A DNA stretch of 45,285 nt from a virus: the IMG/VR virus record IMGVR_UViG_3300025869_000031, positions 1 through 45,285 of that record, one strand, 5' to 3'. This document shows positions 1 to 45,285 of the stretch, piece after piece; positions within the stretch are counted from its first letter, which is position 1; each line of letters begins with the position of its first letter. The notes beneath the pieces were generated by a model, which saw only the letters and a program-made list of their open reading frames with translations, had not been told where the DNA came from and did no database searches. A program made the translations under genes and the position numbers.

Positions 1-798
1 TCTTTTTTCTTTCTCTTTAGTTAAATTAGAAAAAGGTATATGCCCATTACTCATTAATTTTTTCATTGTTTTTTTTTGGATTGAAGATCTGATTTTTGTA
101 GGCAAAATAGGAGGTTTTTGCTTTGGGAAAGGATATTCTTTATTCCAATCGACAGTGTATATTCTTTTCATATATGAATAAAATAAATTTCTAGAAATAC
201 CCATCTCTTTTGAAGCTTTTAGTCTGACATTATTATTATTTGTTAAAGCCTCTATCATTTTCTCCTTTACCGCATTCATCTCTTCCTTGTCCCATTTGAC
301 CCAATGACCTTTGTAGATCATACCTTTCCTATCCTCTAAGGCTCTCGTCTTTCCTTTTCTGTTTATATGTGACCAATTTTCTTTACCCGATTTGAAGCCT
401 ATGGATAAAATATGATCAAGATCAGTTTTATTAAATCGATTTGTGTACCCTTCTTTTCTGATTATTTCTTTTTTAAATAGAACATTGTTATAATTAGGGA
501 ATGAAGCTTTTTTTATTTGCTCCCAATTCTCAAAACTTAACTTTCTATTTGCCTGGATTTTATAATTACCATGAAACATGAATCCCTGAATAGCTTTTAC
601 CTTTATAAGGGGATCGTCTTTCTTTAATTTCTTAATTAATGTTTTTTTTGCAGAATCATACGATTTCGCTCTTATAAAAGTCTTAAAATCTTTTTCGACA
701 CCATCAGAATATTTTTCTGTATAATTTATATTCCAATATTGATCGAAAGGGAAAGTTTTTGATCGGAATTTTTTTTGACAACTACTTCTTTTTTTCAT
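1..798 (-). CDS. Phage-specific protein with C-terminal helix-turn-helix, 3' end cut by window
   Basis: An open frame starts at the ATG at 798 (MKKRSSCQKKF) and is still open at base 1, so 266 codons are visible and the C terminus is missing. Residues about 17-115 resemble the proteins at 2140-2520 and 6411-6887: an FDQYW-like start, a basic repeat-rich middle (RAKSYDSAKK), a GFMFHGNY motif, then an ENWEQIKKASFPN block and a NVLFKK end. After this comes a region containing LDHILSIGFKSG, then a Fis/HTH_8-like helix pair (VRLKASKEMGISRNLFYSYM). The gene overlaps the end of the upstream sigma-like gene by 17 nt. A DNA-binding or homing-endonuclease-like role is my inference. No catalytic HNH or GIY-YIG motif is visible in this part. 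Confidence 0.75.
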   Translation of the reverse strand, partial: MKKRSSCQKKFRSKTFPFDQYWNINYTEKYSDGVEKDFKTFIRAKSYDSAKKTLIKKLKKDDPLIKVKAIQGFMFHGNYKIQANRKLSFENWEQIKKASFPNYNNVLFKKEIIRKEGYTNRFNKTDLDHILSIGFKSGKENWSHINRKGKTRALEDRKGMIYKGHWVKWDKEEMNAVKEKMIEALTNNNNVRLKASKEMGISRNLFYSYMKRIYTVDWNKEYPFPKQKPPILPTKIRSSIQKKTMKKLMSNGHIPFSNLTKEKEKR

Positions 799-1276
799 TT
801 AATAAAATTTTAAGTTTTCTAATCATTTCTGATTTTGATCTAGACACTAAATTGACAGGAGTTTTTGTTTTTTGGGAAATTTCTTTAACATTATAACCTT
901 TATTTAAATAATAATATATATTATATTGCTTTTCGGACAAATAAGCTTTCACCCTTTTATCTAAAGCCTTTTTTTCATCCGAAACTAAATCGTGAAAAGG
1001 GTCTGATATAATAGGAAAATCTTGATGTTCGAAATTAATATATCTTCTACCCCATCTCTTTTTGTTTTGTAAGTATTTTTTTATTTGAAAACGACAAATT
1101 GTAATAGCCCAATTTAAAAGTTTTTTTGAGCGATCAAATTCAAGCCTTTTTTTTATTAAAATTAAATTTACATTTTGAATAATATCTTTAGCATCATTAT
1201 TGCAATAAACCACACTATTTACATATTTTTCAATATTTGGTTGTATTATTTCTATCTGTTGATCAGAAAACGTCAT
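782..1276 (-). CDS. Short sigma-70 family (ECF-like) RNA polymerase sigma factor
   Basis: The 164-residue protein has the two-domain plan of an extracytoplasmic-function-type sigma factor. Region 2 is at about 25-75: an acidic DAKDIIQNVNLILIKKR helix, then LLNWAITICRFQIKKYLQNK, which matches the usual WL..IARN...D..R pattern. Region 4 is at about 112-158: LSEKQYNIYYYLNKGYNVKEI, then a helix-turn-helix, then SRSKSEMIRKLKILL. It would bind host RNA polymerase core and direct it to phage promoters. The ATG at 1276 follows the stop of the neighbouring sigma-like gene (1281) by 4 nt, so the two are co-transcribed. The promoter it recognises cannot be deduced here. An anti-sigma or general DNA-binding role is possible. 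Confidence 0.7.
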   Translation of the reverse strand: MTFSDQQIEIIQPNIEKYVNSVVYCNNDAKDIIQNVNLILIKKRLEFDRSKKLLNWAITICRFQIKKYLQNKKRWGRRYINFEHQDFPIISDPFHDLVSDEKKALDKRVKAYLSEKQYNIYYYLNKGYNVKEISQKTKTPVNLVSRSKSEMIRKLKILLNEKKK

Positions 1277-1280
1277 AGAA

Positions 1281-2135
1281 TTAGTATTTCGTCTTTAGCC
1301 ATCCCTTATACTTCTTTTTGTTAAAAATCCCCATAACTTGATGTTGGTGATACCTGCCCTTAAAAAGATCGCAGATTTCTTGAGCTGTAAAATGCTTGGG
1401 TTTTTTAGAAACCATTTTGAATATTTTTTCAAAATCTTTTTGTCTTTGGCTATTAATTTTTCCTAAATCTTTTTCCGAGGAAAATAAATCACTCATAGCT
1501 TTCATTCCTATTTCTATGTTTTCCCAAGAAGAATCTTCATTTAATTTTATTTTTATCCTAGCTCTAAGTTTATTTTTTAAATTTATGAAGCTTGCCGATA
1601 TTGCTTGATGGGTTACGCCCATTTGATTAGATATATTAAATTGATTCTCGCCTTTCATTAAGGATTCTAATATTTTGACCTCTATTTCTGTAAACCAATT
1701 AGTGTAGTCCTTTATTATTTCAAAATAATATTCAATTTTTTGCTTGGAGTCAAAATCCAAATCGGCGTTTTCCCCGCAAGTTTCGCAAGCGATCTCAAAA
1801 GAAGTTTTTGAACCTTCTTCCGTATGGATTACAGAGTTGTTGCGCCGAGAAACATACTTAGAGCCTAGTTCTCGATAGTGATCCCATGAGGGGGCTTTTC
1901 TGGAATAAATACATACGATATATCTAAAACTCTCAAAAGAAAATTCATTAAACCCTTTTTCCGAATCTCTAAAAGAGATAATTGAGTCCATCTTTTTCAT
2001 CAAGGTTAAATTTAAATTGCTAGCTATTTCCTCTACAGACAATACATTAAATGCTTTTCTGCCTTTGGAAACTAAACGGTGTAAATCATCTTGAAATTCC
2101 GATAGATATTTTAAAAATTTTTCTTGATCAGTCAT
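1281..2135 (-). CDS. Sigma-70-like transcription factor with extra C-terminal domain
   Basis: This 284-residue protein repeats the plan of its downstream neighbour. A region-2-like segment is at about 30-95 (VEEIASNLNLTLMKKMDSI, then FSFESFRYIVCIYSRK). A region-4-like helix-turn-helix is at about 147-195 (FTEIEVKILESLMKGENQFNI, then HQAISASFINLKNKLRARIK). Between them is a CETCG pair that could be structural. An extra C-terminal domain of about 80 residues (about 200-284) ends in a basic YHQHQVMGIFNKKKYKGWL segment, perhaps a second winged helix. A GAGG purine stretch lies just before the ATG, but it is also the end of the preceding gene. It is probably a promoter-specificity factor for a phage gene class. 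The family assignment is by eye. Confidence 0.6.
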   Translation of the reverse strand: MTDQEKFLKYLSEFQDDLHRLVSKGRKAFNVLSVEEIASNLNLTLMKKMDSIISFRDSEKGFNEFSFESFRYIVCIYSRKAPSWDHYRELGSKYVSRRNNSVIHTEEGSKTSFEIACETCGENADLDFDSKQKIEYYFEIIKDYTNWFTEIEVKILESLMKGENQFNISNQMGVTHQAISASFINLKNKLRARIKIKLNEDSSWENIEIGMKAMSDLFSSEKDLGKINSQRQKDFEKIFKMVSKKPKHFTAQEICDLFKGRYHQHQVMGIFNKKKYKGWLKTKY

Positions 2136-2139
2136 TTTT

Positions 2140-2520
2140 TTAAACCTCTTCTTTTATTTTTTCTGAGACAAGGAATTTGAATAAAAAATTATTTTCATTG
2201 GGGAACGCACAATTTCTAATATCTTCCCAATCTTTAATAGTTATTAACTTTGATTTTGTAGTTCCGCCCTTTTTTACAAATTGATAATTTTTATGAAACA
2301 TGTGACCCTTGAAGTTTTTGAAAGAAGTATTAACTTTATCTTTTGATAGTTTTTTCTTTAATATAGATATGGCATAGTCAAAAGACCTAGCTTTCACGAT
2401 TGTTATATATTCTTTTTCCCAAGAAAAATGATCGCATTCCGTAAAATAAATTTTCCAAAACTGATCAATGGAGAATTTTTTATTTTTAAAAGAATTCTGT
2501 TTTAATTTATTATTCATCAT
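2140..2520 (-). CDS. Phage-specific protein, paralogue of the genes at 1-798 and 6411-6887
   Basis: I start this gene at the tandem ATGs at 2520/2517, which overlap the upstream stop (2510) by 8-11 nt as elsewhere in the window. A longer frame to 2565 would overlap the neighbour by over 50 nt. The protein (about 126 residues) aligns with residues 17-115 of the gene at 1-798: IDQFWKIYFTE, IVKARSFDYAISILKKKL, GHMFHKNYQF, ITIKDWEDIRNCAFPN and NNFLFKF all have counterparts. It lacks the C-terminal helix-turn-helix of that protein. It is basic and carries no membrane or signal segment. Function is unknown. I would name the shared module after its W-D-x-I...FPN...LFKF core. Confidence 0.65.
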   Translation of the reverse strand: MMNNKLKQNSFKNKKFSIDQFWKIYFTECDHFSWEKEYITIVKARSFDYAISILKKKLSKDKVNTSFKNFKGHMFHKNYQFVKKGGTTKSKLITIKDWEDIRNCAFPNENNFLFKFLVSEKIKEEV

Positions 2521-2746
2521 CGAAATTACTGTCAACTTCCTGTTTGAAATTTGGGTTGTTTTCATACTCTCCTACAGACCTTCCTATTTTAAATGCATAT
2601 TTATCTATAAAAAATACACAAATAGATATGCACCAAGGAGTTAATTCTGTTAATTCAAAGTTTGTAAATAATAGCACGAAAATTATCAAATAAGGACAAT
2701 ATTTATTTGCGATATAATCAATAGCTGCGTAATCTGTTTCTTTCAT
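2510..2746 (-). CDS. Small membrane protein
   Basis: The 78-residue product has one long or two short hydrophobic segments (about 17-50, containing CPYLIIFVLLFTNFEL and WCISICVFFI) and a hydrophilic acidic tail ending in DDE. The ATG at 2746 shares its A with the stop codon of the upstream gene (TAATG-type junction), so translation is likely coupled. No known family is recognised. Small inner-membrane proteins of this kind are common in phage early regions. Confidence 0.6.
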   Translation of the reverse strand: MKETDYAAIDYIANKYCPYLIIFVLLFTNFELTELTPWCISICVFFIDKYAFKIGRSVGEYENNPNFKQEVDSNFDDE

Positions 2747-3060
2747 TATTTTGTGTTGTTGTAGTCGAATTGATCTATTGCGGCGTGATAACCGTCTGAG
2801 TAACTAAGGAGGGAGTCTTTGTTCATACTTAATATAAGGGCATGCCTATTGCCGTCTCTGAAACCTCGATCATATTCTAATTTTAATTTATTAGTCTCTG
2901 TTCTGACCATATGGGATATTTCGTCTTGTTGTAACTTGAAGGAGAAGTTGTAATTATCTCTTAATATTTTATATTCATTTAAATTTTTAATAATAGTATT
3001 TATATAAAAAGCTAAAAAAATTAAACAAGTGAACCAAATTATTCTTTCTTTATTGTTCAT
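2746..3060 (-). CDS. Membrane-anchored coiled-coil small protein
   Basis: The 104-residue protein has one N-terminal transmembrane helix (about 8-25, IIWFTCLIFLAFYINTI) followed by a charged helical stretch (about 28-75) likely to form a coiled coil. The C-terminal part (DSLLSYSDGYHAAIDQFDY) is hydrophilic. A single anchor plus helical domain recalls spanin or Rz-like proteins, but there is no lysis gene nearby and no Rz1 lipobox, so I leave the function open. Its start faces the small plus-strand gene at 3077. Confidence 0.6.
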   Translation of the reverse strand: MNNKERIIWFTCLIFLAFYINTIIKNLNEYKILRDNYNFSFKLQQDEISHMVRTETNKLKLEYDRGFRDGNRHALILSMNKDSLLSYSDGYHAAIDQFDYNNTK

Positions 3061-3076
3061 GGTGTATGTTTTTATT

Positions 3077-3244
3077 ATGGAAAAGGTTGAAATAAAAAAT
3101 AAAATTACGAGCGATTATATTATAGAGTTGTACGAAAAAGCAAAAACCATCAAAGATCCCACGAAAAAAAGCAAGGCGATGAAAAATATTAAAATTATGT
3201 CCGAGCATTTAGGCGAATATTTAGTTAGGAAAATTAAAAAATAA
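3077..3244 (+). CDS. Small basic plus-strand protein
   Basis: The ATG at 3077 gives a 55-residue lysine-rich protein (starts MEKVEIKNKITSDYI, ends VRKIKK). An upstream GTG/TTG-type extension into the divergent gene is unlikely. A TATGTT hexamer ends 6 nt before the ATG, the same spacing as the minus-strand promoters, but a good -35 box is missing. The 3' end overlaps the convergent gene at 3234 by 11 nt. The composition looks coding, but I do not recognise a family. Confidence 0.45.
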   Translation: MEKVEIKNKITSDYIIELYEKAKTIKDPTKKSKAMKNIKIMSEHLGEYLVRKIKK

Positions 3245-3602
3245 AATCATCATCTTTCTCTTCTTCTCGTTTTTCTTCGTATGGAGGACTCCAATAAACA
3301 TCTTTAAATAAAACTAGGTCAATTTTTGTTGGAGCTATCCAATCATTAATTAAAGCTTCGAATTCTTGATTCGCATTGTATCTCCACTTGTCGGCATCTC
3401 TGCTACGATCATTTTGATCATCATCATATTGCAAATGATCGAAATCATAGACAGGAACTTCTATGCCCACTGGCTCTCCGAAAGGCACTGGTTCATTTGT
3501 GCTTTCGTAAAAGAATTCATTGTCTTCGCCAGCATAAACAACTTCTTTTGAACTTAGCGAAGCGAACTTATCATCATCTAATATTAGTTTTATTTTATTC
3601 AT
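3234..3602 (-). CDS. Acidic hypothetical protein
   Basis: I chose the ATG at 3602 over the first possible start at 3638 because a near-consensus promoter ends 7 nt upstream of 3602 (TTGACT at 3638-3633, TATAAT at 3615-3610). The product of about 122 residues is acidic, has no hydrophobic segment, and ends in an EEKREEEKDDD tail. The centre holds the pattern DFDHLQYDDDQND. Function is unknown. Confidence 0.6.
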   Translation of the reverse strand: MNKIKLILDDDKFASLSSKEVVYAGEDNEFFYESTNEPVPFGEPVGIEVPVYDFDHLQYDDDQNDRSRDADKWRYNANQEFEALINDWIAPTKIDLVLFKDVYWSPPYEEKREEEKDDDFIF

Positions 3603-3609
3603 AATTTGA

Positions 3610-3638
3610 ATTATAGCATATTTATTTTTTAGAGTCAA
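3610..3638 (-). promoter_or_regulatory. Sigma-70-type promoter for the gene starting at 3602
   Basis: On the minus strand TTGACT (3638-3633) is followed after 17 nt by TATAAT (3615-3610). The -10 box carries an upstream TGC (extended -10 character) and ends only 7 nt before the ATG. The expected transcription start therefore falls on or next to the start codon. Confidence 0.75.
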
Positions 3639-3843
3639 GCTTTTTTTGAAAATATATTCTAACTATAGCTTTTCTAACTACTGCAAAACTAAAAAGTATA
3701 GAAGAACTCCAAAGTGTAATTTGTAAAGCATTGAAATTTAAATTTAAGCAGAGTGCGATAACGATGTAATTAAGCGGAACCATTATTACAGTACCTAGTA
3801 TAGTGTCTACAGTAGCCTCTTTAAATGCGTCAAGTTTTTTCAC
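3622..3843 (-). CDS. Small membrane protein, DUF7220-like
   Basis: The 73-residue protein has two predicted membrane helices (about 14-36 and 42-60) and a basic C terminus. The pattern KLDAFKEATVDTILGTVIM...P at the start and ...FSFAVVRKAIVRIYF at the end resembles small two-helix phage proteins grouped as DUF7220. The start is a GTG whose last two bases form the upstream stop (GTGA overlap), so it is coupled to the methyltransferase. Function unknown. Confidence 0.6.
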   Translation of the reverse strand: MKKLDAFKEATVDTILGTVIMVPLNYIVIALCLNLNFNALQITLWSSSILFSFAVVRKAIVRIYFQKKLDSKK

Positions 3844-4898
3844 TTCGTAATTGTTTTAACTATCTCAGCACACATCGTAGGAGGAAAGCACTCCCCCAAT
3901 ACTTTTCTAATAAAGCCTTCTGAATATTTATTTTTAAATTTATTTAAAAATTCAGGTGGCAAACCGCATAAAATAGATAATTCCTCAACCGACATAACTC
4001 TAGCATCAGAATAAGTTCCGTCTATTAGTTTTTTGCCTGGATGAACATTATTTTGACTAGATATAGCTCCATTGCACATTGTGACAGTAGGAGAAGGTTT
4101 ATCCCAATCTATTCTTTTATATGTAGTCATAAACCCTTTTATTCTTCTGCCATCTTTTTTGGGGTAATGAATTTTATTATTAAATGCAGTTTGACCTGTC
4201 GGAGTGTTTTTCATCCAAATTATATGGTTAGAATTATGTTTTTTTGCATAATGCCAAGGTAAGTTGGATTTTCTTTTAGATTCTAAAGAAGGTAGGTGCC
4301 CTATAGCATCTCTAACTGTAATCAATTCTTGTTGAGGCTCAGGATGCTTCCATTTTCCATTTCTAGATATTAAACCTATAAACCTTTTTCTAGATTGAGG
4401 GGTGTTATAATCTTGAGCATTCAAAACCTTATGATTTAATTTGAAATCAGAAGGTAATCTTGATTTAATATAATGAATCATATTTATAATTTTTCCGTCA
4501 ATATTTAAATATGTTTCAGACATAGCTGGAACATTTTCAATCAACATGTAATCTGGAGAAAGATGATTAAATACATCTAAAGCATGAGATATTAATGAAT
4601 TTCTAGGGTCTTTGGGGTGCCTTTTCGCATTAGCGACACTCATCCCTTGGCATGGAGGTGTGGCTATAATTAAATTTATGCCTTTATCGTCTATACCGCT
4701 CGAACAAAGATTGTAAATGCTTTGTTTGGTAGAATCTTCGGTTATATCTCCACAAACCACTTCGGCTTCGGGATGAAGGTCTTTATACATCAAACATCTA
4801 TCGTTATGTAGCTCATTTGCCACACAGACATCAATGCCAATATTCTTTAAGTAAACATCGCCAAAACCTACATTTGAAAATAAAGAAAGAGCTTTCAT
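3840..4898 (-). CDS. DNA (cytosine-5) methyltransferase
   Basis: The 352-residue protein has the ordered motifs of a C5 methyltransferase. Motif I is LSLFSNVGFGD (5-14, AdoMet binding). Motif IV is TPPCQGMS (catalytic Cys 83). Motif VI is IENVPA (120-125). Motif VIII is QSRKRFIGL (168-176). Motif X is VLGECFPPTMCAEI near the C terminus. The target-recognition region (about 190-300) is unlike common enzymes I can recall, so the recognition sequence is not predictable. No cognate restriction enzyme is adjacent, which fits a phage orphan enzyme that protects its DNA or marks it. The start at 4898 lies 8 nt below a perfect sigma-70 promoter. Confidence 0.93.
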   Translation of the reverse strand: MKALSLFSNVGFGDVYLKNIGIDVCVANELHNDRCLMYKDLHPEAEVVCGDITEDSTKQSIYNLCSSGIDDKGINLIIATPPCQGMSVANAKRHPKDPRNSLISHALDVFNHLSPDYMLIENVPAMSETYLNIDGKIINMIHYIKSRLPSDFKLNHKVLNAQDYNTPQSRKRFIGLISRNGKWKHPEPQQELITVRDAIGHLPSLESKRKSNLPWHYAKKHNSNHIIWMKNTPTGQTAFNNKIHYPKKDGRRIKGFMTTYKRIDWDKPSPTVTMCNGAISSQNNVHPGKKLIDGTYSDARVMSVEELSILCGLPPEFLNKFKNKYSEGFIRKVLGECFPPTMCAEIVKTITK

Positions 4899-4906
4899 TA
4901 GCTCTT

Positions 4907-4935
4907 ATTATAGCAAAATAAGAATTACATGTCAA
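4907..4935 (-). promoter_or_regulatory. Perfect consensus sigma-70 promoter for the methyltransferase
   Basis: Minus strand TTGACA (4935-4930), 17-nt spacer ending in TGC, TATAAT (4912-4907). The -10 ends 8 nt before the ATG at 4898, leaving room for essentially no 5' leader. The -35 overlaps the last codons of the HNH gene. Confidence 0.85.
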
Positions 4936-5512
4936 GACTATTTATCGTCTTAATGTATTTTTTCCATTTCAAAACTTGCTCGCATAACTCGTGAAATTCT
5001 TTTATGCTTAAATCATTCTTTGCATAGTTAGCTGATCGAGTACAGATCCCTAAGTTGGACAAGTCATTAGTCCCCCCTTTTGAGGTTGGGATGATATGAT
5101 CAAATTGGTATGTTTCAGGCTCATTTAAGTTTATAGGAGTTCCCGTTAAATAGCAAACAGGATTATCTCCGAATTTTTCCAAAACATCTTTTACGGTGAA
5201 GTTTTCAGAAATATTATTTACATAAGCATGAGTTCTTCTGTCTCTTTTTCTTTTTTTAAAAGTCTTTATTTTTCCTCTAAATGTGTTTCTCGTAATTCTA
5301 CTTTTGAAAGCACTAACTTTTCTACTCAATTTATGCCCGTTAGTTTTGTTTCTTTTTTTTACTCTTTCTTTTTCTGTCTTGTTTTCTCCACAATGATAAG
5401 ATATCGTTGACTTACTACATCCTAACTCCTCTTGTATTTCGGAGTAAGTTTTACCTTGGCTCCGTAATTTTAATATATCTTCTTTTCTCTTTGTGTTATT
5501 TTTTTTTCGCAC
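4925..5512 (-). CDS. HNH endonuclease with N-terminal helix-turn-helix
   Basis: The 195-residue protein starts at a GTG overlapping the end of the pyrophosphatase gene by 17 nt. Residues about 10-40 form a homeodomain-like or resolvase-type helix-turn-helix (EDILKLRSQGKTYSEIQEEL, then STISYHC). A very basic linker follows (40-95). The HNH nuclease module lies at about 118-170: CYLTG, then YQFDHIIPTSKGG, then NLGICTRSANYAKNDLS. The DH pair supplies the metal-binding and catalytic His. It is a free-standing, homing-type nuclease that probably cuts DNA at a site in related phages. The surrounding genes do not look interrupted. Confidence 0.85.
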   Translation of the reverse strand: MRKKNNTKRKEDILKLRSQGKTYSEIQEELGCSKSTISYHCGENKTEKERVKKRNKTNGHKLSRKVSAFKSRITRNTFRGKIKTFKKRKRDRRTHAYVNNISENFTVKDVLEKFGDNPVCYLTGTPINLNEPETYQFDHIIPTSKGGTNDLSNLGICTRSANYAKNDLSIKEFHELCEQVLKWKKYIKTINSLDM

Positions 5513-5996
5513 AATTATTTATAATGTCATAAGCCGATTCCTTACTTAACCATTTCTTCGCCACAACCTTTTTGCCTTCCAAGTCTTTATAGTGAGCAAA
5601 AAAGTTTTTATACATTTTCAAAAGAGTTTCTGGGGCATCTTTTAAGCTAGAGAAAAGACCTATATGATTAAGGGGTATTGCTAATATTTTGTAATCTTTT
5701 TCCCCTTCGTCTTCCATATCCAAAACTCCGAGAACTTTAGATTCCACCACAGTCCCTCTTTCTATCGGGTTTTGGTTATATAATATTACATCTAAAGCGT
5801 CTCCATCTTCAGCTAATGTGTTGGGGATAAACCCGTAATTTGCTGGGTAAACCATTGCCGTGTTTAAACTGCGATCATATTCAAAGTAGCCCTTTGTGTT
5901 GTACTCGTACTTTTGAGCGCACCCTTTGGGTATCTCAACAACAGAATTGATTATCATCGGGGATTTTTTATGAATGGGTAATCTATACAAGTTCAC
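5496..5996 (-). CDS. ppa: Inorganic pyrophosphatase, family I
   Basis: The 166-residue protein matches soluble bacterial pyrophosphatase over its full length. It shows NSVVEIPKG (17-25), KYEYN, the YPANYGFIPNT strand (50-60), the metal-binding DGDALDV signature (Asp 64, 66, 69) and the DEGEKDYK block (Asp 96, Asp 101, Lys 103). It hydrolyses PPi released by DNA and RNA synthesis and so drives polymerisation forward. The start is GTG at 5996. Starting at an internal ATG would remove conserved N-terminal sequence. A TATACT hexamer ends 6 nt upstream, although the -35 is poor. It is slightly shorter than the E. coli enzyme (about 175 residues). Confidence 0.92.
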   Translation of the reverse strand: MNLYRLPIHKKSPMIINSVVEIPKGCAQKYEYNTKGYFEYDRSLNTAMVYPANYGFIPNTLAEDGDALDVILYNQNPIERGTVVESKVLGVLDMEDEGEKDYKILAIPLNHIGLFSSLKDAPETLLKMYKNFFAHYKDLEGKKVVAKKWLSKESAYDIINNCAKKK

Positions 5997-6027
5997 TTAT
6001 ATAGTATACACTTTAGAAGCTTTTTTT

Positions 6028-6408
6028 CTACCTATTTTCTACAGACATAATATCCCAGAGTAAATGAGAAAACAATTCTTCGTCAGATATGTTAATACTA
6101 TTATCTATTTCAATAAGACAGAGGTTGTCAAGAGAGCTGAAATTCAATGTGTAATAATTTTTACTGATAGTTTCGTATATATAAATATCAATAACATTAG
6201 AATCTATACGTCTAACTTTTATGAGTTTACCTTCGATTTCTTTTGAATTGTTTTCTTTTTTAAAATTAGAGTGAAGTTGACGAAAATAAAGATCCAATTT
6301 AATTATTGAGTCTTTGTCGTATTGACGATTTCCTTTTATGTAGTTTTTATAAATGCAATTGAAAACTTTTTTGTAATCAGTCGATTGAGCTAAAATCTTA
6401 ATGTTCAT
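6028..6408 (-). CDS. Hypothetical protein
   Basis: A 126-residue protein with mixed charge, many Ile/Asn residues and no signal or membrane segment. Alternating hydrophobic stretches (GKLIKVRRIDSNVIDIYIYE, then YYTLNFSSLDNLCLIEID) suggest a small beta-rich fold. The ATG at 6408 lies 3 nt from the upstream stop. I do not recognise a family. Confidence 0.55.
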   Translation of the reverse strand: MNIKILAQSTDYKKVFNCIYKNYIKGNRQYDKDSIIKLDLYFRQLHSNFKKENNSKEIEGKLIKVRRIDSNVIDIYIYETISKNYYTLNFSSLDNLCLIEIDNSINISDEELFSHLLWDIMSVENR

Positions 6409-6410
6409 TG

Positions 6411-6887
6411 TTAAATTTTCGAACCTATCACGTTAGGCTTTACCCCTTTTTTGAATTTACCATCTGAAGATCTAGGGGTGTCAAACTTCCCAGACTCATC
6501 CTTTTTTGTCATTTGTAATTTTAAATTTTTGTTCCAAGGCGAGAATCCTTTTTTGAAAGTCCCATTTTTATTTCTTTTAGAATAATTTTTGATTCCGAAT
6601 TCATCATTAACTTTGAATTTAAAAAGCTTTCCTTTGTGGTTTGGGTAAGAAAGTTTTAATAAAATATCCCATTCTTTATCTGAGAATCTTTTGCCCTTGT
6701 AATTACTTTTATACAATTCATAAATTCTTATATTTTTTAATTCGTAAATAGGGAATTCCTTATTTATTTTTATCAACAGGGTCTCTTTTGCTCTGTTTTT
6801 TTCGTTGGATTTTATTAAAGTTTTGTATTTTTCCCAACGAAATACCTTTAATTTAAAATAGATTATAAAAATTGAATCGCTTTCCAT
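6411..6887 (-). CDS. Paralogue of the 1-798 family with two GxFKKG repeats
   Basis: I start at ATG 6887 (MESDSIF). The longer frame opens with a TTG at 6908 inside the intergenic region. Residues 1-100 resemble the proteins at 1-798 and 2140-2520: FRWEKYKTLIKS, a basic middle, DKEWDILLKLSYPN and GKLFKFKV correspond. The C-terminal third carries two copies of a GxFKKGxxP motif (NGTFKKGFSPWNK, DGKFKKGVKPN), a pattern seen in DNA-binding arms of phage HNH proteins. No nuclease core is visible. It is probably a DNA-binding protein (inference). Confidence 0.6.
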   Translation of the reverse strand: MESDSIFIIYFKLKVFRWEKYKTLIKSNEKNRAKETLLIKINKEFPIYELKNIRIYELYKSNYKGKRFSDKEWDILLKLSYPNHKGKLFKFKVNDEFGIKNYSKRNKNGTFKKGFSPWNKNLKLQMTKKDESGKFDTPRSSDGKFKKGVKPNVIGSKI

Positions 6888-6920
6888 ATATAATATATAC
6901 GAAGCCAATCTAATTAAAGC

Positions 6921-6951
6921 AAAAAAAAACCCTCTTTCGAGGGCTTTTTTT
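6921..6951. terminator. Bidirectional Rho-independent terminator
   Basis: A perfect 5-bp stem CCCTC/GAGGG (6930-6934 with 6939-6943) closes a TTTC loop. It is flanked by nine A on the left and seven T on the right, so on the minus strand the hairpin is followed by a run of nine T. It ends the transcript carrying the membrane protein (6971) and the outer-membrane barrel (7249). It is the only clear intrinsic terminator in the window. Confidence 0.85.
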
Positions 6952-6970
6952 GTGAGAAGTAAAATTTACT

Positions 6971-7228
6971 TTACTTCTTCGTAGAGCATGATCCCGAACT
7001 AGAACCGCTACTAAGAAGGGCAACGATTAGAACTAGGGTTATTACTCCTGCTAGGCTAGCTCCTGGGCCGACAAACCCGTTTACTATGCCTTGTAGGTTT
7101 GAGATTACATCGATGGATGCATTTTCTCCAAACACTACTTGGGAGAGTACGAGCAATCCAATTACGGAAAGAAGTACGGCGCTAATGCCACAAATGGCAC
7201 ATTTGATTTTACTTGTTATATCATTCAT
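6971..7228 (-). CDS. Small two-helix membrane protein (holin-, pilin- or coat-like)
   Basis: The 85-residue protein has two strongly hydrophobic helices (about 12-33 and 52-72) joined by a short loop (GENASIDVISNLQGIVNGF, then GPGAS), and a Ser/Gly/Lys tail ending in STKK. Cys occurs in the N-terminal part and near the end. This two-helix plan is shared by small holins, VirB2-type pilins and some coat proteins. Sequence alone does not decide between them. It follows the outer-membrane barrel gene by 20 nt and sits just before the terminator, so the pair forms its own transcript, probably well expressed. Confidence 0.6.
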   Translation of the reverse strand: MNDITSKIKCAICGISAVLLSVIGLLVLSQVVFGENASIDVISNLQGIVNGFVGPGASLAGVITLVLIVALLSSGSSSGSCSTKK

Positions 7229-7248
7229 TTTTTTTATTTGTTGATGAA

Positions 7249-7893
7249 TTAGAAGTTTACAGACAAAGAAAGACCTACTACAGACTCTCCATCAGAAATT
7301 AAATCTGAGTCAAAATAATCATACGACAATCCGAGCGTGGAATTTTCCGACACAGACTTGGAGGCAATAACTCCTAGTCCGTAATAATCTTCATTAATTG
7401 AAGATGTCACGTCCGTATTTCCATATAATGCATGAAAACAAAGATCCGCAATTTCATTATCCACTCCATGTTTTACAGATAATTCGAATGTATACAAATC
7501 ATCACTTGTATTCCTATATACAGTAAGTGTTGGAGAAAGAACAGAACTCAACCCTAACGATACTCTCGCATCTAAATTAGAATCTCCAGCCACTTCTTCA
7601 AAGTGCTCCAATCCAATGTACACATTAAGTAGATCAGATAACTGCTTAGATGCTCCAGCTTCCATTAGGTAAGAGTCAGACCCCCCTGCTGTTGGTTGGT
7701 TCGTTGAGACTCCTGCGGAAGCTCTCAAGCCAGCCAAATCCGAACCTACAGATAGAGACGACTGAACTGACTCCGAAGAAATTACAGCCCCCCTTCTGAA
7801 ATAATCAGATGCATACCCTACAGATAAAGAACCTGCAATGGCGACGTTAGAAATTAGACACAAAAGTGCCGTAATATATGTTTTTGTTTTCAT
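7249..7893 (-). CDS. Outer-membrane beta-barrel protein, TorF/gcw_chp-like porin
   Basis: The 214-residue protein begins with a Sec signal peptide (basic MKTKTY, hydrophobic core, cleavage after AIA at about 20). The mature part is made of alternating amphipathic strands with Gly/Ser/Tyr. It opens with SLSVGYASDYFRRGAVISS, close to the SDYxFRG signature of the TIGR02001 (gcw_chp, TorF-type) putative porins. The last residues (VVGLSLSVNF) end in Phe, the usual beta-signal for BAM insertion. A phage copy implies a Gram-negative host and an altered host surface, for example superinfection exclusion or altered uptake (inference). A weak promoter at the standard spacing precedes it. Confidence 0.8.
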   Translation of the reverse strand: MKTKTYITALLCLISNVAIAGSLSVGYASDYFRRGAVISSESVQSSLSVGSDLAGLRASAGVSTNQPTAGGSDSYLMEAGASKQLSDLLNVYIGLEHFEEVAGDSNLDARVSLGLSSVLSPTLTVYRNTSDDLYTFELSVKHGVDNEIADLCFHALYGNTDVTSSINEDYYGLGVIASKSVSENSTLGLSYDYFDSDLISDGESVVGLSLSVNF

Positions 7894-7899
7894 AGTTTA

Positions 7900-7928
7900 C
7901 TTATTTATGTAAAAAAATTAATCGTCAA
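7900..7928 (-). promoter_or_regulatory. Possible promoter for the outer-membrane protein gene
   Basis: TTGACG (7928-7923), 17-nt spacer, AATAAG (7905-7900), ending 6 nt before the ATG at 7893. The geometry equals that of the strong promoters, but the -10 box is poor. An activator or a phage sigma factor might be required. Confidence 0.4.
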
Positions 7929-8139
7929 AGAATCCTTCTTCTGGCTCAAATTCTATGTCCTCGCCTAATAATTCAATAACTTTGTCATCTATAATACTTT
8001 TAATTTTTGAAAATTCAAGTTTTTTTTCCTCAAGTGCTCCAATTAAAGTAAAAGTATTAATGTCAAACTCTTCTAAGTACCTTTCGCAAAGGTCATCTAA
8101 GTCAAATCTAAATGCATCAGTTTGTTCGTTAAAATCCAT
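7918..8139 (-). CDS. Small acidic protein
   Basis: The 73-residue product is strongly acidic (DLDDLCERYLEEFD at 14-27, EPEEGFFDD at the end) and predicted helical, with no hydrophobic segment. Such small acidic phage proteins sometimes act as DNA mimics or inhibitors, but nothing here proves that. Its last codons contain the -35 of the barrel gene promoter. Confidence 0.55.
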   Translation of the reverse strand: MDFNEQTDAFRFDLDDLCERYLEEFDINTFTLIGALEEKKLEFSKIKSIIDDKVIELLGEDIEFEPEEGFFDD

Positions 8140-8164
8140 ATGATATAAATTATGTTACAATAAT

Positions 8165-8677
8165 TTAGTTTTTTTTCCAAATAGTTTTTCTTTTTATTTT
8201 TTTAATGTCAGAAGTTTTTATTAAGGCTATCTCTTCTTGATCTCTCCTTTGATATATTCTATATTTTGCTTCTGCACATGTTTTTACAAACTCTTTTTTT
8301 CTATCTATCGCTTTTTCGCACAAGTTTTTTAAAGATATCCTGTCAACGATCAAGAAGTAATCTTTCTTTTCAAATGCTATGTAATCACAATCGCCATAAA
8401 GCCATCCATGAAAGCCGTCTGCTGTTTTAAACTCAACCCAAGTCCATGTATCTGAATACGATTTATCGTAAGCACATATTTTTTTTCTAGCTTTTACATC
8501 TACGCCTTTTACAGAATCTTCTTTTTTTAGAAAATAATCTATTCTATTTTTTTTATTTTGATCTACAGTAGAACTTTTTATTTTAAAACCATTCTGGACA
8601 GCTAGAGCAACAAAAATTCTTTCAGCTTTATTGCCTATTTCTGCCGCGTTTCTTTTGTCGTATTTATTTTTATACAT
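8165..8677 (-). CDS. PD-(D/E)XK-like nuclease-fold protein
   Basis: A 170-residue basic protein. The N-terminal helix carries GNKAERIFVALAVQNGF, followed by KNRIDYFL (acidic residue at about 48) and the strand VKGVDVKARK (D-x-K at about 60). This is the E...D...(D/E)xK order of PD-(D/E)XK nucleases. Later WVEFKTADGFHGWLYG and YIAFEKKDYFLIV fit the remaining beta strands, as in phage Holliday-junction or restriction-type nucleases. It lies directly downstream of the RuvB-like helicase, which suggests a role in junction or end processing. No experimental family can be named with certainty. Confidence 0.55.
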   Translation of the reverse strand: MYKNKYDKRNAAEIGNKAERIFVALAVQNGFKIKSSTVDQNKKNRIDYFLKKEDSVKGVDVKARKKICAYDKSYSDTWTWVEFKTADGFHGWLYGDCDYIAFEKKDYFLIVDRISLKNLCEKAIDRKKEFVKTCAEAKYRIYQRRDQEEIALIKTSDIKKIKRKTIWKKN

Positions 8678-8686
8678 AGAGTTCTA

Positions 8687-9616
8687 TTAATTAATTGACT
8701 TTATTAATTTTCTGCCTTTAGGGGTTATTTTCCTTTTTACGTCTATCTCCATTAGATTTTGCTTTAATAAATATTTTTCATGGTCACTTCTTAGAGAAGT
8801 CGAGCTTAACCCTGTTTTAGCCGCCAACATCGATAATGTGCATTCACCTTTCTCTTGTAATACTTCTAAGATTTGTTTTTCGGTACATGTGATACCATAA
8901 GGTAATACACCCAAAGTGTCACAAAAACTCAAATAATCCTTCTTTGTGAAATTATTCAAATTCTCGGAATCAGCAAAGAGATTGATGTCTTTTGCTTTCA
9001 TGACCGCATTTCTTGCATTCCCCCTAACAACGTCACTGAGGTCTTTCAAAACATTTTTATCGACTTTACATTCTAGAGAATTGGATAGGATGTCGCCTAA
9101 TTCAACATTATTATAAGACTCGAAATCAACAGAGGTTAATCGATCTTTTAGCGGTGGAAAAAGTTTATCACTTTCCGTTGTGGCAAACATGAAAGTTTGT
9201 TTCTTGAAATTGAAAGGAAATCGAGTTTCTTTCCAAGTAACTTCTCTAACATGAGAAGAGCTCGTGTCCAATATAGTGAGAAGAGCCATAGTTAAATCTC
9301 TAGGCAACTCATGAGCTTCATCAAATAATATAGTGATCTCATTATCTAATATCAAAGGAATGAAAATTTGATCAAAAAAGTGATCGTTGTTTTTTATTGT
9401 AGAGCAATTTAACTCCAAAACAGGTCTGCGGCTTCCATCTTGATTCCTTAAATTGGCGGCGAATGAATTAGCGAATGCTGTTTTCCCCAAACCTTTCGCT
9501 CCAAAAAATCCCAAAAACGGACAAATGCTAGTTTTGTTAAAAGCTTTTAAATAAAAATTAAGTTTCTTCTTTACGTTTTTTTGCCCTACTAAATGATCAA
9601 ATGCATTTTTCTTCAT
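8687..9616 (-). CDS. RuvB-like AAA+ Holliday-junction helicase
   Basis: I start at ATG 9616, which is preceded by a GAGGAGT Shine-Dalgarno-like sequence. The alternative ATG at 9631 contains that sequence. The protein (309 residues) begins FDHLVGQKNVKKKL like RuvB. It has Walker A GAKGLGKT (39-46), Walker B ITILFDEAHEL, sensor 1 FMFATTESD and an arginine finger in PPLKDRLT. The C terminus is a winged helix ending in ITPKGRKLIK, equivalent to the RTPRGR end of RuvB. RuvB hexamers drive branch migration. No RuvA or RuvC gene is visible nearby, so host RuvA or a phage partner may be used. Distant clamp-loader homology is the alternative. Confidence 0.82.
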   Translation of the reverse strand: MKKNAFDHLVGQKNVKKKLNFYLKAFNKTSICPFLGFFGAKGLGKTAFANSFAANLRNQDGSRRPVLELNCSTIKNNDHFFDQIFIPLILDNEITILFDEAHELPRDLTMALLTILDTSSSHVREVTWKETRFPFNFKKQTFMFATTESDKLFPPLKDRLTSVDFESYNNVELGDILSNSLECKVDKNVLKDLSDVVRGNARNAVMKAKDINLFADSENLNNFTKKDYLSFCDTLGVLPYGITCTEKQILEVLQEKGECTLSMLAAKTGLSSTSLRSDHEKYLLKQNLMEIDVKRKITPKGRKLIKSIN

Positions 9617-9620
9617 AATT

Positions 9621-9887
9621 TTACTCCTCATCGAATTTTGTTAATTTATATTGAATCGAATTAGCTTCAGAATCTTCTGTTTTGCTTAATTCAATTGACG
9701 TGTCGTTAGTGTGAATGCCTAAACTTTCCAACCAAACCCTGCTGACAGGAATGGGCGTTTTTTCCCCTATATAATCTTTAAGATCTAAGAAGGGAACCTT
9801 CACAAAGGAAGTTGCTCCTTTTTTTCTTCCGCTTCCCGATTTTCTAGAGGAACCATCTTTGTTTAATGTTCTATTTTTCTTACTCAT
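9621..9887 (-). CDS. Small protein with basic N terminus
   Basis: The 88-residue protein has a Lys/Arg/Ser-rich, AT-hook-like start (DGSSRKSGSGRKKGATSF) and a C-terminal half with PVSRVWLESLGI and an acidic end. It is the first gene behind a strong promoter (TTGACA-N17-GATAAT) and is followed after 4 nt by the RuvB-like gene, so it may be an accessory factor of that helicase (inference). No family recognised. Confidence 0.6.
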   Translation of the reverse strand: MSKKNRTLNKDGSSRKSGSGRKKGATSFVKVPFLDLKDYIGEKTPIPVSRVWLESLGIHTNDTSIELSKTEDSEANSIQYKLTKFDEE

Positions 9888-9893
9888 GGATAC

Positions 9894-9922
9894 ATTATCT
9901 CATAGAAGTTAAGTTTTGTCAA
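9894..9922 (-). promoter_or_regulatory. Sigma-70 promoter for the 9887/RuvB-like operon
   Basis: TTGACA (9922-9917), 17-nt spacer, GATAAT (9899-9894). The -10 ends 6 nt before the ATG at 9887, so the predicted transcript is leaderless. Confidence 0.8.
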
Positions 9923-9947
9923 GTTTTTTTAAATTTTTTAAAAAAAA

Positions 9948-11186
9948 TTACAAATGAATAGTGATGCCGTCCACAGCTCCGTTAAGGTTATCTGTTCCGC
10001 TGGACAAATAAACATTTTGAGACTTTCCATTATACAAACTTACAGTGTGTAAAATAAATTCCTCAAGAGTTCCTTCGAAGTCAAAAGAGATTCTGTATGG
10101 GTAACCGCTTTCTCTATCCTTTATTAAGTCTTTTATTCTTCCCTGTCTAACTTCTGCACCTAGACTAGTTCCTTCCCAAACTTCAAAGATCAAAATCCAT
10201 TTAATATTCCACATAATATAGTTCCACCTAGTCGCCCATGACTGAGGGTCAGAATTTTCATAATATGGTTTTGCTACATTATCTTTATACCATGAAAATT
10301 CCTTCATCTGATGTCTTACTTGTTGGCTTGACTTCTGTTCTTTGCTTTTTGCATGAGCATAGTAAGATAATTTCTTGAAAGGACCTGTTCTAGAATCAGA
10401 TAAAAACTTTAAATGCTGTGGGGTTAAGTGAAACCAAAACGGTTGACCAAATTCCTCGAAGCAGTATCCAGAATATTCATCTACAATATAGGAGTCTAAT
10501 GTTTTAAATCCTTTTTCTTTGGCTTTTTTGCTCATTTTAGCCCAAAACATATCCCAATCATCAAAAAACCTCTCAATGAGATAATTCTTTTTTGAATTTA
10601 GAAGCTTTGGGTCATCAGGCCCATTAAACGAAACAAAACCTTTTGATTCAAACATTGTTTTTGAAGAGTAAACTTCCCACGGATCTCTACAAACTATACC
10701 AGCCCACTGCCCTTCAGTAGCTTTCAACCCTTTTATTTTATGATTTGAAGTTATTTTTCTCCATTTCTCGTCGTTAGTTAGACCCGTTTCAGCAAAGACC
10801 TTCTCTCTAGACTTAAATTCCACCCAAAGAGGTCTTTCTTTCAAGCAAACCGATAGATTTATCGGCCAGCCTGTTGGCCAGCTATAACGACCTCCGACTA
10901 AATCTTGTAAAAAAATATGAGCACTTTTATTATGAATGCTAACTTTGATTTTTTTGGTTTTAAGATAAGCGACTACCGCTCTTTGGTGATCGTATCTTGT
11001 TATAACCTTTTTGGGATCTATCCCTATGGATTTAAAGTTAGGGTTTCGGGAGTAACCAGAGACCTTAACGTTTTCAAGTTCTGTGCCTTTAACCCAATTT
11101 ACTATGAGCTCCCCCCCCATTGAGGGGAGAGCCATGGTAAAAAGTAGAATTATATTAAGTGATAAAGCTGTCGGGTAATTCGTCAT
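9948..11186 (-). CDS. Hypothetical, possibly secreted or virion protein
   Basis: The frame from ATG 11186 gives 412 residues. Its first 25 (TALSLNIILLFTMALPSMGG) look like a weak signal or membrane segment. That start overlaps the upstream gene by 32 nt, so MALPSMGG (about 11135) or MGGELIV (11120) are alternatives. The body is rich in Trp, Tyr and Lys, has no repeated motif I recognise, and ends in a beta-like YLSSGTDNLNGAVDGITIHL segment. It lies between a DNA-binding-type small gene and the fibre-like paralogues, so a structural or adhesin role is plausible but unproven. The start region contains a run of eight G. Confidence 0.55.
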   Translation of the reverse strand: MTNYPTALSLNIILLFTMALPSMGGELIVNWVKGTELENVKVSGYSRNPNFKSIGIDPKKVITRYDHQRAVVAYLKTKKIKVSIHNKSAHIFLQDLVGGRYSWPTGWPINLSVCLKERPLWVEFKSREKVFAETGLTNDEKWRKITSNHKIKGLKATEGQWAGIVCRDPWEVYSSKTMFESKGFVSFNGPDDPKLLNSKKNYLIERFFDDWDMFWAKMSKKAKEKGFKTLDSYIVDEYSGYCFEEFGQPFWFHLTPQHLKFLSDSRTGPFKKLSYYAHAKSKEQKSSQQVRHQMKEFSWYKDNVAKPYYENSDPQSWATRWNYIMWNIKWILIFEVWEGTSLGAEVRQGRIKDLIKDRESGYPYRISFDFEGTLEEFILHTVSLYNGKSQNVYLSSGTDNLNGAVDGITIHL

Positions 11187-11442
11187 GATCTTTTACGGTT
11201 GTATTTGTGTCTTTTGATTGATATATAATCAAGTCAGGAGCTCTTTCGTTTTCCTGCTTGAGCTTGTTCAGAAAAACAACAATTGGAACTTCTCTTTCAT
11301 TATCCGTTCCCTTGTCAATCTTGACCATTCCAGAATAAAACTTTTGAGCTTTACCCTCTTTCTTCCAAAGAGCCCCCATTTCCCTGTTTCTCCATTCGGA
11401 GTTTGCGGCGTTATCGTTATCGTTACTATGTGTGTTATCCAT
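11155..11442 (-). CDS. Small conserved-looking phage/virus protein (GALW...VPIVVFLNK type)
   Basis: Starting at ATG 11442 (MDNTHSND), the 95-residue protein has an Asn/Asp-rich head and a compact beta domain: EMGALWKKEGKAQKFYSGMV, then EVPIVVFLNKLKQENERAP, then DLIIYQSKD. This pattern is common in uncharacterised DUF736-like proteins of phages and large viruses. They probably have an OB-like or other small beta-rich fold. The start overlaps the upstream gene by 8 nt. Function unknown. Confidence 0.6.
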   Translation of the reverse strand: MDNTHSNDNDNAANSEWRNREMGALWKKEGKAQKFYSGMVKIDKGTDNEREVPIVVFLNKLKQENERAPDLIIYQSKDTNTTVKDHDELPDSFIT

Positions 11443-11620
11443 TGTTTTTTTTGTTTTGTTTATTATAAAAATCATCTAATAAAATTAAGAAATCCGCTTT
11501 TGCATGAGGCGGGGTATTATTATATTGAGCTTTAGCTCTTTTATAATTCCTTCTTGAAGAAGGGTCTTCATCATTATAATGAATGATGCTTTTTATTCTT
11601 TTGCAAACCTTTTGATTCAT
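11435..11620 (-). CDS. Small basic protein
   Basis: The ATG at 11620 (MNQKVCKRIK) is chosen because a strong promoter ends 8 nt upstream. The 61-residue protein is helical and basic (RRNYKRAKAQYNNTPPHAKADF, shortened here, in the middle) and ends KQNKKNNG. No family recognised. It heads the operon leading to the 11155 and 9948 genes. Confidence 0.6.
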   Translation of the reverse strand: MNQKVCKRIKSIIHYNDEDPSSRRNYKRAKAQYNNTPPHAKADFLILLDDFYNKQNKKNNG

Positions 11621-11628
11621 TGGTATAT

Positions 11629-11657
11629 ATAATACCAATAAAACTAAATAATGTCAA
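11629..11657 (-). promoter_or_regulatory. Sigma-70 promoter for the 11620 operon
   Basis: TTGACA (11657-11652), 17-nt spacer, TATTAT (11634-11629), ending 8 nt before the ATG at 11620. It lies between this operon and the end of the fibre-like genes. Confidence 0.75.
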
Positions 11658-11688
11658 GAATATTTTTTATTAAAAAATAAATTTACAA

Positions 11689-12930
11689 TCAAACACTTAA
11701 GTTGGTAGGAGTGGACAACTCCAAATCTCCAGTTCCCAACACGTTCCAATCAGCCATGAAGTCTGTAGCGTAATATTTTAATAACTTTCTATTGCTTGAT
11801 AACAACCATCTTCTTTGGAGCCGAGTATCCATACCTTCCGTCCAAGGCACAATGATAGCTTTAAAGCCATTTGTATTTTCAGAAACTCCTTCTGACGCAG
11901 GGTGCCAAAAGTCACTTGTGTCTATGACTGTTTGACCTTCTTTAAACAACATTGATTTTTGTATACTTACGCCACTTCCTTGAATTTTTTGATTGCTACT
12001 ATCGTATGTAGACCAAAATAGAAACCCTTTTGTTGCATCTGTATGCGGTTCAGCTATCCATTGTCCATTTCCACTATAAGAGTTTGCTGATGAGTTTATC
12101 GGGGGGAATTGTATGATGTGATAAAGTTGAGAACTGTTGTTCATATAGTTACCACGTGAAGAAGACCACGAATTCGGTGCATGATTATTGATTAAAACAG
12201 TGCCTTGGAAGCTTACTGTACCATAAAGCGTTGAGTAAATTGCTCTATAAGGTGATTTTCCACTAGTAGGTTTATATCTTTGCCAGTATGATTTCGCGTC
12301 ACCATGAGCTCGCCAATCACTAGTTACATTGTAATTATGACTACCCCAATCGACACCTACGTGAGAATGGCTGGAATGCCCTCCTTGTGGAGCAGGTTCA
12401 AATGGAGATTCAATCACCACAAAACTACTTTCTGTTCCTTGGAATATTTTTGGAGCATCGCTGGGCAGTATAATTGAAGAAGATCTGTTCGTTGCTCCAT
12501 TATATTCCTCTGGCAAATCTTCGGTTTTTATACAAGGTTTATTTGAGGAAGTGACTGCCGTAAGTTTTTTCGTGGAAAAATTGTCTTCGTAGACTTCTTT
12601 CGTTAAAAAGGGGTCTGTACTGGGAAAAGTAGAATCATTAGGTAAATTACTCCAAGGATCATTCCAATGCCCACGAGTTCTATAAACTATTGCAGGTTGC
12701 GTGGGCTTTTTAGCCCCCTTAAAATCGAAGCTAAATTTTTGGACTTTTTGAAAAACTGTGTTGCCACTACCTCTCCAATTTTCGAGTCTGAGAATTAACC
12801 GAAATCCTTGAAGGTCGTATTTCTGAAGGGTCGGGGTGGAGCTATAACTGACAAAAGAACCGCTATCTTGTTTATGCCTGTAAACAATATCGCCATCACG
12901 CTTTTCTAATTTTTCTGAGGTGTATTTCAA
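11689..12930 (-). CDS. Fibre-like paralogue B with histidine/serine-rich centre
   Basis: I start at the TTG at 12930, which forms a TTGA overlap with the stop of the upstream paralogue. From there the protein (413 residues) reads KYTSEKLEKRDGDIVYRHKQ, the same as the paralogue's start after its ATG. An upstream extension to 13038 would only be another frame of the neighbour. N-terminal residues 1-180 are almost identical to paralogue A. The centre (about 182-275) is unrelated (QGGHSSHSHVGVDWGSHNYN onward). The C-terminal 130 residues are again similar (QWIAEPH, GFLFWS, IQKSMLFKEGQ, RRWLLSS). The plan fits a virion fibre or adhesin with an exchangeable receptor-binding domain (inference). Confidence 0.7.
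   Translation of the reverse strand: MKYTSEKLEKRDGDIVYRHKQDSGSFVSYSSTPTLQKYDLQGFRLILRLENWRGSGNTVFQKVQKFSFDFKGAKKPTQPAIVYRTRGHWNDPWSNLPNDSTFPSTDPFLTKEVYEDNFSTKKLTAVTSSNKPCIKTEDLPEEYNGATNRSSSIILPSDAPKIFQGTESSFVVIESPFEPAPQGGHSSHSHVGVDWGSHNYNVTSDWRAHGDAKSYWQRYKPTSGKSPYRAIYSTLYGTVSFQGTVLINNHAPNSWSSSRGNYMNNSSQLYHIIQFPPINSSANSYSGNGQWIAEPHTDATKGFLFWSTYDSSNQKIQGSGVSIQKSMLFKEGQTVIDTSDFWHPASEGVSENTNGFKAIIVPWTEGMDTRLQRRWLLSSNRKLLKYYATDFMADWNVLGTGDLELSTPTNLSV
12385..12930 (-). repeat. Direct repeat, copy 2 (546 bp)
   Basis: This block aligns without gaps to 13584-14129 (constant offset 1199 bp) and differs only at scattered single bases. It encodes the shared N-terminal 180 residues of the two fibre-like genes. 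The high identity points to recent duplication or ongoing gene conversion. Confidence 0.9.
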
Positions 12931-14129
12931 ATAGTTAAGCTGGTAGGTGTTGATGCTTCGAGGTCTGCGAAATCTCCAACTGTAGGTGATTGAACTGTAT
13001 AATAAGTTGCTAATTTTCCATCTGGAGAAAGAAGCCATCTTTCTTTTAGCAAAGGATTATGGTTTGATTCCCAATTTATCATTCTAGCTTTAAATCCAGT
13101 TGATGATGTATTGTCACGTGTCCACATATTGCTTGTATCTATTTTAGTTTGATTTTCTCTAAATAACATTGATTTTTGAATTTGAATATTGCCACCACTA
13201 CCTGGATTTGCTTTTGATGTTCCTGAATAATAAGACCAAAATAAAAAACCATCTGCTTGGGTAGTATGAGGGTCAGCAATCCATTCTCCTCCAAATGAAC
13301 ATCTTACAAGTGAATCTGTACACGTTCTTTCAGATATCGAACCATACCACTGAGTTCCTCGATATGCAAGTTGATTGCTACATCCACCCGAATAATTAGA
13401 GTCTCCCGACTTATTAATTTGACTTCCGCTCACACAATTAGAAGCTTTATAATACCATGGATAGCATTGTATGGATCGGCCCCACTGAAAAAAGGAAAAC
13501 TTGTCTCCAGGAGCACGGGTGGCGTGATCTCCTTTTCTATTACACCCCGTCCAATTACCACATGAATTAGCGTATTGAGTTTGTTGTGGAGCAGGTTCAA
13601 ATGGAGATTCAATCACCACAAAACTACTTTCTGTTCCTTGGAATATTTTTGGAACATCGCTGGGTAGTATAATTGAAGAGGATCTATTCGTTGCTCCATT
13701 ATATTCCTCTGGCAAATCTTCGGTCTTTACACAAGGTTTATTTGAAGAGGTGATTGCTGAAAGTTTTTTCGTGGAAAAATTGTCTTCGTAGACTTCTCGC
13801 GTTAAAAAGGGGTCTGTACTGGGAAAAGTAGAATCATTAGGTAAATTACTCCAAGGATCATTCCAATGCGCGCGAGTTCTATAAACTATCGCAGGTTGTG
13901 TGGACTTTTTAGCCCCCTTAAAATCGAAGCTAAATTTTTGGACTTTTTGAAAAACTGTGTTGCCACTACCTCTCCAATTTTCGAGTCTGAGAATTAACCG
14001 AAATCCTTGAAGGTCGTATTTCTGAAGAGTCGGGGCGGAGCTATAACTGACAAAAGAACCGCTATCTTGTTTATGCCTATAAACAATATCCCCATTACGC
14101 TTTTCTAATTTTTCTGAGGTGTATTTCAT
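12927..14129 (-). CDS. Fibre-like paralogue A with cysteine-rich centre
   Basis: The 400-residue protein starts at ATG 14129. Residues 1-182 are shared with paralogue B (TSEKLEKRNGD, SGNTVFQKVQKFSF, QPAIVYRTR, SSFVVIESPFEPAPQ). The central domain (about 183-275) is different and rich in Cys, Trp, Tyr and Ser (CGNWTGCNRKGDH, CSNQLAYRGTQW, CTDSLVRC), with an even pattern of cysteines suggesting disulfides or metal. The C-terminal part (WIADPHTTQADGFLFWSYYS onward) matches B again. The stop at 12927 overlaps the TTG start of B. It is probably a receptor-binding or host-recognition protein. There is no signal peptide, as expected for a virion part. Confidence 0.7.
   Translation of the reverse strand: MKYTSEKLEKRNGDIVYRHKQDSGSFVSYSSAPTLQKYDLQGFRLILRLENWRGSGNTVFQKVQKFSFDFKGAKKSTQPAIVYRTRAHWNDPWSNLPNDSTFPSTDPFLTREVYEDNFSTKKLSAITSSNKPCVKTEDLPEEYNGATNRSSSIILPSDVPKIFQGTESSFVVIESPFEPAPQQTQYANSCGNWTGCNRKGDHATRAPGDKFSFFQWGRSIQCYPWYYKASNCVSGSQINKSGDSNYSGGCSNQLAYRGTQWYGSISERTCTDSLVRCSFGGEWIADPHTTQADGFLFWSYYSGTSKANPGSGGNIQIQKSMLFRENQTKIDTSNMWTRDNTSSTGFKARMINWESNHNPLLKERWLLSPDGKLATYYTVQSPTVGDFADLEASTPTSLTI
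13584..14129 (-). repeat. Direct repeat, copy 1 (546 bp)
   Basis: Partner of 12385-12930. The identical stretch starts at TGTGGAGCAGGTTC near the end of the conserved N-terminal domain and runs to the start codon. The boundary is sharp: the central domains diverge completely beyond it. Confidence 0.9.
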
Positions 14130-14135
14130 TGACTA

Positions 14136-14735
14136 TTAAGCGCTTAAGATATTACTTGCAGAGGCATTATAATTAGCATCGGTTATAGTTCCAAGATCGC
14201 ATTCAGTAATATCATCTCCTTGGATTGCACATAAAAATTTGCCAAAAGGATTTTGGAAAGTTTCTGTAATTTGTACTATATTACCCTCTCCTATGCTATT
14301 TGAGCTGACTAAATTTGTATCTGCCCATGTACCTAGATCGCTGGGCCAAATTATTCGTTTATACTGAATCGCGGGTTGTGAGTCTTTTAATGTGCCATCT
14401 TGCTTGTAAGTTTTCTTTTCTCTTTTTAAAATTCTTCCATTAACTCCTGATTTTTGGTATTTAGTAATTCTAGTTACAAGTCTAAGATTACTGATATTAT
14501 ATTTATCTCTATCAAAAGTATAAGTTGTTTCATCTCCTCCAAAAATGTCCGCAAATGTTTTTGAAGCTCCTGATAAATCCCCAGAAAACTCGTGAGTCTG
14601 TTCCCAAGGCCCAAAAGTTACAGTCCCTGAGCTATCAGCGTTCGCAATTCTTACTCGCCATTTATGATCTTTAAATACCATATCTGACCTAGTATACGTT
14701 CTGTAACTATATTGGACGACTTTTTTGAAAATCAT
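14136..14735 (-). CDS. Distant third member of the fibre-like family
   Basis: The 199-residue protein starts at ATG 14735 and ends 6 nt before paralogue A. It resembles the N-terminal domain of A and B: YNISNLRLVTRITKYQKSG corresponds to YDLQGFRLILRLENWRGSG, and QPAIQYKRIIW to QPAIVYRTR. The following ITETFQNPFGKFLCAI parallels REVYEDNFSTKKLSAI. It stops where the variable domain begins, so it may be a minimal base or chaperone-like subunit for the fibres (inference). Confidence 0.6.
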   Translation of the reverse strand: MIFKKVVQYSYRTYTRSDMVFKDHKWRVRIANADSSGTVTFGPWEQTHEFSGDLSGASKTFADIFGGDETTYTFDRDKYNISNLRLVTRITKYQKSGVNGRILKREKKTYKQDGTLKDSQPAIQYKRIIWPSDLGTWADTNLVSSNSIGEGNIVQITETFQNPFGKFLCAIQGDDITECDLGTITDANYNASASNILSA

Positions 14736-14754
14736 TTGGTGTAATATATTTTAT

Positions 14755-15060
14755 ATGTTAATAATTAGTTCTAAATTGACAGCTCCACCAAGTGAAGTAA
14801 CTCTCTTTAGAGATATTACACTATACTCCAGCGTTTTTCTCCAAAAAAAAGTATTATTAGAGTGTAAAAAATGCGAAATAGATTTTTACTACAAATGGCT
14901 AAGAAATAAATGCGCATTTGATTTTATAGAAGATATAGTTGAACCTAAGACAGAAATAGGATTAACTATAAGAAGGAGCAAGGCTAATATTTCAATCGAT
15001 AGAATTTGTTACGGAAATTTCTCTGAAATCATAAACAGGCTCGAGTCTTATAAAATTTAA
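14755..15060 (+). CDS. Hypothetical plus-strand protein
   Basis: The ATG at 14755 gives 101 residues (MLIISSKLTAPPSEVTLFRD). It contains a CKKCEIDFYYKW pair of cysteines and an acidic DFIEDIVEPKTE segment. It is transcribed away from the fibre genes and its last 69 nt overlap the convergent gene ending at 14992. Composition looks coding. Function and regulation are unclear, because a TAATAT box sits 7 nt upstream without a good -35. Confidence 0.5.
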   Translation: MLIISSKLTAPPSEVTLFRDITLYSSVFLQKKVLLECKKCEIDFYYKWLRNKCAFDFIEDIVEPKTEIGLTIRRSKANISIDRICYGNFSEIINRLESYKI

Positions 15061-15477
15061 AAAAAGTTTAATAAAATTTTCTTCTGATTCTAAAAAATTC
15101 ATCACCACAGAGTTATTTAAGTTTTTGAAATCCATTTCTTTTTTAGGATCTAATACAGATCTAGAAATATCGTTATTTATTAAATTAACTTTTTCGGGGT
15201 AAAAAAAAGACAATATACTTTTTAAACTTTGCTTACTGGGGGAGACTCCATCTGTAGGGATTATATATTTACTATAAGGATAATTGTCGCAAAGATTTGA
15301 AACAGAATGCTCTAGGCTGGAGCCAAAAAAGACATCATATTTGAAATTTTTAAATAAAATTGGGCAATCTTTTTCTATTTTACCAACCTTACACAAGGAG
15401 CAGCCTGCGGAAGAGAAGAAAGAGCTTATTGCGGGGCTTATTTTGTTAGATAAAATAAAGATTTTATTTTGGTTCAT
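14992..15477 (-). CDS. Hypothetical protein at the end of the long replication operon
   Basis: The 161-residue protein starts at an ATG overlapping the upstream stop (ATGA). It has four Cys in the first 65 residues (AGCSLCKVGKIEKDC, then LCDNYPYSKY) and a mixed alpha/beta pattern (KYDVFFGSSLEHSVSNL, KYIIPTDGVSPSKQSL). That could be a nucleotide- or sugar-binding fold, but I do not recognise it. It is the last gene of the operon running from 28456. Confidence 0.55.
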   Translation of the reverse strand: MNQNKIFILSNKISPAISSFFSSAGCSLCKVGKIEKDCPILFKNFKYDVFFGSSLEHSVSNLCDNYPYSKYIIPTDGVSPSKQSLKSILSFFYPEKVNLINNDISRSVLDPKKEMDFKNLNNSVVMNFLESEENFIKLFLNFIRLEPVYDFREISVTNSID

Positions 15478-16010
15478 CTAAATTCTTTTCTTAATAATCT
15501 CCAGCGATCAGAATCTATTGGTTTCGTTTCATCGTTTATTGCATAAATCATATCTATAATTTCCTCGATGTTATTATAAATGTATTTATGAGGCAACATT
15601 CCCATCATCCATAGTGGAGTTTTTGACTTACCGCCTTCCATACTAATAAACACAGGCTTTTTTTCCCTGACAGCGGTCACAATTTCTTCTGCTGACCCCC
15701 AGCTCGCAACCTCTGGAACAAGATGAGCAATGATGAAGTCACTTCTATCCACTAAATTTAGATCATAAGCCCTTACTGTCTTCATTTTTTCTGAAATTCT
15801 GTCATATTGCTTCGTTTTCATCCAAGTTTCCATTTCCTGTCTGGACGCTTCGTCCTCTTCGACATCCTTGACGAATGGTTTTTTATAGGGATCAAAACAT
15901 GTTATTTTTAATGGAGACAATTTTTCAGTAACTTCCTCCCTCCAATTCCTGCCACTAAGATATTGCATGTGACCGACCATGTAGCATTTTGTTTTTTCTA
16001 AGACGCTCAT
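15474..16010 (-). CDS. Nucleoside 2-deoxyribosyltransferase-like protein
   Basis: The 178-residue protein shows the Rossmann-like plan of the nucleoside deoxyribosyltransferase/DUF4406 group. It has a strand with CYMVGHMQY (9-17), then TCFDPY (37-42), then AYDLNLVDRSDFIIAHL (81-97, the conserved D..SD pattern) and PEVASWGSAEEI (99-110). Glu 108 or 109 is in the position of the catalytic nucleophile. VREKKPVFI follows, as in the family. It would move deoxyribose between bases or hydrolyse deoxynucleosides, in nucleotide salvage. The TAATG start overlaps the upstream gene and its stop overlaps the next start. Confidence 0.72.
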   Translation of the reverse strand: MSVLEKTKCYMVGHMQYLSGRNWREEVTEKLSPLKITCFDPYKKPFVKDVEEDEASRQEMETWMKTKQYDRISEKMKTVRAYDLNLVDRSDFIIAHLVPEVASWGSAEEIVTAVREKKPVFISMEGGKSKTPLWMMGMLPHKYIYNNIEEIIDMIYAINDETKPIDSDRWRLLRKEFR

Positions 16011-16879
16011 TACAATGACTTTACAAGCTTTATTAATACCCTAGCCTCCTTGGCTGGAATATCGCAATAATCAGACCAAGCCGAGGGCATGTTATTTTCA
16101 TCTGGTTTGTATAAACCGTGTTTGTACCAAATTCTCACTTGATTAAGGAAAGAGTCGAAAGAATTTATATCACTTTGCTCTGCATGTTGTTTTAATATTG
16201 AATCTGGACCAAGTGACGCTTTTGCCATTTGCTTTATTTGATTCGATCCGCTCGATTTGTCTATTTCATCATCTCCAACTATATGAATATTTAAAAAATT
16301 TCTCACACATCGCACGAAAGCTCTATTACAAGCTATAGTTTCCAAGAACTTTGTCGCAAAACTGCTGGTATTGTTTAAAGTAGCATTAGCCATGTCTTCG
16401 AAGTGAATAGGCTCATCGCTTGTCTCAAAGTTCGGTATGAAACTAATAGAACAAGATACCGCAACATGATCAGGATCACACTTGACGACATTATAAGATA
16501 CATCCGAGAAACCCCTGAGTTTCGCTAGCTCTTTTATTCCTGCGAGTTTTATTAAAAGTTGGTGGTCTTTTAACCCGTCAATACTTCTGGGGACATCTTT
16601 CTTCCTTAAATCGAACCAAGATTTATTTGGGAATAAGTATTCATCTTTAACCATCTGTCTCCAATCTACGGAGCCGTCTTCGTTAAATTGATAATTAACA
16701 TTCTCCAGAAGTCCATTTTCATCCCTAGAGTAATTCAGTTTTTTACGAGAAGGTTTGTTGTTCATATTGTTGTTAATTTTTATCACAGCTCTCCTCATCT
16801 CTTCTTCAACTTCAGACACTACCGAGATAGGGGTCGATTTATTTAAATTTTTACTTCCTTTTGGTCTTCCTCTAGGCAT
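16010..16879 (-). CDS. Probable phage single-strand annealing (Rad52/ERF-like) protein
   Basis: The 289-residue protein begins with an AT-hook-like MPRGRPKGSKNL. Its core (about 110-200) has the pattern LIKLAGIKELAKLRGFSDVS, CSISFIPNFET, NTSSFATKFLETIACNRAFV and RNFLNIHIVGDDEID. This resembles the ET-A-x-RA-x-R region of Rad52/ERF-type annealing proteins and is a recurring uncharacterised protein of large phages as I remember it. It sits in an operon with SSB, polymerase and exonuclease, and RecA is elsewhere in the window, so a recombination role is likely. The functional call is inference and should be tested by structure. Confidence 0.5.
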   Translation of the reverse strand: MPRGRPKGSKNLNKSTPISVVSEVEEEMRRAVIKINNNMNNKPSRKKLNYSRDENGLLENVNYQFNEDGSVDWRQMVKDEYLFPNKSWFDLRKKDVPRSIDGLKDHQLLIKLAGIKELAKLRGFSDVSYNVVKCDPDHVAVSCSISFIPNFETSDEPIHFEDMANATLNNTSSFATKFLETIACNRAFVRCVRNFLNIHIVGDDEIDKSSGSNQIKQMAKASLGPDSILKQHAEQSDINSFDSFLNQVRIWYKHGLYKPDENNMPSAWSDYCDIPAKEARVLIKLVKSL

Positions 16880-16880
16880 A

Positions 16881-18044
16881 TTAAGAATCCTTTCTATATA
16901 TTACATAATGTTCCAAGTCGCACCAAAAATCAGAAGTGTCTATCACTTTCTGATTCTTGTCTCCCATTGGCTCGTCTAAAACCCAGTGAGCTTTAGTCGA
17001 ATACTTTTTCCCATTAGAAATTATTATTTTTGAAGATTTCATAAAAAGATTATCGCACGTTTCAACCTCTTTGTCAAGATCTTTTTTTATCTTTTCTTCA
17101 AATAAGGAAACTCTATAATCAATGAATCTCAATCTAACTTCTGTCAGTAATTTATTATCCCTGACGAATAATTCAAAAGATATCTTGTATTTTTTTAAAA
17201 TTTTTAAAAAATTTAATATTTCTGCGACCTCCGAGTCTTTTAGAGATTTTATTTCTAAAGATATTTTCTCTATACCTTTTCTTGAGGCTGAAATAAATCC
17301 TTCTTCAAAAACCCTGTCCGTGATAATTCCCGTTCTTCTACCCAGCGTGAACGCATGGATTTTGTCTAAATCAAAATGGAGATCAGCTCTTAAGTTCACT
17401 AAAGAGTTTGCTAAAAAAGAACTTTCGGGAAAAAAATCTGGAATTATTTCTATTGTTTTTATCGGATAGTTTTTTCCCATAAAAAATTGAGAAAAATTCA
17501 AATCTAGATCTAGATTTAACTCTTTTAATATTTTTCGAGCTATCGTTACTGGAGCTATTTCGTTAATAGTCTTCTTGTTTTCGTTAGGGTTTAGGGAAAA
17601 CGATTTTCTTTGAGGAGTTACTATGTTGATGAAATTAGACTTTACTAAATTCTCTGGGTTTTCGTGAGAGATCAATGAGATGCAGGGGGTTTTATTTAAG
17701 TCGCATAAGGACGACCTGAAATCAAAAGAATTTAAATGAAGTAAAGAATTTCTAATTACGTAAGACTCTTGATTGAAATCAAGCATCCCTCGTAAGTTGA
17801 AAACACCATCTATTTGAGGGGTTTTTGACCCACCCATTTGAATAATTTTTATGCCTTCTTTATTTAATTCATTAGAAATTAAATCGAGAACCTCTTGCCA
17901 GTAATCATAAGCTTTACTCTTTTCGGCTGTTTCTAGATTTAAAGATATGTATTTATTGTGAACAATGGGAAAAAAAGACTCATCTACGAGAGGTTCGTTT
18001 ATTTTTAGCCCAGAATGAGATGCGAAAGTTTCAAGTTTGTTCAT
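16881..18044 (-). CDS. Glycosyltransferase family 9-like C-terminal domain
   Basis: ATG 18044 (MNKLETFASHSGL) overlaps the upstream stop by 14 nt. The longer frame starts with TTG. Residues about 30-130 look like the nucleotide-sugar-binding half of a heptosyltransferase-type GT9 protein: YWQEVLDLI, then GIKIIQMGGSKTPQIDG, then LRGMLDFNQESYVIRNSLLHL, then KTPCISLISHENPEN. The N-terminal half of such an enzyme appears to be the end of the preceding 640-residue protein. The C-terminal 200 residues (ending VIDTSDFWCDLEHYVI) have no match I know. It acts presumably on virion or host glycans. Confidence 0.6.
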   Translation of the reverse strand: MNKLETFASHSGLKINEPLVDESFFPIVHNKYISLNLETAEKSKAYDYWQEVLDLISNELNKEGIKIIQMGGSKTPQIDGVFNLRGMLDFNQESYVIRNSLLHLNSFDFRSSLCDLNKTPCISLISHENPENLVKSNFINIVTPQRKSFSLNPNENKKTINEIAPVTIARKILKELNLDLDLNFSQFFMGKNYPIKTIEIIPDFFPESSFLANSLVNLRADLHFDLDKIHAFTLGRRTGIITDRVFEEGFISASRKGIEKISLEIKSLKDSEVAEILNFLKILKKYKISFELFVRDNKLLTEVRLRFIDYRVSLFEEKIKKDLDKEVETCDNLFMKSSKIIISNGKKYSTKAHWVLDEPMGDKNQKVIDTSDFWCDLEHYVIYRKDS

Positions 18045-19953
18045 ATAATTCAAAAGTTTTATTTTTAATTCCTCTATAATTAATGTATTTATCAGTTAAA
18101 ATATTTAAATTACAATAATAATCAAAATAAGCAGGTTGACCATCTATATTTGAAGTCATAAGTATTTCATTTTCCATCTCCTTTGAATATGGAAGAACTT
18201 TATATAAAAAAGGATTACTGCAAACTATAGAATGATAACTTTCCTTACAAGCGAAGAATAAATCATAATTAGGATATAAGACATTAAAAGATTTAAACAA
18301 TCTCAAGGAATACAATACATCTTCTTCTGACCCACTACAAACAATTAAAGCTTTTTTATTTCCATCGTTTTTTATAACTTTTGAAAAATCAACAACTGAT
18401 GTTTTCTCATTTTTTATAGATTCGTTTTCCGATATAGCAACTTGTTTGAAATGATTTAATACGGACTCCCTAGTCGCCCCTTGATTTAAAGAACTGGACC
18501 AATGCAAGACTCCCTTGTCGGTTTTAGGTAGATCTGATTTTAATATGTTTTTATATATATCTAATAGCCAATCAATATCGCTAGCTATTTCTGGAGGAGA
18601 ATAATTAGGATCCCTTAGCTCCTTTTCGAATTTAAAATCGTAATCGTGGTCAGGCAAGCTGTCAATTATGCCTTCGAGTTTTTTTCCCACGACTCCAATT
18701 GAATAATTATTCAACACATAATCTCTCGCTTTTTTTCCTAATTGAGATTTTTCGATTTCATCCATCTTGAAAACCTTTTCTAAATTAGAACTTATGCTTT
18801 CTGGACATGTACTAGCTTTAATGAACTGGGTTCCTGGCTCTCTATATTCATTCCAGTCGAGGGCGAGTCCGCCCGATTCTTTACTGCAAGAATCAGTTCC
18901 ACAAGAGTAATTTGTGCATAAAGTTATTAATTCACAAAGCTTCGCTTCCTGCAAGGGTATTTCCTGACCTCCACTAGTAAAAGGGTGACAGTAAACATCC
19001 ATTAAATTATATATATTATTTAAGTCGTCTTCGGATATCCCTGAGGATATAGAAATTGTATTCATTGAACCTTTACTTCCGCACGAGCGACAATCTTGGT
19101 TGGCTCCTGAAAAAGGCCTAATCTCGAAAGAGGAGCATTTTTTGCAAAAATAAGTGCAGAGTATATCGGCGGGATCTATCTCTTTTTCCTTTATTAACCT
19201 AGGTATGTCCCAACCCTCTGAGAAATTAGTGTGTAAAAATAGTTTTGCATTTGAGTTCGGATTATTTTTTTTAAATTTTTTAAAACCTTCAAGCAAGTTC
19301 GGGACGCTTTTTCGGAGTTGATTTCTGAATACAAAACCTATAATAAAAGAATCAATAGGAATATTGAAAAAGTTCCTCATGAATTCTTTTTCCTCAAAGC
19401 TTTTTTTGTAAAAAAAGGAATCATCGACACTTCCATGAAGAGTTTTTACATCTTTGCACCCTAATTGATTAAGCTCTTTTTCAGCAAAAGAAGACCAAAC
19501 GTAATAATTTTTTGATTTAACCGCAGCATCGATAGCCTCTGGTAATATGGGTAAACTGTCTATAGTAGTCCAGATGATCGAATTAATCTTCTTCCACCAA
19601 GTTTTCTTTGTGTATCCACCTAGGCCCCAAATATCTTCAACCCCTATATATACATCTGGCTTTTCTTCTTTTATGATCTCGTCAATTCTTAAAGCTCCAT
19701 AGGCCGCAGACCTCTGTACTCCTGGATCGCTATTCATTCTGTTTATAGAATTTTGATCGTTCGGGAGACCTCCGACAGCTTTCCAGGGGAGGGTCTTTAG
19801 GTCTGGGTGATCCTTAGTGACTCCATTCGCTAATTCAATTATCTCATATTTACCTGTGGATGCTAAATATTTTAATATGTTTTTTGCGTTTTTTCCAAAC
19901 CCACTGAATAATCTGGAATGATTACTGTGGTATAAAATCTTTTTTTTTGACAT
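18031..19953 (-). CDS. Multidomain glycosyltransferase: GT4 with zinc-ribbon insert and GT9-like tail
   Basis: The 640-residue protein starts KKILYHSNHSRLFSGFGKNA (3-22, trimmed), a GT4/GT-B start with the SGFG substrate loop. The C-terminal GT4 lobe has GFVFRNQLRKSVPNLLEGF and the donor-site block VYCHPFTSGGQEIPLQEA with the E-x7-E-like glutamates. A four-Cys insertion (about 267-295: CTYFCKKCSS, then CRSCGSKG) lies inside the lobe and looks like a zinc ribbon. After about 430 come a helical linker and a segment KKALIVCSGSEEDVLYSLRL (about 550 on) resembling the N-terminal half of GT9 enzymes, continued in the next gene. Substrates unknown. Confidence 0.72.
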   Translation of the reverse strand: MSKKKILYHSNHSRLFSGFGKNAKNILKYLASTGKYEIIELANGVTKDHPDLKTLPWKAVGGLPNDQNSINRMNSDPGVQRSAAYGALRIDEIIKEEKPDVYIGVEDIWGLGGYTKKTWWKKINSIIWTTIDSLPILPEAIDAAVKSKNYYVWSSFAEKELNQLGCKDVKTLHGSVDDSFFYKKSFEEKEFMRNFFNIPIDSFIIGFVFRNQLRKSVPNLLEGFKKFKKNNPNSNAKLFLHTNFSEGWDIPRLIKEKEIDPADILCTYFCKKCSSFEIRPFSGANQDCRSCGSKGSMNTISISSGISEDDLNNIYNLMDVYCHPFTSGGQEIPLQEAKLCELITLCTNYSCGTDSCSKESGGLALDWNEYREPGTQFIKASTCPESISSNLEKVFKMDEIEKSQLGKKARDYVLNNYSIGVVGKKLEGIIDSLPDHDYDFKFEKELRDPNYSPPEIASDIDWLLDIYKNILKSDLPKTDKGVLHWSSSLNQGATRESVLNHFKQVAISENESIKNEKTSVVDFSKVIKNDGNKKALIVCSGSEEDVLYSLRLFKSFNVLYPNYDLFFACKESYHSIVCSNPFLYKVLPYSKEMENEILMTSNIDGQPAYFDYYCNLNILTDKYINYRGIKNKTFELYEQT

Positions 19954-19959
19954 CTTTAA

Positions 19960-20568
19960 TTAAAAAGGTACGTCTTCCATGTCGTCTTCATCTTCCCCTG
20001 TATCTTCTGCCGCAGGAGGTGCAGATTTTGGCGAGCTCTTTGAGGAGTAAGAATTATGTTTATTTATCTTGAATTTTAAACTCTCGTTTATAAATATCGA
20101 CAATAAGGTGGATAGAACTTCTATTTCTCCAGGTTCTACGGCTATTTTAAACGAATTGCCTTTACCTTTTGAGATAGTTATTCCAAAAGCTGGAACTATA
20201 ATTTTCTCGTCTTTAAACGACTTCGTCGAAGGGTCGTATTTAGAAATCTTAGAAGGTTTATCCCATGGCGAGAGCTTTATAGTGGTACTGGAGCCTTCGT
20301 AAGAATGAAACGTGGTGAAGTCTCTCCTGTCTCTAAAAGCGCTGATTATTTCTCCGCACTCCAGTTCGTTTATCTTTACATTCACCGTTTTTTCTGGATT
20401 TTTGGCATTACCTCCAAAAGTTCCTATTTTCTTACCCTCGTCCCATGAGAACTGAGATATAGCGCTTATATAAAGAGATGGAGGATTTCCATTGCTACCC
20501 TTACTTAATGCAAAAGTGAATGCAGCTCCCGCGTTTTTACTATTTGGTTTGTATATTTGTATTGACAT
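19960..20568 (-). CDS. Single-stranded DNA-binding protein (divergent, acidic tail)
   Basis: The 202-residue protein has a beta-rich body (IQIYKPNSKNAGAAFTFALS, LYISAISQFSWDEGKKIGTF) and a Ser/Pro/Ala linker. It ends in the acidic tail DTGEDEDDMEDVPF, equivalent to the DFDDDIPF tip with which bacterial SSB recruits partners. The body is not a plain SSB OB-fold sequence and may belong to a phage-specific or Whirly/PC4-like class. It sits between the ClpC-like/DnaE genes and recombination genes in the replication operon. The acidic Pro-Phe tip is the strongest evidence for the call. Confidence 0.72.
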   Translation of the reverse strand: MSIQIYKPNSKNAGAAFTFALSKGSNGNPPSLYISAISQFSWDEGKKIGTFGGNAKNPEKTVNVKINELECGEIISAFRDRRDFTTFHSYEGSSTTIKLSPWDKPSKISKYDPSTKSFKDEKIIVPAFGITISKGKGNSFKIAVEPGEIEVLSTLLSIFINESLKFKINKHNSYSSKSSPKSAPPAAEDTGEDEDDMEDVPF

Positions 20569-21100
20569 TTTCTTTTATGTATTCTTGTAGATAATTACTA
20601 TCTGTTATTAAATGAGTATATTTTTTTATTAAAGCGCTTTTCGTGCAACTTGGGCATCTAGCTCCGCCTGACCCTTCGACCTCTTTCTCGTATATAGACC
20701 TCAACTCGTCGCATCCTTCAAAAGAACACGGCTCTTGGCTGAAAAAATTATCTATCTCACTTGAATGACTGTCTTCGTTGATGAAATTATTAAAAATAGA
20801 TTCGCCTTTTAGGTTTTGTACATCTATGAAGGATTTTAAAGAATCAACATCGTCAAAAACATATTCTACGATATCAGAGTATTCCTGTTTGGGTATATAT
20901 GCCACGTCTTGAATGTTATTATTTAAGTCCCAAGCTAAACCATAGGTAAAGTCTTTGTTTTGTTTTATCTCGCTGGAATTAATGAATTCAGCCAATTCGC
21001 TAGCATCATTAAATGATTTATATATAATCTTCTCAGAGTTTTCTTCTTTGTAGATTTGTTCTATTTCTCCATTTGAGAGAACTAATTTTATTTTCTCCAT
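20540..21100 (-). CDS. Zinc-finger-like acidic protein
   Basis: The 186-residue protein is acidic with a four-Cys cluster in the C-terminal third (CSFEGC at about 128-133, RCPSC at about 151-156), a likely zinc site. The N-terminal part has beta-like segments (IKLVLSNGEIEQIYKEEN). Its end overlaps the SSB gene start by 29 nt, so the two are tightly coupled and might interact. No known family recognised. Confidence 0.6.
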   Translation of the reverse strand: MEKIKLVLSNGEIEQIYKEENSEKIIYKSFNDASELAEFINSSEIKQNKDFTYGLAWDLNNNIQDVAYIPKQEYSDIVEYVFDDVDSLKSFIDVQNLKGESIFNNFINEDSHSSEIDNFFSQEPCSFEGCDELRSIYEKEVEGSGGARCPSCTKSALIKKYTHLITDSNYLQEYIKENVNTNIQTK

Positions 21101-21121
21101 ATTTATTAATACAAAATAAAA

Positions 21122-23530
21122 TCAAAAAATCAAGCTGTTTTTATTTATATTGATGTTTTTTCCCTGTCCTTTTATTATAAATTCAGAGACTTGGTTTTCA
21201 ATATTTTTTTGTATTAATTTTTCAACTGGTCTTGCTCCAGAATTCAAAGATAAAACTTTAGAAACTAGCTCTTCTATGGCATCTTCGGCAATATCTAAAT
21301 TTATATTTTTTGATTTTAGCTTATTTGCTAATTTTTCAATTTGATTGTTGACTATTTTCCTTATTTCAACCCTTGTGAAGTTGTTAAATATCACAATATC
21401 ATCAATCCTGTTGACGAATTCTGGGCTGAATTGTTTTTTCGAAAGCTCGATTATTTTATCTTCATGCGATTCTGAAGTGGGAGAAAATCCTATAGAGGGA
21501 GTTTTATCTAGAATCTCAGCCCCTAAGTTGCCAGTCATGATTATGATTGAATTTTTAAAATCACTGACTCTCCCAAACCCATCCGTAACTCTACCTTCCT
21601 CCAATATTTGAAGTAGAACATTTATAACTTCAGGATGAGCCTTTTCTATTTCATCGAACAAGACCACACTATAAGGAGATTGTTTTATTCTGTCTGTCAG
21701 CTGACCTCCGTCTTCGTAGCCTACATATCCTGGCGCTGCACCTATTAACCTAGATACATTTATTTTTTCGGAAAATTCAGACATATCTAAGGCTATCAAA
21801 TTGGATTTGTCTCCAAAATATTCTTCAGCCAAAGCCTTTGCTAGGAGTGTTTTTCCTACTCCGCTTTTGCCCAAGAAAAGGAAAGACCCTATTGGTCTCA
21901 CGTGCTCTCTTAGGCCGCTTTCAGCTCTCATTAAGCAATTGTGGATTGAATCTACAGCTCCCTGTTGGTGTAAAACTTTTTTATTTAATTTTTTGTTTAA
22001 ATTTAAGACCACTTCTGCATTTTGCCTAGATAGCCTTTCGGAAGGAATACCCGTCTTTGAAGACATTATTTCATAAATATCATCACAGGTTACATAGAAA
22101 TTTTTCTGTTTATATTCTTTCATCCAATTAGAAAGAATATCTTTGTATTTTTCTATTAACTTTTCTTGCCGCTTCTTTAAGGAATGCGCTTTTTTGGGAT
22201 TATCGTCTTCCTTTTTCATTAACTCTTCTATTTGAAGTTCTATTCTTTTTGCTGAGTTGGGTTTGTGGAAATTTTTCATTTTAACCCTAGAGCCCGCTTG
22301 ATCTATAATGTCTATAGCTTTATCAGGGAAGTGCCTATCGTTTATATATCTATCAGAAAGTTCTATAGCTAAATTTACTGCGTTTTTCCTATATTTTACA
22401 TGGTGAAAATCTTCATATTTATTTAAAATCCCCTGTATTATTTTAGACGTCTCTTTTTTACTCGGCTCTTTTACTTTTATTTCTTGAAATCTTCTTTGGA
22501 GTGCGGAATCTTTTTCTATAGATTTTGAATATTCTTTACTTGTAGTTGCCCCTATGCATTTTATAAAGCCTTTTGATAATGCTGGTTTTAGTATGTTAGC
22601 CGCATCCATACTACCTTCCGCCGACCCAGCTCCTATTAAGGTATGTATCTCATCTATAAATAAGATGATTTTTTCATTATTAGAGGCTTCATCTATTAAG
22701 GATTTTAACCTTTCTTCGAATTGACCTCTATATTTTGTTCCAGCTATCATTCCTGCAAGATCTATCTCGTAAATTATTTTATCTAATAAGAAATTAGTAA
22801 CATCTCCGCTAACTATTTTTTGAGCAAGCCCCTCAATTAATGTTGTTTTCCCTGTTCCTGGAGGGCCAGTGAGTATCGGATTGTTCTTATTTCTTCTGCA
22901 CAAAATTTCAGATAACTCGTTTATTTCGAGATCTTTTGAAATAATGTTGTCAAATTTCCCAGAAATAGCTAATTCATTATAATTAATAGCATAAGAGTTG
23001 AAGAACTCTGAGTCAGCCGATCTTTTTTCGACATCTTTTCTTTTGGGGGATTTTTTTTCCTCCCATTCGCCACTTATGAAGAAGTTTTTTAACTTTTCTC
23101 TGCCTTTTTCTACATCTACATTGAAGTCATTAAGTAAATTTGGCAATGGGGATTTTTCATATACCAATAATATATAAAAAAGGTGCTCTATGCCTACATA
23201 ACCATGCTCTAGTTCGTCGGCAAAAGAAAAAGCTAGTTTGAATACTTTTTTGTAATGAGTATCGTAATCAATATCTTTTTGGTTGAAGTTTGAATCTAAA
23301 GAATGTATTGAGGCGGTTTTTTCAAAATCAAAAACCAAAAGTTTAAAATCTTCCAAAGATACATTAACATCTTGAAAAAAACTAAGTATAGTCGATTGCT
23401 TTGATTCTAAAATAGAAAAAAGCAGGTGTGATAAGTTAATATCATGAGATCCCAAACTTTCAGCTAGATTTTTCGAACTCGATATGGCTTTTTGAACCCT
23501 TGGGGTAAAGTTATATTTTTTCATTCTCAT
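21122..23530 (-). CDS. ClpC/ClpA-type AAA+ unfoldase with ClpP-docking loop
   Basis: The 802-residue Hsp100 protein has an N-terminal Clp repeat domain (about 5-150). Its first AAA+ module has Walker A GPPGTGKT (222-229), Walker B ILFIDEIHTL and Arg finger ALQRRF. A short middle domain (about 420-475) has ClpC rather than ClpB size. The second AAA+ module has Walker A GKSGVGKT (554-561) and Walker B VVLFDEIEKAHP. In the second module TPSIGFSPT (678-686) occupies the place of the IGL/VGF loop that docks ClpP, which ClpB lacks. No clpP lies in the window, so it would work with host ClpP or alone. It shares the genome with a tmRNA, a tagging RNA for this kind of protease. Confidence 0.9.
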   Translation of the reverse strand: MRMKKYNFTPRVQKAISSSKNLAESLGSHDINLSHLLFSILESKQSTILSFFQDVNVSLEDFKLLVFDFEKTASIHSLDSNFNQKDIDYDTHYKKVFKLAFSFADELEHGYVGIEHLFYILLVYEKSPLPNLLNDFNVDVEKGREKLKNFFISGEWEEKKSPKRKDVEKRSADSEFFNSYAINYNELAISGKFDNIISKDLEINELSEILCRRNKNNPILTGPPGTGKTTLIEGLAQKIVSGDVTNFLLDKIIYEIDLAGMIAGTKYRGQFEERLKSLIDEASNNEKIILFIDEIHTLIGAGSAEGSMDAANILKPALSKGFIKCIGATTSKEYSKSIEKDSALQRRFQEIKVKEPSKKETSKIIQGILNKYEDFHHVKYRKNAVNLAIELSDRYINDRHFPDKAIDIIDQAGSRVKMKNFHKPNSAKRIELQIEELMKKEDDNPKKAHSLKKRQEKLIEKYKDILSNWMKEYKQKNFYVTCDDIYEIMSSKTGIPSERLSRQNAEVVLNLNKKLNKKVLHQQGAVDSIHNCLMRAESGLREHVRPIGSFLFLGKSGVGKTLLAKALAEEYFGDKSNLIALDMSEFSEKINVSRLIGAAPGYVGYEDGGQLTDRIKQSPYSVVLFDEIEKAHPEVINVLLQILEEGRVTDGFGRVSDFKNSIIIMTGNLGAEILDKTPSIGFSPTSESHEDKIIELSKKQFSPEFVNRIDDIVIFNNFTRVEIRKIVNNQIEKLANKLKSKNINLDIAEDAIEELVSKVLSLNSGARPVEKLIQKNIENQVSEFIIKGQGKNININKNSLIF

Positions 23531-23546
23531 TTTTAAATTACACCTT

Positions 23547-26105
23547 TTATTTTAAATCCGATAATTTCATGTATATTTTTTCGTCAACGATAGATAGGTC
23601 GTCTAAAAATAAGACATCTTCGCCTTTGGCTCCAAAAATAATTACTATGCTATTTTTTTCAGGAAGTTTACTTTTCGACTTAAATCTACTAAGTGTTTTT
23701 TGTCTACCATCGACCATTATTGCATTAAACTTCCCGTATTCATCGTTTATAGTTAGCTTCATGTAATCATTTCCATTTTTACTTTTTCGACAAAAGGAAT
23801 CTTCCACAAAGCCTATGTACTTTGATTTGTCCCCTATTTCGGAAGAATGAAAATGTAATGAATTTTTTAGAGATTGAGAGCTTTGAGAAAAAACCTCCCT
23901 GAGGTCTTTGCTATAGCTAAAACCAAGCAAAAATCTTTCAAAATACCAATTCGCAAAATCTTCATACCTTCTGTTCTTTTCGTAAATTTCTTTATATGAA
24001 AAATAATTCTTTTTAAGCGTCTCGAATCTTTTCCTTGGCATGATGGCTCTTCCGTCATCGCCCGATTGTTGATTGGTTACAACGTCATGTATAGAATTTA
24101 ATATATCGTAATTATATTTCTCCCCTAACTTTACGAAATTTCTCTTTTCCCTATCTGTTAATAAATTAAAAACCTGAGCTTCCAGAACTAATCTAGGTCT
24201 CTTTATTTTGTAACTAGACAAGGCTCCAGCCTGTATCAAGCATGAAACAATGCCTATGTTTAACCCCGATTGTTTTGCCGCTAGAAATATGTCATATTTA
24301 TGAGGCTTTTCTGAATCAATAAACTCCTTCAGAGACTTTAATGATTTTTCGCTAATACCTTTTATGCTGTTTAATCCAAATCTTATATTATCGCCTTCTA
24401 TTGAAAAGTCCATAGAAGATAAAGTTAAATCTGGAGGTAATAGCTTTATATTAAAAAAGGGGAGGTCTTGGCATATTTTGTTTATTTCGTCCTGAGGGTT
24501 GGGCTCATACCTAGTCATCTCTAGTAGGCTCAGGAAGAACTCCTTTGGATGGTTGAATTTAAAATAAACAGTCCACGCAGCCAAAACAGAATAGCAGAGC
24601 GAGTGGCTTTTATTAAAGGAGTAATTAGCGCTATCTTCAGCGACTTTCCACAAAACCAAACCGACTTCTTCGTCTAAACCTTTGTCTTCTACCATTTTTA
24701 TTATTTTATTCTTCCATTTTGGCATTTGATCTATTTTTTTCTTGCCAACGATTCTTCTGATTTGCTCCGACTCATCCAAAGTGAAGCCTATCTTGACCGC
24801 CATTTTCATTAATTGCTCTTGATACAAGGGTATGCCTCCTGTATAATTCAAAACATCGTCAAAGAACTCATGAATACTTTGGAATTCGCCAGTTCGAGAG
24901 TATCTTTCGTAATGGCTTATAAAGTCCATAGCCCCTGGACGAGCTATCGCTATGACCGCACTGAGCTCTTCTATATTTTTAGGTTTTATTTTTTTGCAAA
25001 CCATATAATTTGCGTCAGCTTCTATCTGAAATAAACCATGCGGAGTTCTTAAATTAGACAAATTTTTATAAATCTCTTCTGAGTCTAGGTCAATATTTGC
25101 TGGGCTTATGCCGACCATTTTTGCCGTTTTATGGATTGCAGTTAAAGTTCTTAATCCTAGGATATCAAACTTAACCATTAGCTCTGCAACATCATTCATG
25201 TCGTAACAAGAGACTAGAGCCCCTTCTGAAGTTCTCTGAGTGGGACAAATTTCAGCTATAGGCTTGTGGGAAATAGCTATTCCTGAAGGATGGACTCCAG
25301 TATTTTTATTCAGCCCTTCAAGCTTTAACGAAATTTTATAAATCGATTCGTTTTTATCGCAAAATTCAGAAAACTTTTCGCTAGCACCTTTAGCTTCGGA
25401 CAATTTCATAACTATTCCAAAGTTCTTTGGAATGGAGTCGCTAATTAAATTAACTTCTTGTTCTGAGAGACTCCCAACTAATTTTCCACATTCTTTTATG
25501 CAAAGTTTACCGCTTAAAGTATTTAATGTGAGAATTTTTGATGTTCTGTTAGGGTGTTTTCTTTCAATGTAATTAATAACTGTTTGCCTGTACTCGTAAG
25601 CAATATCATTGTCTACATCCGCAAGCAAACTTCCGTCAAGATATGTTATTCCGTCTTCTATTATTTTTTTCGCCCTACTCTTTGAAACAAAACGCTCAAA
25701 AAATAAATCATATTTTATAGGATCTACATCTGTAACTCCAATTAAAAAAAGAACTAATGATCCCGCCGCGCTCCCTCTTCCTGGCCCAGTAGGGATTTTA
25801 TTTTCATGGCAAAAATTTATAACATCCCAATTTAATAAAATATAATCAATGAATCCTAGAGAGTTTAATATTTTAAGTTCTTCCGAAAGTCTAGAAATGT
25901 AACTGTTATAATTATCTTTAGAGTTTATGTTTTTGACTTCGATGCCTTTCAAGCACATCTTTTCTAGGAATTCAAAATTATCTACTTTTAAATCAATGCC
26001 ATTTTCTATATAATGCTTTTCATCTATTGTTATTTCTGGCAATCTCACTCCCGCAGGGACACATCCCTCGTAAGAATCAAATTCGTTATAAAAATCTTCG
26101 CTCAT
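23547..26105 (-). CDS. dnaE: DNA polymerase III alpha (DnaE), catalytic part of a split enzyme
   Basis: The 852-residue protein lacks the PHP domain and begins near the PHP-palm junction (LPEITIDEKHYIENGIDL). It has GPGRGSAAGSL (107-117), the catalytic ADVDND motif (Asp 163, 165, with 167; normally PDxDxD) and the third catalytic Asp in VKFDILGLRTLT (314). The fingers follow (PLYQEQLMKMA, FNKSHSLCYSVLAAW), then a helix-hairpin-helix region (FGLNSIKGISEKSL) and an OB domain (KYIGFVEDSFCRKSKNGNDY). It synthesises the phage DNA. The missing N-terminal part is encoded at 27686-28456, and the exonuclease gene overlaps its start (ATGA). Confidence 0.93.
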   Translation of the reverse strand: MSEDFYNEFDSYEGCVPAGVRLPEITIDEKHYIENGIDLKVDNFEFLEKMCLKGIEVKNINSKDNYNSYISRLSEELKILNSLGFIDYILLNWDVINFCHENKIPTGPGRGSAAGSLVLFLIGVTDVDPIKYDLFFERFVSKSRAKKIIEDGITYLDGSLLADVDNDIAYEYRQTVINYIERKHPNRTSKILTLNTLSGKLCIKECGKLVGSLSEQEVNLISDSIPKNFGIVMKLSEAKGASEKFSEFCDKNESIYKISLKLEGLNKNTGVHPSGIAISHKPIAEICPTQRTSEGALVSCYDMNDVAELMVKFDILGLRTLTAIHKTAKMVGISPANIDLDSEEIYKNLSNLRTPHGLFQIEADANYMVCKKIKPKNIEELSAVIAIARPGAMDFISHYERYSRTGEFQSIHEFFDDVLNYTGGIPLYQEQLMKMAVKIGFTLDESEQIRRIVGKKKIDQMPKWKNKIIKMVEDKGLDEEVGLVLWKVAEDSANYSFNKSHSLCYSVLAAWTVYFKFNHPKEFFLSLLEMTRYEPNPQDEINKICQDLPFFNIKLLPPDLTLSSMDFSIEGDNIRFGLNSIKGISEKSLKSLKEFIDSEKPHKYDIFLAAKQSGLNIGIVSCLIQAGALSSYKIKRPRLVLEAQVFNLLTDREKRNFVKLGEKYNYDILNSIHDVVTNQQSGDDGRAIMPRKRFETLKKNYFSYKEIYEKNRRYEDFANWYFERFLLGFSYSKDLREVFSQSSQSLKNSLHFHSSEIGDKSKYIGFVEDSFCRKSKNGNDYMKLTINDEYGKFNAIMVDGRQKTLSRFKSKSKLPEKNSIVIIFGAKGEDVLFLDDLSIVDEKIYMKLSDLK

Positions 26106-26743
26106 ACTTCAACCTCCCACAATAACTTCATTAAAACTTCATAAGTTTTTTCCACATCATATAAAGCATCATGTAATTTTGATTCGTCGAAATGTATTGA
26201 GTAATCTTGACACATTTGTTTTAAGTTTGTTTTTATACCTTTTTTTCGATTGTGTAAAAGTTTATATTGCCATTCAAGCCTGCCGTGCTTCTCGGATTTA
26301 GGTATGTTTAATTTTAAAGCTCTAGCCAAACAATTGGTGTCCAGAAGTCTATCTAAATAAGAAAAATCTGAACTTAAGCCGTTTAGTTTTCTATGGATAT
26401 TGTGAATATAAACATCAAAACCTAAGACATTGTGGCCGCATATTAAGTAGTTCGAGTCATAAAGAAAAGATTCGAACTTACTAAGCACTTCTGAAGAATT
26501 TTTTTTCTCTTTTTTGTATTTTGTTAAAGAGAAGCCTGTAATTCTGGCGGCTTCTTTTGAAACTTTCAAGTCGTCCCATTCGATTAAAAAATTATACCTC
26601 TCTAAAATTTTATTTTTATCGCAAATTATATAACCAATTTGCCAAGGTTTATTGTTAAACGATCCTAAGTTTAAATTGCAGGTCTCGTAGTCAAAAACTA
26701 AAAATTTTTGATCTTTTTTGAATCTTATTAGTTCGTCATTCAT
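26102..26743 (-). CDS. DnaQ-type 3'-5' proofreading exonuclease (DEDDh)
   Basis: The 213-residue protein has Exo I FDYETCN (Asp 18, Glu 20), Exo II GHNVLGFD (Asp 110) and Exo III LHDALYDVEKT (His 191, Asp 192, Asp 196), the four carboxylates and the His of a DEDDh exonuclease. It lies directly upstream of, and overlaps by ATGA, the catalytic DnaE gene, so it is the natural proofreading (epsilon-like) partner. It also overlaps the upstream GMP-reductase-like gene by ATGA. It lacks the C-terminal alpha-binding tail typical of E. coli epsilon. Confidence 0.9.
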   Translation of the reverse strand: MNDELIRFKKDQKFLVFDYETCNLNLGSFNNKPWQIGYIICDKNKILERYNFLIEWDDLKVSKEAARITGFSLTKYKKEKKNSSEVLSKFESFLYDSNYLICGHNVLGFDVYIHNIHRKLNGLSSDFSYLDRLLDTNCLARALKLNIPKSEKHGRLEWQYKLLHNRKKGIKTNLKQMCQDYSIHFDESKLHDALYDVEKTYEVLMKLLWEVEV

Positions 26744-27699
26744 ACCTCTGTGTAATTTACATTTTTTAATGAATTTAAATCATCTCCTCCAGCGTAACTA
26801 ATTGAGCTCTGGAGATCTTGGGTGATTTCAAGTAATTTGTCTCCAAAGCTCATTCCGTTAGTTGTGATTTTGTTTAACTTACCTTCTATGTTGTTGTTAT
26901 GGCCTTTGTTTTCCGCACTAGCAGAACCAAAATACGCTTTGTGCTTAATTCCATCTATTTCTATTATAGAAGCTGGACTATCTGTGCAGGATGCAAATAG
27001 ACTTCCAGACATTACAGCCGACGCTCCTGCAACAATTGCTTTCGCAATATCTCCATTGCATCTTATTCCCCCGTCCGCAATTATGGGGACGCAGTGACCA
27101 TTATCGAGAGTAATGTTTGAGCACTGCTTGACACATGTAAACATCGGAACAGTGAATCCTGTTTTATCCTTAGTGGTGCAAGGCGAACCTTGCCCAATTC
27201 CAACTTTGATAATATCAGCCCCCCATTCCGCTAAATCTCTAACAGCTCTAGGAGTTGCAACGTTCCCCGCTATGATTTTTGCTGATGGAATGTGCTTTTT
27301 CACGCATTCGATTGTAGATTTCATTCTATAACAATGCCCATGAGCAATATCAATTGTAATGTAATCAATTCTTTGCTTGTGTTTAGAAAAATAGATTATA
27401 CTCTTCTTGTCTTTTATTTTAACTCCCATGCTTACGGAAATTGTACTCCAATTTTCTTCATTCATTTGAGTTACTACATCTTTAAGATCATTTCCGAATC
27501 TATGCATTATATAAAAATAGCCATCTTCACTTAATGCTTTTGCCAAATCCATATCTATTACTGATTTCATGTTAGCGGCTATAATTGGCAGCATGAACTT
27601 TGTTCCGCATAAATCTACGGAAGGATCACAATCAGACCTGCTGAAAACTTCGCTATAGTTAGGAATGAGAGATATGTCTGAATATTTAAGACTTTTCAT
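26740..27699 (-). CDS. guaC: GMP reductase / IMP dehydrogenase-family enzyme
   Basis: The 319-residue TIM-barrel protein has no CBS domains, as in GMP reductase. The N terminus SLKYSDISLIPNYSEVFSR matches LTYDDVLLVP-type starts. The active loop IKVGIGQGSPCTTKDKTG (165-180) carries catalytic Cys 174 and the KTG typical of GuaC rather than IMPDH. IADGGIRCNGDIAKAIVAGA (phosphate site), MSGSLFA and YFGSAS follow in family order. It would convert GMP to IMP with NADPH, or act in the reverse direction as an IMPDH-like enzyme, shifting purine pools during replication. Unusually it lies between the two parts of the polymerase. Confidence 0.88.
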   Translation of the reverse strand: MKSLKYSDISLIPNYSEVFSRSDCDPSVDLCGTKFMLPIIAANMKSVIDMDLAKALSEDGYFYIMHRFGNDLKDVVTQMNEENWSTISVSMGVKIKDKKSIIYFSKHKQRIDYITIDIAHGHCYRMKSTIECVKKHIPSAKIIAGNVATPRAVRDLAEWGADIIKVGIGQGSPCTTKDKTGFTVPMFTCVKQCSNITLDNGHCVPIIADGGIRCNGDIAKAIVAGASAVMSGSLFASCTDSPASIIEIDGIKHKAYFGSASAENKGHNNNIEGKLNKITTNGMSFGDKLLEITQDLQSSISYAGGDDLNSLKNVNYTEV

Positions 27700-28456
27700 T
27701 TTCTAAAAAACTTTCTACTGAGAACTCCTTGCTTCCGCAATGAGTTAGCCCTGGATTGTTCAATCCAAAATCTCTAGAACCGTACCTTCTGTTGCAAATA
27801 CATCTATATGTTTGATAAGACTCAAAGTCTTCTCTGTTCTTGTACAAAATAGTTTTAGTTAAAAAATATTTAAACCGATTCTCCTCGCAGAAATTTAATA
27901 CTTTAGAAGTTATTAAAGGGTCGAATGGTAAGTTATTCTCTTCTATGAAAAAAGTAGGCTCAAAAAATGAAAAATCAGGAATGCAGTTTTTGAAAAACAT
28001 AGTGTTATTGAAAATAAAAGAATCGTAAAAAGGTATGCAAACAGATATCAAATCTTTTTTAAAAAATTTTTTTAAATATGAGTAATCAATGACCCCTCCT
28101 CCTTCGGAATAGCAAAAACTGTAAATTTTATTTAATAACTTACAGCCTTCGGCGTTTTTTGCGAAAATTATAATTTTACTGCTGTCTTCTGATTCTGATT
28201 TTTTATCAAAAGTATCTAAATTTGAACATATATTTATATTTAACCCAAATATTAAATTTAAATCGAGTTCTTTGCTTTTTTTAAAAGACCTAAGGAATCC
28301 CGTTAAAGAGTCCTCGACTAAGATTAAGTTTTTTATATTATTTTCAATGCATATTGAAAAAATACTATCTTTGCCGCCTTCTTTTGTCTCGCTTGGGTCT
28401 TCTAGCGTTAATATACTCTTGCCTATTGAGAAATGAGATTTAAATAATGGAAGCAT
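27686..28456 (-). CDS. dnaE: DNA polymerase III alpha PHP domain encoded as a separate gene
   Basis: The 256-residue protein matches the N-terminal PHP domain of DnaE: LFKSHFSIGKSILTLEDP in place of HLHTEFSLLDG, NLILVEDSLTGFLRSFKK in place of LTDHGNMFG, LNLIFGLNINI in place of IKPIIGCEVYV, and a final DFESYQTYRCI in place of EAHDALLCI. Most PHP metal ligands are replaced, so it is probably catalytically dead and structural. No intein N-terminal motif is present at its end and no intein C-terminal motif at the start of the other part, so a two-chain polymerase is expected. The strong promoter at 28463-28492 lies 6 nt upstream of its ATG. Confidence 0.82.
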   Translation of the reverse strand: MLPLFKSHFSIGKSILTLEDPSETKEGGKDSIFSICIENNIKNLILVEDSLTGFLRSFKKSKELDLNLIFGLNINICSNLDTFDKKSESEDSSKIIIFAKNAEGCKLLNKIYSFCYSEGGGVIDYSYLKKFFKKDLISVCIPFYDSFIFNNTMFFKNCIPDFSFFEPTFFIEENNLPFDPLITSKVLNFCEENRFKYFLTKTILYKNREDFESYQTYRCICNRRYGSRDFGLNNPGLTHCGSKEFSVESFLENEKS

Positions 28457-28462
28457 TTAGAC

Positions 28463-28492
28463 ATTATAACACGAAGACGGGTTAATTGTCAA
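28463..28492 (-). promoter_or_regulatory. Sigma-70 promoter for the 13.5-kb replication operon
   Basis: TTGACA (28492-28487), 18-nt spacer, TATAAT (28468-28463), ending 6 nt before the ATG at 28456. All genes down to 14992 follow without a gap above about 22 nt. Confidence 0.8.
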
Positions 28493-28499
28493 GTAAATA

Positions 28500-28886
28500 T
28501 TAAATATTCACGTGCCTTCGGATATCTTTAAAATTAATTTCCGATTCATCTATAAGTTTATATTCAAGAAGCTCTTTAATGGTTTCTGCAGAACATCTCT
28601 TTAAAATGTCAGATCTTTTTTCTCTAATTTTTTTTAATCTTAGTAAATTAGACGTATCACTATAAAGGATATCTTCCGAATTTGGTAATGTAGGTAATGT
28701 TTTAGCGAGCTCTTGTGTTTCTTTTGAAATTTCTGCAATAATAAGGCTAGGATCTGGAGTGGGCGTAGGGGTTGGAGTTGGATCTGGAGTGGGCGTAGGG
28801 GTTGGAGTTGGATCTGGAGTGGGCGTAGGGGTTGGAGTTGGATCTGGAGTGGGCGTAGGGGTTGGAGAAGGTCCGCTAGCTTCCAA
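28500..28886 (-). CDS. Pro/Thr/Asp-repeat tail protein, probably made by -1 frameshift from the upstream gene
   Basis: The frame has only a TTG (28886) as possible start, yet it is open without a stop back to the A9 tract inside the last codons of the upstream membrane-protein gene. A -1 shift there adds about 12 residues (starting [11 protein letters not shown]) before this part. The product has a [10 protein letters not shown] repeat (about 6-46), then a charged helical domain ([30 protein letters not shown]). The repeat is a flexible extended linker. I think it is the C-terminal extension of the coiled-coil membrane protein. Independent translation from TTG is the alternative. Confidence 0.65.
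28750..28869. repeat. Four tandem 30-bp units encoding [10 protein letters not shown]
   Basis: The unit begins GGATCTGGAGTGGGCGTAGG on the plus strand and is repeated four times in register. Only the last bases of the fourth unit (28868-28869) differ. Perfect identity suggests recent expansion, and the unit count may vary between isolates. Each unit adds exactly ten residues, so length changes keep the frame. Confidence 0.92.
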
Positions 28887-28894
28887 TATGAATT

Positions 28895-29962
28895 CTAAGA
28901 CCTCTTTGTTTGGGGCTTTTTTTTTAGGCTTGAGCTAGCACATATTATCATAATAACGGCTAGAGGATCAAAGACCAGAACAAAAATAACGATAATGATT
29001 CGAACCGCACTTTCTGGATCTGTTTTTACATTCCATACGTCCGATATTAATTCCGCCACATATTTGACGGGGCCAATTTCGGCTTCTAAAGATAAATTCG
29101 AGTTTTCTAATTCAAATTTTTTATTATTCAGATCGGATATCGAGAAGTAAGATCTTTTAATTGAAGATTCTGACTCGGAAAAATCTAAAGATACTGACTC
29201 CGATTTATTTTCTGATTCAAGTTGATTTATTTTTTCTTTTATTTTTGAAATTTTTAGATCTGCATCTAGCCTTGATTTATTTGTAAAATTTTTAATCGAA
29301 TCTATTTCTAGTTCTATAGATCCTCTTTCTTTTTGTTGGGAATTTTTAAGTTCTTCTATTTTGCTTTTCTTGTTTGAGAATATTCCTCCTCCAGAATTTT
29401 CGAGAGATTCTATTTGAGAGTCTAGATAAATTAATCGTTCCGTTAGTCCGTTAATTTTTTCACCGTCTTCCTTAGAGGTTTTATCCAACCTTTCGTAAAT
29501 CAAACTTATATTTTTTTCTTCTCTAGATATGATTTCTTTTATATCTGATTTTTGAGAAGTCGATTTAAGGGAAGCGTTTTCAATCAATGTTTTTTGCCTT
29601 TTTATGGAATCCTCCTCTAAGGCAATTTTATTATCTATGTCTTTTATTCTATTCTGTACTGAGGATATATCAACCGCATGCTCTATGTGAGCCTTACTGA
29701 GGAAACCAAAAATCCCCATACTGGTAATCCCCATTAGAACCAATACGGCGAAAGTTAAGTAGGTTCTTGCGAGAAATTTTATATTAGACCAATTTAAATG
29801 AGTCCATACCGCACTAACTATCTTACAGAGTTCTAGTACGGACGCCATCACTATGACTGAGATTATTGCCCCTGGAAAAATAATCCCTATCCCTATGATG
29901 CTAAAGTATGCCGCCACAATGGAAAGAATTAAAGCCGAACCTAATAATAAATAGTTTAACAT
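28895..29962 (-). CDS. Membrane protein with long coiled coil
   Basis: The 355-residue protein has three N-terminal transmembrane helices (about 3-25, 27-47, 66-90). A long soluble coiled-coil region follows (about 100-300: [55 protein letters not shown]). A last transmembrane helix is at about 320-345 ([20 protein letters not shown]). The FDPLAV motif in the last helix recurs in membrane proteins of marine T4-like phages as I remember them. It ends [12 protein letters not shown], and these codons contain an A AAA AAG slippery heptamer leading to the Pro/Thr tail. Function unknown. An envelope-spanning role is plausible. Confidence 0.75.
28916..28922 (-). promoter_or_regulatory. Candidate -1 programmed ribosomal frameshift site (A AAA AAG)
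   Basis: Nine A followed by G (28925-28916 on the minus strand) give the heptamer A AAA AAG in the correct phase of the upstream frame (codons AAA AAG). This is the most efficient bacterial -1 slippery sequence, as used in dnaX and tail assembly genes. The zero frame stops 19 nt later (TAG at 28897-28895). The -1 frame is open for more than 400 nt and has no ATG of its own. Confidence 0.65.
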
Positions 29963-30020
29963 ATCTAATCTATTTACACATATTTATAGATTTTTTTTAA
30001 AAAAAAGTGTATAATAAATT
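29963..30020. promoter_or_regulatory. Divergent intergenic region with AT palindrome and plus-strand TATAAT
   Basis: These 58 bp separate the minus-strand membrane gene and the plus-strand gene at 30021. They contain the self-complementary tract TTTTTTTAAAAAAA and a TATAAT (30010-30015) ending 5 nt before the ATG at 30021. The -35 at the right distance (TAGATT) is poor. A TATAAATA on the minus strand lies near 29983-29976. Confidence 0.4.
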
Positions 30021-30770
30021 ATGGATTTACTGTCAGAAAATTTTCAAACAGAAGGGTTGGGGGGAGGATTTCCGTTTTTTACAAAACAAAAGTCAAATTT
30101 TATTAGGACTCAGCCTTTAACTAGCGGAAACTTTCCTGGGCTTCCAGTAACTGTTAATCATTATTGGAATTTAGCTAGTGTTGATTTTAATGCCGAAATA
30201 AAAACTGAAGATAGGCCTGCGGGGTATGAAAATTCTTATTTTAATACCTCTCAAGATTCAGATGTTGATGGTTATAATGATTTCTCGGTCTCTTATAAGG
30301 TTTATAATCCTCACGACCAAACAGACCTACGACCCATTCACAGGATAGCTATTGATGAAACAGGACAAGAAACTAGTGTTTCTTTAAACAATAGATTTAA
30401 AATACAAGGAGATGGGAAAGATAAGACATCTTGTTATGTAGCCAAAGAGGAAAATGGGTATGTAGGGTTTTATCAACCTTTAACGATTCAACCTAAAAAT
30501 ACTGGAGTGTTCGTTATAACATTGGATTTAGATGTTGCTAGGTATTTCGAAAATATCGTTGGGTTTTCATCTATTCAAAGTTTCGAAATAAATCATAAGA
30601 TCAATATAGGAAGTGGAGTAGCAGAGATTTCCGAAGGAGGCCAAAAACTTAGTAAAAATGACGATGTATATATGGATTTTCCAACTTCTGGATATTTAGT
30701 TCCCCGAGAAGGCTGGAGTTTTAAAATACAAAACTCCAAAATAACTAACAATTACTACCACTATGGGTAA
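30021..30770 (+). CDS. Hypothetical, probably virion-associated beta-rich protein
   Basis: The only long plus-strand gene: 249 residues, no signal peptide or membrane helix. The start is Gly/Phe-rich (TEGLGGGFPFFTKQKSNFI) and beta-like segments follow (DFSVSYKVYNPHD, VFVITLDLDVARYF, YLVPREGWSFKIQ). A DVDGYNDF stretch could bind calcium. The composition (Tyr, Asn, Gly, Ser) fits structural proteins. It ends in NNYYHYG and overlaps the convergent small gene by 26 nt. Function is not recognised. Confidence 0.6.
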   Translation: MDLLSENFQTEGLGGGFPFFTKQKSNFIRTQPLTSGNFPGLPVTVNHYWNLASVDFNAEIKTEDRPAGYENSYFNTSQDSDVDGYNDFSVSYKVYNPHDQTDLRPIHRIAIDETGQETSVSLNNRFKIQGDGKDKTSCYVAKEENGYVGFYQPLTIQPKNTGVFVITLDLDVARYFENIVGFSSIQSFEINHKINIGSGVAEISEGGQKLSKNDDVYMDFPTSGYLVPREGWSFKIQNSKITNNYYHYG

Positions 30771-30990
30771 TATATTGATCGATTCCACTGGAGTCCATCT
30801 CTAAAATCCATTTTTCAGAATATCTACAGTATTTTTCCACAGAAATAGTTTGAAAGTTAAGTCTTTTAGCTAACCTTGTTAGTTCATGGAATTGCAAAGC
30901 TTGAACGGAGCTATCCGCCATATAATAGTGATAGTTATCAATATCTGAATGATAAACACCAGCATTATATTTTATTCTATATTCATTCAT
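30745..30990 (-). CDS. Small hypothetical protein
   Basis: The 81-residue protein has the pattern YRIKYNAGVYHSDIDNYHYY, MADSSVQALQFHELTRLAKR and VEKYCRYSEKWI, typical of small conserved phage proteins with a beta-beta-alpha plan. It starts at ATG 30990, overlapping the upstream MazG-like gene by 8 nt. Function unknown. Confidence 0.55.
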   Translation of the reverse strand: MNEYRIKYNAGVYHSDIDNYHYYMADSSVQALQFHELTRLAKRLNFQTISVEKYCRYSEKWILEMDSSGIDQYITHSGSNC

Positions 30991-31177
30991 TAGTATTCTT
31001 ATTTAAATAAATTTTTAATAAATTTAAGTATTTTTCAACATCTACGATTTCATCTGTTATTTTTCCGCAATTACTTTTGCTGATTTTATTAACAGCATGA
31101 ATCAATTCTAACGAAAGTTCGTTTAATTCTTCGACACATTTTAAGAAAATTCTTTTATCTCGTGTTGATAATTTCAT
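30983..31177 (-). CDS. Mini MazG-like protein
   Basis: The 64-residue protein has the two-helix signature of MazG/dUTPase-like nucleotide pyrophosphohydrolases: CVEELNELSLELIHAVNK (14-31, the EExxE part) and KITDEIVDVEKYLNLLK (39-55, the ExxD part). These residues bind Mg in the family. It is shorter than typical MazG (about 100 residues) but in the range of phage mini-MazG proteins. It could hydrolyse non-canonical or alarmone nucleotides. The promoter 11 nt upstream begins 9 nt after the tmRNA end. Confidence 0.6.
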   Translation of the reverse strand: MKLSTRDKRIFLKCVEELNELSLELIHAVNKISKSNCGKITDEIVDVEKYLNLLKIYLNKNTNE

Positions 31178-31188
31178 AATATATTCAT

Positions 31189-31217
31189 ATTATATAATAA
31201 TCTTATAAAAAAGTCAA
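31189..31217 (-). promoter_or_regulatory. Sigma-70 promoter for the MazG-like gene
   Basis: TTGACT (31217-31212), 17-nt spacer, TATAAT (31194-31189), 11 nt before the ATG at 31177. It follows directly on the tmRNA CCA end at 31226. Confidence 0.75.
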
Positions 31218-31225
31218 TATCAAAA

Positions 31226-31666
31226 TGGTGGAGGTGGCGGGATTTGAACCCGCGTCCTGAGTGCTTTCAAGCAAGCACATCTACAAGTTTAGTTTATTTT
31301 TTTTAGAGTTACGATATAAACATCTAACTAACCATTTCAATTATTCACTCAAATTTGAGGCCCCCGAATATTCAGTGGTACAGTTTACGAAACGGATAAA
31401 CTTTTATCTGTTTTTGCAGATGTCGTCCTCGTATTTTAAATATCTGCGTCAATAAAAACGAGGGGGCAGCCTTAAGCTACCATCTCAAGCTCTTCAGCTT
31501 GCTCGAATTGTACGAGATTATCGTACTCTTCACGAGCAGCTTCAAGAAGCTCTTTAATGCTATCATAACCTTCGCCATGTACAGCTTTGTGTCTTGATAT
31601 CGGAGCCTGACACATCTCCGACTTGCAATGCGAGAATCCAACATCAGTCGAATCCAGAACACCCCC
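31226..31666 (-). ncRNA. ssrA: Transfer-messenger RNA (tmRNA), one-piece, 441 nt
   Basis: The 5' end GGGGGTGTTCTGGATTCGAC matches the conserved tmRNA start and pairs with CACCTCC of the 3' acceptor strand. The 3' end has the T-arm GCGGGTTCAAATCCCGC and an encoded CCA. Pseudoknot 1 is visible: stem CGGAG/CTCCG, with loop GTGTC pairing to downstream GACAC. After the tag frame, interleaved pairs CTCGT/ACGAG and GCAGAT/ATCTGC form a second pseudoknot, and a CTAAACTTGTAGA segment precedes the 3' domain as in bacterial tmRNAs. It rescues stalled ribosomes and adds a degradation tag. Its own promoter lies at 31697-31724, so a 5' leader of about 20 nt would need RNase P removal. Confidence 0.95.
31472..31576 (-). 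other. tmRNA tag-peptide reading frame, 34 codons plus stop
   Basis: The resume codon is read as GGC at 31576-31574, 11 nt after the end of pseudoknot 1, as in E. coli. The tag starts GEGYDSIKELL and ends EELEMVA before TAA (31474-31472). Eleven acidic and two basic residues make it strongly negative and helix-prone. Known tags are mostly 8-35 residues and many end in LAA or LVA; this one ends in MVA. A resume at the in-frame GCT 9 nt earlier would give 37 residues. Confidence 0.8.
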
Positions 31667-31696
31667 CTAAAATTTCAAAAGAACAAAAACAAAAGT

Positions 31697-31724
31697 ATTA
31701 TATAGGATTATAACAAAAAATCAA
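31697..31724 (-). promoter_or_regulatory. Promoter of the tmRNA gene
   Basis: TTGATT (31724-31719), 16-nt spacer, TATAAT (31702-31697). The start point would be about 23 nt upstream of the mature 5' end. The -35 overlaps the end of the gene at 31708-31917. Confidence 0.65.
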
Positions 31725-31917
31725 TATTTAAACTCAAATTTTCTTTACTATGAGATGTCATCTTGTATGGATTCTCTCCCCTTCCGATCTTTCTTTGCAA
31801 GGAGTCTACAGCCTGTTCTATAAAGTGATAGGCGATATCATTTTTTTCTATTTTCTTTAAATTTAAATTTAAAGAATCTATCAGCTCTTTTAATTTGACT
31901 ATGTCGCTAGGACTCAT
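31708..31917 (-). CDS. Small helical protein
   Basis: ATG 31917 (MSPSDIVKLKELIDSLN) gives 69 residues. The longer frame to 32004 would overlap the upstream gene by 77 nt. The protein is amphipathic helical with DIAYHFIEQAVDSLQRKIGR in the middle. No family recognised. Confidence 0.55.
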   Translation of the reverse strand: MSPSDIVKLKELIDSLNLNLKKIEKNDIAYHFIEQAVDSLQRKIGRGENPYKMTSHSKENLSLNIDFLL

Positions 31918-31927
31918 ATATGTTCGC

Positions 31928-32155
31928 CTAAATAATATCTTCCAAGCTTTTGATTTCTTGATCTTTGAACTGAGGTGTCTTGAGTTTAACTGCGGGAGAC
32001 TCAAGAAAATTCTCTTTGAATTTGAGGTTTACAGTGCCTTCTGATACTACTGGTATAGAGCCTTGTATTTTAAAAAATGTATCGTCTTCGGATTTTATCA
32101 TATTTAAGTGCCCCTTGATGAATTTTAAGTCATTTGATTTTATTACTATTGCCAT
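31928..32155 (-). CDS. Small hypothetical protein
   Basis: The 75-residue protein starts at ATG 32155 and has a short beta-rich pattern (VIKSNDLKFIKGHLNMI, PVVSEGTVNLKFKENFL) with a Lys-rich end. It lies between the Cas4-like nuclease and the 31917 gene in the DnaB operon. Function unknown. Confidence 0.55.
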   Translation of the reverse strand: MAIVIKSNDLKFIKGHLNMIKSEDDTFFKIQGSIPVVSEGTVNLKFKENFLESPAVKLKTPQFKDQEIKSLEDII

Positions 32156-32176
32156 AAATTTTATTTACACTTATAT

Positions 32177-33232
32177 TTAGAATGCGTCTGATCTAAAATG
32201 AGGGCAACCTTCGTATTTCTTTAATACAACTTCCGAATCGGGGTGAGACTTTTGCAATTCTTCTTTTTTAAAAGAAGACGCTGCGATTTCACCCTCATCA
32301 TTTAAGATTACATAATATTCAAGTGGATTTCTATGTTCGCATATGTAGCTCTTTATTTTATTTCCCTGACCATCTAAAACAAATTCTCCTTTAGATTTTT
32401 TATAACCTTGTTTGCCACACATTAACGGACCTCCGAAAGTTTTGTCTGAAGGGTAGTTTTGTTTAGCAGCTAAATTAGATTTGGCATCTTCTTCTGAGAA
32501 GTTTTCTAGATATTCTTGGATTGATGTTAATTGGTACTCAAACCCCTCAAGCTCATCTTCAGATATCCTCTCCATTTTTAAAACACCTTTTCCTGGAACG
32601 CCTAAAAGGTCTTCATCTAAAGAGAATTTTACGAAAATAAATTCCACATCAATGTCTTTATACTCAGGGAATGTTTTTTTAACAGCAAGGCAATATATTA
32701 AATTTTGAAGATTGTCTGTTATTTCCTTTCCTTTAAAAACTTGTTTGCTTGTTTTGAAATCTCTAATTACAGCTCTCTTTTCTTGACTATAAAGAAAAAG
32801 CTTATCTATGAATCCGTATATTTTATAATCCTTACCATCTTCTTTAACATGTATGTCGAATTTTTGCTCAGAAATTGCTTCAGTAGGTGAAGTTTTGCTT
32901 CCTCCGAAAAAATCATAAAACAAACCTTTTGTGATCATCATGTCCATTAACTCCATGTTCTCATCGTCATCTATTGACAATTTTTTAGCATGTATCTTTA
33001 CCAATCTAGAAACTGGCCCGTCACCATTTATCGAGCCTGATTTTATAATTTTATTATAATTTTCTGAATGCTTTTTTTCCCCTAGTAATTCGTAGATCAA
33101 ATGACAAACCGAACCTCTTTTTGATCCATCATTTCCTGTTTGAGGGACTTTAAGTTTGTAATTAGCCCAATATTTCCAACTGCAACTTTGGGCTGTTTTT
33201 ATTCTACTTGCTGATAATCTTACTTCACTCAT
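32177..33232 (-). CDS. Cas4/AddB-like PD-(D/E)XK exonuclease with probable iron-sulfur cluster
   Basis: The 351-residue protein has LSASRIKTAQSCSWKYW (Cys 17), GSVCHLIYELL (His 44), YGFIDKL (Asp 143), VIRDFKTSK (Asp 158, Lys 160) and the QNLIY motif (Gln 176, Tyr 180). This is the order of RecB/Cas4-family nucleases. Cys 17 together with Cys 272, 298 and 343 near the C terminus could hold a 4Fe-4S cluster, as in AddB and Cas4. It would process DNA ends or 5' strands for recombination or packaging. No CRISPR array or cas1 is present, so a CRISPR role is not suggested. Its start overlaps the primase end by 8 nt. Confidence 0.82.
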   Translation of the reverse strand: MSEVRLSASRIKTAQSCSWKYWANYKLKVPQTGNDGSKRGSVCHLIYELLGEKKHSENYNKIIKSGSINGDGPVSRLVKIHAKKLSIDDDENMELMDMMITKGLFYDFFGGSKTSPTEAISEQKFDIHVKEDGKDYKIYGFIDKLFLYSQEKRAVIRDFKTSKQVFKGKEITDNLQNLIYCLAVKKTFPEYKDIDVEFIFVKFSLDEDLLGVPGKGVLKMERISEDELEGFEYQLTSIQEYLENFSEEDAKSNLAAKQNYPSDKTFGGPLMCGKQGYKKSKGEFVLDGQGNKIKSYICEHRNPLEYYVILNDEGEIAASSFKKEELQKSHPDSEVVLKKYEGCPHFRSDAF

Positions 33233-34259
33233 AAATTTTTATTAAATTTTTTAAATTTTTACCCATAGATTTAGGTATGTAACCCTCTTTATGTAATTTT
33301 TTGGAAAAATTAATAATCTCGTTGTCGTGCTTTTCCCTGTCAATGATCTCCATGTCTATTTGCCATTTTTTAATTTCTTCTAAATCCATATCTCCGAAAT
33401 CATTTTTAGTAGGAGGGTGAATATATATCTTTTTATAATCAAAAAAACTTAAAATTTTTATAAAATTTTTACAAGAAGCCCTTTTGCCTGCGTTTGAGTT
33501 GCTATTGGAATCATCGTTTAGTGATATTATTATTTTATTAGGGTTTAAGCCTATCATGTGAGATATTAAAGAAGGAGGGAGATCTAACCCGAAAGTGCAT
33601 AAAACATTTGTGTGGCCTGACTCGAAAAGTTTTAAAACATCTCCTATGCTTTCTACTAATATAATGTTTTTTGAGAAAGATTCAAACGAAAATAAATGAT
33701 TTGGAAAGATCCATTTTGACTTTTGGCCAATGTGTTTCCATTTAGGTCTGTTTTTTGATTCAAATAAATCTCTTCCAGAAAACCCATGTATTTTTTGATT
33801 CATATTAAATATAGGAAATATAAACCTTCCATTCATTTTGCCTTCAGTGGCCATCCCTCCTTTGAATTTAGATAAAGTAGAATCAGAAATCCCTCTGTCA
33901 TTATAAAATTTATAATGAGGTAGCAATTTATTTAAATATTTTTCTTCGTAAATTTTTTCCATTTTTATTTTAGGTTCTACATTTACTCTTGATTCAAAAG
34001 AAAATGGATCTTTTTTCTTTATATAAGTGTTGACTAAATTTTGGTCAGTAGTTCCTAGCGTGATTTTTATTAATTTATCTAGGGGCATAAAGGGAGTCTG
34101 TTGAACATGATCTTTCCAGACTCCAGAATCTTTATATATCTGCAATGCAGTCTTATTATCTCCATTCCTGTAAATCGCATTAGTCTGCCAGTAAGGCCCT
34201 CTATCTGAAAGTACATAACCCAATGAAGATAACGTTTCTTTTATTTCTTCGTTATTCAT
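33225..34259 (-). CDS. DnaG-type primase without zinc ligands
   Basis: ATG 34259 overlaps the helicase stop by 8 nt. The first possible start (34289) would overlap by 38 nt. The 344-residue protein has an N-terminal domain shaped like the DnaG zinc domain (GPYWQTNAIYRNGDN, GVWKDH, PLDKLIK) but with no Cys at the zinc positions. The DnaG core follows: YNDRGISDSTLSKFKGG, GRFIFPIFNMNQKIHGFSGR, a TOPRIM domain with IILVESIGDVLKLFESG (Glu) and IISLNDDSN (Asp pair), then FGDMD. It makes RNA primers for lagging-strand synthesis with the adjacent DnaB-like helicase. Confidence 0.85.
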   Translation of the reverse strand: MNNEEIKETLSSLGYVLSDRGPYWQTNAIYRNGDNKTALQIYKDSGVWKDHVQQTPFMPLDKLIKITLGTTDQNLVNTYIKKKDPFSFESRVNVEPKIKMEKIYEEKYLNKLLPHYKFYNDRGISDSTLSKFKGGMATEGKMNGRFIFPIFNMNQKIHGFSGRDLFESKNRPKWKHIGQKSKWIFPNHLFSFESFSKNIILVESIGDVLKLFESGHTNVLCTFGLDLPPSLISHMIGLNPNKIIISLNDDSNSNSNAGKRASCKNFIKILSFFDYKKIYIHPPTKNDFGDMDLEEIKKWQIDMEIIDREKHDNEIINFSKKLHKEGYIPKSMGKNLKNLIKIYE

Positions 34260-35769
34260 TGAATAAACTCGGTAGGCTATCCTCTCCATCTTGGTTAGGG
34301 CTCATTCCCTCTATTCTTAAATGATCAACTAAGTCTCTTAAGTCCCCCCTTTCGGTCATATTGAAATTTTCAAAATCAAAATTTAAGAAATTTCTTCTTA
34401 ATGATCCGTCGGCTAACCTAACTGGTTCGATTTCGCCTTGAGGGTCTTGTCCCAAATGCCTCGCTTTTAGGCATACTAATTTATGACTCCCGAAATTCAA
34501 ATGTTCTGTAACCTCGGAAGGCTCTTTCCTTCTTAGTAGGAACATGTGAGAGCAAAACTGAGTAATTCTATCTGATAAAGAGACCACGGTTTCGTCTTCT
34601 ACTATGTTTTCGGATTGCCTGTTCCTGCTAGTTCCGATCCTATTCATTTGAACGCTAGTAATCATTGATATAACAGGAGAGTTTTCAAAAATAATTTCTT
34701 TTTGTATCAATTTCTTGAATTTATCCACCATTTCTCCTACTATTTGCCATTCATTCTTATTATTTCCAGATTCAAACGTTGTTTTTATGTAATCAAAACT
34801 AAAAATCATTTGGTTTCCTCTTCCGACCTTAGAATAATAAAACCTCCTAAGAACATTAACCATTTCATCTACAGACATCCCCCCACAATTATAATAATAA
34901 AATTGTAAGTTTTTTACCTTCGGAAAAGCATTCCTGACTTTATTTACAACTTCTTCTCCTGCATTTCTCCATCTACCTGTCTCAAGTAAACTCAACGGTA
35001 CTCCCGATATTGCAGCGCATTGCCTCATTTGCAACTCTTCTTTGCTCATTTCTCCGTTGTCGAAGTGAAGGACGGGGATATTATCATTTAAGCTTGATGT
35101 CTTTGAGCAAAAATCCATACAAAATTGAGTTTTACCTACCCCTGATCTAGCTACTATAACGGTTATGTTTCCTGGCCTAAGTAGCGATCCATATATTTGA
35201 TGCAATCTTCTGTGAGGCCCTTCTAGGCCAAAATTATCAACAGGATTGTTTCCCCTTTCTTCTATTAATTCTTCTAGATCGTTATATATATTTATAGGAG
35301 CTCCCCCTTCTGACTCATAAGAATTAATTATTTCATTGTAAATTTTGTCAGCAGAATCTATAATGTCTTGATAACTCTCTTTCGAGACCCTCTTCATTGC
35401 TTTATGAATCGAAGACCCCGCATTAGACAAATCTCTTCTTAGGGTTAATTTTTTAAGCTCTCTCGCTGTATCCATTACAGAATTATAAGAAACTTTTCTG
35501 AGACAAATAGATTGTATATACTCTAAAATATCGACATCATCCTCAAAGTTAATCCCTAGCGACTTAATTTTTTCCGAAATTAATATCTCGTCTAAATTCT
35601 CCCCACTTTCAATGAAACTTCTAATTACAAAAAATAAAGATTTATTAAGCAAGCTAGACTCTGCAAAAAAATCTCTTTCCGAGATGAAGGGAGATATTTC
35701 AACAAATGAATTGGGGTTTTTTATTAACCCAGCTATCAAATGCTGTTCTAATTCGTAATTATATATCAT
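34252..35769 (-). CDS. dnaB: Replicative DNA helicase, DnaB type
   Basis: The 505-residue protein has the DnaB N-terminal helical domain (YELEQHLIAGLIKNPNSF at 5-22, trimmed), a linker helix region and the RecA-like motor. The motor carries Walker A ARSGVGKT (207-214), HFDNGEMSKEELQMR (motif like LEM-S), a Walker B-like MIFSFDYI and VISMITSVQMNR (the Q motif before the DNA loop). FCSHMFLLRRKE and RHLGQDPQGE (arginine finger region) follow. It unwinds the phage fork and recruits the primase encoded next to it. A strong promoter lies 8 nt upstream of its ATG. Confidence 0.92.
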   Translation of the reverse strand: MIYNYELEQHLIAGLIKNPNSFVEISPFISERDFFAESSLLNKSLFFVIRSFIESGENLDEILISEKIKSLGINFEDDVDILEYIQSICLRKVSYNSVMDTARELKKLTLRRDLSNAGSSIHKAMKRVSKESYQDIIDSADKIYNEIINSYESEGGAPINIYNDLEELIEERGNNPVDNFGLEGPHRRLHQIYGSLLRPGNITVIVARSGVGKTQFCMDFCSKTSSLNDNIPVLHFDNGEMSKEELQMRQCAAISGVPLSLLETGRWRNAGEEVVNKVRNAFPKVKNLQFYYYNCGGMSVDEMVNVLRRFYYSKVGRGNQMIFSFDYIKTTFESGNNKNEWQIVGEMVDKFKKLIQKEIIFENSPVISMITSVQMNRIGTSRNRQSENIVEDETVVSLSDRITQFCSHMFLLRRKEPSEVTEHLNFGSHKLVCLKARHLGQDPQGEIEPVRLADGSLRRNFLNFDFENFNMTERGDLRDLVDHLRIEGMSPNQDGEDSLPSLFNE

Positions 35770-35777
35770 GAATTAAC

Positions 35778-35806
35778 ATGATAGCAGAAAAATCTAGAAA
35801 TGTCAA
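35778..35806 (-). promoter_or_regulatory. Sigma-70 promoter for the DnaB operon
   Basis: TTGACA (35806-35801), 17-nt spacer ending in TGC, TATCAT (35783-35778), 8 nt before the ATG at 35769. Confidence 0.8.
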
Positions 35807-35811
35807 GAAGT

Positions 35812-36072
35812 TTATTGCTCCGAAGAGTCAAATGGAACTTCCCCTTCTTCTATTTCCATCAAATACCTCTCCATGGCTTTTCTTAAGCCCATATCAATTA
35901 TAGGAGAGCTAGACCTACAATAAACCATTGGGTTTCCTTTGCTGTCAACGTAAGTAAGGAAGAAGCCTGAGTTGCCCTCTTCTCCGCCTGTGAAATCATA
36001 AAGTTGATCTAGGAATGTTTCTGGTATTTGGAAGTCAGAGAAATTGTCTGGGTCAAGAGGAGATTTGTTCAT
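35812..36072 (-). CDS. Small acidic hypothetical protein
   Basis: The 86-residue protein reads IPETFLDQLYDFTGGEEGNS, GFFLTYVDSKGNPMVYCRS and AMERYLMEIEEGEVPFD. The central strand pair with GFFLTYVD is typical of small regulatory or scaffold-like phage proteins. It is acidic and has no membrane segment. It ends the operon running down from 42220. No known family. Confidence 0.55.
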   Translation of the reverse strand: MNKSPLDPDNFSDFQIPETFLDQLYDFTGGEEGNSGFFLTYVDSKGNPMVYCRSSSPIIDMGLRKAMERYLMEIEEGEVPFDSSEQ

Positions 36073-36083
36073 AATTAACTAAA

Positions 36084-36491
36084 CTAGATTACACCTAATT
36101 TCAAAAGTAAATCTTTATTTATATCATCCCCATCGTATATTTCTATATATTTTATTTCATTCTTAATGCAGAAGTCTTGTTTTTGCTTGTCTCTTCTTAA
36201 CTGATCGATATAGTTAGACTTATTTTTATTATGAAAAAAGGGGACATACTTCCTGTGCTGAGCCCCCTGGACTTCAATTGCTATTTTTTTTGTAGCATTA
36301 TAAAAATCTATAGATAACCTTGTGCCTACTACTGGGAACTCTTCGAAGACGACATTATTTTTCCAGTGCGAATGCAAGGTTTGTTTTGTTTTAAATTGAA
36401 CTTTACTTTTACTTTCCTTCTCCCAGTCTATCAGGTAATTCCTAAGCTTTGAGACTCTCTTTTCTCCTCCATGTAAGGTTTTGAACTTCAT
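36084..36491 (-). CDS. Small PD-(D/E)XK (Vsr/DUF559-like) endonuclease
   Basis: The 135-residue basic protein has TRLSIDFYNATKKIAIEVQG (57-77, trimmed), giving the D...ExQ-type catalytic set of Vsr-like and DUF559/DUF2726 nucleases. HRKYVPFFHNK, the helix YIDQLRRDKQKQDFC and the strand IKYIEIYDGD complete the fold. It would nick or cut DNA, perhaps at mismatches or at host DNA. TAATG junction with the upstream glycosyltransferase. Confidence 0.72.
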   Translation of the reverse strand: MKFKTLHGGEKRVSKLRNYLIDWEKESKSKVQFKTKQTLHSHWKNNVVFEEFPVVGTRLSIDFYNATKKIAIEVQGAQHRKYVPFFHNKNKSNYIDQLRRDKQKQDFCIKNEIKYIEIYDGDDINKDLLLKLGVI

Positions 36492-38284
36492 TAGTATTGC
36501 CTCCCATTACCATGTCCAGAATCATAATATGTCAAGGGCTCATTTAAGAAAGCACAGTCTGTAATAGAGAGGCTTCTGAGCCAATACTCTTTATCCTGAC
36601 CCTTCTTGAAAGAAATAGACTCGTTTAATAAACCTATCTTTTCGACAATACTCTTGGATAATACTACAGAAGATCCTATTATAAAATTATGATCTAATAT
36701 ATTTGATTTATTGAAAAAAACAGGAAAGGACACTTCGATGTTTGATATTTTTTTCATTCTCTTGGATATTCCTCCTTGGTATAAGTTATATTTTTTCGAC
36801 AAATCAAAGAGCCCTTTGCCCATAAAAGCTTCTGTGCAACTCATCTCGCTTCTAGTAGCATCCATTAATTTTATCTGTTTCTTTATTTTTGTGGGGTACC
36901 ATGCGTCGTCGTCATCACAAAAAGCTATGTAGCTTCCTTTCGCAATTGAAATGCCATAATTATATACATGAGACCTGCAGGTGAATCCGCAAATTTCTTT
37001 AGAATTTTTAGGCAAATCTATCCAAATCACTCCATTTAGCCTACTCTTGTAATCTTGATCGGTTGATCCATCATTAACCACAATGATTTCAATATTGGGA
37101 TAATCTTGAGACTTTATGCTTTCCACCGCTTTTTCCAAAAAAGTCCATCTATTGTAAGTACCAACAATAACCGACACCATTGGCAAGTCGCCTGTATTTT
37201 TTGTGCCTTTTATTTTTTCAAAAGATTCAATTCTTTCGTTTCGAAAAGGTAGTGAGCATTGATCAAAGTATTTTTCTTTTAAACTTTTTTTATCAGTTAA
37301 AGGGCCATGGTTACCAAGTCCAATAAAATTATGAGTTGATTCGTATTTGTTTTTGTAAATCACAAAAGCCTCAGAGTCTTTTTCTATCTGCTCTAATTTT
37401 ACATTTTTCAATTGAGAAAAAAGTTTTAAAGCTATTTTTTGAGAGTGAGATTTATAAGGCATTACTATCTTTTTGCCTATGTTTAATAATTTATCCACGA
37501 GGCCTTTGGCTATTAAGTAGTCATTAGGGCCAAGGTGAGGCATTAAAAATAAACTATCACTAGATAAATCATTACTTTCTGAATCAAAAGCCATCTTGAA
37601 AGGAGAGATCCTCTCTCCAACAAAGGATCCGAAACTAAATTTTTCGTGCTCAGGGAAAGGTACTGAATAAGAATAATTGCTGTTTTTCGGATTACTATGG
37701 TGATCTATGCAGGAATCTTCAAACAAAGATAGGACATGCTTGTTTAAAAAGATTTGATCATCATGGTATCTGAAATTATAATTTTTCTTACGAGTAAATA
37801 TATCTATAGATTCGGACATATTAAAATCAACTGGTAGTTTCAACCCCCACATCCCGCCCATCACTGCTGAGAAATGACCGCCCTTAAAATCAGCATCGTG
37901 CATTGTGTGCATTTTGCACCTAGAACCCAGCCACTCTTCTACGGCTTTCGCTTCCCTTGGGTTAACTAAAGAATCAGTATCTCTTGATATGAAAACATCT
38001 ACATCGGGATCGTCTGCTGTTAAAAACCTCCAGAACATTGGGGGGATTTTTGAGTCAACAACTAATATTTCACAATCTTTTTCGCATAAAGAAGATAAGT
38101 CTTTTAAGTCTTGACTGCAATAAAATCGACAAATCCAATCTGGGTAATATTTTTTGGCAACATCTACATTTTTTATAGCTCCAAGAAGATATTTTGAATC
38201 TTCGCCATAAACAGAAAAACTAATTATCTTTTTTTTAGTTTCTTTTTTTACCGACTTTACTATATATTTTACATAATCATTCAT
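36491..38284 (-). CDS. Two-domain glycosyltransferase with C-terminal GT2 domain
   Basis: The 597-residue protein has an N-terminal GT-A-like domain (about 20-200): KKIISFSVYGEDSKYLLGA, PPMFWRFLTADDPDVDVFIS and a DxD-like RDTDSL, then GGMWGLK. A spacer follows (200-365), then a GT2 domain (about 367-597). The GT2 domain has MVSVIVGTYNRWTFLEKAV, IIVVNDGSTD, YIAFCDDDDAWYP (the DxD/DDDD metal site), a C-terminal GQDKEYWLRS acceptor motif and a His/Gly-rich end. It transfers two sugars or elongates a glycan. Start and stop share bases with the neighbours (TAATG). Confidence 0.82.
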   Translation of the reverse strand: MNDYVKYIVKSVKKETKKKIISFSVYGEDSKYLLGAIKNVDVAKKYYPDWICRFYCSQDLKDLSSLCEKDCEILVVDSKIPPMFWRFLTADDPDVDVFISRDTDSLVNPREAKAVEEWLGSRCKMHTMHDADFKGGHFSAVMGGMWGLKLPVDFNMSESIDIFTRKKNYNFRYHDDQIFLNKHVLSLFEDSCIDHHSNPKNSNYSYSVPFPEHEKFSFGSFVGERISPFKMAFDSESNDLSSDSLFLMPHLGPNDYLIAKGLVDKLLNIGKKIVMPYKSHSQKIALKLFSQLKNVKLEQIEKDSEAFVIYKNKYESTHNFIGLGNHGPLTDKKSLKEKYFDQCSLPFRNERIESFEKIKGTKNTGDLPMVSVIVGTYNRWTFLEKAVESIKSQDYPNIEIIVVNDGSTDQDYKSRLNGVIWIDLPKNSKEICGFTCRSHVYNYGISIAKGSYIAFCDDDDAWYPTKIKKQIKLMDATRSEMSCTEAFMGKGLFDLSKKYNLYQGGISKRMKKISNIEVSFPVFFNKSNILDHNFIIGSSVVLSKSIVEKIGLLNESISFKKGQDKEYWLRSLSITDCAFLNEPLTYYDSGHGNGRQY

Positions 38285-39330
38285 TAGTCAGGAATAATTA
38301 TTTCATCACACTCTTCTCCTTTTAAGATCAACCAATGAGGATTATTATTATTAATAAATTCAAATTTAGTCTCTTGCCCTGAACCTTTTGACCCAGAATA
38401 TATATTTCTTTCTGTTAAAATCGGGGAGTAAATGTTTTTTTGATTCCCTAATAAACAAGCCCACCAACTGAATGAGGAATTAGCTCTAAACACAGATCTA
38501 GCGAAGTAAATCCTAAGGAAGTCTGGCAGCCAATCAAAAACCACATCAGGAATCACTTCTGAGCCTTCTGGGTAACGCCAAGAACCCCTTCTTGAGAACC
38601 AGTCGTTGTCACTTGGCTTACCCACTCCCCAGTTTCCAGTCCAGTCATCTGTAGTCCACTCTATTGATTCTGGATCATATCCATACTTCTTAAATGCATC
38701 TTCGTAAGATTTTTTTGAAATAACAGAATACCCATAATTAGTCTCATATTTTATTGAAGAAATGTCATCTCTTCTTAAATGAGCTATGTCATATTTACCC
38801 TGCCTTTCTTCTAATCTTTTGTATATGTCTAGAGATTTTATTTCATCGCTAAATTCAAACAATTCGTTCTTTAAGAAATTTTTAGATAGACCTTCAAATA
38901 TACATTTATGATAACAGCATATTGAATCATACCAAACATTTTTGCGTTTATTCCACACCTCTTTTTTGTCCGAGGGGTTTAAATAGGTTATGTTCTTCCC
39001 ATGCTTCTTTGAATATGAAGATATAGCCTCACTTCTGTGTTGGAAATTTTGAGTTTGCTTGCTTGTTTGATTCAAAAACAGCCTAAGGTCGCCATCGTTC
39101 GAAACTATATGAGGTTGATTTTTGAATAAGCTAGAGCCCTCCCAGTCAGACGGCAATACTAATTGTAAGTTATTCTTCTTTGCGTAGCTGGCTCCATAGG
39201 CATATTGATGCATACGATTTCCAAATCTACCCTCCCACTTAGATAGAATGATCTCGCTTTTATTTACTTTTCCAGCTTTTGTTTGTTTTTGTGGGGCTCT
39301 TTTATTTTTAACTATCTTCTTTGAACTCAT
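38284..39330 (-). CDS. GT11-like fucosyltransferase-type glycosyltransferase
   Basis: The 348-residue protein has the alpha-1,2-fucosyltransferase signature set: GRFGNRMHQYAYGASYAKKN (motif near the N terminus, GNxM.QYA), AHLRRDD in the middle (HxRRxD, GDP-sugar binding) and FRANSSFSWWACLLGN near the C terminus (the NSSFSWW motif). It begins with a basic tail (SSKKIVKNKRAPQKQTK). The family uses GDP-fucose. The acceptor is unknown. It stands between RecA and another glycosyltransferase in one operon. Confidence 0.78.
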   Translation of the reverse strand: MSSKKIVKNKRAPQKQTKAGKVNKSEIILSKWEGRFGNRMHQYAYGASYAKKNNLQLVLPSDWEGSSLFKNQPHIVSNDGDLRLFLNQTSKQTQNFQHRSEAISSYSKKHGKNITYLNPSDKKEVWNKRKNVWYDSICCYHKCIFEGLSKNFLKNELFEFSDEIKSLDIYKRLEERQGKYDIAHLRRDDISSIKYETNYGYSVISKKSYEDAFKKYGYDPESIEWTTDDWTGNWGVGKPSDNDWFSRRGSWRYPEGSEVIPDVVFDWLPDFLRIYFARSVFRANSSFSWWACLLGNQKNIYSPILTERNIYSGSKGSGQETKFEFINNNNPHWLILKGEECDEIIIPD

Positions 39331-39331
39331 T

Positions 39332-40414
39332 TTAAAAATTCGATTTAATATATGATAAAATAAAATCTTTAAATTTCACATTTTTTTCTATAAATTCTGT
39401 AAGCTTAGCTTCTCCTTGGATTTTTTCTGGGCAATCGATTTTTTTATCTTTACATTTGTCTACAATTTCTTTATCGAAAGAAATCCACGCCCCTTTTTGA
39501 TCTATATAGCCCCAAAGTTTCATCATATCTATTATCTCTTTTTCCACCCAAACACTGTTTCCTAATGTTTGGCCGTACCTAATTGGATATCTAACTATAG
39601 CACCTGTTTTTTCATTAATACTTTTTCTAAAAGCTATTTTACAAAAGTGGCCAATTGGATTGCCTTTATCTTCGATCCTGGAAGCGCTAGCATTAGGATA
39701 TATGACATCAGTGGAATACCTTTCTTGGAACTCCAAGATAAAGTTGGAGTAATGTTTTACGGCATTACCTCCCGCTTGCTTGGCTTTAGGTCCACCTCTG
39801 GATGCATATGGATTTGAGGAAACTTCAACTCTTACTTGAGAAGTTAATATCATCGTGTGTCCCATTTTTGTAATAGGCAGAACCATCTTTTTTAAAAATA
39901 CTGAAGTTACTAGAGCTCCGCCTGCTACCTGTTCGCTTTCCTCGAACGGCTTGTTTACATCGTTTAATCTGCATAGAGCGTCAACGCTATCTATTACAAA
40001 AAAATATTTCTTACCCTCGCTATTTTCAGAAACCAGCATTCGAATTAATTCAAAAACTTTTTCAAACACATTGCAATCAAATCTAAAAAACGACTCTGGG
40101 TCAGTATTTATCCCGCTTCTTTTTAATATTTCTGGAGACAATCTACCTTCAGCTCTTACATAGATAACCATACCCCTTTTCTTGAAATGTTTTTGGAAGT
40201 TTCTAGCAAACGCTAAGGCGCAGCTAGTTTTTCCGCCCTCATTTATCCCTGTGAATCTATGAGCTCCAGAAGGTAGACCTCCATCCAAGGCTAAATCTAA
40301 ATTTATACTCCCTGAAGAAATTTTATACTCCTCCTCTTCGTAATTATTATAATGGAAATCTTTATTTTTTTTGTCTTCTAGGAAGCTCGTTATTTTTTGT
40401 AATGTATCACTCAT
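39332..40414 (-). CDS. recA: RecA/UvsX-type recombinase
   Basis: The 360-residue protein has the RecA-fold core: a leading SGSINLDLALDGGLPSG (substrate loop), Walker A GINEGGKT (56-63), Walker B KYFFVIDSVDAL and the MIDSVDAL-like sensor. Next are PITKMGHTMILTSQVR (strand with the catalytic Gln), PKAKQAGGNAVKHYSN (L2/filament region) and a C-terminal domain. It is shorter than RecA at the C terminus but longer than UvsX core-only proteins. It catalyses strand exchange for recombination-dependent replication. The start (ATG 40414) overlaps the upstream gene by 8 nt. Confidence 0.88.
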   Translation of the reverse strand: MSDTLQKITSFLEDKKNKDFHYNNYEEEEYKISSGSINLDLALDGGLPSGAHRFTGINEGGKTSCALAFARNFQKHFKKRGMVIYVRAEGRLSPEILKRSGINTDPESFFRFDCNVFEKVFELIRMLVSENSEGKKYFFVIDSVDALCRLNDVNKPFEESEQVAGGALVTSVFLKKMVLPITKMGHTMILTSQVRVEVSSNPYASRGGPKAKQAGGNAVKHYSNFILEFQERYSTDVIYPNASASRIEDKGNPIGHFCKIAFRKSINEKTGAIVRYPIRYGQTLGNSVWVEKEIIDMMKLWGYIDQKGAWISFDKEIVDKCKDKKIDCPEKIQGEAKLTEFIEKNVKFKDFILSYIKSNF

Positions 40415-40781
40415 CTTTTAAAAAGTCTCTTATTGTTTTAGGTTTCTTGTTTATAATTTTATCTTCTCCCACTTTATCTCCCAACTTTATCTCTTCCTTC
40501 TCTGGTATTATATAGTTAAAGTCTAAATATTTATTTTTTAGGAAGGTTTTTCCCCAGTCTCCCCTTAAGGCTAATAGGCTATCATACTTTTTAGGTAATT
40601 TTATCTTATTCCAAAAGTTTAAATCTGGAAATTTTTCAATAAGCTCCATTAAGAATTTAGTTTCTTTTGCCCAAAAAGCTCTTTTGTTAAGCTTTGGAAC
40701 AATAAGTAATCTTTCTATTATTTTTTTTCTTTCTGTAGGTTTCAATTCGCTTATTATCTCATTTTTTTTCAAGAAAGTCAA
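40407..40781 (-). CDS. Conserved-type phage protein (FW.KE...L..KY motif)
   Basis: No ATG exists near the start. I take the TTG at 40781 because it makes a TTGA overlap with the upstream stop, the same device as at 12930. The 124-residue protein has KLNKRAFWAKETKFLMELI, FPDLNFWNKIKLPKKYDSLL and TFLKNKYLDFNYIIPEKEE, a pattern found in small uncharacterised proteins of T4-like phages next to RecA or packaging genes. It is basic and has no signal or membrane segment. Confidence 0.6.
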   Translation of the reverse strand: MTFLKKNEIISELKPTERKKIIERLLIVPKLNKRAFWAKETKFLMELIEKFPDLNFWNKIKLPKKYDSLLALRGDWGKTFLKNKYLDFNYIIPEKEEIKLGDKVGEDKIINKKPKTIRDFLKDE

Positions 40782-42220
40782 GAACAAAGTCTTACGAATT
40801 TAGAGCTAGTGGGGTCGTAAGCTAAAATCTTTTCATACAGATGCAAGTTTTGACCATTGTTAGCTATTGATTTATGTTTTAAAATGTCTTGTTCTGAGAT
40901 GGACTTGTTTTGATTATGAAGCCAGTCAAAACCTCTGTCTTTAAGCTCTTGAGGGATATTCTTTATAGATTCTTCTTTTTTATTTTTTATAGCTTCATTG
41001 TAATCTGAGTGAGGGAAATTAAAAACCCCCTCTGGGAAAATTAATTTGGATCTTTCTAACAAGTCTGTGTCTTGATAAGCCATGTTGTATAAAGACTCAT
41101 TGTAGCCGCCTAGTTCATAGAAAAATTCTCTCCTAACACCTACTCTCCCATAGTTTCCGCTAAACCACTCTCTTCTGCACCATTGATGAATTAATTTTAT
41201 ATTTTGATCTTTAAATATATTAATTAATTTATCGCCACCTCTAATTCCTGTGAAATTATCACAGTCCAAATTAACTAAAACCTCGCCTTCTCCAAGAAGA
41301 TGGCAAGTATTCTTGCATATAGAAGCATGCCAATATGGGAAGTTAGTAATTTTAAAAAATTTTAAAAAACCTGAAGATAAGTAATTCTGGCAATTTTCAA
41401 TGACCCATTCCGAGCAACCATCATTAGAATCGAAATCGACTAATATGAATTCTATATCTTTAGAGTTCTCTAGGTTTGATTCTAAGTTTTCGAATAATGT
41501 TTTCTTTAATTGACTGAGCCTATTCTTCACCCCTGTACAAAAACTTATTTTTTTAAGCCCGTTGTTTAGTTTGTTTTTGTATAGAAAATAATTTTTTCTT
41601 TCTAAGTGTTTTTTTGCTGGAGAATGATATAAGTGAAGTGCCGTAAAATTAAATACATCAGGTTCGTGACCTCGCAATTGATTATTTACGAAATCGAGAT
41701 CTTCCCATCCCCATCCCTCGAAAGACTCATCAAACCCCCCTTTTTCTTCAAGAAGGCGTTTGGATATTAATATCGCATGCTTTCCCCAAAAAGAGCAGCG
41801 ATTACTATCGGCTAAATCTTCAGGCTCCAATTCCAATTTTAAAAATTTTTCTGTTAAATTCGAATTCAATAAAAATGTTGTGTCGAAAGGTTTTGCCAAC
41901 TCTCCTTTATAGGATTTTAAAGCCTCTAAGATTTCGTCGAAATTTAAAAAAACATCAGCATCTAAAAATAATATATAATCACAGTCAATATCTTCGCATG
42001 CTATATTGTATAATCTCGATTTATTAAAATCTTTTTTTGCTGGAACTTGAATTGTTCTGATGTTTTCTTGTTGAAATTCAGAAACAACATTGTCTTCAGT
42101 TTCTTCGCAAATTATAACATCAAGAGATTGCCCCGAGAGACAGTCCTTTAAGAACGATAAGTTTCTTAATCTATACTCGCAGGAATTTTTAAATGCTATT
42201 ACGACACAAAGATGCTTCAC
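40778..42220 (-). CDS. Tandem GT2 glycosyltransferase (chondroitin-synthase-like plan)
   Basis: The 480-residue protein has two GT-A/GT2 domains. The first (1-215) has HLCVVIAFKNSCEYRLRNL, YILFLDADVFLNFDE (DxD) and the acceptor motif GFDESFEGWGWEDLDF. The second (about 215-420) has ISFCTGVKNRLSQLKKTLF, EFILVDFDSNDG, EVLVNLDCDNF (DxD) and GGYNESLYNMAYQDTDL. Two sugar-adding sites in one chain suggest synthesis of a disaccharide-repeat glycan, or two steps on one acceptor. The start is GTG at 42220, 6 nt after a TTGAAT-N16-TATGAT promoter. Confidence 0.82.
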   Translation of the reverse strand: MKHLCVVIAFKNSCEYRLRNLSFLKDCLSGQSLDVIICEETEDNVVSEFQQENIRTIQVPAKKDFNKSRLYNIACEDIDCDYILFLDADVFLNFDEILEALKSYKGELAKPFDTTFLLNSNLTEKFLKLELEPEDLADSNRCSFWGKHAILISKRLLEEKGGFDESFEGWGWEDLDFVNNQLRGHEPDVFNFTALHLYHSPAKKHLERKNYFLYKNKLNNGLKKISFCTGVKNRLSQLKKTLFENLESNLENSKDIEFILVDFDSNDGCSEWVIENCQNYLSSGFLKFFKITNFPYWHASICKNTCHLLGEGEVLVNLDCDNFTGIRGGDKLINIFKDQNIKLIHQWCRREWFSGNYGRVGVRREFFYELGGYNESLYNMAYQDTDLLERSKLIFPEGVFNFPHSDYNEAIKNKKEESIKNIPQELKDRGFDWLHNQNKSISEQDILKHKSIANNGQNLHLYEKILAYDPTSSKFVRLCS

Positions 42221-42226
42221 TTATCT

Positions 42227-42254
42227 ATCATACTTAAAAAAGAAATCAATTCAA
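42227..42254 (-). promoter_or_regulatory. Sigma-70-like promoter for the 42220 operon
   Basis: TTGAAT (42254-42249), 16-nt spacer, TATGAT (42232-42227), 6 nt before the GTG at 42220. It sits in the 36-bp gap behind the large Hint-domain gene. Confidence 0.6.
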
Positions 42255-42256
42255 AT

Positions 42257-45200
42257 TTATTCTGAAATCGTGGGTGTCGGGATAGGTATATCTAGTAATT
42301 CTAAATTAACAGGCTTCGCCGAGCTTTCGAAAGAGGCCTGAGATTCATCGGAGCTTGGGTATATTGTAGGAGTAGGAGGGTTGCAGCACTCATTTATGTC
42401 TGTAACTGGAATAACTTGATCTGGACTAAGCTCTATAAGCACTGAATTATTATATGCTTTTTTATTCTTGAACTGAAAATTGTCTTTTTTGAATTGAACT
42501 CCAAAATTGTTGACTTTCTTGCTTCCCTCGTTTAGATAGCATTGTCCGTCATAATCTATTATAGCAGGTAAGTCGCTAGCATCCTGAGAGGAAGGAACTT
42601 TTACGTGTATAGTCTCACCCCCCAGGCATCTTTCTTCCTCTTCCCCTAGGGCGTGAAATAAATTATTATCTCTTGCGAACAGACTGGAGCTAGAGGCATT
42701 GCTTTGGTTTTGAGAGGATGGACTTAGAGCTACAACTGCTCCTTGGGGGCACAATTGATTGTTCCACAAACTGGGTACGGTAATTTCCCTGCTCTTTAGC
42801 CCCATAAATTTTCCTCCCGCTTGTTTTTTCATTACTCCTGAGTAAATGCAAGGAGCATCACCCATGCCTAGGAAATAAAGTTCATCTCTTGGATGAGGGA
42901 CATCAAGAGTCCCTTTGAAGTTTTTATCCACCCTAACAACATTAGTTGGGTGTTTTGCTGGTCGAAATATTGCGTTGGGAGGTGGGTTGACGTCTTTTAT
43001 TATTGTTTGGAGAAAAGGATGAGGCCTTACTTTTTGACGCATGTGAGCTGGAGCTCCATTTGGAAAATTTAAAAGGGCGGCGACTTTTAGGTTTTCAAAA
43101 GGCCCGATTTCGACAGAAGGATTAGGGCCGCAAATATAAGTAATTGTCGTCTTCCAGCATCCGACTTGTCCTCCGACTAAAGTTCCTCCTCTGGGCGCCT
43201 TATCCAGCCTTATTATAACTCCATTTTCTGTTTGGAGTCGATATATAACTTCTATTCCACATGTAGATTCTAAAAGTGGGCATCTTGGAGATGGATCTTT
43301 AGACCTCCAGCCTCTTGTTGTTACCCATTCTCCCGCAACTTTAAATGCAGGATTGCCCCCTTTAGGGCTAAAGTTTAACTCTTTAGTCTGTGGGTTAGGT
43401 ATTTTTACCCAACATGAATCAGGGGTACCAGGCGCCCCCCTTCCGTTTTCATTAGGTCCATATATATCATCCTTGCAGTAATGATCAGGCATCTCTTCGG
43501 AGCAATATTTACTAAAGCAATCTCTAGCTTGAATTTTCACCTTTACCCATTTGTTGAGCCTAGCGCTAAAGCGCTTGCCTCCGTCCCACACTGAAGTAGA
43601 TAGAGATGTTATGTTCATTCCATTGCGGGCGGCAACTTCACAAGCAGCTATGTATGTACGTACTCGCCTTCCATTAATGTATTTGGGAGGGTTTGGCCCA
43701 ATAACGGTAGGGTTATCTCTTGGATCCCCTCTAAATCCGCAATCTATTGGCATAGGGCACATATTTAAATTACCCGCTGTTCTCAAGTTGCTTCTTAGCC
43801 CTTTGATTCTTGGAACATCCTCAAAATTAACACCAATTCCTGCTCTAAATAATTGCACACAATCTGTGTTCGCTACCCCATTAACAATCACTGGATCGGG
43901 ATTCTTTGAGCCGAAAGTTCCGCATCCAGATTTGCTGCCGAGGTAAGGGTGCTTTACGCATCTCCCTCGATAGAGGCAAGATTTGACAGTAAACTGCCTT
44001 CCCGTTTCCTGAGGTCCGCAACCCAAAACTTCGTCCTCTACTGGATTAAATAATTGAGTAAAAACCCTTCCTTCGCAATAGCCGTTATCTGGTATTATTG
44101 GTATGCAATTTTTTCCACACTGAGCTATTACGGGGTTTCTTCCATCTGTAGCTTGAGCTTGTCTCCATCCTCCCCCGCCCATCGCCCACCACCAATACCA
44201 TGTTTTATTATGAACTAAAATATTGTTTGCAAGGAAATTATTTTTTGAAGAAAGCTCTAAAGTGAAAATAGACCTCTCTCTCTTATCTAACCTTTCAATA
44301 GAAATGATTGCAAACTCCTCCCATTCTCCATCACCCTCTTTAAATACGCAAAAATCATTGACTTCCAGTTTGGAGAAAGAATGCAAATCCCCTTGATCTC
44401 TATATTTAGATTTCGATTTAGATGGGCTTATTGAGCTCCAACCTTTATTCAGTACATAAAACGGATGATCCTCTGTTGATTTTACCTTAACTCCTCCTTG
44501 AAATGTTATTTCAAAAACACTTTTGCTTTTTGATTTTTTAACCGATTTAACCAAAGTAGTTTCGGTTTTAGAGAAGTCTTCTTTTAATACAGAATCTTTA
44601 CTGAAGCATTTTATGCTATCTCCAGATTTAATTTTATCTATCGTCTTTTGAGAAGAATCCGCAAGAGTTATTAGAGTATCTTTCGTGAGGCAAAGCCTTG
44701 GGATCTTAGGGGGCTTTGGGGTGAAAGGTGTGTCAACTGGTTCGGTGAAAGGAGTTTCAGTTTCAGGGGTTTCAGTTTCTGGAGTTTCAGTTTCTGGAGT
44801 CGGACTTGGGGTGAATGGGGACGAAGTAAAAAGAGTGAAAGGAGTATCGGTTACTGGGGTTGAAGTTGGAGCAATTGTTGGAGTCGGAGTGATCGTTTCT
44901 GGAGTCGGATAGGTCGGGGTCCAGGGAGTATTAGTGAAGGTAACGACTGTATGTGTTGGCTCGTGAGTAGGAGTTACAAAAGTAGGGGTGAAAACAGTGT
45001 TGGGCGTATTAGTTATTGTCTCAGGAGTGGGAGTGAAAATAACCTCAGTCAGAGTGATGGTTGGGGTTAATGTTTCTGGTGTCGGTGTTGCGGTAGGTGT
45101 TGGAGTAGGTGTCGGTGTTGGAGTAGGTGTAGCGGTTGGAGTAGGTGTCGGTGTTGGAGTAGGTGTAGCGGTTGGAGTAGGTGTCGCTGTAGGAGTCGCT

Positions 45201-45285
45201 GTAGCGGTTGGTGTCGGTGTCGCTGTAGGAGTCGCTGTAGCGGTTGGAGTAGGTGTCGGTGTTGGAGTAGGTGTAGCGGTTGGAG
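42257..45285 (-). CDS. Large Thr/Pro-stalk protein with Hint (self-cleaving) domain and Cys-rich C-terminal region, 5' end outside window
   Basis: The frame is open from the window edge to 42257 (1,008 residues visible). An internal TTG at 44554 is not a real start, because the Hint domain begins upstream of it. Order: a Thr-Pro repeat stalk (about 1-110, PTATPTPT-type), a longer Thr-rich variant region (about 110-197) and a 162-residue Hint domain (44207-44692). Behind it comes TWYWWWAMGGGGW and a Cys/Gly/Pro-rich region of about 600 residues (NPVIAQCGKNCIPI, CGFRGDPRDNPT and others), ending in a Ser-rich tail PIPTPTISE. It is probably a virion adhesin or surface protein matured by cleavage (inference). 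Confidence 0.8.
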   Translation of the reverse strand, partial: PTATPTPTPTPTPTATATPTATPTPTATATPTATPTPTATPTPTPTPTPTATPTPTPTPTPTPTATPTPETLTPTITLTEVIFTPTPETITNTPNTVFTPTFVTPTHEPTHTVVTFTNTPWTPTYPTPETITPTPTIAPTSTPVTDTPFTLFTSSPFTPSPTPETETPETETPETETPFTEPVDTPFTPKPPKIPRLCLTKDTLITLADSSQKTIDKIKSGDSIKCFSKDSVLKEDFSKTETTLVKSVKKSKSKSVFEITFQGGVKVKSTEDHPFYVLNKGWSSISPSKSKSKYRDQGDLHSFSKLEVNDFCVFKEGDGEWEEFAIISIERLDKRERSIFTLELSSKNNFLANNILVHNKTWYWWWAMGGGGWRQAQATDGRNPVIAQCGKNCIPIIPDNGYCEGRVFTQLFNPVEDEVLGCGPQETGRQFTVKSCLYRGRCVKHPYLGSKSGCGTFGSKNPDPVIVNGVANTDCVQLFRAGIGVNFEDVPRIKGLRSNLRTAGNLNMCPMPIDCGFRGDPRDNPTVIGPNPPKYINGRRVRTYIAACEVAARNGMNITSLSTSVWDGGKRFSARLNKWVKVKIQARDCFSKYCSEEMPDHYCKDDIYGPNENGRGAPGTPDSCWVKIPNPQTKELNFSPKGGNPAFKVAGEWVTTRGWRSKDPSPRCPLLESTCGIEVIYRLQTENGVIIRLDKAPRGGTLVGGQVGCWKTTITYICGPNPSVEIGPFENLKVAALLNFPNGAPAHMRQKVRPHPFLQTIIKDVNPPPNAIFRPAKHPTNVVRVDKNFKGTLDVPHPRDELYFLGMGDAPCIYSGVMKKQAGGKFMGLKSREITVPSLWNNQLCPQGAVVALSPSSQNQSNASSSSLFARDNNLFHALGEEEERCLGGETIHVKVPSSQDASDLPAIIDYDGQCYLNEGSKKVNNFGVQFKKDNFQFKNKKAYNNSVLIELSPDQVIPVTDINECCNPPTPTIYPSSDESQASFESSAKPVNLELLDIPIPTPTISE
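44207..44692 (-). other. Hint/BIL-type autoprocessing domain (mini-intein size)
   Basis: Block A starts with Cys at 44692 (CLTKDTLITLADSSQKTI), then a SGDSIKCF turn. Block B is TEDHPFYVLNKGW (T-x-x-H). Block F/G is IFTLELSSKNNFLANNILVHN, shortened here to its end ILVHN, with the terminal His-Asn at 44212-44207. The residue after Asn is Lys, not Cys/Ser/Thr, so full splicing is unlikely. Cleavage at one or both ends is expected, as in bacterial intein-like A-type domains. No endonuclease insert. Confidence 0.85.
45064..45285. repeat. Degenerate 6- and 12-bp repeats encoding the Thr-Pro stalk
   Basis: The plus strand shows continuous variants of GGTGTCGGTGTTGGAGTAGG and AGCGGTTGGAGTAGGTGT up to the window edge. 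Translated on the minus strand they give PT, TP and AT dipeptides. The tract continues out of the window, so the stalk length cannot be measured. Confidence 0.85.

Follow-up and report, generated by a model that had tools for sequence, protein, structure and literature searches.

The window, by which we mean the whole stretch of 45,285 nucleotides analysed (IMG/VR virus record IMGVR_UViG_3300025869_000031), carries a complete one-piece tmRNA of known type that encodes a 34-residue, strongly acidic tag. Comparison with related phages shows selection on the tag peptide, and the segment made of pseudoknot 1 (PK1) and the tag has been exchanged as a unit between RNA bodies within this lineage.

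A preliminary description, made from the letters of the window, had proposed a phage-borne tmRNA with both ends, PK1, a further pseudoknot and a T-arm with encoded CCA, and had suggested a search with a tmRNA covariance model. Each of these elements was recovered, on the minus strand. ARAGORN and Rfam agree on the limits of the only tmRNA in the 45-kb window, and the covariance model RF00023 matched it over its full length (1-374) with 109.2 bits (E 6.5e-42), the gathering cut-off being 47 bits.

31226-31666, minus strand: tmRNA gene (ssrA), one-piece, 441 nt, CCA encoded, G3-U70 wobble in the acceptor stem (RF00023, ARAGORN, sequence)
31588-31621, minus strand: PK1, TCGGAG/CTCCGA and TGTGTC/GACACA (compensatory changes among 22 phage tmRNAs)
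31416-31463, minus strand: pseudoknot 2 (PK2), CCTCGT/ACGAGG interleaved with GCAGAT/ATCTGC (compatible changes in relatives)
31465-31481, minus strand: helix 5, a hairpin (GGTAGC-TTAAG-GCTGCC) whose loop contains the stop codon (sequence reading)

The acceptor stem (GGGGGUG/CACCUCC), the T-arm (GCGGG/CCCGC) and the CCA can be read directly, and the G3-U70 pair, the T-arm and the CCA are those of an alanine acceptor. The 6-bp stem b of PK1 co-varies in relatives, where it becomes TGCATC/GATGCA or TGCACT/AGTGCA, and the stop codon lies in the loop of helix 5, as in E. coli tmRNA (PMC1168896). The fold was more stable than those of shuffled sequences (z-score −4.69). Given this full anatomy, the RF00023 match and the conservation across independent contigs, the earlier judgement that the RNA looks functional was borne out.

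The reading frame of the tag was placed 11 nt past PK1, where it encodes 34 residues, eleven of them acidic, with a net charge of −9, in keeping with the earlier reading of a long acidic tag ending in MVA.

31472-31576, minus strand: tag reading frame, resume codon GGC at 31576-31574, 34 codons GEGYDSIKELLEAAREEYDNLVQFEQAEELEMVA, stop TAA at 31474-31472 (11-nt spacing, U-5A-4, pN/pS 0.27, homologous tags in eight other contigs)
31577-31587, minus strand: spacer of 11 nt, AAGCUGUACAU, whose U-5 and A-4 set the frame (comparison of relatives; for U85/A86, PMC2481249)

The frame of E. coli tmRNA is determined by U85 and A86, which precede the resume codon by five and four bases, and natural tmRNAs almost always keep A86 (PMC2481249). 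The same UA was found at −5/−4 in 22 of 22 phage tmRNAs; in the window tmRNA as in all these relatives, the resume codon comes after PK1 and is positioned by A-4. Codon conservation was of the coding type: for seven 34-codon acidic tags, pN/pS was 0.27 in the tag frame versus 1.30 and 1.61 in the two others, and for five 31-residue basic tags it was 0.21 versus 1.24 and 2.02. As these values lie well below those of the other frames for both sorts of tag, the peptide itself, its first half included, is under selection. ARAGORN reported only AREEYDNLVQFEQAEELEMVA, the last 21 residues, starting at residue 14 of the 34-residue frame. That this shorter peptide is the real tag is very improbable, because the 11-nt spacing and the U-5A-4 present in all relatives designate GGC as the resume codon and because synonymous differences and conserved residues occur within the first 13 codons. 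Furthermore, a 40-residue tag of relatives retains GEGY-SIEELLEAAREEY, and 16 of its first 18 residues are identical to those of the window tag.

These relatives were collected by a scan with the phage DnaB-like helicase, which yielded 80 related contigs; 30 records were checked for a tmRNA, and nine of them contained one above the cut-off. Further relatives came from pattern scans, and a scan of bacterial genomes added two phage contigs binned into MAGs. Three sorts of tag were observed. Acidic tags, with a net charge of −9 to −11 and ending in EMVA or PMAA, are carried by nine contigs including the window: six other IMG/VR contigs have the same EELEMVA-ending tag as the window, and two have the 40-residue form GEGYNSIEELLEAAREEYAVSQLIEDATALYEAEELPMAA, which ends in LPMAA and shares both ends with the 34-residue tag.

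24946-25395 of G036: 40-residue acidic tag locus, L120
1777-2211: 40-residue acidic tag locus, L184

Close relatives also have long basic tags (31-32 residues, net charge +10 or +11, ending in KLALAA) or tags of 20-21 residues (net charge +2 to +7, ending in LALAA or AALAA), LALAA being the end of nearly all of them. A more distant relative, L090 (G026, 1501-1894), has a tmRNA whose tag, GKNKVVTFRKSAKVARKASLAAA, is basic too and is preceded by CAAAC rather than UACAU.

The published range of tag lengths is 8-35 residues (PMC8012679), so that a tag of 34 residues lies at its edge, as the preliminary description had also placed it, and the 40-residue form lies beyond it; this lineage thus extends tag lengths past those published. 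A generic scan of viral tmRNAs, considered as a background for tag length, was dropped, many of the contig names resembling isolate-genome prophages.

The variety of tags within a single lineage could mean that the phage requires its tmRNA for the release of ribosomes at a late stage of infection, and that the fate of the tagged protein is irrelevant or that its degradation is no faster than with the host tag. In E. coli, the tag function was not critical for phage growth in a plaque assay (PMC2481249), in line with this view. We nevertheless regard it as unlikely: a free tag would be expected to drift, whereas nine contigs have kept homologous acidic tags and purifying selection clearly acts on the tag peptides in their own frame.

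The distribution of similarity along the RNA differed between its parts. Between the window and L167, which has a basic tag, the 5' and 3' tRNA-like arms are 96% and 91% identical, versus 61% and 44% for PK1 and the tag. Conversely, L116, which has an acidic tag, shares 93% and 94% identity with the window in PK1 and the tag, while its arms are nearer to those of L087 (basic tag; 89% and 85%). Counts of informative sites gave Fisher p values from 0.03 to 2e-17, mostly 6e-4 or below, for six triplets that are not all independent. These comparisons show that the PK1 and tag segment was exchanged as a unit; in sister phages, an RNA body that is almost unchanged holds basic or LALAA tags. The genes following the tmRNA lead to a similar picture.

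30983-31177, minus strand: 64-aa gene just downstream of the tmRNA (homologue right after the tmRNA in G008 and G006, 65% and 60% identity)
30745-30990, minus strand: 81-aa gene, second downstream neighbour of the tmRNA (same order in G008, 55% identity)

Since both genes are shared with G008 and the first with G006, whose tag GNKSRIKAYSPQSESLALAA differs from that of the window, the locus is the same and holds a different tag. A host tmRNA was considered as the source of the RNA body, but no donor was found, the best bacterial RNAs being no more than about 62% identical at their ends, versus 71-99% among the phages. A copy of a phage protein segment was also considered as the origin of the tag, with no convincing match.

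Elsewhere in the window, all on the minus strand, the replication block includes a gene resembling IMP dehydrogenase/GMP reductase (26740-27699; PF00478, E 3e-61, phrog_9582), and glycosyltransferase-like genes were found at 18031-19953, 36491-39330 and 40778-42220. A 765-aa ORF at 42257-44554, with Pfam matches to intein-splicing (PF14890) and AXH domains at its start, is probably an intein-containing gene.

Two putative expression signals precede the tmRNA.

31697-31724, minus strand: sigma-70-like promoter TTGATT-16-TATAAT, upstream of the tmRNA (sequence; similar elements in relatives)
31673-31684, minus strand: boxA-like element GTTCTTTTGAAA (GTTCTTTGAAA-like), immediately ahead of the mature 5' end (similar in all 22 relatives shown; named only for its resemblance to boxA antitermination sites)

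Several relatives have TTGACN...TAATAT elements upstream of their tmRNA. Together with a contig from a related phage that had been binned with a Halobacteriovorax MAG, the sigma-70-like promoters weakly suggest a proteobacterium-like host or one among the Bdellovibrionota. Flavobacteria, raised as a host by a shared 3' motif, were set aside, since their tmRNAs for the most part have neither the encoded CCA nor overall similarity. The window also encodes a 164-aa protein (782-1276, minus strand) with a sigma-70 region 2 (PF04542, E 4e-8), a candidate phage sigma factor.

The tag was predicted by AlphaFold to form a single helix spanning residues 2-33 (pLDDT 91.5). Its hydrophobic moment was not outstanding when compared to shuffled sequences (fractions 0.09-0.12). 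Thus, of the amphipathic helix proposed earlier, the helix was supported and the amphipathic character was not. The C-terminus is small and hydrophobic in both acidic forms, M-V-A in the window and M-A-A in the 40-residue tag; in the window these residues close a frame under selection, with a pN/pS of 0.27. ClpXP chiefly recognizes the terminal Ala-Ala, and the penultimate Ala is important for E. coli ClpXP (PMC7652416). This Ala-Ala of an ssrA-type degron ends the 40-residue tags of L120 and L184 as well as the basic and short tags, and is Val-Ala in the window, where recognition by ClpX could therefore be weaker.

Conceivably, the acidic helix weakens recognition by host ClpXP so that rescued phage proteins survive or are diverted elsewhere, the tag acting as a soluble acidic tail or as a docking helix for a phage factor. 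Its strong charge, its helix and its penultimate Val agree with such a role, as does its difference from the GENNYALAA-type tags and from the ANNDFAPAMAA tags of the marine bacteria examined; the earlier statement that the tag is unlike host-type tags was supported. A protective or diverting role is, however, quite unlikely in our opinion, given that the small hydrophobic C-terminal residues are retained, that the 40-residue relative ends in LPMAA and that sister basic tags end in LALAA. As this kind of C-terminus has been kept, the tag is most likely still a C-terminal degron; an ordinary C-degron function would be the simplest reading of the M-V-A and M-A-A ends, and the LALAA ends of relatives are consistent with it.

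A candidate partner of the tag is encoded in the same window.

21122-23530, minus strand: ClpC-like Hsp100 unfoldase, 802 aa, with an IGF ClpP-docking motif at residue 680 (phrog_4871, Pfam and PDB matches)

This protein has a Clp_N domain, two AAA+ modules and a ClpP-docking loop, and its best PDB matches are ClpC/MecB (E 1e-194). The IGF aligns with the VGF of B. subtilis ClpC, and an [ILVF]GF loop was present in all 20 phage ClpC-like sequences read. A ClpC-like homologue was detected in 25 of the 30 records; neither ClpP nor SmpB was found in the 30 phage records, and neither ClpS nor SspB in 26, many of the records being fragments. Of 16 relatives holding both genes, 13 have the tmRNA on the strand of ClpC and downstream of it, at 116 bp to 19 kb. 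The distance is 116 and 225 bp in two relatives and about 31 bp in L184; the window tmRNA is instead found upstream of ClpC, at 7.7 kb.

It is tempting to propose that the tag is read chiefly by the phage ClpC-like unfoldase together with host ClpP, in the manner of Mesoplasma florum Lon. The frequency of the gene, its intact ClpP loop, the lack of a phage ClpP in the records and the ClpC genes adjoining the tmRNA in G033, G039 and L184 would fit this proposal. Nonetheless, the same kind of ClpC accompanies acidic, basic and LALAA tags, it is also present in records in which no tmRNA was found, and no charge complementarity was seen between its N-domain and the tag, the charge of the N-domain being independent of that of the tag. 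The window ClpC is moreover 58-60% identical to those of G006, G003 and G008, which have another tag, versus 53% to the ClpC of G009, whose tag is the same as in the window, so that tag and ClpC do not travel as a pair. Tag and protease hence do not co-vary as they would in a Mesoplasma-like pair, since both the N-domain charge and the similarity of ClpC ignore the type of tag. We hold this narrower form of the explanation favoured below to be possible but doubtful. Equally tentative is the idea that exchangeable PK1 and tag cassettes (acidic, basic or LALAA) redirect rescued proteins to phage ClpC on host ClpP, in which case a host disposal route would have been taken over and its label swapped between phages.

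The explanation that we favour, and consider somewhat probable, is that a working phage tmRNA, with the SmpB of the host, adds a phage-specific helical tag for degradation by Clp proteases. The computed results comprise the tmRNA and its frame, purifying selection acting on the peptide, the exchange of modules and a co-carried unfoldase with neither ClpP nor SmpB; we infer activity in cells, degradation and the identity of the protease that reads the tag. The tmRNA would be transcribed from the TTGATT-16-TATAAT promoter, with the boxA-like element before its 5' end, charged with alanine by the host and provided with host SmpB. It may then enter ribosomes stalled on broken mRNA during infection; translation would resume at GGC 31576, appending Ala and the 34-residue acidic helix ending in EMVA. 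This tag could act as a C-degron read by host ClpXP, by the phage ClpC-like unfoldase docked on host ClpP, or by both. The long charged helix would be the phage-specific, selectable part, spreading as a PK1 and tag module that replaces basic or short LALAA tags. The penultimate Val, the N-domain charge of ClpC, which does not follow that of the tag, the unpaired tag and ClpC and the 7.7 kb separating the window tmRNA from the downstream ClpC speak against this explanation. The earlier suggestion that so different a tag may direct proteins to another adaptor or protease, or may spare them, is favoured by the ClpC-like unfoldase with its ClpP-docking motif; the lack of SspB and ClpS in the 26 records and the N-domain charge argue against a special adaptor.

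Such a lineage provides natural near-isogenic pairs, with almost the same RNA body, tags of opposite charge and a co-carried ClpC-like unfoldase without ClpP. Comparison of their tags makes it testable whether a phage tmRNA serves rescue alone or steers proteins to a protease, and the pairs provide evidence that tags move as modules. Because the label is unusually long and acidic and is replaced by different labels in related viruses, it can be used to ask what purpose a label serves in infection, which bears on why phages carry a tmRNA and what labels do in infected cells.

When compared to bacterial one-piece tmRNA (ssrA, RF00023), the window tmRNA has the same tRNA-like domain, PK1, U-5A-4 spacer, stop codon in helix 5, further pseudoknots and encoded CCA, and differs by its 441 nt, its 34-residue acidic tag, its Gly resume codon and its MVA end. 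Like the tmRNAs of mycobacteriophages Bxz1 and Wildcat, Bacillus phage G and the marine Melnitz-like phages, it is encoded by a phage and presumably uses host SmpB (PMC4131195; PMC9004378), but it is one-piece whereas that of Melnitz is two-piece. It also differs from other phage-borne tmRNAs in that 50,697 phage records yielded no tag resembling either the acidic or the basic one and in that tag modules are exchanged within its lineage. The unfoldase shares with ClpC/MecB Hsp100 proteins the Clp_N domain, two AAA modules, a short middle domain and the [ILVF]GF ClpP loop; in contrast to these, it is encoded by a phage and has about 40% identity to the unfoldases of other phage records, with no ClpP found in the phage records. 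Finally, the ssrA tag of Mesoplasma florum is, like that of the window, unusually long and is read by a dedicated AAA+ protease, Lon (PMC8138137), while the reader proposed here, in a candidate pairing, is a ClpC-like unfoldase.
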